A DNA stretch of 33,828 bases, taken from Isosphaera sp. (GTDB taxonomy: Bacteria > Planctomycetota > Planctomycetia > Gemmatales > Gemmataceae). The notes under the pieces were generated by a model, which saw nothing but the letters and a program-made list of their open reading frames with translations, was not told where the DNA came from and ran no database searches. The translations under genes were made by a program, and so were the position numbers. Below are positions 1 through 33,828 of this stretch, piece by piece. Location of the stretch: contig PNKH01000083.1 of assembly GCA_013822345.1 (NCBI GenBank), positions 1 through 33,828 on the forward strand, in the 5' to 3' direction. Each line of letters opens with the position of its first letter. Within the stretch, counting starts at the first letter, position 1.

Positions 1-252
1 TCGCTCGAAGCGTTCAAGGGCGGGCAGTTCGAGTACCTGCGGGTGATCCAGGCCCAGCGGGCGGTGGCCGAGGCCCGGCTGGAGTACAACCGCGCGCTCG
101 GGGAGGCGTGGCGGGCGGCGGCCGAACTCTCGGCATTGCTTCTCGAAGAGTGGTGGCCCGGCCCACCCCCGCCTGCGCGCGGGCCGGGTGCGGGTCCAGC
201 CGTGCTGCCGCCACCGAAACCGATGCCCGAGAAGGGGGCTGGACCGCGTTAA
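1..252 (+). CDS. TolC-family outer membrane efflux protein, C-terminal end (partial)
   Basis: The reading frame is open from base 1 to the TAA at 250-252, so only the last 83 residues are present. They start with SLEAFKGGQFEYLRVIQAQR, which fits the last helical hairpin of TolC-type outer membrane factors (pattern Y/F-x-x-G-x-x-x-x-x-x-V-x-x-A-Q, then a long Ala/Glu/Arg helix). The tail after LLLEEWW is proline-rich and ends PMPEKGAGPR, as in many RND outer membrane subunits. Family knowledge: these proteins form the trimeric outer membrane channel of tripartite efflux systems. The partner membrane-fusion and inner-membrane genes should lie upstream, outside the window. The TAA overlaps the start region of the LysR remnant. 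The family call is fairly secure; the substrate is unknown. Confidence 0.75.
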   Translation, partial: SLEAFKGGQFEYLRVIQAQRAVAEARLEYNRALGEAWRAAAELSALLLEEWWPGPPPPARGPGAGPAVLPPPKPMPEKGAGPR

Positions 253-1140
253 ACTCCCCCATCTGACCACGTTCTCGACCGCCGCCGAACTGGGCAGTTT
301 CACCGGCGCGGCGAAGGCTCTCGATTTGACGCAGGCGGCGGTCAGCCAGCGCGTTCAGGTTCTGGAAAAGTCTCTCAAGAAGGGTCTGTTCGACCGCCGC
401 GGCGGGCGTGTGGTGTTGACCGAGGCGGGGCGGAAGCTGTACGCCTACGCCCAGAAAATACGCGACCTGCATCGGGAGGCTCGCAAGGAAATCACCGGTC
501 ACGAACCCCCGCTCACTGGCGAACTGGAGCTCGCGGCCAGTTCCGTTCCCGGCGAGCGCCTGCTCCCGGCCCTCCTCTCCGGGTTCGGTCGGAAGTACGC
601 GCACCTCCGGGTCCGCGCCTCCGTCAGTGACAGTCTGGCGGTGATGGGGCAGGTGGAGCGGGGCGAGGTAAGCATCGGGCTCGTCGGGCGGAAGGTGGCG
701 AAGCCGCACCTGGACTTCCGCCTCCTCGCCAGTGATCGGATGGTGCTGGTCGCCGCGCCCGGACACCCCTTGATCCGGAAGAAGACAGTGACGGTGGATC
801 AGCTCGCCCCCCACCCACTAGTTTTGCGGGAGGCCGGATCCGGGCTGCGGCACTGCTTCGAGAAGGCCCTGGAGCGGGCCGGGCGGTCGCTGGCCGATGC
901 GGGTCACCCTCGAACTCGGCAGCAACGAGGCGATCAAGGAGGCAGTCCAGGAGGCAGTCCAGCGGGGCGTCGGAATCGCCGTTCTGTCGGTGTACGCAGT
1001 CCACAAGGAACGCGAGGCCGGCCGCCTGTGCGCACTCCCTCTGAAGGATCTTCACTGCTACCGCGACATGTACGTGGTGCAAGATCGCCGGCGCGTGCTC
1101 CCCCTCCCGGCCCGGCTGTTCCTGACCTACCTCGAAACGA
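188..1140 (+). pseudogene. LysR-family transcriptional regulator, frameshifted and 3'-truncated
   Basis: The N-terminal winged HTH is intact in frame 2: LPHLTTFSTAAELGSFTGAA, then LTQAAVSQRVQVLEK, from about base 254. A LysR effector domain follows (SSVPGERLLPALLSGF, then GEVSIGLVGRK), resembling CysL-type regulators. Near 890-900 the homology jumps to frame 3 (LELGSNEAIKEAV, GVGIAVLSVYAV, RLFLTYLE), so an indel has split the gene. A 12-base tandem repeat (gaggcagtccag twice, about 939-963) adds EAVQ just after the shift. There is no good start: the codon before the conserved K-L-P is GTT, and the nearest canonical in-frame start is GTG 188 inside the TolC-like tail. Homology stops at about 1137, where the cupin remnant begins in frame 1. 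I read it as a decayed regulator; a sequencing error could explain the frameshift but not the junction. Confidence 0.7.
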
Positions 1141-1467
1141 ATCGCCGTGCTCGAAGGCGATCCGAACAAGCCCGGGCCGTTCGTGTTTCGGGTGAAGGTG
1201 CCCGACGGGTACAAGATCCCGCCGCACACACACCCCAAGCCGGAGCGGGTCACCGTCATCTCCGGCACGTTCAACCTCGGCATGGGGGAGAAGTTCGACG
1301 CGACTACGACCGAGGCGCTACCGACCGGGACCTACGGGACGTGGCCGGCGGGCAAGAAGCACTACGTCTGGGTGAAGGACGAAACCGTCGTGCAGTTCCA
1401 CGGCGACGGCCCCTGGGAGATCGTGTACCTCATGGTACCCGCCACCGTAGTAACCTCCGTAGGCTAG
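1138..1467 (+). pseudogene. Cupin-domain protein lacking its N-terminus
   Basis: Frame 1 from about 1138 reads RIAVLEGDPNKPGPFVFRVK, then IPPHTHPKPERVTVISGTFN, GTYGTWPAGKKHYVWVKDE and HGDGPWEIVY. This is a single-domain cupin with the metal-binding pattern H-x-H-x(n)-E and a later His. From memory, homologues begin 40-50 residues earlier with a signal peptide and a segment ending A-V-L-E-G-D-P. Here that part is replaced directly by the end of the LysR remnant. A GTG at 1147 could give a 106-residue product, but it has no clear ribosome binding site. The likeliest history is a deletion that removed the LysR stop, the spacer and the cupin 5' end. The cupin core is undamaged, so residual expression of a truncated protein is possible. 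A short inverted repeat at 1498-1514 (gaaccac-aac-gtggttc) follows the stop. Nothing else is evident between 1468 and 1664. Confidence 0.55.
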
Positions 1468-1664
1468 GGCATAGTTCCTTCCAGGTGCGGAGGACGAGAA
1501 CCACAACGTGGTTCCGGTGACGGATGCACCGAACGCGAGCGAACCCCGCGTCGGAGCCCGTTCGGATAACTGATCCTCCCACGGTCGGCCGATACCGACA
1601 GGGCGTGTTGATCGTGAAAGGAATTGATGTGATCGCACACGATGCGGCGGAATCAGCTTCTCGG

Positions 1665-2969
1665 TCATTTCGGTTGGGCGGCTTTCGCTTTCTCCAACTC
1701 GATCTCGGCTTGCAGGCGGTTCGCCCGGGCCTTGAGCAGCTCCGCCCGTGCAGCGTTGCGGGCTTCAACGAGTTTTTCCGTGTTCTTCTCGATTTCCTTG
1801 GCGAGTTCCACCGCCTTCTCCAGGACGGCGAGGCGCTCCTTGTGCGTCTCGCACAACTCCAGTTCGGCGGCGATGACCTCCCGCCGGGCCTCCAACACGG
1901 CCAGAAGTTCGAACCGCCCTCCCTTGTACGCCTCGGTCGTCCAGTCCGCGACCTGCCGGAGCAGCGCGAGCCGCTCCTTTTGTAACTCTCGGACCTTCGC
2001 GTTGCCACCGGGTTTATCCTTGGGCGGCTGGTCGTTCGGGGCGTTGCCCACTTTCGGAGGCGGCTCCGGGGTGTTCGCCTTCTTCGGCTCGTCCGACACA
2101 ACCGTGGGATTGCGGGCCCAGATCGCGACCCCGGTCAGCGTCATCGCGCCGACGAGGAGAACGCAGGCCAGTACCTTCAGCTTCGTGATGAACATGGCTC
2201 GCAGTACCTCCTGAGTTAGGGCGGCGACGGCGAGAGGCAGGCCGGACATCGGCTGACCCGACGCCACCTGCCACCCGGCGGTGATCGCGGACATGATCAA
2301 CGCATGCGGCACATCGCCCGCGGATGCGGCCCCACCAACCCCCAGAACGACCAGTCCGGTGGACGGGACCGCCCCGGCACGGGCCAGCCGGGCGGCCAGC
2401 AGCTTCCTCGCCCTCGACAGCCGCCCGGCCAGCGTGCCCTCCGGCCAGCCGAGTTCTCGGGCCGCGTCCTTGAACGTCTTCCCCTCCAAGTCGCACAGGA
2501 CGATCGGTGCCCGGTACTTGTCGGGCAGGCGGCCCAACTCTCTATCGAGCACCTGCCGCAAGCCACCGTCGGGGTCCGGGTCGGTCACACCGACTTCGGG
2601 TAGGGCCGCCACCTGCTTCTCCCTCGCCCCACGCCGCACGGCCAGCGCCTTGGCCTTCACGGCCGTCTGCCGGGCGACGCCGTACAGCCAGTTCCCCACC
2701 CCGCCCCTCGGGTGGACGGACGCGGCCCGCCGGACGAGGACGATGAACGTCGTCTGGAAGGCGTCCTCGGCGTCTTGGGTGTGGCCGAGGACGCGGCGGC
2801 AGACGCCCCAAACCATCGGGCCGTGCCGCCGCACGAGCGCATCCCAGGCGACCTCGTCCCGCAACTCGACGAAGCGGGTCAGCAAGTCCCCATCGGACAT
2901 ACTCTCCGAGTGCGGGAGGGTGTCCGACCGCAGGAAGAAAAGCAGGATGTCGTCGAGCGTCTTCGCCAC
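1665..2969 (-). CDS. ECF sigma factor with membrane anchor and extracytoplasmic coiled coil
   Basis: The 434-residue product starts with sigma region 2 (DGDLLTRFVELRDEVAWDAL, VRRHGPMVWGVCRRVLGH, DAEDAFQTTF) and region 4 (LPDKYRAPIVLCDLEGKTFK, then ELGWPEGTLAGRLSRARKLL). A single transmembrane helix follows (VLACVLLVGAMTLTGVAIWA), then a Pro/Lys-rich linker and a C-terminal coiled coil of about 120 residues. This layout matches planctomycete-type ECF factors with C-terminal extensions. I chose GTG 2969 (V-A-K-T-L-D-D-I-L) because GGAG lies 5 bases upstream (2975-2978). An ATG at 3035 extends the frame by 22 residues but has no visible ribosome site or family resemblance. No anti-sigma gene is adjacent, so the extension may do that job. 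The coil contains AYKGGRFELLAVLEARREV, which resembles a TolC hairpin. Targets are unknown. Confidence 0.88.
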   Translation of the reverse strand: MAKTLDDILLFFLRSDTLPHSESMSDGDLLTRFVELRDEVAWDALVRRHGPMVWGVCRRVLGHTQDAEDAFQTTFIVLVRRAASVHPRGGVGNWLYGVARQTAVKAKALAVRRGAREKQVAALPEVGVTDPDPDGGLRQVLDRELGRLPDKYRAPIVLCDLEGKTFKDAARELGWPEGTLAGRLSRARKLLAARLARAGAVPSTGLVVLGVGGAASAGDVPHALIMSAITAGWQVASGQPMSGLPLAVAALTQEVLRAMFITKLKVLACVLLVGAMTLTGVAIWARNPTVVSDEPKKANTPEPPPKVGNAPNDQPPKDKPGGNAKVRELQKERLALLRQVADWTTEAYKGGRFELLAVLEARREVIAAELELCETHKERLAVLEKAVELAKEIEKNTEKLVEARNAARAELLKARANRLQAEIELEKAKAAQPK

Positions 2970-3090
2970 GGCCGCTCCGCCTCGCCTGCCTTCAATTTCC
3001 GTCTCTTCAGCCGTTTCATACAGAATTCTTTGCATATGATCGGCGAGAGAGTCGGCACATTAACCTAGCCTGAAAGTGGGGGAGTCAACT

Positions 3091-3681
3091 ATGCCAGGCC
3101 CAAAAAGACAGCCCATCGAAAAGCGCTACGCCCGCTACCTCGTGAAAACCGGTGACGACGACTGTTGGGGTTGGACGGGGCCGGTCACCAACAAGGGCCA
3201 CCCGACCCTTGGCAGGGGCGGGAAAGGGGCAACCCAAATGTCCGCCCGGATAGTGGCCTATCGGCTGGCGTTCGGGATCGCACCCGAACGCGAAGTCATG
3301 ACCACCTGTGACAACAAGTGCTGCCTGAATCCGCGCCACCTCGTGCTCGCGGGCGGCGCGAAGTCGAAGGCGACCCTCCGAAAACGCTTCGAGCCGAGAG
3401 TCGAGAAAGCTGGACCGGACGAGTGCTGGAACTGGAAGCTGAAGCCAGGGGCGGCAGGATATGGATGCCTTTCGATGGGGAAGGGCAATAACCCTGCCCT
3501 GGCCCACCGGGTCGCTTGGGAACTGTCCAACGGCCCCATCCCCGAGGGGCTGTTCGTCCGCCAACGGTGCGGCAACCGGCTCTGCTGCAACCCGGCCCAC
3601 CTGTTTCTGGCACTCAACACGCTCGACGGCCCCGAAGTGTCCGCCAGGGCGGTCGAGTGCTGGTCACTGTCCCGGGCCTGA
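3091..3681 (+). CDS. Tandem HNH-like zinc-finger protein, probably catalytically altered
   Basis: The 196-residue protein has two copies of a phage-type HNH module. Copy 1 runs from DDDCWGWTGPV to VMTTCDNKCCLNPRHLVLA; copy 2 runs from DECWNWKLKPGAAGYGCLSM through LAHRVAWELSNGPIPEGL to VRQRCGNRLCCNPAHLFLA. In the usual motif (V-x-H-x-C-x-N-x-x-C-x-N-P-x-H-L) the first His carries catalysis. Here it is Thr in copy 1 and Gln in copy 2, while the zinc Cys residues, Asn and last His remain. ATG 3091 is chosen because GGGGGAG (3078-3084) lies 6 bases upstream; a GTG at 3076 would fall on that site. The last 18 bases overlap the 3' end of the convergent ygiQ. It may be a DNA-binding relic of a homing or phage endonuclease, or a nuclease with shifted active-site residues. 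Confidence 0.72.
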   Translation: MPGPKRQPIEKRYARYLVKTGDDDCWGWTGPVTNKGHPTLGRGGKGATQMSARIVAYRLAFGIAPEREVMTTCDNKCCLNPRHLVLAGGAKSKATLRKRFEPRVEKAGPDECWNWKLKPGAAGYGCLSMGKGNNPALAHRVAWELSNGPIPEGLFVRQRCGNRLCCNPAHLFLALNTLDGPEVSARAVECWSLSRA

Positions 3682-5829
3682 GCCGCCATTCCCCTTGCGT
3701 TTCTTCCCCTGTCGCCGCTGCTGTGACTTTCTTCCGGGCCGGTAGCCCGTCGGCTTGACCGGCCCCGCACCCCGTTCGCCGGGCTTCTCGCCCCTGGCAG
3801 GGTTGGCGACCGTGTGGTAATGGTCGTCGTCGCCACCATTCACCGCCCGATTCGCGGCACGCCGCCGGGCTTCGAGGGCTTCCTTCGGCGGGTTGGCAGG
3901 GATCAGGCAATCGCACCCTGAGCCGATCAGGTCTTGGCGACCGGCCTGGATGAGGGCTTCCCGCACGGTAAACCAGTTATCCGGCTTGAAAAACTGCATC
4001 AGGGCGCGTTGCATCTTCCGGTCCCGCATGCCCCGAGCGACCGTAACTGGCTTCTTGGTAAAGACATCGAGCCCAGTGTACCAAAGTGCTGTGGCGATGT
4101 CGAACGGGGCCGGGATGAAGTCCTGCACCTGGTCCGGCCGGTATCCGTTCCGTTTCAGGTACAGGGCCAGGTCGATCATCTCCGCGAGGTCGCTGCCCGG
4201 GTGGCTGGCGATGAAGTACGGGACGATCCCCTGCTTCGGCTTCCCGGCCGCCGCCGACGCCTCCCGGAACTGCTCGGCGAACACCCCGAAGTTGTCGATC
4301 GACGGCTTCTTCATCAGCCCCAGCACCTCCGGGCTGGTGTGCTCCGGGGCGACCTTCAGCCGCCCGCCGGTGTGGTGCGCCGCCAACTCCGTCACGTACT
4401 CCGGCGACAACTGGGCCAGGTCCATCCGGATGCCGCTGGACACGAATACCTTCCGCACGCCCTCCACCTCGCGGGCCTTGCGGAGCAGCTCGACCGTCGG
4501 GCCGTGGTCGGTGCCGAGGAGCTTGCAGACCGTCGGGTGGATGCACGACAGGCGCTTACACTTGGCCTCCACCTCGGGGCGGGTGCAGCGCATCTGGTAC
4601 ATGTTCGCGGTCGCCCCGCCGATGTCGCTGACCACCCCCTTGAACTCCGGGTCGGCCGCCAGCTTCCCCACCTCCTTGAGGATCGACTCCGGCGACCGGC
4701 TCTGGATGATCCGGCCCTGGTGGGCGGTGATCGAGCAGAAGGTGCACCCGCCGAAGCAGCCCCGCATGCTGGTGACCGAGTCCTTGATCATCTCGTGCGC
4801 GGGGACCGGCTCGGTGTACGACGGGTGCGGCCGGCGGGTGTACGGCAGGTCGAAGACGGCGTCCATCTCGGCCTGCGAGAGGGGCAGGGCCGGCGGCGTC
4901 TGGACGACTGCCTGCCGGTCGTGGAACTGCACCAGGGTCGCCGCGTTGAACGGGTTCGTGTTGGTGTGGATGACGCGGGTCGCCTCGGCGAACGTCGCCT
5001 TCGAGTCGCGGACCTGCTCGAAGGACGGGAGGAGTTGAACCGCAAACCCGTTGAGCCGCGACGCGGAGTCCTCGGAGCGGAGCGCGCGGTGTGCCCCCGC
5101 GCTCCGCTCCGAGGACTCCGCGTCGCGGCTCAACAGTTCGGCGCTCTCCTTCGCCCCCAGCGCGTACGTCACCCCGCGGAGGTCGCGGCAGTCCCGCACC
5201 GTCCGACCCGCCGCGAGGCGCTTCGCGATCCCGGTGATGTTCGCCTCGCCCATCCCGTAAACGACCAGGTCCGCCTTGCTGTCGAGCACGATCGACCGCT
5301 TCACCGTGTCGGACCAGTAGTCGTAGTGGGCGAGCCGCCGGAGCGACGCCTCGACCCCGCCGGCGACCACCGGCACCCCCGGGAACGCCTCCCGCGCCCG
5401 CTGGCAGTAGACCAGCGTCGCACGGTCCGGCCGCAGCCCGATCCGCCCGCCCGGCGAGTACGCGTCGTCGTTCCGGACCTTCTTGCCCGCCGTGTAGTGG
5501 TTGATCATCGAGTCCATGTTCCCCGCGCTCACCGCGAAGAACAGCCGCGGCCGGCCGAACTGCCGCCACGCCTCGCACGTCTTCCACCCGGGCTGGCTCA
5601 GGACCGCGACCCGGAACCCGGCCTTCTCCAGCACCCGGTGGAGGATCGCCATCGCGAAGCTCGGGTGGTCGACGTAGGCGTCCCCGGTGACGAACACCAC
5701 GTCGACCGCGTCCCACCCGCGGGCGCGCATCTCGTCCGCGGTCGTCGGGGCGTGCGGGGCCGCGTACCGCTCCGTCCAGACGGGCAGCGGCAGCCGCTTC
5801 GGCGGGGTCGGTTTGACATCGGCGGGCAT
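3664..5829 (-). CDS. ygiQ: YgiQ-family radical SAM protein
   Basis: The 721-residue product follows the YgiQ family throughout: an N-terminal UPF0313-like domain (RGWDAVDVVFVTGDAYVDHP, FAMAILHRVLEKAGFRVAVL, VVAGGVEASLRRLAHYDYWS), then a radical SAM core. Its cluster-binding CxxxCxxC is C358/C362/C365 in SMRGCFGGCTFCSITAHQG. KVAPEHTSPEVLGLMKKP and FIASHPGSDLAEMIDLALYL are further family blocks. The family's substrate is not settled. The C-terminus is a basic Gly/Lys/Arg tail (GRKSQQRRQGKKRKG) that may bind nucleic acid. Residues about 232-260 are encoded by a perfect 37-bp-arm palindrome inserted in frame between family blocks; the rest of the frame is intact. ATG 5829 is preceded by an extended -10 promoter at 5867-5872. 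The 3' end overlaps the HNH gene. Confidence 0.93.
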   Translation of the reverse strand: MPADVKPTPPKRLPLPVWTERYAAPHAPTTADEMRARGWDAVDVVFVTGDAYVDHPSFAMAILHRVLEKAGFRVAVLSQPGWKTCEAWRQFGRPRLFFAVSAGNMDSMINHYTAGKKVRNDDAYSPGGRIGLRPDRATLVYCQRAREAFPGVPVVAGGVEASLRRLAHYDYWSDTVKRSIVLDSKADLVVYGMGEANITGIAKRLAAGRTVRDCRDLRGVTYALGAKESAELLSRDAESSERSAGAHRALRSEDSASRLNGFAVQLLPSFEQVRDSKATFAEATRVIHTNTNPFNAATLVQFHDRQAVVQTPPALPLSQAEMDAVFDLPYTRRPHPSYTEPVPAHEMIKDSVTSMRGCFGGCTFCSITAHQGRIIQSRSPESILKEVGKLAADPEFKGVVSDIGGATANMYQMRCTRPEVEAKCKRLSCIHPTVCKLLGTDHGPTVELLRKAREVEGVRKVFVSSGIRMDLAQLSPEYVTELAAHHTGGRLKVAPEHTSPEVLGLMKKPSIDNFGVFAEQFREASAAAGKPKQGIVPYFIASHPGSDLAEMIDLALYLKRNGYRPDQVQDFIPAPFDIATALWYTGLDVFTKKPVTVARGMRDRKMQRALMQFFKPDNWFTVREALIQAGRQDLIGSGCDCLIPANPPKEALEARRRAANRAVNGGDDDHYHTVANPARGEKPGERGAGPVKPTGYRPGRKSQQRRQGKKRKGNGGSGPGQ
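5050..5134. repeat. Perfect palindrome inserted in frame inside ygiQ
   Basis: Arms 5050-5086 and 5098-5134 are exact reverse complements over 37 bp, with an 11-base loop (cggtgtgcccc). The arm begins gttgagccgcgacgcgg. The element is translated as part of YgiQ, roughly residues 232-260, with Ser/Arg/Glu-rich sequence on both sides of the hairpin (LLSRDAESSERSAG, then LRSEDSASRLNG). YgiQ homologues, as I know them, do not carry this stretch. It looks like a mobile palindromic element of the REP/MITE type that landed in a surface loop without breaking the frame. Confidence 0.85.
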
Positions 5830-5866
5830 GGTCGCGGGCTTCCCGGACGGCGGGGCGTCGTGGCGA

Positions 5867-5872
5867 ATTATA
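5867..5872 (-). promoter_or_regulatory. Extended -10 promoter for ygiQ
   Basis: On the minus strand the sequence reads ctggTATAAT: a perfect -10 hexamer with an upstream TG in the extended -10 position. There is no recognisable -35, as is common for extended -10 promoters. Transcription would start near 5860, about 30 bases before the ygiQ ATG at 5829. Such an AT-rich hexamer stands out in this GC-rich DNA. Confidence 0.6.
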
Positions 5873-5939
5873 CCAGCCCGGTCCCCCGCCCCGGGCCGGC
5901 GCGGTAAGATGCCGCCCGTCCCACCCCCGGAGGCCCCCG

Positions 5940-6866
5940 ATGGATGTCGTCGAGTACCGCGGCTGGAAGAACAACCTCCGGCTGGCCAACGGCGAGGTTG
6001 AACTGGTCGTCACCCTCGATGTCGGCCCGCGGGTGATCGCGTTCCGCCGGCCGGGCGGGTTCAACGTCCTGAAGAACTACGACGAGATGATGGGCGGGAC
6101 CGGCGAGGCGGAGTGGCAGATCCGCGGCGGGCACCGGTTCTGGCTCGCCCCCGAGGATCTCACCCGCACCTACTTCCCCGACAACCGCCCCGTGAGGTGG
6201 GAGCCGATCGGCGACCTGGCCGTCCGCCTCACCCCGCCGCCGGAGACCGAGTACGGTGTTCAGAAGGCGATGGAGTTGCAACTCGCCCCGACGGGGACCC
6301 GCGTCGACGTCCGGCTGGAGGTGACGAACGTCGGGAGTGCCCCGACCGAGCTGGCCCCGTGGGGGCCGACGGTGATGGCCCCGGGCGGGGTCGAGATCAT
6401 CCCGCTGCCGGCGAAGAAGAACCACCCCGGCCACGTCAGCAACGCTACCTCGCCCGCCGACTACGGCCCGAACCAGGAGCTGATCCTGTGGCCGTACTTC
6501 GACTTCACCGACCCGCGGTGGACGTTCGGCCGGCGCTACCTGTTCCTCCGCCAGGACGCGACCCGCGGGCCGACGAAGATCGGCATCGCCCACCGGATGG
6601 GGTGGGTGGCGTACCTGAACTCGGGGACGCTATTCGTCAAGCGGTTCGACTACCGCGAGGGGGCGACGTACCCGGACCGCGGCACCCGGTACCAGACGTT
6701 CTCGAACGAGGACATGCTGGAGATGGAGACGTGCGGCGAGCTGGTGACGCTGCGGCCGGGGGCTTCGGCGGAGTTGGTCGAGTCGTGGGAGCTGCACGGC
6801 GGGGTCGGCGAGGTGCGGACCGAGGCCGACGCCGACCGGGTCGTCCTGCCGCTGATCGGGGGGTGA
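5940..6866 (+). CDS. DUF4380-like / galactose-mutarotase-fold protein
   Basis: The 308-residue protein has no signal peptide or membrane segment. It starts MDVVEYRGWKNNLRLANGEV, then VTLDVGPRVIAFRRPGGFNV, and has later blocks WQIRGGHRFWLAPED, APWGPTVMAPGG and FVKRFDYREGATYPDRG. The opening pattern (y-r-G-w-x-n-x-x-x-l-x-N-g-e-v-e-l-v-v-t-x-d-v-G-p-R-v) is what I recall for DUF4380, a beta-sandwich family related to aldose 1-epimerases. His126-type catalytic residues cannot be assigned by eye. The start ATG has GGAGG at 5929-5933, 6 bases upstream. It is divergent from ygiQ and alone on its strand. The role is unknown; carbohydrate binding or epimerisation is an inference from fold only. Confidence 0.75.
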   Translation: MDVVEYRGWKNNLRLANGEVELVVTLDVGPRVIAFRRPGGFNVLKNYDEMMGGTGEAEWQIRGGHRFWLAPEDLTRTYFPDNRPVRWEPIGDLAVRLTPPPETEYGVQKAMELQLAPTGTRVDVRLEVTNVGSAPTELAPWGPTVMAPGGVEIIPLPAKKNHPGHVSNATSPADYGPNQELILWPYFDFTDPRWTFGRRYLFLRQDATRGPTKIGIAHRMGWVAYLNSGTLFVKRFDYREGATYPDRGTRYQTFSNEDMLEMETCGELVTLRPGASAELVESWELHGGVGEVRTEADADRVVLPLIGG

Positions 6867-6894
6867 GCGTCCGGGGCGACGCCGACGCCGCCTG

Positions 6895-6986
6895 CGCTCC
6901 ACCCCTGGCTACCCTCAGTCGCCGCTCCGCGGCTCCGCGGCTTGTAGCCCCGGTAGGGGCGGCGGACGGTAGCCAGGGGTGGAGCG
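6895..6986. repeat. Long imperfect hairpin, separate repeat family
   Basis: Outer arms 6895-6913 (cgctccacccctggctacc) and 6968-6986 are exact 19-bp reverse complements around a 54-base GC-rich interior. The interior holds smaller repeats (two copies of ccgcggct, and cccc-ggta-gggg). A further copy of the arm core, gacccctggc, follows at about 7001-7010 after agcgaagcgagcg. It lies 28 bases after the stop of the DUF4380-like gene and upstream of the Nudix stop (minus), so it could end transcription both ways. The arm sequence differs from the other palindromes in the window. Confidence 0.7.
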
Positions 6987-7062
6987 AGCGAAGCGAGCGC
7001 GACCCCTGGCGGGCGACGACGGAACGACGGGAGCACAACCCCGCGCCACGCCCCGGCCGCCG

Positions 7063-7482
7063 TCACGCCGTCGCCAACGTCAGGTGGTCCGGGTGGGCCA
7101 GCCCGAAGACGCGGCGGAGGATCTCCCGCAGCCCCGGCTCCTCGACCCGGTCGAGCGCCTCCTCGGGGGTGACCCACTCCCGGCCCCGCACGCCCCGCTC
7201 CGGCCAGTCGTCCCGCGCCTCGGCCACCCGCATCCGGTACACCAGGACGTGGTGCGGCCGGCCGACCTTCTCGTACACGTAGTTCCCGACCGGCTCCGGG
7301 TCGAGGGTCCCGACCAGCCCGGCCTCCTCCCACGCCTCGATCAGGGCCGCCTCCCCGGGGGTGTGGCCGGGGTCGACCACCCCCTTCGGCAGGACCCACC
7401 GGCGGCCGTTCCGGGACGACACCATGCAGACCCGCCCGTCCCGGACCGGGAGGGCGGCGGACTGGTTGACCCACACGGTCAT
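7063..7482 (-). CDS. Nudix hydrolase with variant Nudix box
   Basis: The 139-residue protein matches small Nudix hydrolases: QSAALPVRDGRVCMVSSRNG, then RRWVLPKGVVDPGHTPGEAA and IEAWEEAGLVG. Against the box G-x5-E-x7-R-E-x2-E-E-x-G, the first Glu is His and the Arg is Ile. The metal-binding E-x2-E-E is kept. WVLPKG resembles enzymes of the diphosphoinositol/diadenosine polyphosphate type, so nucleotide or inositol pyrophosphates are plausible substrates, though not shown. The ATG at 7482 is preferred; the longer frame to 7551 would begin with TTG and add a segment unlike the family. Neither start has a strong ribosome binding site. It is divergent from the CBS-PP2C gene. Confidence 0.85.
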   Translation of the reverse strand: MTVWVNQSAALPVRDGRVCMVSSRNGRRWVLPKGVVDPGHTPGEAALIEAWEEAGLVGTLDPEPVGNYVYEKVGRPHHVLVYRMRVAEARDDWPERGVRGREWVTPEEALDRVEEPGLREILRRVFGLAHPDHLTLATA

Positions 7483-7660
7483 GCGGCACCGGACGGGGGA
7501 CGGGGTGCGGACCCGGAGGTAGTATTCCACACGGTCGGCCGCCCGGGTCAAGCGGCCCGACCCGGGTTCACCGAATCCACATGTCCGGCCCGCCCCCGGG
7601 GCGTATCATCTGGTGCGTCGGTCCCGACCCCCCGGACCGTCGGCGAGCGCGCGTGCGGAC

Positions 7661-8857
7661 ATGCCCGAACTCCCCCTCACGGTCCGCCAGGTGATGCAAC
7701 CGGACCCGGTGGTCGTCCCCCCCGACTACCCGATCCGGGACGCCCTCGGGCTGATGAACGACCGCCGGATCGGGGCGGTCGTCGTCACCGCCCCGGGCGG
7801 CGCCCTGGCCGGCATCTTCACCGAGCGCGACCTCCTCCGCCGGGTCGGGACCGCCGACCCCGGGTGGCGCGACCTCCCCGTCTCCGACTGGATGACCCTC
7901 AACCCGTACACCACCGGCCCGGACGTCGGGTGGGACGCGGCCGTCGGGATGATGGACCGGTTCCGGGTCCGGCACCTGCCGGTGGTCGAGGCGGGGCGGG
8001 TGGTCGGGATCGTCTCCACCCGGATGCTGATGCGGCACCGGACCGACTACCTCGACCGGCAGATCGCGGACCGCACCCGCGAGCTGAAGCAGGCGAACGA
8101 GGAGTTGCTGGCCCGGGACGCGGAGCAGACGTACAACCTCCGCGCGGCCGGCCGGTTCCAGAACCGGCTGCTGTTGCCGAACGCCCCGCCGGCGTGGCCG
8201 GAGCTGCGGTGGGGGTTCCACTACGCCCCGCTCGACCACCTCGGCGGGGACTACTACGACGTGGCCCAGCCCGGCCCGGACCACCTCGGGTTCCTGATCG
8301 CCGACGCCAGCGGGCACAGCATCGCGGCGGCGATGGTCGCGATCATGAGCCGGGCCGCGTTCACCGCGGTGTCGAACGCGAGCACCTCCCCGGGCGAGGT
8401 GCTGACCGAGATGAACCGCCGGCTCCAGGGCCTGGCCGACGAGCGGTTCGTCACCGCCTTCTACGCCGTCCTGGACCGCCGCACCCGGGTGCTGACGTAC
8501 GCGAACGCCGGCCACCCGTACCCGTTCCGGTGGGTGGCCGGGACCGGCCGGGTCGAGCCGCTCGGGGCGCAGGGGTTCATGCTCGGGATCATGCCGGACG
8601 AGCAGTACCGGGAGCGGACGGTGGAACTCGCCCCCGGTGACCGGCTGTGCTTCTTCACCGACGGGCTGGTCGAGAGCCGGAACGAGATCGGCGAGTCGTA
8701 CGGGACCGACCGGGTGGCGGCGTGCCTCGGGGAGCACGGGCACAACCCGGCGCAGGAGGTGGCCGGGGAGATCATCCGCCACCAGACCGAGTTCCGCGGC
8801 GGCCACCCGCTGACCGACGACCTGACGCTGGTGGTGGCCGAGATGCACGCGGGGTGA
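7661..8857 (+). CDS. CBS-domain SpoIIE-type (PP2C) protein phosphatase
   Basis: The 398-residue protein has two CBS motifs in its first 130 residues (VRQVMQPDPVVVPPDYPIRD, then VSDWMTLNPYTTGPDVGWDA, RVRHLPVVEAGRVVGIVSTR). A short helix follows (DRQIADRTRELKQANEELLA), then a SpoIIE/RsbU-type PP2C domain. Metal-site motifs are present: LDHLGGDYYDV, LIADASGHSIAAAMV, YANAGHPYPF, FFTDGLVESRN and LTDDLTLVVAEM. CBS pairs usually sense adenine nucleotides, so the family role is nucleotide-controlled Ser/Thr dephosphorylation, typically of an anti-sigma antagonist. No such partner is nearby. ATG 7661 starts the conserved part; a GTG at 7613 is possible but adds a Pro/Ser/Arg segment. A palindrome follows 3 bases after the stop. 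Confidence 0.9.
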   Translation: MPELPLTVRQVMQPDPVVVPPDYPIRDALGLMNDRRIGAVVVTAPGGALAGIFTERDLLRRVGTADPGWRDLPVSDWMTLNPYTTGPDVGWDAAVGMMDRFRVRHLPVVEAGRVVGIVSTRMLMRHRTDYLDRQIADRTRELKQANEELLARDAEQTYNLRAAGRFQNRLLLPNAPPAWPELRWGFHYAPLDHLGGDYYDVAQPGPDHLGFLIADASGHSIAAAMVAIMSRAAFTAVSNASTSPGEVLTEMNRRLQGLADERFVTAFYAVLDRRTRVLTYANAGHPYPFRWVAGTGRVEPLGAQGFMLGIMPDEQYRERTVELAPGDRLCFFTDGLVESRNEIGESYGTDRVAACLGEHGHNPAQEVAGEIIRHQTEFRGGHPLTDDLTLVVAEMHAG

Positions 8858-8860
8858 GGT

Positions 8861-8928
8861 TCGGTCCGAGCCGGAAGCGTGAGCGACGGGCAGACGTGGC
8901 CGTCGCTCACGCTTCCGGCTCGGACCGA
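8861..8928. repeat. Palindrome between convergent stops (family A)
   Basis: Arms 8861-8889 and 8900-8928 are exact 29-bp reverse complements with a 10-base loop (gcagacgtgg). The arm core is gagccggaagcgtgagcg. It fills the gap between the stop of the CBS-PP2C gene (8857) and the stop of the secreted-protein gene (8935, minus). The position suits a bidirectional terminator, although no U-tract follows. The same core recurs at 10357-10419 and, slightly diverged, at 18293-18353. Confidence 0.88.
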
Positions 8929-8934
8929 CCGGGT

Positions 8935-9300
8935 TCACTTCTTCGGATTCGGCACCTGGCCGACGGTCACCTTACCGCCGGCCGCCCCGACCGAGAACGT
9001 CTGGTTCTCGTCCTTGCAGTTCAGCGTCCCGCTCCACGCCGCCTGGTTCGGGTTCCCGGCGTCGTACACCTCGATCCGCTTGACCGTCGGCCCCGGCAGG
9101 AACTCGCGGACCGTCTCGCCGGCGAGCAGGTTCGTCGTCTTGCCGCGCTTCACCTGGCCGTTCACCACGACCGTCTCCTGCACCACGATCGTCTTCCCGG
9201 TGTCGTTCTTGATCGTCACCCAGTTCGCCGACGCCGCCCCGAGCGGGCCGACGAGGACGGCGGCCGCGAGGGCGAGTCGGGTGAGGACGCGAGCGACCAT
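8935..9300 (-). CDS. Small secreted protein of unknown function
   Basis: The 121-residue product starts with a clear signal peptide (MVARVLTRLALAAAVLVGPL, cleavage probably after AASA). The mature part of about 95 residues opens NWVTIKNDTGKTIVVQETVV and contains LLAGETVREFLPGPTVKRIE and WSGTLNCKDENQTFSV. The sequence suggests a small all-beta domain; one Cys in the mature part argues against an internal disulfide. I do not recognise the family. It is convergent with the CBS-PP2C gene, separated by the palindrome at 8861-8928, and does not look co-transcribed with the Rad52-like gene behind it, whose terminator lies at 9415-9450. Confidence 0.75.
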   Translation of the reverse strand: MVARVLTRLALAAAVLVGPLGAASANWVTIKNDTGKTIVVQETVVVNGQVKRGKTTNLLAGETVREFLPGPTVKRIEVYDAGNPNQAAWSGTLNCKDENQTFSVGAAGGKVTVGQVPNPKK

Positions 9301-9414
9301 CGGAAGTCCCGACGCCGTCGGGCCTTGGGTCCGGACCGGGGCGAAACTCGACCGTCAAGGAGTTCCGCCGGTCGCCGGGAAAACGGCGGATCGCTCAAGT
9401 CTTGCGCGCAAAAT

Positions 9415-9450
9415 GACGGGCGGCCGGGTGAAAACACCCGGCCGCCCGTC
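9415..9450 (-). terminator. Hairpin terminator after the Rad52-family gene
   Basis: A perfect 16-bp stem (gacgggcggccgggtg, 9415-9430) pairs with 9435-9450 around a 4-base loop. It begins 14 bases after the Rad52-like stop. On the minus strand it is followed by ATTTTGC, a short T-run. On the plus strand no T-run follows, so it is assigned to the minus strand. Confidence 0.7.
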
Positions 9451-9464
9451 GGAGGTGAAGTAAC

Positions 9465-10280
9465 TCACGCCGCGGTGCGGGGTTCCGGATTCCCGCTGCC
9501 GCGGACCGTCTGCTCGAACGCCTTCACCGCCTCGACCGCGAACGGGATCGCCGGCCCGGTCCAGTCCGCCAGGTTCGCCGTGAACCCCGCCTTCACCCCG
9601 GCCTGCGTGACGTGCGCCAGCAGCGCCCCGCGGACGCACAGCTTCTCGGCCGCGAGCTTGGCGTCGTACGACTGCAGCCGGCGGTGCAACTCCTTCCCGT
9701 CCGCCGGCAGCGACCCGGCCGGCTTCGGGGCGTCGGCCTTCGGCGGCTCGACCTTCTCCGCCGGCTTCGGCTCGGCGGCCGGCTTCGCCGCCTTGGCGGT
9801 CTTCGGTAGGGCGAACGCCGGCATCTGCGGGTGCTGAACGAGTTGCTTCTTCACCGGGTCGTAGTCGACCCACTGGGCCGGCAGTCGGTACAGGTACCGG
9901 CCGATGCCGAACTTCACCGCGGCCCGCTTCAGCCCGTCGCTGAACGCGGCCTTGAGGCGGTCGCCGGCGTCCGGCTGCTCGCTCGGCGACCCGACGTCGG
10001 CCTTGGTCACCCACCGCCCGCCGAGGTTGACGCGGAGGCGGCACATCACCGACCCGTCCGGCAGGATGTCGTACCGGTCCTGCCAGTTCTCGACCCCGAG
10101 CACCTGGTCGAGCCGGTCCTGGATGAGCCGGGCGTCGATGTACGCCATCGCCAGCGCCCGGTTGTTCTTCACCATCTGCGGCTTGTACTTCACGTCCTTC
10201 GGGTCGAACGGGGCGGACAGGGCGTCGGCGACGGCCTGGAGTTGCGGGTCGCGCGGGGATGTGGGTTCGGTCGCGGGCAC
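9465..10280 (-). CDS. Rad52/Rad22-family single-strand annealing protein
   Basis: The 271-residue protein shows the Rad52 core in residues about 15-130: LSAPFDPKDVKYKPQMVKNN, ALAMAYIDARLIQDRLDQVL, GVENWQDRYDILPDG, LRVNLGGRWVTKADVG and FSDGLKRAAVKFGIGRYLYR. The last block matches the family's s-D-A-l-K-R-A-a-x-x-f-G signature. Then come a Lys/Pro/Ala-rich linker (about 155-195) and a C-terminal domain of about 75 residues that I cannot assign. Rad52-type proteins form rings that anneal complementary single strands. In bacteria they are mostly phage-borne, but nothing around this copy is phage-like. GTG 10280 has GGAGG (10287-10291) 6 bases upstream. It follows topA on the same strand across a 142-base gap containing a palindrome, so co-transcription is uncertain. 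Confidence 0.88.
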   Translation of the reverse strand: MPATEPTSPRDPQLQAVADALSAPFDPKDVKYKPQMVKNNRALAMAYIDARLIQDRLDQVLGVENWQDRYDILPDGSVMCRLRVNLGGRWVTKADVGSPSEQPDAGDRLKAAFSDGLKRAAVKFGIGRYLYRLPAQWVDYDPVKKQLVQHPQMPAFALPKTAKAAKPAAEPKPAEKVEPPKADAPKPAGSLPADGKELHRRLQSYDAKLAAEKLCVRGALLAHVTQAGVKAGFTANLADWTGPAIPFAVEAVKAFEQTVRGSGNPEPRTAA

Positions 10281-10356
10281 GGGACGCCTCCATCAGGGGT
10301 TGTGATGGAGTTAGTGTACACTCGTGCGCATTGAAGGTGCAGGTCGGTTGGTCGCC

Positions 10357-10419
10357 GTCCGAGCCGGAAGCGTGAGCGACGGGTTGACGCGGCCCGTCGC
10401 TCACGCTTCCGGCTCGGAC
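10357..10419. repeat. Palindrome 3 bases after the topA stop (family A)
   Basis: Arms 10357-10383 and 10393-10419 are exact 27-bp reverse complements with a 9-base loop (ttgacgcgg). The arm shares gtccgagccggaagcgtgag with the element at 8861-8928. It starts immediately after the topA stop (10423, minus) and may end or stabilise the topA transcript. There is no strong U-tract. Confidence 0.88.
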
Positions 10420-10422
10420 CGG

Positions 10423-13407
10423 TCACGCCGGGGCCGCGGCCGCCGCGTCGATCCGCCTCTTCAGCTCCGCCGACACCTGCCCCTTCCCCTTGCACTTCGG
10501 GTACTTCGTGCACCCGAGGTAGAACCCGGGACCGAACCGCGACTTCATCAGCCGCATCGGGGCGTCGCACTCCGGACACGTCTCGTCGACCGTCACGTCC
10601 GGGATGTCGCTCTTCTTCTCCGTCTTCTCGGCCGGCGGCGGGAGGATGTCCTTCAGCTTCTCCCGCAGCTCGGCGTTGATCGACTTCGCGTTCCGGCACT
10701 TCGGGTACCCGCTGCAAGACAAAAACGGCCCCCGCCAGGCCACCTTCACCACCATCGGCGAGCCGCACTTCTCGCAGGCGATGCCGGTGTCCGGCGGCTT
10801 CACCGGGTTGCCCAGGTCGTCGCAGTCGGAGATGAACTTGCACTTCGCGTCCGGGCACTGGACGTACTTCTTCCCGGCCTTGCTCTCCTTCAACAGCAGC
10901 GTCGTCTTCTCGCACTTCGGGCACGTCACCTTCGTCGGCAACGCGGTGACGACCGGCTTGCCGTCGGCCCCGAGGTTCATCGTCGTCGGGCAGTCCGGGG
11001 CGCCCTCGCAGGTGAAGAACACCCCGAACCGGCCCTCCTTCCGGACCATGAACTTGCCGCACGCCGGGCACACGATCTCGGTCACCGTCGGGCCGGTGAT
11101 CTCCTTCCCGTCCGAGTCGCGCTTGTAGGTGCACGGCGACTCCTTGTCCTTCCACCCGGTACAGCCGATGAAGTACCCGCCGGTCTTGGCGGTGAACCGC
11201 TTCTCCAGCGGCCGGCCGCACCGCGGGCACGGCTCGTCGAGCGTCTCCCGGGCGGCCGGGGCGTCCGCGTTCGCCTTCTGCACCAGCTCCGAGAACGGCC
11301 CCCAGAACTCGTCCAGCACCACGCGGTACTGCATCTTCCCGGTCTCGATGTCGTCCAGCTCCTCCTCGAAGTGGCTGGTGAACTTCAGCTCCATGATGCT
11401 CGGGAAGTTCGCCACCAGGAAGTCGGTGACGACCTTGCCGATCTCGGTGGCGAAGAACCGCCCGCGCTCCTGGGTCACGTACTTCCGGTTCTGGATGGTG
11501 GCGATGATGCTCGAGTACGTGCTCGGCCGGCCGACGCCCTCCTTCTCCAGCGCCTTCACCAGCGACGCCTCGCTGAACCGCGGCGGCGGCTGGGTGAAGT
11601 GCTGCGTCTCGAACAGGTCGAGGCGGTCGAGGGCGTCCCCGACGGCGACCGACGGCAGGGTCAGGCCCTCGTCCTTGCCGACCGGCGACATCACCTGGCG
11701 GTAGCCGTCGAACTTAACGACCCGGCCGGTTGCCCGGAACAGCCCTTGGCCGGCGGTCGCCTCCACCGTCGTGACCGCCACCACGGCCGCGGCGCACTGG
11801 CTCGCCACGAACCGGTTCCAGATCAGCTCGTAGACGCGCAACTGGTCGCCGGCCAGGCCGGCGTCGCGCGCCCGCTGCGGGGTGACCGTCACGTCGGTCG
11901 GGCGGATCGCCTCGTGCGCCTCCTGGGCGCTCTTCCCGGACGCGTAGAAGTTCGGCTTCTCCGGCAGGTAGCGCGGGTCGCGGCCGCCGAGCCGCGGGTG
12001 CGTCTTGATGAACTCGCGGACCGCCGTCAGCGCGTCGGCCGACACCCGGGTGCTGTCGGTCCGCATGTAGGTGATGAGCGCCGTCTGGCCCATGCCCGAC
12101 AGCTCGACGCCCTCGTACAGCTTCTGCGCCGCCTGCATCGTGCGGCTGGTGCTGAACCGCAGCCGGATGTTCGCCTGCTGCTGCAGGGTGCTGGTCGTGA
12201 ACGGCGGGCTCGGCCGGTCCTGCCGGTCCTTCTGCTCGACCTTCGTGACCGCGAACGGCACGCCCGCCAGCGCCGCGACCACGGCGTCCGCGGCGGCCTC
12301 GTTCCCGAGCTTCGGCTCGGCCCCGGCCCACCGCACCAGTTCCGCCAGGAACGCCCCCTCGGGCGGGGTCGGCAGCCCTCCGGTCGCTGACGCTCCCGGC
12401 TCGCCGGCCTTGGGCGAGCCGGGAGCGTCAGCGACCGGAGCGTCCTCCTGCTCCGTGTCGACCACCGGCTCGTCCGGGTCGGCGACGGCGTCGGCGTCGG
12501 ACGGGGCGTGCCACTCGACCGGCTTCGCGGCCTCGGCCTTCTTCTTCGCGAAGATCTTCGACTTCGCCGGGTCCGCCGCCCACGCCATCCCGGTGCCGGC
12601 CTTCGCCAGCAGGGCCGTCAGCTTCCAGTACTCCTCCGTCTTGAACGCCTCGATCTCCCGCTCCCGGTCGACGATCAGCTTGACCGCGACCGACTGCACC
12701 CGGCCGGCGCTGAGCCCGCCGGCAACCTTCTTCCCGAGCAGGTTCGACAGCGGGAACCCGACCACCCGGTCCATCGCCCGCCGGGCCTCCTGGGCGGCGA
12801 CGCGGTCGGTGCTGATCTTCCCCGGGCTGGCGAGCGCCCGCTGCACCGCCGTCTTCGTGATCTCGTTGAAGGTGATGCGGAAGGTGCGGGCGTCGGGCAG
12901 CTTCAGGGCGTCGGCGATGTGCCAGGCGATCGCCTCGCCCTCCCGGTCCGGGTCGGACGCCAGGAGCACCCGGTTCGCCCCGTTCGCCGCCTTCTTGATC
13001 TCCGCCAGGATCGCCGCCGGGGACTTCCGCCGCCGGCCCTTCGGCCCGTCGTCCTCGCTCCCGTCGTCGACCACGTACCGGAGCTTCCAACCGTCGGCGA
13101 TGCGGACCCCGGCCACCTCCTCCCCCTTCTCCTTGCGGGTCGGCAGGTCGCGGACGTGGCCGTAGCTGGCGAGCACCTGGTAGCCGCCGCCGAGGTACTT
13201 GTTGATCGTCTTCGCCTTGGCCGGGGACTCGACCACCACGAGGTCGTACTTCCCCTTCGGCGAGCCGGGAGTGTCGGCGACCGGAGCGGCGGCCGGCGCG
13301 GCGTCGCCGTTGGCCGACGGCGCGGCGGCGGCCTTGCGGCGGGTCGTGGCCTTCTTCGGGGCGGCAGGCTTGTCGGCGGTCGCCGGCTTCTTGCGTGGCG
13401 TGGGCAC
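10423..13407 (-). CDS. topA: DNA topoisomerase I (type IA) with five C-terminal zinc ribbons
   Basis: The 994-residue enzyme relaxes negatively supercoiled DNA. After a Lys/Ala-rich N-terminus comes the TOPRIM domain (KYDLVVVESPAKAKTINKYL; acidic LLASDPDREGEAIAWHIADA), then the type IA core with FPLSNLLGKKVAGGLSAGRVQ and the active-site tyrosine Y447 in ALITYMRTDSTRVS. The C-terminus has five Cys4 zinc ribbons starting CPRCGRPLE, CPACGKFMV, CPKCEKTTL, CEKCGSPMV and CPECDAPMR. GTG 13407 is chosen because GGAG (13417-13420) lies 9 bases upstream; the open frame to 13539 is unlike the family. Two palindromic-element fragments are translated in frame: a full one (residues about 323-344) and a half one (about 41-50). 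Its neighbour is the Rad52-like gene. Confidence 0.95.
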   Translation of the reverse strand: MPTPRKKPATADKPAAPKKATTRRKAAAAPSANGDAAPAAAPVADTPGSPKGKYDLVVVESPAKAKTINKYLGGGYQVLASYGHVRDLPTRKEKGEEVAGVRIADGWKLRYVVDDGSEDDGPKGRRRKSPAAILAEIKKAANGANRVLLASDPDREGEAIAWHIADALKLPDARTFRITFNEITKTAVQRALASPGKISTDRVAAQEARRAMDRVVGFPLSNLLGKKVAGGLSAGRVQSVAVKLIVDREREIEAFKTEEYWKLTALLAKAGTGMAWAADPAKSKIFAKKKAEAAKPVEWHAPSDADAVADPDEPVVDTEQEDAPVADAPGSPKAGEPGASATGGLPTPPEGAFLAELVRWAGAEPKLGNEAAADAVVAALAGVPFAVTKVEQKDRQDRPSPPFTTSTLQQQANIRLRFSTSRTMQAAQKLYEGVELSGMGQTALITYMRTDSTRVSADALTAVREFIKTHPRLGGRDPRYLPEKPNFYASGKSAQEAHEAIRPTDVTVTPQRARDAGLAGDQLRVYELIWNRFVASQCAAAVVAVTTVEATAGQGLFRATGRVVKFDGYRQVMSPVGKDEGLTLPSVAVGDALDRLDLFETQHFTQPPPRFSEASLVKALEKEGVGRPSTYSSIIATIQNRKYVTQERGRFFATEIGKVVTDFLVANFPSIMELKFTSHFEEELDDIETGKMQYRVVLDEFWGPFSELVQKANADAPAARETLDEPCPRCGRPLEKRFTAKTGGYFIGCTGWKDKESPCTYKRDSDGKEITGPTVTEIVCPACGKFMVRKEGRFGVFFTCEGAPDCPTTMNLGADGKPVVTALPTKVTCPKCEKTTLLLKESKAGKKYVQCPDAKCKFISDCDDLGNPVKPPDTGIACEKCGSPMVVKVAWRGPFLSCSGYPKCRNAKSINAELREKLKDILPPPAEKTEKKSDIPDVTVDETCPECDAPMRLMKSRFGPGFYLGCTKYPKCKGKGQVSAELKRRIDAAAAAPA
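12378..12440. repeat. Palindrome inserted in frame inside topA
   Basis: Arms 12378-12405 and 12413-12440 are exact 28-bp reverse complements with a 7-base loop (ggccttg). It is translated within TopA as APVADAPGSPKAGEPGASAT. The arm core (gagccgggagcgtcagcgac) is a relative of the family A core found between genes. It sits in a low-complexity stretch after an acidic linker, away from the TOPRIM and active-site motifs. Confidence 0.87.
13259..13286. repeat. Half-element of the palindrome in the topA 5' region
   Basis: This 28-base stretch matches one arm of the 12378-12440 palindrome except at two positions (gagtgtcggc for gagcgtcagc). No facing arm is present. It is translated as APVADTPGSPKG, just before the TOPRIM domain, and parallels APVADAPGSPK encoded by the full element. 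Confidence 0.75.
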
Positions 13408-13480
13408 TCGTGGGAACTCCGTCGGGGTCGTGGTCGCCTGGTGTACCGGGTTAGAGGGCGGGTGTCGAAGTCGGGTGCCG

Positions 13481-13509
13481 TTGTGACGACCCGGAAGAAT
13501 CCCTACAAT
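13481..13509 (+). promoter_or_regulatory. Sigma-70-type promoter for the SurA/PpiD-like gene
   Basis: TTGTGA (13481-13486) and TACAAT (13504-13509) are separated by 17 bases, the standard spacing; the -10 matches consensus at 5 of 6 positions and the -35 at 4 of 6. Transcription would begin near 13516, about 105 bases before the ATG at 13622. It lies in the divergent gap with topA. Confidence 0.5.
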
Positions 13510-13621
13510 CGGTAGCTTGGGGGCCGCAGAGCCTATCACCCTTAGTGCAGTGGTACGACGGCTGTCAACCCCCGCCGCCGCCGGCCCGTCCCGCGAAGCC
13601 GCCGCAAACCCCGAGCCGACA

Positions 13622-16462
13622 ATGGCCTACAACCCGTTCAACATTTTCCGGCGCAACCAGAAGACGATCTTCGCGGTCATCACCGTGTTCATCATGTTCA
13701 CCTTCGTCCTGTCGAGCGGGCTGGGCGGGGGGGCGGACTTCTTCGACTGGCTGCCGAAGTGGCTCGGCAGCTCCCGGGCCAAGGGCGACGCCCTCGCCAC
13801 CCTGGACGGGTCGCCGATCTACGAGAAGGACCTGACCGGGGACCGGAACAGCCTCCGGCTCCAGCGGGTGATGGCCAACCGGTTCATGTTCATGGCCGCC
13901 GACCAGGCCGTGCGGGTGCTCGACGAGCGGGTGTCGGCGCAGGCCCCCCGGATGGCGCCGGAAGCCCAGCGGATGATGCAGCCGATCCGCGAGCAGCAGA
14001 TGTTCGTCCAGCAGATCGCGCGGCAGATCCGGGACCCCCGCGTGCTGGCGGAGTTCGCCCGCCAGGCCGAGGCCGAGATGCGGTCCGGGCTGTACGCGAT
14101 GGTGAACGCCCCGAGCCTCCGGAGCGAGGACAAGGAGGTGGCCCGGGCGATGCTGGCGGCGATGGCGATCCAGCAGTCGATGGGCGGGCAGGAGCACTAC
14201 TTCGGGAACGCCCCGAACCGCGGGCTGCGCGACCTGATCGAGTTCATGCTGTGGCAGAAGAAGGCGGACCAGCTCGGCATCCGGTTCACGACGGATGACG
14301 TGAAGAAACTCATCCGGAGCGAGTTCTACGAGGCCCTCCAGTCGGACGTCCAGATCCAGAAGGCGCTGCGGGAGAACATGCCCGGGTTCACCATGGACGC
14401 CTGCCTGCGGGCGATCGGGGAGGAGTTCCGGGTGCGGGCGGCGCAGGCGGCGGTGCTCGGGCCGGCGTTCGCCCACCGGGACCGCGGGGGCGTGGACAAG
14501 ACGTACAGCGGGTCGCCGGTGTTCTCCGCCCCGTACGAGGCCCTCGAGTTCTTCCGGGAGCAGGTCAGCCCGACCACCTACGCCGTCGTCCCGGTCCCGG
14601 CCGCCAACTTCGTCGAGCAGGTGCCGGACCCGGACGAGAGCAACCCGAAGGTCCGGGACGAGTTGCTGGCCCTATACGACCAGTACAAGGCCCGGGAGCC
14701 GGACCCGTCGAAGGAGACGCCCGGGTTCCGCACCCCGCGGCGGGTGTCGGTCGGGTGGCTGGCGGTCAAGGGGGACTCGCCGTACTACCTGGCCCTGGCC
14801 GAGGCGGCGCTGAAGCAGTCCGAGCCGGTGGCGAAGCTCGGCCTCCCGCTGGCCGTCCCGGTCGGCCCGTGGAGCCCGGCCGAGGTGGCCGCGGCGGTCG
14901 CCCCGCTGGGGGCGACGGACACCCTGCTGGAGGCGGCGTACCAGCGGGTGGTGGAGGACCGGCACGCGTCGGACCTGCGGCAGCGGTGGAAACGGGAGGG
15001 GTCGTTCGACGGCGAGCCGTTCGGGTACCTGCTGGACACCAGCGTCGTCCGCCCCGGGGTGCTGGCCGCGACCGCCGGCGGGGCGGCGGCCGAGCTGGCC
15101 GGGTTCGGCAGCCCGTTCGCGGCGGCCGCGACGGCCGCCGCCGGGGCGGCGTCCGGGTACGAGGTGCGGGACCGGTTGCGGGCCGGGTTCCCGCTGGTTC
15201 TCGGGGCGGTCCCCGGGCCGGCGACGTTCGAGACCCTGATGGCCGGGGAGGCGGCCCACCGGGCGGTCACCCCGCAGCCGCTGCCGCTGGCCGTCCACCG
15301 CCCGACCCTGATGAAAGACCTGGTGGCCGAGAACGCCCGCCGGCTGGCGGCCGAGGACATCCGCACGTTCGCCCGGGAGACCCGGCGGTGGTCGTCCGAC
15401 CGGTCGCGCGACAAGTGGTGGGCCCAGCAGTACATCAAGCAGTTCGCGGCGAAGCGCGGGCTGACGATCCACACGAGCACCGAGCCGCGGAGCGAGTGGG
15501 CGCTGGAGGAGGACCCGGCGCTGGCGGAGCTGGTGAAGGCCCAGCGAGAGATGCTGAAGGCGGCGAGCGGGCCGCACGGATCGGCCGGGCAGGAGCGGTA
15601 TCGGCCGTTCGGGGACCGGTTCTTCTATCAGTTCACGCCGGGCGGCCGGGCCCCGGCGACCGGGACGTACGTGGCCAGCCCGTACCCGGGGGACGCCCCG
15701 CCGTCCGAGTTCGACCTGCTGCGGGACAAGCCGCACTACCTGGTGTGGCGGACGGACGAGAAGCCGTCGGCCCCGCGGTCGTACGGGGAGGCGAAGGCGG
15801 ACGTGGTGCTGGCGTGGAAGCGGCAGAAGGCCCGGGAGCTGGCGCGGGCGAAGGCGGAGCAGCTCGCCGAGGCGGTGCGGAAGGGGGACGGGGGCGCGTC
15901 CGAGCCGGTGCTGGTGCAGAACCTGGAGGACGCGGCCGCCCGGCTGCGGGCCGAGTTCAAGGACCCGAAGGCCCAGGCCCGGGTGGAGCCGTTCCTGATC
16001 CGCGGGGTCGCCCCGCTCAGCACGGTGCCGGACCCGGCCGCCGGGAGGGGGCTGTTCGAGTTCCTGATCCCGACCCCGCGCGGGGCGGTCCAGCCGTTCG
16101 CGCTGCCGGCGAGCGAGAACCTGCGGTACCCGACGCCGGACATGGAGAAGGCGCTGATCGCCGACCGGACCAAGGAGCGGAAGCACGTGGCGGTGCTGGC
16201 GGACGCCCCGAAGGACACGTTCTACGTGACGGTGCTGCTGAAGCGGGAGGAGAAGACGGAGTTCGACTACCGGTCCGAGGTGGCCGGGGAGGGCGGCCGG
16301 CGGCTCGGCGGGTCGGTGGTGCTGGAGGCGTTCCGCGGCCAGGCCCGGGACAAGGCCGTGCGGTCCGTCCTCGGGCTGCTGAAGCAGGAGTTCAAGTACG
16401 CGGAGACGGAGGAGCAGAAGAAGAAGCTCGACGAGAACGACAGGCGCGGCGGCGACGCGTGA
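13622..16462 (+). CDS. Membrane-anchored SurA/PpiD-like periplasmic protein
   Basis: The 946-residue protein has a short cytoplasmic N-terminus (MAYNPFNIFRRNQK), one transmembrane helix (residues about 15-33, TIFAVITVFIMFTFVLSSGL) and a large extracytoplasmic part. This is the PpiD layout. A SurA-N-like helical region follows (ALATLDGSPIYEKDL, then DLIEFMLWQKKADQLGIRFT). Near the C-terminus, YGEAKADVVLAWKRQKAREL followed by AEQLAEAVRKGDG matches the helix that follows the parvulin domain in PpiD/SurA relatives. I see no convincing parvulin catalytic domain in between, so a chaperone or scaffold role without isomerase activity is inferred. ATG 13622 fits the anchor; the longer frame from 13517 adds an implausible leader. 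Codon use matches its neighbours. Confidence 0.72.
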   Translation: MAYNPFNIFRRNQKTIFAVITVFIMFTFVLSSGLGGGADFFDWLPKWLGSSRAKGDALATLDGSPIYEKDLTGDRNSLRLQRVMANRFMFMAADQAVRVLDERVSAQAPRMAPEAQRMMQPIREQQMFVQQIARQIRDPRVLAEFARQAEAEMRSGLYAMVNAPSLRSEDKEVARAMLAAMAIQQSMGGQEHYFGNAPNRGLRDLIEFMLWQKKADQLGIRFTTDDVKKLIRSEFYEALQSDVQIQKALRENMPGFTMDACLRAIGEEFRVRAAQAAVLGPAFAHRDRGGVDKTYSGSPVFSAPYEALEFFREQVSPTTYAVVPVPAANFVEQVPDPDESNPKVRDELLALYDQYKAREPDPSKETPGFRTPRRVSVGWLAVKGDSPYYLALAEAALKQSEPVAKLGLPLAVPVGPWSPAEVAAAVAPLGATDTLLEAAYQRVVEDRHASDLRQRWKREGSFDGEPFGYLLDTSVVRPGVLAATAGGAAAELAGFGSPFAAAATAAAGAASGYEVRDRLRAGFPLVLGAVPGPATFETLMAGEAAHRAVTPQPLPLAVHRPTLMKDLVAENARRLAAEDIRTFARETRRWSSDRSRDKWWAQQYIKQFAAKRGLTIHTSTEPRSEWALEEDPALAELVKAQREMLKAASGPHGSAGQERYRPFGDRFFYQFTPGGRAPATGTYVASPYPGDAPPSEFDLLRDKPHYLVWRTDEKPSAPRSYGEAKADVVLAWKRQKARELARAKAEQLAEAVRKGDGGASEPVLVQNLEDAAARLRAEFKDPKAQARVEPFLIRGVAPLSTVPDPAAGRGLFEFLIPTPRGAVQPFALPASENLRYPTPDMEKALIADRTKERKHVAVLADAPKDTFYVTVLLKREEKTEFDYRSEVAGEGGRRLGGSVVLEAFRGQARDKAVRSVLGLLKQEFKYAETEEQKKKLDENDRRGGDA

Positions 16463-16637
16463 CCGTGTCGGGCCGCCGGTTGCGGCGTTGCGGGCGCCCG
16501 CGACGCCGCGAGCGGCGGCACATCTACCCGCCGCCGGGCTCCCCTCTACGTTGACACTCACCCACCCCGGCCGCTCTCCCGCCGGGTCCGGTCCGCGGGC
16601 GCACGCCCCGGACCGGCCGTCCGTTCCGGGAGAGCCG

Positions 16638-18143
16638 ATGCCCCCAGCGACCGCCCCGCGGAGCGAGGCCCGCTTGTTCCGCGACTACGCCCTGACCGGG
16701 TTCGACGAGATGTTCGCCGGCCCGGGACACGTCCGCCCGCACTACCGCCCCCTGTACGACCGGCTGACCGAACTCCCGCCGCAAGAGGTCGAGCGGCGGA
16801 GCAGGCTGGCCGACGAGATGCTCCGCCACCAGGGGATCACGTTCACCGTGTACGGCCGCGGGGCCGGGACCGAGCGGATCATGCCGTTCGACCCGATCCC
16901 CCGGCTCGTCCCGGCCGACGAGTGGGACCGGATCGAGCGCGGGCTGCGGCAGCGGGTGCGGGCGCTGAACCTGTTCGTCCACGACGTGTACCACAGGCGC
17001 CACATCCTCCGCGACAACGTGGTGCCGGCCGACCTGGTGTTCGGGGCGAGCGGGTACCGGCGGGAGATGAACGGGATCAGCGTCCCGCACGACATCTACC
17101 TGCACGTCTCCGGGATCGACCTGATCCGCGACCCGCGCGGCGACTACCTGGTGCTGGAGGACAACTGCCGGACGCCGTCCGGGGTGAGCTACGTGCTGAA
17201 GAACCGGGAGGTGATGAAGCAGGCGTTCCCGGTGCTGTTCGAGGCGTACGCGGTGCGGCCGGTGGACGACTACGCGGCGGACCTGCTGGCGGTGCTGCGG
17301 CACGCGGCCCCGCCGGGGGTCGGGAACCCGACGGTGGTCGTGCTGACGCCGGGGGCGTTCAACTCGGCGTACTACGAGCACACGTTCCTGGCCCGGCAGA
17401 TGGGGGTGCAGCTGGTCGAGGGCCGCGACCTGGTCTTGGACAACGGCGGGGTGTACATGCGGACGACCCGCGGGCCGGAGCGGGTGGACGTGGTGTACCG
17501 GCGGATCGACGACGACTTCCTCGACCCGCTGTGCTTCCGCCGCGACTCGCAGCTCGGGGTGGCCGGGCTGATGGGGGCGTACCGGACCGGGCGGGTCGGG
17601 CTGGCGAACGCGGTCGGGCCGGCGGTGGCCGACGACAAGGGGATCTACCCGTTCGTCCCGGACATGATCCGGTACTACCTGCGGGAGGACCCGGTGCTGG
17701 GGAACGTGGAGACGTTCCGGCCGGAGGTGCCGGCGCAGCGGCAGCACGTGCTGTCGCGGCTGCACGAGCTGGTGGTGAAGGCGGTGGACGGGAGCGGCGG
17801 GTACGGGATGCTGATCGGGCCGGCGAGCACGGCGGCGGAGCGGGAGGAGTTCCGGCGGAAGATCGAGGCGAACCCGCGGGGGTTCGTGGCCCAGCCGACG
17901 ATCACCCTGAGCCAGTCGCCGACGATCGTGGACGGGGGCTCGCGGATCGAGGGCCGTCACGTCGACCTGCGGCCGTTCGTCTTGTACGGGGAGGAGATCA
18001 CGGTGCTGCCGGGCGGGCTGACGCGGGTGGCGCTGCCGCGGGGGAGCCTGGTGGTGAACAGCAGCCAGGGGGGCGGGAGCAAGGACACGTGGGTGCTGCG
18101 GAGCAGCCCCCCGCCGAAGGCGCAGGTGGGGTCGGGGATCTGA
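16638..18143 (+). CDS. Circularly permuted ATP-grasp protein
   Basis: The 501-residue protein matches the circularly permuted ATP-grasp family (formerly DUF404/DUF407): YALTGFDEMFAGPGHVRPHY, then FDPIPRLVPADEWDRIERGL, NLFVHDVYHRRHILRDNVVP, GDYLVLEDNCRTPSGVSYVL, GVYMRTTRGPERVDVVYRRI and FVLYGEEITVLPGGLTRVAL. The last part, LVVNSSQGGGSKDTWVL, is typical. Members are thought to ligate amino groups to carboxylates in peptide-like products. They usually sit beside an alpha-E domain gene and a transglutaminase-like gene; neither is here, so this copy is an orphan unless they lie elsewhere. ATG 16638 has ggagag 3 bases upstream. Bases 16463-16637 hold a TTGACA (16551) but no matching -10 that I can defend. 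Confidence 0.9.
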   Translation: MPPATAPRSEARLFRDYALTGFDEMFAGPGHVRPHYRPLYDRLTELPPQEVERRSRLADEMLRHQGITFTVYGRGAGTERIMPFDPIPRLVPADEWDRIERGLRQRVRALNLFVHDVYHRRHILRDNVVPADLVFGASGYRREMNGISVPHDIYLHVSGIDLIRDPRGDYLVLEDNCRTPSGVSYVLKNREVMKQAFPVLFEAYAVRPVDDYAADLLAVLRHAAPPGVGNPTVVVLTPGAFNSAYYEHTFLARQMGVQLVEGRDLVLDNGGVYMRTTRGPERVDVVYRRIDDDFLDPLCFRRDSQLGVAGLMGAYRTGRVGLANAVGPAVADDKGIYPFVPDMIRYYLREDPVLGNVETFRPEVPAQRQHVLSRLHELVVKAVDGSGGYGMLIGPASTAAEREEFRRKIEANPRGFVAQPTITLSQSPTIVDGGSRIEGRHVDLRPFVLYGEEITVLPGGLTRVALPRGSLVVNSSQGGGSKDTWVLRSSPPPKAQVGSGI

Positions 18144-18181
18144 TTGCTCGGTTGAAACCCCGGGGCGGGAGGCGTGTGTCT

Positions 18182-18241
18182 GGGAGGGCGAGGCTCCCGC
18201 CGAGCCTGGCGTCCACGGCTCGGCGGGAGCCTCGCCCTCCC
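18182..18241. repeat. Palindrome after the ATP-grasp gene (family B)
   Basis: Arms 18182-18206 (gggagggcgaggctcccgcc...) and 18217-18241 are exact 25-bp reverse complements with a 10-base loop (tggcgtccac). The arm differs from family A. When translated, this type gives GEAPAEP and GSAGASPS strings, which I recall seeing repeatedly in spurious planctomycete ORFs. It lies 38 bases after the stop at 18143. Confidence 0.85.
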
Positions 18242-18292
18242 GAAATACACCTCCGACCGGAGGGCTCCAACGGAGCGGGATCTGATCTGTCG

Positions 18293-18353
18293 GTCCGGGC
18301 CGGACGCGTGAGCGACGGGTTTTCGTTCCGTCGCTCACGCGTCCGGCCCGGAC
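18293..18353. repeat. Palindrome 7 bases after the last pentaheme gene (family A variant)
   Basis: Arms 18293-18318 and 18328-18353 are exact 26-bp reverse complements with a 9-base loop (gttttcgtt). The arm gtccgggccggacgcgtgag carries two changes from the 8861 and 10357 copies, and both changes are mirrored in the opposite arm. It follows the stop of the cytochrome operon (18361, minus) and may be its terminator or a 3' stabiliser. Confidence 0.87.
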
Positions 18354-18360
18354 GGGCGGG

Positions 18361-20103
18361 TCACTTCCCGCCGTTCAGCCCGCGGATCGCCCCGAGGAAC
18401 GGCTCGACCCTGAAGCCCGCCGCCTTCTCCATCCGCCTCTTGAACTGGGCGTGGGTCGCCTCGTAAGGCTCCTCCCGGACGTTGAGCGGGATGTGCTCCC
18501 CGAGGTTCTTCAGGGCCGCGGGCGGGAACACCACCCCCGCCTCCCGGGCGAGCGTCTGGTGCGCCCACGCGAGGGTCATGGCGGCGTCCGGGTCGGTCAC
18601 CTTCGCCTTGTCGGTCACCGCCTGTTCGATCATCTTCCGCAGGCTGTCGGCGTGCTCCTTGGTGTAGAGCGGGTCGGCGGTCTCGCTCTGCACCTTCAGG
18701 AACCCGTCGCACCACGTGATCAGGTCGTCCGCAGCGGCCCGCATCCCGGCCGGGTCGCCGAGCGCCTTCTTGGCGACCGCCTTCCGGAACGCCAGCCACT
18801 TGCCGTCGAACCCCTGGGCCTTCTCTGCCAGCCCGCCGGCCTTGATCTGGGCGGCGTGGGCGGCGACGATCCCGGCCGGCACGTCGGTGGCGGACCGGAG
18901 GGTGAGCCGGCCGGGGGTGAACCCGCCGTACCCGCGCTCCTGGCGGGCGCTCGGGTTCTCCAGGGCGTGGTGGCAGGCCCCGCAGTCGAACCGGGCGAAG
19001 TCCATCCCGTCCGCGTCCGGCTGGGCCGCCCGCTCGGCGTCCGCCCGGATCAACTGGGCCTCGGCCCGGAGGGCGGCGACCACCCCGACCGCGAGGTGCC
19101 GGGACAGGTACGACTCGTCCTTCCCTGGGTGGAAGTGGAAGATCTTCCACCGGGCCGCCGGGGTCCAGAACTGCTGCCGGCCGTCGGCGCCCTTGTCGGC
19201 CATCTGCTTGTCGTCGGTGAGGCCGTGGAAGTACGTCAACTTCGGCTCGGCCGGGGACTTCGACTCGACCGGATACCCCCAGTGCTTCGGCTCCGCCTGC
19301 ATGTACGAGGAGAGCTCGAACGGGGGGAGCGGCGGGTGCCCGGCGGCGTACATCTCGTGGGTGACGACCTTTCCTTCGGCCGGGTTGCCGACGTGGCAGG
19401 AGACGCACAGCATGGCCTTGACCACCGGGTTCCGGAGGTCGGCCATCCCCATCTCCCACTTGTACGCCGGTGACATTTCCCGCCACGGGATCGGCCCGGG
19501 CTGGTCCGGCTCCTTGAAGTGCAGGCTCTGCCACTTCTCGTGCATCCCGTGGCAGACGGTGCAGTTCACCCCCCCGGAGTTGGTCGCGAAGTCGGCGAAC
19601 GTCTTGTCCTCCAGCCGCTTCAGCGGGCTCTTGTCGGCCGAGTGGCAGGTCAGGCAGCGGACGTCCTTCGTCACGTCGTAGCCCGGGATGGGCTTCCCGT
19701 CGCTCACCCCGAGGAGCTTCTGCATCTGCTGCCCGAGCGGCTTCTTGAGCGTCTCCAGCGCCTGGCTGTGGACGTCCTTCTCGAGCCAGGTGGCCGACTC
19801 GTTCAGCAGCACGAACTCGTCCGACTTGTAGTTGTCGACGAACTTCTTCGCGCCCCCGCCCCCCGGCTTGTGGCACAGCTCGCAGGCGGCGATGCCGGTG
19901 GACAGGTCCCCGGCCGTCTTGACGGACGGACCCTTGCCGAGGTACTCGCAGCCCGGGTCAGGGACCTTCTTGGCGAACGGCGTGTCCTTGTCCTGGGCGG
20001 CGACCGGGGTGCCACCGGAGCCGCCGTTCAACCCGACCGCCAGCGCGACGGCGACCGCGGACGCCGCGACCGCCACCTGCACCCGCTCCGCGAACCGCGT
20101 CAT
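18361..20103 (-). CDS. Periplasmic pentaheme cytochrome c (third gene of operon)
   Basis: The 580-residue protein has a signal peptide (VQVAVAASAVAVALAVGLNG, cleavage probably near VAAQ-DKD) and five CxxCH heme sites: CELCH, CLTCH, CTVCH, CVSCH and CGACH. It resembles cytochrome c554-type multiheme proteins. THEMYAAGHPPL and EPKHWGYP supply likely distal His ligands and recur in both upstream paralogues. The C-terminal third is helical and heme-free. ATG 20103 overlaps the upstream stop by 4 bases (ATGA), so the two genes are translationally coupled. A family A palindrome follows the stop. Family knowledge suggests periplasmic electron transfer or a catalytic multiheme role (hydroxylamine, nitrogen or sulfur oxyanion chemistry); no substrate can be assigned from sequence. 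Confidence 0.88.
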   Translation of the reverse strand: MTRFAERVQVAVAASAVAVALAVGLNGGSGGTPVAAQDKDTPFAKKVPDPGCEYLGKGPSVKTAGDLSTGIAACELCHKPGGGGAKKFVDNYKSDEFVLLNESATWLEKDVHSQALETLKKPLGQQMQKLLGVSDGKPIPGYDVTKDVRCLTCHSADKSPLKRLEDKTFADFATNSGGVNCTVCHGMHEKWQSLHFKEPDQPGPIPWREMSPAYKWEMGMADLRNPVVKAMLCVSCHVGNPAEGKVVTHEMYAAGHPPLPPFELSSYMQAEPKHWGYPVESKSPAEPKLTYFHGLTDDKQMADKGADGRQQFWTPAARWKIFHFHPGKDESYLSRHLAVGVVAALRAEAQLIRADAERAAQPDADGMDFARFDCGACHHALENPSARQERGYGGFTPGRLTLRSATDVPAGIVAAHAAQIKAGGLAEKAQGFDGKWLAFRKAVAKKALGDPAGMRAAADDLITWCDGFLKVQSETADPLYTKEHADSLRKMIEQAVTDKAKVTDPDAAMTLAWAHQTLAREAGVVFPPAALKNLGEHIPLNVREEPYEATHAQFKRRMEKAAGFRVEPFLGAIRGLNGGK

Positions 20104-21590
20104 GGCTTCCCCCGGGTTACCGACGTCGCGTCGAACAGCTTCTGGAACCTCTGGAACCCGTCCCGCACCCCGTCCAACCCCTTCCGGTCCAGCCCGGACG
20201 GGCTGTCTTTCCCTGCCGGGAACCGCAGCTTGTCGCCTAACGCCTTCACCGGCTCCGCCCACCCCGGCTCCCCCGCCTTCCCCCCGGCCGCGCTGTACAT
20301 CGCCGCGCACCCGAGGTAGTTCGCCGCCAGCGCGTCCCAGTCGTGATCGGCCAGGACCGTGTGCCCGTCCTTGTCCTTGGCCAGGGCGTTGTCGGTCAGC
20401 CGCGCCACGAACTTCCGGGCGACCGCCGGCGACACCCGCGGGGCCGGGTCGCGGTCCTCGGCCGCCTGGAGGATGGCCAGCCACGCGTCCAACTCGGCCA
20501 CTGCCTTCCCGGCCTGCGCCGCCACCGCCTTCGGGCTCGGGGCCGTCGACTTCCCCATTACCTTACGCAACTCGGTCACCGCGCGGAGGTCCGGGGCCGA
20601 AACTCCGGCGAACACCTCCGGGCACAGCTCCGCCGCCACCCCGACCGCCGCGTTCGACCACACCTCCCACCCCGGCCGCCCGACCGGCCGGTCCGCCTGC
20701 CCGCCGGTCCGGCGGATGTCCCCGGTCCCGATCGTCTGGTGGCAGGAGTAGCACGCCAGCCCGGAGAACTCCGGCCACGCCGCCTTCTCGTCCCCGGCCG
20801 CCGCCCGCTCGGCCCGGGCCCGCAGCAGGTCGGCCGACGCCCGCAGCGCCGCCGCCTGACCGACCACCCACGTCCGCACCTCGAACGCCGGCTGCGGGAT
20901 CTTCTCGACCCAGTGCTTCCGGTACTGCGGGGCGGCGTGGAACCGGGCCGCCTCGAACGCCAGCCGCGGGTGCCCGGCGGCGATCAGGTCGTGGTTCACC
21001 TCCCGGTCCGCGTCCCCGACGTGGCACCCGGCGCAGTTCAGCGACCGGGCCACCAGATTGTCGGTCGGGACGAACCCGTAGTCGTCCCACTTCTGCTTGT
21101 TCGACAGCCCCTTCCACCCCGGGGCGTAGTGCGCCTCCAGCCACTTCTCGGCCGGCCCGTGGCACGCCCCGCACCCGACCCCGTCGGCCACCGCGTCGGC
21201 CGGCCGCACGTTGTCGATCGCGTGGCACTTCAGGCACAGGGCCTCCTTGTGCGGGGCGGCGATCCCGAGGAGCTTCCCCATCCGGACCGAGGTCTCGTTG
21301 AACAGCACCCGGTACGCCTTGGCGTGCGGGTCGTGCGGGCCGTCGGTGTTCACCACCGGGGCCCACGTCGTGTGCTCGCTCCCGACCTGGCCGACGGAGC
21401 CCCCGCCGTGGCACGGCGACGACCCGCACGACGCGGTCGGGACCTGGGCGAACGCCGGCATTCCCGTCCCGTAGGGCTTGGCCGGCGGCGTGCCGTTGGC
21501 GGCCGGGCGAGCCGGTTGACCGCCGGACTGGCGGGTGGCGGAGGCCAGGACGGCGAGGACGCCGAAGAACACGAGGACGGAGGCGCGCAC
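20100..21590 (-). CDS. Periplasmic pentaheme cytochrome c (second gene of operon)
   Basis: The 496-residue protein starts with a signal peptide (MRASVLVFFGVLAVLASATR). It has four CxxCH sites (CLKCH, CGACH, CAGCH, CYSCH) and a first site, C55-GSSP-C60-H61, of the wider CX4CH form. CX4CH sites are known heme-binding sites in tetraheme cytochromes c3. VNHDLIAAGHPRLAFEAARF and YRKHWVEKIPQPAF are shared with its neighbours and hold candidate axial His ligands. The start is GTG 21590, 76 bases after the upstream stop; the 3' end overlaps the next gene by 4 bases. With its paralogues it probably forms an extracytoplasmic electron relay or complex. It lacks a lipobox and other membrane anchors. Confidence 0.87.
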   Translation of the reverse strand: MRASVLVFFGVLAVLASATRQSGGQPARPAANGTPPAKPYGTGMPAFAQVPTASCGSSPCHGGGSVGQVGSEHTTWAPVVNTDGPHDPHAKAYRVLFNETSVRMGKLLGIAAPHKEALCLKCHAIDNVRPADAVADGVGCGACHGPAEKWLEAHYAPGWKGLSNKQKWDDYGFVPTDNLVARSLNCAGCHVGDADREVNHDLIAAGHPRLAFEAARFHAAPQYRKHWVEKIPQPAFEVRTWVVGQAAALRASADLLRARAERAAAGDEKAAWPEFSGLACYSCHQTIGTGDIRRTGGQADRPVGRPGWEVWSNAAVGVAAELCPEVFAGVSAPDLRAVTELRKVMGKSTAPSPKAVAAQAGKAVAELDAWLAILQAAEDRDPAPRVSPAVARKFVARLTDNALAKDKDGHTVLADHDWDALAANYLGCAAMYSAAGGKAGEPGWAEPVKALGDKLRFPAGKDSPSGLDRKGLDGVRDGFQRFQKLFDATSVTRGKP

Positions 21591-21666
21591 GGGTCACCCG
21601 GGTCCGGGGCCGGGCGTCCGTGCCGGGGGGTTCGTCCGTGGCCCCCGCCCGCCGGGGCGCGGCGGA

Positions 21667-23151
21667 CTAGGGCAAGAGGGGGGCGAGCGTCTTCAGGGCG
21701 GCGGGCCAGTCGCGGTGCCCGCGGACCGCGTCGAACGCCGGGTCGAACCCGGGCTTCGGCGGCTTGCCGGGGTCGCGGTCGCGCTCCAGCGCGGCCAGGC
21801 CGAGGAGCACCTGGCCGACCGGGTCCCAGTCGGTCGGTTTCCCGTCCAGTTTCGGGAAGGCGTTCTTCGCGCGGGCGGTCACCTCGACCGCCGGGGCCTT
21901 CACGAGTGTCAGCCGCTCCTGCCTCAACTGGTCCGCCGCGGCCAGGGCCGGTTCGCCGACCACGCCCCGGCCAGGGAACTTGTTCCGGGTCCCCATGACC
22001 CGCACCAGGTCGCGGAGCTTATCGAGTTGCGGCGCCTGGGCGACCCCCGGGTTCGGCCCGAACTCGCCGGTCGCCGGCCACACCGGCTGCCACACCATCT
22101 GCCCGCGGACCCCGGGGCGGGCGGTCGGCCCCTCGCCGCGCAGGTGGTGGTGACAGGTGGCGCAGTTGAACTCGGCGAACTCCGGCCACGGGCTCCGCTC
22201 GTCCGTCACCGGTCGGGCGGCCCGGTCGGCGAGCAGCCGGCAGGCCGCCTCCGCGTGCGCCACCCGGCCGACCAGCCACCGCCGCGCTTCCGACCCCGGG
22301 CCGGCGTTGTCGTGCCCGCCGACCCGCGCCCGCTCGTACCAGTGCTTCGGCAGCCGCCGGTGGTACTCGCCGAAGTCGAAGTTCAGCGCCGGGTGCCCGG
22401 CCGCGATCATGTCGTGGTTCATGTCCCGGACCGGCACGCCCGGCGACGCCGGGGCGCCGACGTGACAGCCGACGCACGTCGTGGCCCGCTCGCCCACGTC
22501 GTACAGCGGCGTCATCCCGTACTTGGTGAACAGCTCGGCGTGTCCGTCGCGGCCCTTCCAGGCGGTGTGCGGGACGACCCAGTCCTTGGCCGCCCCGTGG
22601 CACGCCTCGCACCCGACCCCGTCCGCCCGCAGGCCGCGCATCCGCTGCCGCCGCGCTCGCTCGACGGCGTCGTCGGTGTCGCGGTCGACGTCCGGGTGCG
22701 CCAGGGCGGGGGTCGTGTGGCACGCCAGGCACCGCACGTCCTCGTACGCCTCCAACTTCTTCCCGTCGGCCCGCTTCTGCCCGAGGAGCTCGGTGATCTC
22801 CCAGGCGGTCGGCCGGTCGGGCCGGCGGCGGGGGGTGTCCTGGGTGGCCTCCAGCAGGGCGTACGCCCCGCGGTGCGGGTCGGCGGCCATCCAACAGGTG
22901 CCGGACGACTGCCACGTCGCCGGGCCCCACGTCCCGGCCAGGGCGTCGGTCCCCGGGCTGCCGTGGCACGCGGCCGCGAGGCACCCGGTGACCCCGACCA
23001 GGTCCGGGGTGCCGGCCGACGACCCGCCGGACTTGGGCGGCGGCCCGACCTCGACCGACAGCCGCGCCGGTGCCGCCGACAGCCAGACCGCGGTGCCGAT
23101 CCCGACGGCGGCCGCGCCCACGAGGAAGACGGTAGCGGCGGCTCGCGTCAT
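21667..23151 (-). CDS. Membrane-anchored or secreted pentaheme cytochrome c (first gene of operon)
   Basis: The 494-residue protein begins with an uncleaved-looking hydrophobic segment (ATVFLVGAAAVGIGTAVWLS). The first heme site is C57-LAAA-C62-H63 (CX4CH); four CxxCH sites follow (CLACH, CEACH, CVGCH, CATCH). VRDMNHDMIAAGHPALNFDF and LPKHWYERARVGG match the two downstream paralogues. TGCLAAACHG aligns with TASCGSSPCHG of the second gene, so the wide site is ancestral to this pair. The end, LLGLAALERDRDPG, is helical. ATG 23151 opens the leftward operon; the gap of 267 bases upstream is shared with the rightward redox operon, which implies coordinated control. Confidence 0.88.
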   Translation of the reverse strand: MTRAAATVFLVGAAAVGIGTAVWLSAAPARLSVEVGPPPKSGGSSAGTPDLVGVTGCLAAACHGSPGTDALAGTWGPATWQSSGTCWMAADPHRGAYALLEATQDTPRRRPDRPTAWEITELLGQKRADGKKLEAYEDVRCLACHTTPALAHPDVDRDTDDAVERARRQRMRGLRADGVGCEACHGAAKDWVVPHTAWKGRDGHAELFTKYGMTPLYDVGERATTCVGCHVGAPASPGVPVRDMNHDMIAAGHPALNFDFGEYHRRLPKHWYERARVGGHDNAGPGSEARRWLVGRVAHAEAACRLLADRAARPVTDERSPWPEFAEFNCATCHHHLRGEGPTARPGVRGQMVWQPVWPATGEFGPNPGVAQAPQLDKLRDLVRVMGTRNKFPGRGVVGEPALAAADQLRQERLTLVKAPAVEVTARAKNAFPKLDGKPTDWDPVGQVLLGLAALERDRDPGKPPKPGFDPAFDAVRGHRDWPAALKTLAPLLP

Positions 23152-23418
23152 TGTCAGGGGGGAAATGAGGGCTCGCGGTCGTGCCGCGGTTGTGGACGGG
23201 CGGTGCCGGCGGAACTACTGATAGAACCCGCACGGACCCGATTGCCACGCCCATCCTGCGGGCGCCGGTCGGCGGCGTCAAGCCCCGGCCGGCGGGGGCG
23301 TCCCGATTTCACCCCGACCGATCCGTGCCGGCCGGTCGTACTGATTGTTACTTCGTTGACCGCCGGCCGGAGGCGGGTTACGATTCGCCTTTGAAATCTC
23401 TCACCCCGGGATCCTTCC
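23152..23418. other. Divergent control region of the redox locus
   Basis: This is the largest gap in the window without a gene, and it separates the leftward pentaheme operon from the rightward cytochrome b/decaheme/NuoEF operon. Rightward it holds a good sigma-70-type promoter (23356-23384). Leftward I can only see a weak TATCAG hexamer near 23220 and no defensible -35. Imperfect inverted ccggccgg-type blocks flank the rightward -35 (about 23327-23337 and 23358-23372) and could be an operator, but such strings are easily produced in GC-rich DNA. Confidence 0.5.
23356..23384 (+). promoter_or_regulatory. Sigma-70-type promoter of the rightward redox operon
   Basis: TTGACC (23356-23361, 5 of 6 consensus) and TACGAT (23379-23384, 4 of 6) are spaced by exactly 17 bases. 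Transcription would start near 23391, giving a leader of about 28 bases before GTG 23419. Confidence 0.6.
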
Positions 23419-24306
23419 GTGCTGCTCGGAAAGTCGAGATCGGTGCGGGCGCGCGTGTTCCTCGTGTTCCTGCTGACGGCCGCGTTCACGGCCGTCGGGG
23501 TCGGGATCGGGTGGGGCGGCTCCCGGGCCGGGCTGTGGGCGTGGCCGCCGCAGCCGAGCAGCCGGTTCGGGGTCCTCCTCGGGGTGCTGGCCGGGGCGAT
23601 CGTCGTGTTCGAGATGCTGTACCCGGTGCAGAAGAAGTGGTTCCGGTGGCGGACGTGGTTCGGCGGCGCCCAGACCTGGCTGCGGTGGCACGTCTGGCTC
23701 GGGCTGGCCTGCCTCCCGGTCGTCCTTCTGCACGCCGGGTTCGTCGGGTTCGGCGGCCCGCTCACCACCTGGACCCTGGCCCTGTTCCTGGTGGTCACGG
23801 CCAGCGGGGTGTGGGGCTTGGTGATGCAGCAGTGGGTGCCGCAGAAGCTGCTGTCCGAGGTGGTGGACGAGACGGTGGCGTCCGAGATCGACCGGGTCGG
23901 GGACTACCACGCCGACGAGGCGGACCGGGTGGTCGAGGGGCTGATCACCGTCCCGCCCGGGGCCCGCCGGGCCGCCCCGGCCGTCACCGGGCGGCCGGCC
24001 GACGAGCTGCGGACGTTCCGGGCCGACCTGCTCCTCTACCTCCGGACCGGCCGCCGGTCCCGGTCCCCGCTGGCGTCGGCGACCGAGGCCGAGGCCCGGT
24101 TCGCCCGGCTCCGGGACGCGGTCCCGGAGGAGGCGCTGCCCGGGGTGGACCGGCTCCGCCAGCTCGCCGACCTCCGCCGCCAGTGGGACAAGCAGGCGTT
24201 CTACCAGAGCCTGCTGCACAACTGGCTCCTGGTTCACCTGCCGCTGTCGGTGGCGATGACCGGGCTGATGTTCGTCCACGCGGTCCGGGCCCTGAAGTAC
24301 TGGTGA
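23419..24306 (+). CDS. Diheme cytochrome b-like integral membrane protein
   Basis: The 295-residue protein has about five membrane helices: RVFLVFLLTAAFTAVGVGIG, FGVLLGVLAGAIVVFEMLYP, VWLGLACLPVVLLHAGFVGF, TWTLALFLVVTASGVWGLVM and LSVAMTGLMFVHAVRALKYW. Helix 3 carries H91 and H105, and helix 5 carries H273 and H287, each pair spaced H-x13-H, the classic arrangement for two stacked b hemes in a four-helix bundle. H267 is an extra nearby His. Between helices 4 and 5 is a soluble region of about 120 residues rich in Asp/Glu/Arg. I infer that it passes electrons across the membrane between the cytoplasmic Fe-S proteins and the decaheme cytochrome. GTG 23419 follows a promoter closely; the next gene starts 3 bases after the stop. 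No standard named family is claimed. Confidence 0.82.
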   Translation: MLLGKSRSVRARVFLVFLLTAAFTAVGVGIGWGGSRAGLWAWPPQPSSRFGVLLGVLAGAIVVFEMLYPVQKKWFRWRTWFGGAQTWLRWHVWLGLACLPVVLLHAGFVGFGGPLTTWTLALFLVVTASGVWGLVMQQWVPQKLLSEVVDETVASEIDRVGDYHADEADRVVEGLITVPPGARRAAPAVTGRPADELRTFRADLLLYLRTGRRSRSPLASATEAEARFARLRDAVPEEALPGVDRLRQLADLRRQWDKQAFYQSLLHNWLLVHLPLSVAMTGLMFVHAVRALKYW

Positions 24307-24309
24307 CCC

Positions 24310-25974
24310 ATGCGCGCCACCGACCCGACCCCGCGGCCGACCGGTAAGGACCTGGCCAACCGGTACAAGTACACCGACAACCGGGAGTACGTCCGCCGGC
24401 CCGGCGGGCCGACCGCCCTGCGGACCGGCCTGGCGGTCGTCGCCGGGCTGGCGGTGGTGTCGTGGGCGGCGGCCGAGGTGGTCTTCCCCACCCGGATGGC
24501 CTACCAGCACACCCACGGCACCCTCGCCAACCCGCACGCCCCGTGGGACGCCGACTGCGCCCAGTGCCACAACCCGCACTCCGTCTCCAAGGACGGGGTG
24601 CTGTCCGTCCTGAATGTCCGGGACCGGTGGCACGACCTGACCTGCGAGAAGTGCCACAAGGGCCCGGCCCACCACGCCGCCGTCACCCCGGACGGGGAGG
24701 CGTTCCACAAGCGGTGCTCGAACTGCCACCACGACCACAACGGCCGCGACCACTCGCTCGTCCGGATCGCCGACAGCCACTGCACCGTCTGCCACGCCGA
24801 CCTCGCCAGGAACCACGCCGGCACCCCCAAGGAAGGTCTGTCCCTGCGGGTCACCGCCTTCGCCCCGAAGGACGCCCACCCGGAGTTCCGGGCGGTGCGG
24901 GAGCGGATGGGGCCGACCCAGCACCGGCCGCTGAAGTTCAGCCACCCGCTCCACATGTCGCCCGGCCAGGCCCGCGGCCCGGACGACAAGGCGAGGGTGA
25001 CCGTGGCCCGGCTCAAGGAGCTGGCCGGGCGGGGCGAGAAGGGGGAGGCGGCCGCCCGCCGGTACGCCCCCGGCCAGGACGACCCCGACCTCGTCCAGCT
25101 CGACTGCAAGTCGTGCCACCAGCTCGACGGCGGGGACGGGGACGCCGGGGTCGACCGGCTGAAGAAGGCCCTCGCCGACGCCGGGGAGTCGGCCCGCGGC
25201 GCCCTCCCGCCGCGCGGCGACGGGGCCCACTTCCTGCCGGTCAACTTCGAGGCCCACTGCCGGGCCTGCCACCCGCTCCGGGCCCCGGCCGGGGTCGCCG
25301 ACGGGAAGGTGGTCCCGGGGTTCGACGTGCCGCACCGGCGGAAGGTCTCCGACCTGAGGAACGACCTGAAGGCCGGGTACCTGCGGGGGATGCTGACCGC
25401 CGACCTCCCGTCCCTCACCGCCCCCCCCGGTCCGGGGGACGACCGGCCGAAACTCACCGCCGGCAGCCTCCGGCTCGAGGTCGACCGGATGGCGGCGGTC
25501 GCCGACCACTTCCTCCTCGGGAAGGAGACGTCGGCGGCGTGCGGGTGCGTCGAGTGCCACCAGACAAGGACGGACGGGGAGGTGGTTCCGGTCCCGGACA
25601 AGACGGTGTGGTTCCCCGGGGCGTACTTCAACCACGCCGCCCACCGGTCGCTCGGCTCCACCCCGGCCGCCTGCGCGACCTGCCACCCGGGCACCGAGGG
25701 GCACCCCGTCCCGGTGCGGACCCTCGACCGGGACGCGCTGATCCGCGGCGCCGACACCTGCCGGCAGTGCCACTCCCCGGCCGGGACCGAGGTCACCCTC
25801 CGGGACGGGGACGCCGTCACCCGGCTGTCCGGCGGCGGGATCCGGCACGGGTGCACCGACTGCCACCGGTACCACAACGGGGACCACGCCCTGCAGGGCC
25901 GCGGGGCGTGGGTCAACTTCCCCGAGCCGCTCGGCCTGGACAAGTTCCTCCCCGGGTACAAGAGGAAGGACTGA
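24310..25974 (+). CDS. Membrane-anchored decaheme cytochrome c
   Basis: The 554-residue protein has a short cytoplasmic tail, one transmembrane anchor (ALRTGLAVVAGLAVVSWAAA) and a large periplasmic domain with ten CxxCH sites in order: CAQCH, CEKCH, CSNCH, CTVCH, CKSCH, CRACH, CVECH, CATCH, CRQCH and CTDCH (first Cys at residue 83, last near 515). Many extra His residues (FSHPLHMS, FNHAAHRS, HHDHNGRDH) can serve as distal ligands, as in cytochrome c3/c7-like and NrfH/CymA-linked proteins. It starts 3 bases after the cytochrome b stop and ends 4 bases before NuoEF, so it is firmly in the operon. I infer that it connects the cytochrome b to the soluble pentaheme proteins. The natural donor or acceptor is unknown. 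Confidence 0.9.
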   Translation: MRATDPTPRPTGKDLANRYKYTDNREYVRRPGGPTALRTGLAVVAGLAVVSWAAAEVVFPTRMAYQHTHGTLANPHAPWDADCAQCHNPHSVSKDGVLSVLNVRDRWHDLTCEKCHKGPAHHAAVTPDGEAFHKRCSNCHHDHNGRDHSLVRIADSHCTVCHADLARNHAGTPKEGLSLRVTAFAPKDAHPEFRAVRERMGPTQHRPLKFSHPLHMSPGQARGPDDKARVTVARLKELAGRGEKGEAAARRYAPGQDDPDLVQLDCKSCHQLDGGDGDAGVDRLKKALADAGESARGALPPRGDGAHFLPVNFEAHCRACHPLRAPAGVADGKVVPGFDVPHRRKVSDLRNDLKAGYLRGMLTADLPSLTAPPGPGDDRPKLTAGSLRLEVDRMAAVADHFLLGKETSAACGCVECHQTRTDGEVVPVPDKTVWFPGAYFNHAAHRSLGSTPAACATCHPGTEGHPVPVRTLDRDALIRGADTCRQCHSPAGTEVTLRDGDAVTRLSGGGIRHGCTDCHRYHNGDHALQGRGAWVNFPEPLGLDKFLPGYKRKD

Positions 25975-25978
25975 CCCG

Positions 25979-27946
25979 ATGCTCGTCGAGCGGCTGCGCC
26001 AGATCCAGAACGAGCACGGGTACCTCCCGGACGCCGAGCTGCGGAAGCTCGCCCGGGACGCGGACGTGCCGCTCCACCGGGTGGAGGAGGTGAGCAGCTT
26101 CTTCCCCCTGTTCCGGCTGGAGCGGCACGACCGCCCGGACGTGGTCCTGCGCGTCTGCCGGGACATGAGCTGCCACCTCCGCGGGGCGGCCGCCCTGCTC
26201 GACCCGCAGACCGGGCTGGCGGCCGACGCCCGGAAGGTGGCCGCCGCGACCGGAAAGAAGGTGGCGGTGGAGGGGGTGTCGTGCCTCGGCCGGTGCGACC
26301 GGGCCCCGGCCGCCTGGGCCGAGCGGCACCCGGCCGGCGAGGATCACGGGTGGGTGTACTGCGGCCGGTCCCGGGCCGACCTGGTCGAGGTGGTCCGGCG
26401 GCTGGCGGCCGGGGAGGCCCCGCCCGCGCCCGACCGGGACGACGAGTACCTGCCGAACACCAACCCCGGGCCGGCGGCGTGGCAGATCGACGTGTACGGC
26501 CGGGACCGGGACCGGGACTACGCGGCCGTCCAGTGGGCGGTCGACGACGACGGCGGGGGGCTGGCCCGGACCCCGAAGCCGCCGCCGGCTGACCTGCCGG
26601 CCGCCGAGCTGGAGGGGTACGTCGAGCGGGTCCACCCGGCGCTGTACCGGCTGAAGCCGGCCGGGCTGTCCGGGATGGGCGGGGCCGGGGCGCTGGCGTA
26701 CCAGAAGTGGCTGGACGTGTGGCGGGCCGGCGGGTCCGAGAAGTACGTGGTGGCGAACGGGGACGAGAGCGAGCCGGGGACGTTCAAGGACCGGGAGCTG
26801 ATGCTCCGCACCCCGCACCTGGTGGTCGAGGGGGTGATCCTGGCGGGCCTCGCGACCGGGGCCACCCGCGGGTACATCTACGTCCGCCACGAGTACCACG
26901 AGCAGATCCACGCCCTGCGGGAGGAGATCGCCCGGGCCGAGGCCCTCGGGGCGTGCGGGGCGGACGTGTTCGACTCCGGCCGGGCGTTCCCGGTGGAGGT
27001 GTTCGAGAGCCCCGGCGGGTACATCTGCGGGGAGCAGTCGGCCCTGCTGGAGGCGATGGAGGGGAAGCGGGCCCAGCCGCGGACCCGCCCGCCGGAGCTG
27101 TCCACCAACGGGCTGTGGGACAAGCCGACGGTGGTGAACAACGTCGAGACCCTGGCCTGGGCCCCGTTCATCATGCTCCGGAAGCCGGAGGAGTACGCCG
27201 CCGCCGGGCACCCGATCCCGGGGGCGGCCAAGGGGTTCGTCGGCCGCCGGCTGCTGTCGGTCAGCGGGGATGTCCGCCGCCCGGGGGTGTACGAGGTCCC
27301 GGTCGGGATGCCGCTGCGGGAGTTGGTCGAGGGGGAGGGGTACTGCGGCGGGGTGGTCGGCGGGCGGCTGAAGGCGGTGGCCACGTCCGGCCCGTCCGGC
27401 GGGTTCCTCCCGGCGACGGTGCGGGTGCCGCGGGAGTTCTTCGAGGGGGACCGGCGGGCGAAGGCGGCGGCCGGCCCGATCGGGTGGTTCTTCGAGCGGT
27501 TCCTGCCGCCCGGGGCGGACCGGTTCGATGTCCTCGACCTGCCGCTGGACCTGGGGTTCTTCCGCACCCTGCACGGGGCGGTGGAGCTGCGGGTCGAGCC
27601 GATGCTCGGGGCCGGGCTGGTGGTGTACAACGACAAGGCGGACATGCTCAGCCAGGCGGCGAACGCGTCCGAGTTCTTCCGCAACGAGTCGTGCGGGAAG
27701 TGCGTCCCGTGCCGGCTCGGGTCGCAGAAGCTGGTCCAGATCGGGACCGACCTGGTCGCCCGCCGGGCGGCCGGGCAGCCGCTGGCCGGGGACGACGCCC
27801 GGGAGCTCGGGCGGGACGTGCGGGAGGTCATGAGGACCCTGCAGCAGACCTCGATCTGCGGGCTCGGGTACGTCGCCCCGAGCCCGCTGGCGTCCGCCCT
27901 GGCGTACTTCGCGACCGACGTGTCCGCCGCCCCGCGGCCCCAGTAA
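25979..27946 (+). CDS. NuoE-NuoF fusion, NAD(H)/FMN oxidoreductase subunit
   Basis: The 655-residue protein fuses two complex I-type modules. Residues 1-140 are NuoE-like (LRQIQNEHGYLPDAELRKLA) with the [2Fe-2S] ligands C60, C65, C102 and C106. Residues about 220-640 are NuoF-like: the Gly-rich GLSGMGGAGALAYQKW near residue 229, ANGDESEPGTFKDRELML for FMN/NADH, GGYICGEQSALLEAMEGKRA, and the [4Fe-4S] ligands C572, C575, C578 and C627. This is the NAD(H)-reacting unit also found in hydrogenases and formate dehydrogenases. No other nuo, hydrogenase or formate dehydrogenase genes are nearby, so it serves a different partner, most simply the Fe-S fusion that follows 32 bases later. AGGAAGGA lies upstream of ATG 25979, inside the end of the decaheme gene. 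Confidence 0.92.
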   Translation: MLVERLRQIQNEHGYLPDAELRKLARDADVPLHRVEEVSSFFPLFRLERHDRPDVVLRVCRDMSCHLRGAAALLDPQTGLAADARKVAAATGKKVAVEGVSCLGRCDRAPAAWAERHPAGEDHGWVYCGRSRADLVEVVRRLAAGEAPPAPDRDDEYLPNTNPGPAAWQIDVYGRDRDRDYAAVQWAVDDDGGGLARTPKPPPADLPAAELEGYVERVHPALYRLKPAGLSGMGGAGALAYQKWLDVWRAGGSEKYVVANGDESEPGTFKDRELMLRTPHLVVEGVILAGLATGATRGYIYVRHEYHEQIHALREEIARAEALGACGADVFDSGRAFPVEVFESPGGYICGEQSALLEAMEGKRAQPRTRPPELSTNGLWDKPTVVNNVETLAWAPFIMLRKPEEYAAAGHPIPGAAKGFVGRRLLSVSGDVRRPGVYEVPVGMPLRELVEGEGYCGGVVGGRLKAVATSGPSGGFLPATVRVPREFFEGDRRAKAAAGPIGWFFERFLPPGADRFDVLDLPLDLGFFRTLHGAVELRVEPMLGAGLVVYNDKADMLSQAANASEFFRNESCGKCVPCRLGSQKLVQIGTDLVARRAAGQPLAGDDARELGRDVREVMRTLQQTSICGLGYVAPSPLASALAYFATDVSAAPRPQ

Positions 27947-27978
27947 CCCACCCGGCCCCGCCCCGAGGAAGGCCCGCC

Positions 27979-30768
27979 ATGCCCGACCCGATCCCCACCT
28001 CGGACGAGTCCATGTCCGTCGGCCGGGACGAGGAGTCCCCGTTCGCCCGGGACGCGTTCGACGTGCTGATCCGCCGGGAGGAGGAGACCCGGGAGCGGTT
28101 CCGGCAGCGGGTGACGCTGACCATCGACGGGTACCCGGTGACGGTCCCGCGGGCGGTCCCGAAGACCGACTCGAAGGGGGACCGGGTCCGCGGCCCGGAC
28201 GGCGACTTCGTGTTCCGGACGACCACCATCCACGACGCCGCGGTCGAGCTGGTGAACCCCGGGACGTGGGCCCCGGACGGGGCCCGCGGGGCGCTCCCGG
28301 CCGGGGTGTGGACCGAGGCCGACCTGCGGGAGCGGATCCCGACCCTGTGCCACCAGCGGCACGTCCCGCCGGTCGGGGTGTGCCGGGTGTGCTCGGTCCA
28401 CGTGTCCAGCGCCAAGCGCGGGCGGCCGCCGCGGAAGCTGTTCCCGGCCTGCCAGCACTACGTCGAGCAGGACATGGTGGTGACCACCCGGCTCGGGGCC
28501 GACGGGTTCAACCCGAAGGCCCCGGAGACGGCCGACCGGAAGGCGGCCGCCCGGGCGGCCGCCGAGGTGAACACCGCGGTCCGGCTGCTGGCCGAGTTCC
28601 TGGCCGCCGACCACCACCTGCCGGCCCGCGGGGCGAAGCGGTACGACGACGAGCTGGGGGCGGTGGCGACGGTGCTGGAGGCGAACGAGACGCGGCCGCG
28701 GCTGGTCCGCTCACCCGAGCTGCCCGGGCGGAACGAGGGGAAGGCGCCGGCCGACCGGCGGCTGCCGCTGCCGGTGGTGACCGCCCCGGCCGACCCGGGG
28801 GTGAGCCGGGTGTGGGAGGAGTGGAACGAGGCGGTCGACGCCTCGTACCCGTACTCGTCCGGGACGGTGGTGGTGGACCACGACCGGTGCATCCTGTGCG
28901 ACCGGTGCGTCCGGGCGTGCAGCCAGGTGAAGCCGTTCAAGGTGATCGGGCACACCGGGAAGGGGTACCAGACGCGGGTCAGCTTCGACCTCGACCAGCT
29001 GATGGGGGAGTCGAGCTGCGTGCAGTGCGGGGAGTGCATGGTGAGCTGCCCGACCGGGGCCCTGTCGCTGCGGCGGCGGGTCCAGCCGCGGGCGTGGGAG
29101 GACTCCCCGGACAAGATCCCGGTCAACCCGAACCGCCCGTTCCCGGCCGGGTCCGGGTTCCTGACGGCGGACGAGATGCGGGACGTGTGGCTGCGGTACG
29201 ACAGCCCGACCCGGGGGCCGCGGGTGGTGTTCCCGTTCCGGGCCGTCCCGTACGCGTACCTGAAGTGGAACGAGGGGTCGGTCCGGCGGTGGGAGGTGCA
29301 GCCGGGGCAGGAGATGGAGCTGTGCTACGCCGGGGAGTACGGGACGACGGCGTTCCTGCTCCAGGGGACCGGGACGTTCGAGGTGTACCGGCAGAAGCCG
29401 AACACCCCGCCCCCGTGGCCGCGGCCGCCGGCCCGCCCGCGGCCCCGCGGGGGGAAGCCGCGGGACGAGTACGGGGAGTTCGCCACCATCGTGTTCGGGG
29501 ACGAGCTGGTGCTCGGGGAGATGGCCTGCCTGACCCAGCGGCCGCGGGCCGCCACGGTGGTCGCGGTGGCCGAGCCGGACAACCCGGGGATCGCCGTCCG
29601 GGTGGACGAGAACGGGTGGCCGGTGGCCCAGCTCGACTACACCACCCGCGGCCCGGTGGTGGTGTACGAGGTCACCCGGAACATGCTGGACATGATGCGG
29701 CGGGCGGCCGACGTCCGGGACGACGTGCGGGAGGTGTACACCGGGCGGGCGGTGGACGCGTGCGTCCACCGGGGGAAGCTGTTCGAGGGGCTGACCAAGC
29801 GGAGCGACCGCGACGAGGCGGTGATGTTCCTGCTCGGGGAGGGGGTGCGGGGCGGGGTCGAGGTGCGGCGGGTGGACACCGGGGACCGGGTGGTGGCCGA
29901 GGGCGACCTGGGGAGCGACTTCTACCTGATCCGGTTCGGGACGGTGAAGGTGTTCACCTCCGCCGGCGGGCGGGAGCAGGTGACCGCCCTGCTGTCCGAC
30001 GGGGACTACTTCGGGGAGCGGGCCCTGCTCGGGGACCGGCCGGGGGCCCGGTCGGCGACGGTCGCGGCCCTGGACCCGGTGGAGGTGGTGCGGGTGCCCG
30101 GGCCGGTGTTCCGCAAGCTGTGTAACAAGTTCCCGGCGGTGAGGGAGGCGCTGAAGGCCCGGGGGGACGCCCCGTCCCGGGACGCGGACTGGGACCGGGC
30201 CCCGGCCCGGGTGCGGGCCGAGTACGTCCGGCAGGGTCTGTACCAGGCCCAGAAGATGTTGGTCCTGGACCTCAAGAGTTGCACCCGGTGCGACGAGTGT
30301 ACCAAGGCGTGTGCCGACTCCCACCCGGAGGAGGAGAAGGGGAGCGGGCGGGAGCGGCCGGGGCACCCGCGGCTGTTGCGGGAGGGGCTGCGGTTCGGCG
30401 ACTTCCTGGTCGCCACCTCGTGCCGGTCGTGCAAGACCCCGTACTGCATGGAGGGGTGCCCGGTCGACGCCATCCACCGCCGCGGGGGCCAGTTGGAGGT
30501 GGTGATCGAGGACCACTGCATCGGGTGCGGGCTGTGCGAGCGGAACTGCCCGTACGGGGCGATCCACATGGTCCGGCGGGAGGAGCCGAACCCCGCCGCG
30601 GCCGGGTTCCCCGGCGGCGACCCGCACCGGACCGCCGCCCGGGTGGCGAAGAACTGCGACCTGTGCGAGGGGGGGGAGCCGCGGTGCGTCCGCGCCTGCC
30701 CGCACGACGCCGCCTTCCGGTGGGACGGCCAACACCTGCTCGGGGAGGTTGTTACACGACTGGGCTAA
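27979..30768 (+). CDS. Fe-S / tandem cyclic-nucleotide-binding / ferredoxin fusion protein
   Basis: The 929-residue soluble protein has three parts. (1) A NuoG/hydrogenase-like N-terminus: a [2Fe-2S] site (C124, C135, C138, C158) and two [4Fe-4S] sites (from C304, CILCDRCVRAC; from C347, CVQCGECMVSC). (2) Two cNMP-binding domains: the first (about 430-530) has LGEMACLTQRPRAATV, and the second (about 625-715) has YFGERALLGDRPGARSATV; both keep the Gly-Glu and Arg of the phosphate-binding cassette. (3) A DmsB/NrfC-like C-terminus with four [4Fe-4S] sites starting at C768, C815, C847 and C893. The His-Cys cluster of true NuoG is missing. ATG 27979 has gaggaagg upstream; a long open extension to 26707 overlaps NuoEF and is rejected. 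I infer an electron wire from NuoEF to the membrane subunits, controlled by a nucleotide or other small ligand. Confidence 0.9.
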   Translation: MPDPIPTSDESMSVGRDEESPFARDAFDVLIRREEETRERFRQRVTLTIDGYPVTVPRAVPKTDSKGDRVRGPDGDFVFRTTTIHDAAVELVNPGTWAPDGARGALPAGVWTEADLRERIPTLCHQRHVPPVGVCRVCSVHVSSAKRGRPPRKLFPACQHYVEQDMVVTTRLGADGFNPKAPETADRKAAARAAAEVNTAVRLLAEFLAADHHLPARGAKRYDDELGAVATVLEANETRPRLVRSPELPGRNEGKAPADRRLPLPVVTAPADPGVSRVWEEWNEAVDASYPYSSGTVVVDHDRCILCDRCVRACSQVKPFKVIGHTGKGYQTRVSFDLDQLMGESSCVQCGECMVSCPTGALSLRRRVQPRAWEDSPDKIPVNPNRPFPAGSGFLTADEMRDVWLRYDSPTRGPRVVFPFRAVPYAYLKWNEGSVRRWEVQPGQEMELCYAGEYGTTAFLLQGTGTFEVYRQKPNTPPPWPRPPARPRPRGGKPRDEYGEFATIVFGDELVLGEMACLTQRPRAATVVAVAEPDNPGIAVRVDENGWPVAQLDYTTRGPVVVYEVTRNMLDMMRRAADVRDDVREVYTGRAVDACVHRGKLFEGLTKRSDRDEAVMFLLGEGVRGGVEVRRVDTGDRVVAEGDLGSDFYLIRFGTVKVFTSAGGREQVTALLSDGDYFGERALLGDRPGARSATVAALDPVEVVRVPGPVFRKLCNKFPAVREALKARGDAPSRDADWDRAPARVRAEYVRQGLYQAQKMLVLDLKSCTRCDECTKACADSHPEEEKGSGRERPGHPRLLREGLRFGDFLVATSCRSCKTPYCMEGCPVDAIHRRGGQLEVVIEDHCIGCGLCERNCPYGAIHMVRREEPNPAAAGFPGGDPHRTAARVAKNCDLCEGGEPRCVRACPHDAAFRWDGQHLLGEVVTRLG

Positions 30769-30790
30769 CGAACTTCTCACCCGGATCGTG

Positions 30791-30796
30791 TATACT
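30791..30796 (+). promoter_or_regulatory. Possible -10 element before the first kinase gene
   Basis: TATACT matches the -10 consensus at 5 of 6 positions in the 68-base gap after the Fe-S fusion. No convincing -35 is found at 16-18 bases. It suggests that the kinase can be transcribed apart from the redox operon, but read-through is equally possible because no terminator hairpin is visible. Confidence 0.35.
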
Positions 30797-30836
30797 ATCT
30801 CCGCCGCCGGACGCCCCCCGCCCACAGGACGCAGTC

Positions 30837-32057
30837 ATGTCGGCCGACCCGGACCGGACCTTGGACTTCCGACCGGACCACGCGGACCCGTCGCCGGGGG
30901 CCGCCCCGGCGCCGCACTTCGAGACCGCCGAGGTGGCCCGCGGGGCGGAGACCGTCGGGATGAACCCACCCCCCCCGCCCCCGCCGCCGCCCGTCGACCC
31001 CGCCCTCCTCACCTTCCAGGCCGGCCCGGTCGACGAGCAGCGGTCGTCCGACTGGTCGACCCCGTCGGTCGTCCCGTTCCCCGGGTTCGAACTGGGCGAC
31101 GAGGTCGGCCGCGGGGCCGTCGGGGTGGTGTACCAGGCCCGGGACGCCGCCCACGACCGGACCGTCGCCCTGAAGGTGCTGCTGGAGGCCGCCCCGGACG
31201 CCCGGGCCCTCGGCCGGTTCCGCCGGGAGGCCGAGGCGGTCGAGCGCGTGCGGCACGAGAACGTGGTCGCGGTGTACGGGCACGGGGAGGCCGCCGGCCG
31301 GCCGTACCTCGTGATGGAGTTCTGCCCGAACGGCACCCTGACCGAGCGGCTCGCCGCCGCCCCGGCCGGGTTCCCGCCGGACGCCGCCGCCGAGCTGATC
31401 CGGAAGGTCGCCCGGGGGGTGGCCGCGGCCCACGCCGCCGGGGTGGTGCACCGGGACATCAAGCCGGGGAACGTCCTGTTCGACGCCGCCGGGGAGCCGA
31501 AGGTGTCCGACTTCGGGCTGGCCAAGTCGGGCGGCTCGGCCCTGCAGCTGACGGTGGCCGGGGACATCATGGGGACCCCGGCGTACATGGCCCCGGAGCA
31601 GGCGGCCGGGGAGGCGAAGGGGGCCGGCCCGCAGGCCGACGTGTGGTCGCTCGGGGTGATCCTGTACGAGTGCCTGACCGGGTTCCGGCCGTTCACCGGG
31701 CGGAACAACATCGCCGTCCTGGCGGCGGTGCAGGCGGCCGACCCGGACCCGGTCCGGAAGCTCGCCCCGCGGGTCCACCCGGACCTCGCCCGGGTCTGCC
31801 ACCGGTGCCTGGAGAAGGACCCGAAGGACCGGTACGCGGACGCCGGCGAGCTGGCCGCCGCCCTGTCGCTGGTGCTCGCCGGGCTGCCGCTGCCGGACCG
31901 GGCCGGCCGGTTCCGGTGGTGGCACCTGGCCGCCGCCGGGGCGGTGGTCGCCGGGCTGTCGGCCGGCGGCTGGTGGCTGACCCGCCCGGACCCGACCCCG
32001 CCGCCCGACTCCGGCGGCCGCACCGCCCCGGCCGAGCCGGGCTGCTCCGGCGGGTGA
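30837..32057 (+). CDS. Ser/Thr protein kinase, membrane-anchored
   Basis: The 406-residue protein has a disordered N-terminus with a run of nine prolines (MNPPPPPPPPPVDP), then a Hanks-type kinase domain (about 80-345): LGDEVGRGAVGVVYQARDAA, lysine K113 in VALKVLLEA, catalytic D207 in VVHRDIKPGNVLFD, D225 in VSDFGLAK, and MGTPAYMAPEQAAGEA. All key residues are present, so it should be active. A single transmembrane helix near residues 361-383 (WWHLAAAGAVVAGLSAGGWW) is followed by only about 20 Pro/Gly-rich residues, so there is no extracytoplasmic sensor. ATG 30837 begins right after the gap; its substrate is unknown. It directly follows the redox operon on the same strand, so a regulatory link is possible but unproven. 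Confidence 0.9.
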   Translation: MSADPDRTLDFRPDHADPSPGAAPAPHFETAEVARGAETVGMNPPPPPPPPPVDPALLTFQAGPVDEQRSSDWSTPSVVPFPGFELGDEVGRGAVGVVYQARDAAHDRTVALKVLLEAAPDARALGRFRREAEAVERVRHENVVAVYGHGEAAGRPYLVMEFCPNGTLTERLAAAPAGFPPDAAAELIRKVARGVAAAHAAGVVHRDIKPGNVLFDAAGEPKVSDFGLAKSGGSALQLTVAGDIMGTPAYMAPEQAAGEAKGAGPQADVWSLGVILYECLTGFRPFTGRNNIAVLAAVQAADPDPVRKLAPRVHPDLARVCHRCLEKDPKDRYADAGELAAALSLVLAGLPLPDRAGRFRWWHLAAAGAVVAGLSAGGWWLTRPDPTPPPDSGGRTAPAEPGCSGG

Positions 32058-32099
32058 GGCCCGCCCGACCGCCGTGCAGACCGGCCGGAGGTTTCGCCC

Positions 32100-33828
32100 G
32101 TGAACCCCGGCGACCCGACCGACTCCCTGCCCGCACCCGACACGCCTCCGTTCACCCTTCCCCAATCGCCGGACGACGTGGCCCGCTTGGCCGCGCCCGT
32201 CCCACCGCCCCGGACGTTCGCCAGGTACGAGGTCCTCGGGGAACTCGGCTGGGGCGGGATGGGTGTGGTGTACCGGGCCCGGCACGCCGCCACCGGCCAC
32301 GTCGTCGCCCTGAAGGTGATCCGCGGCGACCTGGGTGCGGACCGGGTGATGCTCGACCGGTTCCTCGCCGAGGCCCGTGCCGTCGCGCAGATCAACCACC
32401 CGCACGTCGTCCGGCTGTTCGAGTACGGGGAGCACGCCGGGACCCCGTACTTCACCCTCGAGTACCTGCCCGGCGGCACCCTGGCCGACCGGCTGCGGAA
32501 CGGGGCCCGGCTCCCCGAGCGGGAGGCCGCCGTGGTCGTCATGCAGGTGGCGGCCGGGGTGAGCGCCGCCCACGCCCAGGGGATCGTCCACCGGGACCTG
32601 AAGCCGGGGAACGTCCTGTTCGACGAGACCGGCAAGCCGAAGGTGGTGGACTTCGGCCTTGCCAAGTGGGCCGGGCTGGACCTGACCCGCACCGGGGCGA
32701 CGCTCGGGACCCCACGGTACATGTCCCCGGAGCAGGCGGGCGGGTCGAAGGCGGTCGGCCGGGCGGCGGACGTGTGGGCCCTGGGCGTGGTCCTGTACGA
32801 GTGCCTGACCGGCCGGCGGGCGTTCGACGGCGAGACGGTCGAGGAGGTGATGGCGAACGTCCTGGCCGCCCGGCCGCCGGAGTTCCCGCCGCAGGACCCG
32901 CCGGTCCCGGAGGAGCTGCGGCAGTTCTGCCGCCGCTGCCTGCAGAAGCGGCCGGAGGACCGGTACCCGTCGGCCGGGGACCTGGCCGCGGATCTGGCCG
33001 GGTACGTCGCCGGCGGGGTTGATGGGTCCGCCCCGGTCCGGCCGCGCCGGGGGTGGCGGTGGGTCGAGCGCGTCGGGATCGCGGCCGGCTCGGCGGCCGT
33101 CGCCGCGCTGCTGGTCGTGCTGCTCCGGCCGGTGCCGGTGCAACCTCCCGTTCCGGAAGCGGCGCCGGCGGCCGCGGCCGACTCGGGGCCGACCCCGCGA
33201 CTGGTATTACATGCCAGATCCGGGCCCGCCGGAGCGCTGGCATTCGTCAACGCGAACGAGGTGGTGGCCGGGTACGAGGACGGGTCGGTCCGGATCTGGG
33301 ACCTGGCCCGGGGAGAGGTGGCCAAGACGCTCACCCCGCGTCAGGGCGGGAACGTGTGGTCGGCCGACTTGTCCCCGGAGGTGGAGGTGCCGGCGGCGGA
33401 CGGGCAGCAGCCGCGGCGGGTCCGGTACTTGGTCACCCCGTCCGACGACTCCCAGGTCACGGTGTGGCGGCTGGACAGCTACCAAGTGTACCGGGTCTTC
33501 CCCCAGCCGACCTCGACCAAGGCGGCGGTGTTCAGCCCGGCGGACGCGAACCTGCTGGCCACCGGCGATCGGGCGGCGACCGTCCGGCTGTGGAACCTGG
33601 ACGCCCAGATCCCGGTCGAGCTGGCCGGGCACGCCGGGACGGTCCACGCCCTGGCGTTCAGCCCGGACGGGTCCCGGCTGGCCAGCGCCGGGAGCGACGG
33701 GACGGCCAAGGTGTGGGATGTCCGGGCGGTCCGGTGGGGCGGGCTGGAGGGGCCTGACAAACCGCTCCAGCAACTCGGCGAGCACGACGGGCCGGTGTAC
33801 GGGGTGGCGTTCAGCCCGGACGGGAGCC
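32100..33828 (+). CDS. Ser/Thr protein kinase with WD40 repeats (3' end beyond window)
   Basis: Translation from GTG 32100 is open to the window end (576 codons). GGAGG at 32087-32091, 8 bases upstream, fixes the start. The kinase domain (about 40-300) reads YEVLGELGWGGMGVVYRARH, K72 in VALKVIRGD, D166 in IVHRDLKPGNVLFD, D184 in VVDFGLAK, and GTPRYMSPEQAGGSK. A transmembrane helix follows (IAAGSAAVAALLVVLLRPV). The rest is a WD40 beta-propeller: VVAGYEDGSVRIWDLARGEV, LLATGDRAATVRLWNLDAQI, LAGHAGTVHALAFSPDGSRL, LASAGSDGTAKVWDV, then GEHDGPVYGVAFSPDGS at the edge. Kinase-WD40 fusions are abundant in planctomycetes; the propeller probably binds protein partners. The gap to the first kinase is 42 bases, so the two may be co-transcribed. 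Confidence 0.92.
   Translation, partial: MNPGDPTDSLPAPDTPPFTLPQSPDDVARLAAPVPPPRTFARYEVLGELGWGGMGVVYRARHAATGHVVALKVIRGDLGADRVMLDRFLAEARAVAQINHPHVVRLFEYGEHAGTPYFTLEYLPGGTLADRLRNGARLPEREAAVVVMQVAAGVSAAHAQGIVHRDLKPGNVLFDETGKPKVVDFGLAKWAGLDLTRTGATLGTPRYMSPEQAGGSKAVGRAADVWALGVVLYECLTGRRAFDGETVEEVMANVLAARPPEFPPQDPPVPEELRQFCRRCLQKRPEDRYPSAGDLAADLAGYVAGGVDGSAPVRPRRGWRWVERVGIAAGSAAVAALLVVLLRPVPVQPPVPEAAPAAAADSGPTPRLVLHARSGPAGALAFVNANEVVAGYEDGSVRIWDLARGEVAKTLTPRQGGNVWSADLSPEVEVPAADGQQPRRVRYLVTPSDDSQVTVWRLDSYQVYRVFPQPTSTKAAVFSPADANLLATGDRAATVRLWNLDAQIPVELAGHAGTVHALAFSPDGSRLASAGSDGTAKVWDVRAVRWGGLEGPDKPLQQLGEHDGPVYGVAFSPDGS

Follow-up and report, generated by a model that had tools for sequence, protein, structure and literature searches.

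A 929-residue Isosphaera sp. protein with tandem cyclic nucleotide-binding domains between iron-sulfur modules, and its possible role in a regulated electron conduit

Analysis of a 33,828-nt stretch of the Isosphaera sp. genome (the window) identified an open, ATG-initiated reading frame for a protein, P0001, in which a NuoG/HoxU-like N-terminal Fe-S module is followed by two cyclic nucleotide-binding (CNB) domains, CNB1 and CNB2, and then by a HydN/DmsB-like C-terminal module with four clusters. The presence of two CNB-fold domains was confirmed by sequence comparison and a structural model. Based on these domains and on the genes around them, we consider, with moderate confidence, that P0001 serves as the regulated link in an electron conduit that crosses the membrane and is under second-messenger control. 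The features of P0001 are as follows.

27979..30768, + strand: CNB/Fe-S protein P0001, 929 aa (ORF, Pfam, relatives, model)
28330..28488, + strand: [2Fe-2S] domain, residues 118-170, with C124, C135, C138 and C158 (Pfam, alignment)
28885..29061, + strand: two [4Fe-4S] clusters, residues 303-361 (Pfam, alignment)
29236..29703, + strand: CNB1, approximately residues 420-575, with inserts between strands (family profile, alignment, model)
29515-29559, + strand: phosphate-binding cassette of CNB1, residues 513-527 (alignment)
29776..30183, + strand: CNB2, approximately residues 600-735 (Pfam, alignment, model)
30013-30063, + strand: phosphate-binding cassette of CNB2, residues 679-695 (alignment)
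30253..30714, + strand: four [4Fe-4S] clusters, residues 759-912, HydN/DmsB/DsrO-like (Pfam, curated families, alignment)

An earlier note on this DNA had proposed seven Fe-S clusters in a single polypeptide, and the cysteine count agreed with this: four residues (124, 135, 138, 158), eight (304-357) and sixteen (768-907) give 28 cluster cysteines, all of which were invariant wherever covered (41-44 of 44 aligned sequences cover each). The NuoG-like designation of the N-terminal module held in part, as the [2Fe-2S] C-x10-C-x2-C pattern and the two [4Fe-4S] clusters of NuoG/HoxU are present. True NuoG also has a His-Cys3 [4Fe-4S] cluster (N5), which P0001 lacks, the stretch from residue 158 to residue 304 containing no further Cys. 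All four motifs of the HydN/DmsB-type exit module are complete. P0001 scored below the curated family cut-offs for NuoG (48 vs 470 bits), HoxU (77.5 vs 333 bits), DmsB (56.8 vs 214 bits) and HydN (65.7 vs 260 bits). We rejected its assignment as a true complex I or hydrogenase subunit on account of these scores and the missing N5, and also because a Pfam scan of 12 ORFs of the window found none of the partners of such enzymes. The [4Fe-4S] modules were poorly modelled (block pLDDT of 42-60 at residues 301-360 and 36-73 at 771-910), such that distances between clusters cannot be judged from the model.

The tandem cyclic nucleotide-binding pair that the earlier note had placed between the two Fe-S modules was found by several approaches. 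Pfam detected CNB2 alone (PF00027, residues 630-717, E 5.8e-24). CNB1 was detected by family profiles, with a whole-sequence E of 2e-16 for a putative PKG profile, spread across several individually weak stretches, and an E of 1.6e-11 for PKA-RII-alpha in a single stretch. In the structural model, the tandem pair resembled PKA regulatory subunits: CNB1 and CNB2 jointly matched 1ne4 (E 2.7e-15, 297 columns, rmsd 12.5) and Bcy1 (Z 18.4, 242 residues, rmsd 8.7). P0001 shares with the PKA regulatory subunit and PKG the tandem CNB fold and the GE...R cassettes; it differs in having no kinase, its effector parts being Fe-S electron-transfer modules, and in the relative placement of the two CNBs in the model (rmsd 8.7-12.5 to PKA-R).

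Both cassettes had been predicted to keep the Gly-Glu and Arg of a cyclic nucleotide pocket, and alignment located these residues at G513-E514...R523 in CNB1 and G679-E680...R691 in CNB2. The CNB1 residues were present in 44/44 sequences (P0001 included) and in 33/33 of a partly overlapping mixed set of NuoG-type, flavin-fused and short forms, and the CNB1 motif fits the canonical cassettes in the table of Kannan et al. 2007 (PMC2246266). In CNB2 the Gly was conserved in 43/43 sequences and the Glu and Arg in 42/43 each. A role for CNB2 as a receptor is less certain, because its phosphate-binding loop in P0001 is two residues longer than the consensus motifs of Kannan 2007, Verrucomicrobia relatives have a long insert in this loop, and four short relatives from planctomycetes (L102, L103, L104 and L107) no longer have the motif. 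The Pfam scan of P0001 gave no HTH family, as the earlier note had held, and the DNA-binding domain of CRP/FNR transcription factors was accordingly not seen in P0001; an FNR-like Fe-S sensing transcription factor was rejected on this ground and because the clusters lie outside the CNBs.

Near-full-length relatives of P0001 were found in many genomes, by which we rejected chance or mis-assembly as its origin. Their identity over the best segment was 39-63% at planctomycete-labelled loci and 33-36% at Verrucomicrobia-labelled loci, and a near-full-length match was present in 19/19 genomes of the genus (that of Isosphaera sp. included). At E <= 1e-20 there were matches in 92/392 genomes of the phylum and 66/95 of the family, although some of these matches are confined to an Fe-S region and may represent oxidoreductases of another kind. 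At least 4 of 288 genomes of the Verrucomicrobia (the phylum of L036) matched at E <= 1e-40, a lower bound as the matches are split into pieces. No plasmid record covered 80% of the P0001 query, the best plasmid matches being from Sphingobium (about 37% over residues 641-928).

The architecture of P0001 is not a one-off and belongs to a conserved multi-gene system, as the gene set around the CNB gene is conserved among the relatives. Their front end for NAD(P)H varies, being NuoEF with the N-terminal part of NuoG, a fused Pyr_redox domain (Sphingobium L082) or a flavin reductase encoded close by (L107), and the CNB pair followed by the four-cluster exit module is constant. The Sphingobium L082 protein and its operon partners cluster with those of the Isosphaera operon, and a gene annotated cpdA lies three genes on from it. 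With regard to an extracellular conduit of the porin-cytochrome kind, which would have an outer-membrane barrel and a surface cytochrome in one cluster, an LVIVD cytochrome was present in 13 loci and an unassigned family of proteins of about 690 aa in 14; the L019 member of the latter had no Pfam match, and those of L019 and L036 had no NCBIfam match.

The P0001 gene is predicted to be the last of a four-gene operon in the order P0003, P0004, P0002, P0001. Kinase genes adjoin this operon. The neighbouring features are as follows.

25979..27946, + strand: NuoE-NuoF fusion P0002, 655 aa, with thioredoxin-like [2Fe-2S], FMN/NADH, SLBB and [4Fe-4S] domains (Pfam, curated families)
24310..25974, + strand: P0004, a decahaem cytochrome c, 10 CXXCH; a hydrophobic segment lies close to its N-terminus (Pfam, CXXCH count)
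23419..24306, + strand: helical predicted membrane protein P0003, predicted di-haem b (four invariant His, model)
21667..23151, - strand: c554-like cytochrome P0005, 4 CXXCH (Pfam, CXXCH count)
20100..21590, - strand: c554-like cytochrome P0006, 4 CXXCH (Pfam, CXXCH count)
18361..20484, - strand: c554-like cytochrome P0007, 5 CXXCH, which probably begins at a later codon than the first of the ORF (Pfam, CXXCH count)

P0003 has four candidate haem ligands (H91, H105, H273 and H287) that were present in 44/44 sequences, with H287 nearly invariant in a 27-row alignment (A2) in which several rows are cut at their ends. These form two pairs, H91/H105 and H273/H287, each about 14 residues apart, on model helices 84-106 and 237-294. 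The P0003 model had no fold match at E <= 0.001. Based on the b561/NOX-like spacing of these His residues and on the model, P0003 is predicted to be a di-haem b membrane relay.

For the conduit we infer the identity of the ligand and its binding, gating and its sign, the use of NADH, the membrane haems and the direction of electron flow as follows. P0002 would oxidize cytoplasmic NADH, a presumed donor only since the score of P0002 falls well short of the cut-off for NuoF (302 vs 559 bits). Electrons would pass from the N-terminal [2Fe-2S]/2x[4Fe-4S] module of P0001 to its C-terminal four-cluster module and then, via two b haems of P0003, to the decahaem P0004 and the c554-like cytochromes outside. 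The CNB pair may bind a purine nucleotide of the 3',5'-cyclic type, chiefly at CNB1. A shift like that of PKA-R might then alter how far apart the entry and exit modules lie, or how they dock on the membrane haems, by which the second messenger would open or close electron flow.

A source of such a ligand was sought among class III nucleotide cyclases. Cyclase genes were present in 14 of 65 CNB-gene neighbourhoods, nine of the 14 proteins having been scanned with Pfam themselves and the others being close homologues; none was seen in the other 51, many of which were ended by contig edges. Two sets of relatives' genomes, chosen before any cyclase neighbour was known, were drawn from the 92 phylum matches (20 genomes) and from 43 loci, L003-L045 (10 genomes). 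A class III cyclase lay near the CNB gene in 6/20 and 4/10 of these, respectively, where 0.28 and 0.40 were expected assuming uniform placement and independent genomes. For the 20-genome set this gave P 5e-7, or about 1e-5 with one of the six omitted. As to kinship within these counts, G227 and G181 are of one genus, and L033, L035, L039, L041 and L045 have one common gene order. The linked cyclases in relatives bear CHASE2, FHA and (weakly) GAF domains.

In the window itself there was no class III cyclase at E <= 0.001. The sole class III cyclase detected in the genome, a single PF00211 match on contig C11, clears the 21.9-bit threshold of the family only narrowly (27.6 and 24.0 bits) and adjoins the gene of an LVIVD multihaem cytochrome, on a contig other than that of the operon. 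A homologue of this cytochrome lies inside the operon's cluster in 4/18 same-genus genomes. In 10/18 cytochrome-bearing genomes of the genus, hits that represent this one genus, a homologue of the Isosphaera cyclase was within 5 kb of the LVIVD cytochrome (0.09 expected under the same assumptions of placement and independence, from counts that include split matches, which raise the expected value), and in 8/18 it was not. In one relative, G409, the operon, the LVIVD cytochrome and the cyclase are all on one 27-kb contig. Compared with the class III motif (metal Asp, Lys, Asn/Arg), the Isosphaera cyclase lacks a Lys that we take to be adenine-binding, the first of the metal-site Asp residues is missing from the L089 cyclase, and the L107 cyclase lacks an Asn at a presumably catalytic position.

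The earlier note had suggested that the CNB domains control electron flow directly and do not act on DNA. This is consistent with the absence of an HTH, with a CNB1 pocket that is invariant across front ends and with nucleotide cyclases adjoining the gene cluster above expectation, and the effect of a ligand on electron flow is the part of this suggestion that we infer.

An unlikely alternative is that the CNBs bind some other small ligand, such as a nucleoside or another nucleotide, and act as sensors of redox or nutrient status in the manner of the trypanosome cAMP-independent PKA, for which nucleoside ligands have been described (PMC6440977). The regulatory subunit of that kinase was among the best 50 Foldseek matches to the CNB model, and the altered CNB2 cassette speaks for a different ligand; however, CNB1 keeps its Glu and Arg in every aligned sequence, and cyclases are linked to the gene. 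The trypanosome cAMP-independent PKA receptors are not known to have a canonical pocket. One Foldseek match, 6h4g, is by its title a mutant with at least the changes E311A/T318R/V319A, which we take to bind cAMP.

Similarly improbable is a purely structural CNB pair, a dimerization or docking element that would space the entry and exit Fe-S modules without any ligand. The short relatives that have lost the CNB2 motif still keep the gene set, and CNB1 of P0001 has large inserts, both of which would be in keeping with such a role, but the Gly, Glu and Arg of CNB1 are invariant across front ends and phyla and the cyclase linkage exceeds expectation. Also unlikely, in our assessment, is cyclic nucleotide control of the assembly, localization or stability of the complex in place of electron transfer itself, with cyclases that may mainly serve other receptors: the domains of the linked cyclases and the operon-side kinase genes suggest wider signalling, and CNB domains occur at three further places in the genome, among them L085 with GE and an Arg retained, but the P0001 pockets are the most canonical seen in the genome, as L086 is by eye without GE...R and the place on contig C87 is under the Pfam cut-off.

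Several known systems resemble P0001 or its operon in part. Tandem CNBs on a flavin oxidoreductase were already catalogued in 2007 as the Bact_Pyrredox family, family 13 in Table 1 of Kannan et al. (PMC2246266). As in the present system, that family has its tandem CNBs on the C-terminal side of an oxidoreductase domain of NAD(P)H type, and its cassette GEMGLISGRRRGATVRA is close to the Sphingobium L082 cassette GEVGLISGRRRGSTVRA. P0001 differs in having a NuoG-type Fe-S front end with a separate NuoEF, and by Pfam it lacks the N-terminal pyridine nucleotide-disulphide oxidoreductase domain of Bact_Pyrredox, which the L082 protein has. The main text of Kannan 2007 (PMC2246266) never mentions ferredoxin, iron-sulfur or dehydrogenase, and the opening part of its section 5 gives no partners or function for Bact_Pyrredox.

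The protein acetyltransferase Rv0998 and the EAL enzyme Bd1971, both of solved structure, likewise carry a CNB on an enzyme. They are not known to bind DNA or to be redox enzymes, and they have a single CNB. With the NADH-oxidizing NuoEFG, HoxEFU and HydABC diaphorase modules the operon has in common the NuoE, NuoF and N-terminal NuoG Fe-S parts; it differs in lacking N5, and neither a hydrogenase nor a membrane subunit of complex I was seen among the 12 scanned window ORFs. The L095 cytochrome belongs to the LVIVD family, which is linked to the system in relatives and has no gene in the window; it matches the ExtM-type cytochrome family NF040943 (E 9.6e-29) at a score below its cut-off (100 vs 800 bits). 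In the open-access literature searched we found no account of a NuoG-CNB-Fe-S protein or of such a conduit.

Our most far-reaching proposal, which would be a new category of respiratory control, is tentative and, in our view, somewhat doubtful: in planctomycetes and some verrucomicrobia and proteobacteria, a cyclic mononucleotide from a dedicated class III cyclase may gate, within one polypeptide, the passage of electrons between two Fe-S modules of an NADH-fed trans-envelope wire that possibly reaches the cell surface. To our knowledge, the controls of bacterial electron transport are gene expression, the supply of substrate and the proton-motive force. If the proposal is correct, direct gating of an electron wire by a second messenger would couple signalling to energy metabolism as fast as a ligand binds, and would represent a biological electron switch that can be addressed. 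A function would also follow for the CNB-oxidoreductase fusions listed in 2007 and for part of the planctomycete class III cyclases.

The four genes of the predicted operon recurred, as did its cytochromes, in related loci, and P0001, the last gene product, carries the tandem pair of cyclic-nucleotide-binding (CNB) domains considered here.

Genes of the operon, in order
23419–24306: first, P0003, predicted helical membrane protein
24310–25974: second, P0004, decahaem cytochrome c
25979–27946: third, P0002, NuoE-NuoF fusion (NuoEF)
27979–30768 (+): last, P0001, CNB/Fe-S protein

The intergenic gaps were 3, 4 and 32 bases. Divergently upstream lay genes for three c554-like cytochromes, with 4, 4 and 5 CXXCH motifs. 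Among 65 neighbourhoods, many of which end at contig ends, the CNB/Fe-S gene was called in 64, the P0003 family and NuoEF in 44 each, and multihaem cytochromes of the window's families in 46. P0003 had four invariant histidines (44/44 sequences; H287 was nearly invariant in the end-trimmed alignment A2), two on helix 84–106 and two on helix 237–294 of a confident helical model (pLDDT 87.6) that gave no significant match to solved structures. Its Sphingobium homologue had a weak Pfam match to b561, below the cut-off. Immediately 3' of the operon (31089–33828, +) two protein kinase domains were encoded, the second protein having WD40 repeats and homologues (cluster c4) in 17 neighbourhoods.

The frame of P0001 was uninterrupted over 929 residues. 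Pfam identified a weak [2Fe-2S] domain (118–170), Fer4 pairs (about 303–361 and 812–911) and a single CNB domain, the second of the pair (CNB2, 630–717). Across a set of 44 sequences (P0001 plus those from 43 loci, not all full length), every one of the 28 cluster cysteines was invariant wherever covered (41–44 sequences), and inspection of the cysteines showed the N5 cluster to be absent from P0001. The first domain (CNB1, about 420–575) had no Pfam match as a single sequence. A profile of 27 relatives matched cyclic-nucleotide kinases, including a putative PKG (whole-sequence E 2e-16, summed from several individually weak stretches) and PKA-RII-alpha (E 1.6e-11), and among the alignments printed its GE...R aligned onto PKG cassettes.

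An AlphaFold2 model of P0001, built with 39 sequences, had a mean pLDDT of 71. The [4Fe-4S] modules were poorly modelled; residues 391–730 were mostly at 80–95, with 66–76 at 471–500, 621–630 and 661–670. The top Foldseek matches were tandem-CNB PKA regulatory subunits (~300 columns, large rmsd). VIA-align against Bcy1 gave Z 18.4 over 242 residues at an rmsd of 8.7, so in the model CNB1 and CNB2 are probably placed differently relative to one another than in Bcy1. CNB2 alone scored Z 16–18 against HCN, SthK, CRP and PKG domains. Together, the open frame, Pfam, profile and model confirmed the proposal of the earlier note that one reading frame holds Fe-S modules and two CNB domains; CNB1, missed by Pfam, was borne out by the profile, and structure prediction of the region gave PKA-R-like tandem matches.

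The earlier note had also placed Gly-Glu and Arg in both cassettes, which held for P0001; among relatives they were kept throughout in CNB1 but not in CNB2. In the 44-sequence set, G513, E514 and R523 of CNB1 were present in 44/44, G679 of CNB2 in 43/43, and E680 and R691 each in 42/43. Another set, of 33 proteins, shares some members with the first and takes in shorter and flavin-fused relatives; there the GE...R of CNB1 was kept in all 33, the Glu of CNB2 in 27 and its Arg in 28. The CNB2 motif was gone from L102, L103, L104 and L107, relatives with CNB1 intact that are natural single-site versions and useful experimentally. Since the CNB1 cassette is invariant and the CNB2 motif is lost in some relatives, a single receptor site, if there is one, would on sequence grounds be CNB1, despite the better Pfam score of CNB2 here.

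The core of CNB-CNB-4x[4Fe-4S] occurred with different front ends. In the window these are NuoEF and the NuoG-like N-terminus; on a Sphingobium plasmid (L082) the core is joined to a pyridine-nucleotide disulphide oxidoreductase domain. Standalone cores were about 500–600 aa, and two genes upstream of one (L107) was a gene whose product has an NAD-binding, an FAD-binding and a [2Fe-2S] domain. Wherever a single polypeptide also included the donor module, the CNB pair lay between it and the four-cluster module, which suggests that the pair may be a switch where the two modules meet.

A recurrent neighbour family of the CNB gene (cluster c8, 12 loci) contained class III nucleotide cyclase domains, with PF00211 matched in all seven c8 proteins scanned.

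Cyclases of cluster c8 matching PF00211
L031, L033, L036: with CHASE2
L102: with FHA
L096: with a weak GAF match
L022, L107: cyclase domain alone

Two more cyclase neighbours, L089 and L099, were found by profile and also matched PF00211, and cyclase-bearing neighbourhoods numbered 14 of 65. The L089 protein combines FHA and cyclase, its 3' end 33 bases ahead of the CNB/Fe-S ORF as called. A cyclase lay within the stretch around the CNB gene in 6 of 20 genomes (0.28 expected) and in 4 of 10 of a second set (0.40 expected), with expectations computed from each genome's own cyclase count; both sets, which include relatives, were picked before any cyclase neighbour was noticed. In five Verrucomicrobia-type loci (L033 12638–17807 (+), L035, L039, L041, L045) the CNB gene was followed in fixed order by c10, c11 and c8; in L033, the one scanned, these were a FecR-domain protein, another protein and a CHASE2 cyclase. 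The Sphingobium cluster L082 held a calcineurin-like phosphoesterase annotated cpdA. Its decahaem cytochrome (11095–12891, +) had an N-terminal FHA-like region, below cut-offs, which with the FHA domains of the linked cyclases (L089, L102) hints at phospho-dependent docking.

The sole PF00211 match in the window's own genome was a c8 member on contig C11 (27% identity to the L102 cyclase, blastp E 7e-49). This only detected class III cyclase is divergent from an LVIVD multihaem cytochrome with 9 CXXCH (L110; pair 6475–14068, cytochrome 6475–10875), of a family that 13 neighbourhoods have close to the CNB gene. Among 18 genus genomes having the cytochrome, it lay within 5 kb of a homologue of this cyclase in 10 and within 14 kb of the CNB gene in four (G409, G412, G414, G417). 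A single 27,403-base contig of G409 carried CNB/Fe-S, NuoEF, decahaem, P0003, three c554-like, LVIVD cytochrome and cyclase genes. From this linkage, the own genome seems to have one system in two places, and the L110 pair looks like the half that the window lacks. Against this reading, the C11 cyclase was near the PF00211 cut-off (27.6 and 24.0 bits in two scans) and lacks a Lys that we take to be canonical. Elsewhere in this genome, L085 (958–1767, −) encoded a protein whose N-terminal CNB keeps GE and an Arg; its C-terminal part was FHA-like by eye.

Near-full-length matches to P0001 were found in 19/19 genus genomes. At E <= 1e-20, matches were found in 66 of 95 genomes of the family and in 92 of 392 of the phylum, some without CNB, and at E <= 1e-40 in at least 4 of 288 of the phylum of L036's genome; further relatives were one locus labelled Riflebacteria (L037) and Sphingobium plasmids. 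A ~690-aa family (c6, 14 loci; L019 16045–18123 (+), L036 19630–21702 (−)), beside the LVIVD cytochrome in several loci, had by eye a signal-like N-terminus and aromatic C-terminus and is possibly an outer-membrane barrel; NCBIfam gave no match for L019 or L036, nor Pfam for L019. It was often adjoined by an HbpS-like protein of a haem-degrading family (c5, 14 loci; L019 13542–15911 (−)).

In the part of the CNB family catalogue of Kannan et al. (2007, PMC2246266) available to us, tandem CNBs on a pyridine-nucleotide oxidoreductase are a bacterial family without assigned function. Our literature search found no description of the NuoG-type CNB fusion, of the conduit (the proposed trans-membrane electron path of the operon) or of the cyclase link. 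The NuoG-type fusion is thus a variant of a catalogued and, as far as we saw, uncharacterised kind. Overall, the observation was confirmed and the reading of direct second-messenger control of electron flow was strengthened, although its ligand and gating steps remain predicted. If gating is true, the kind itself would be new.
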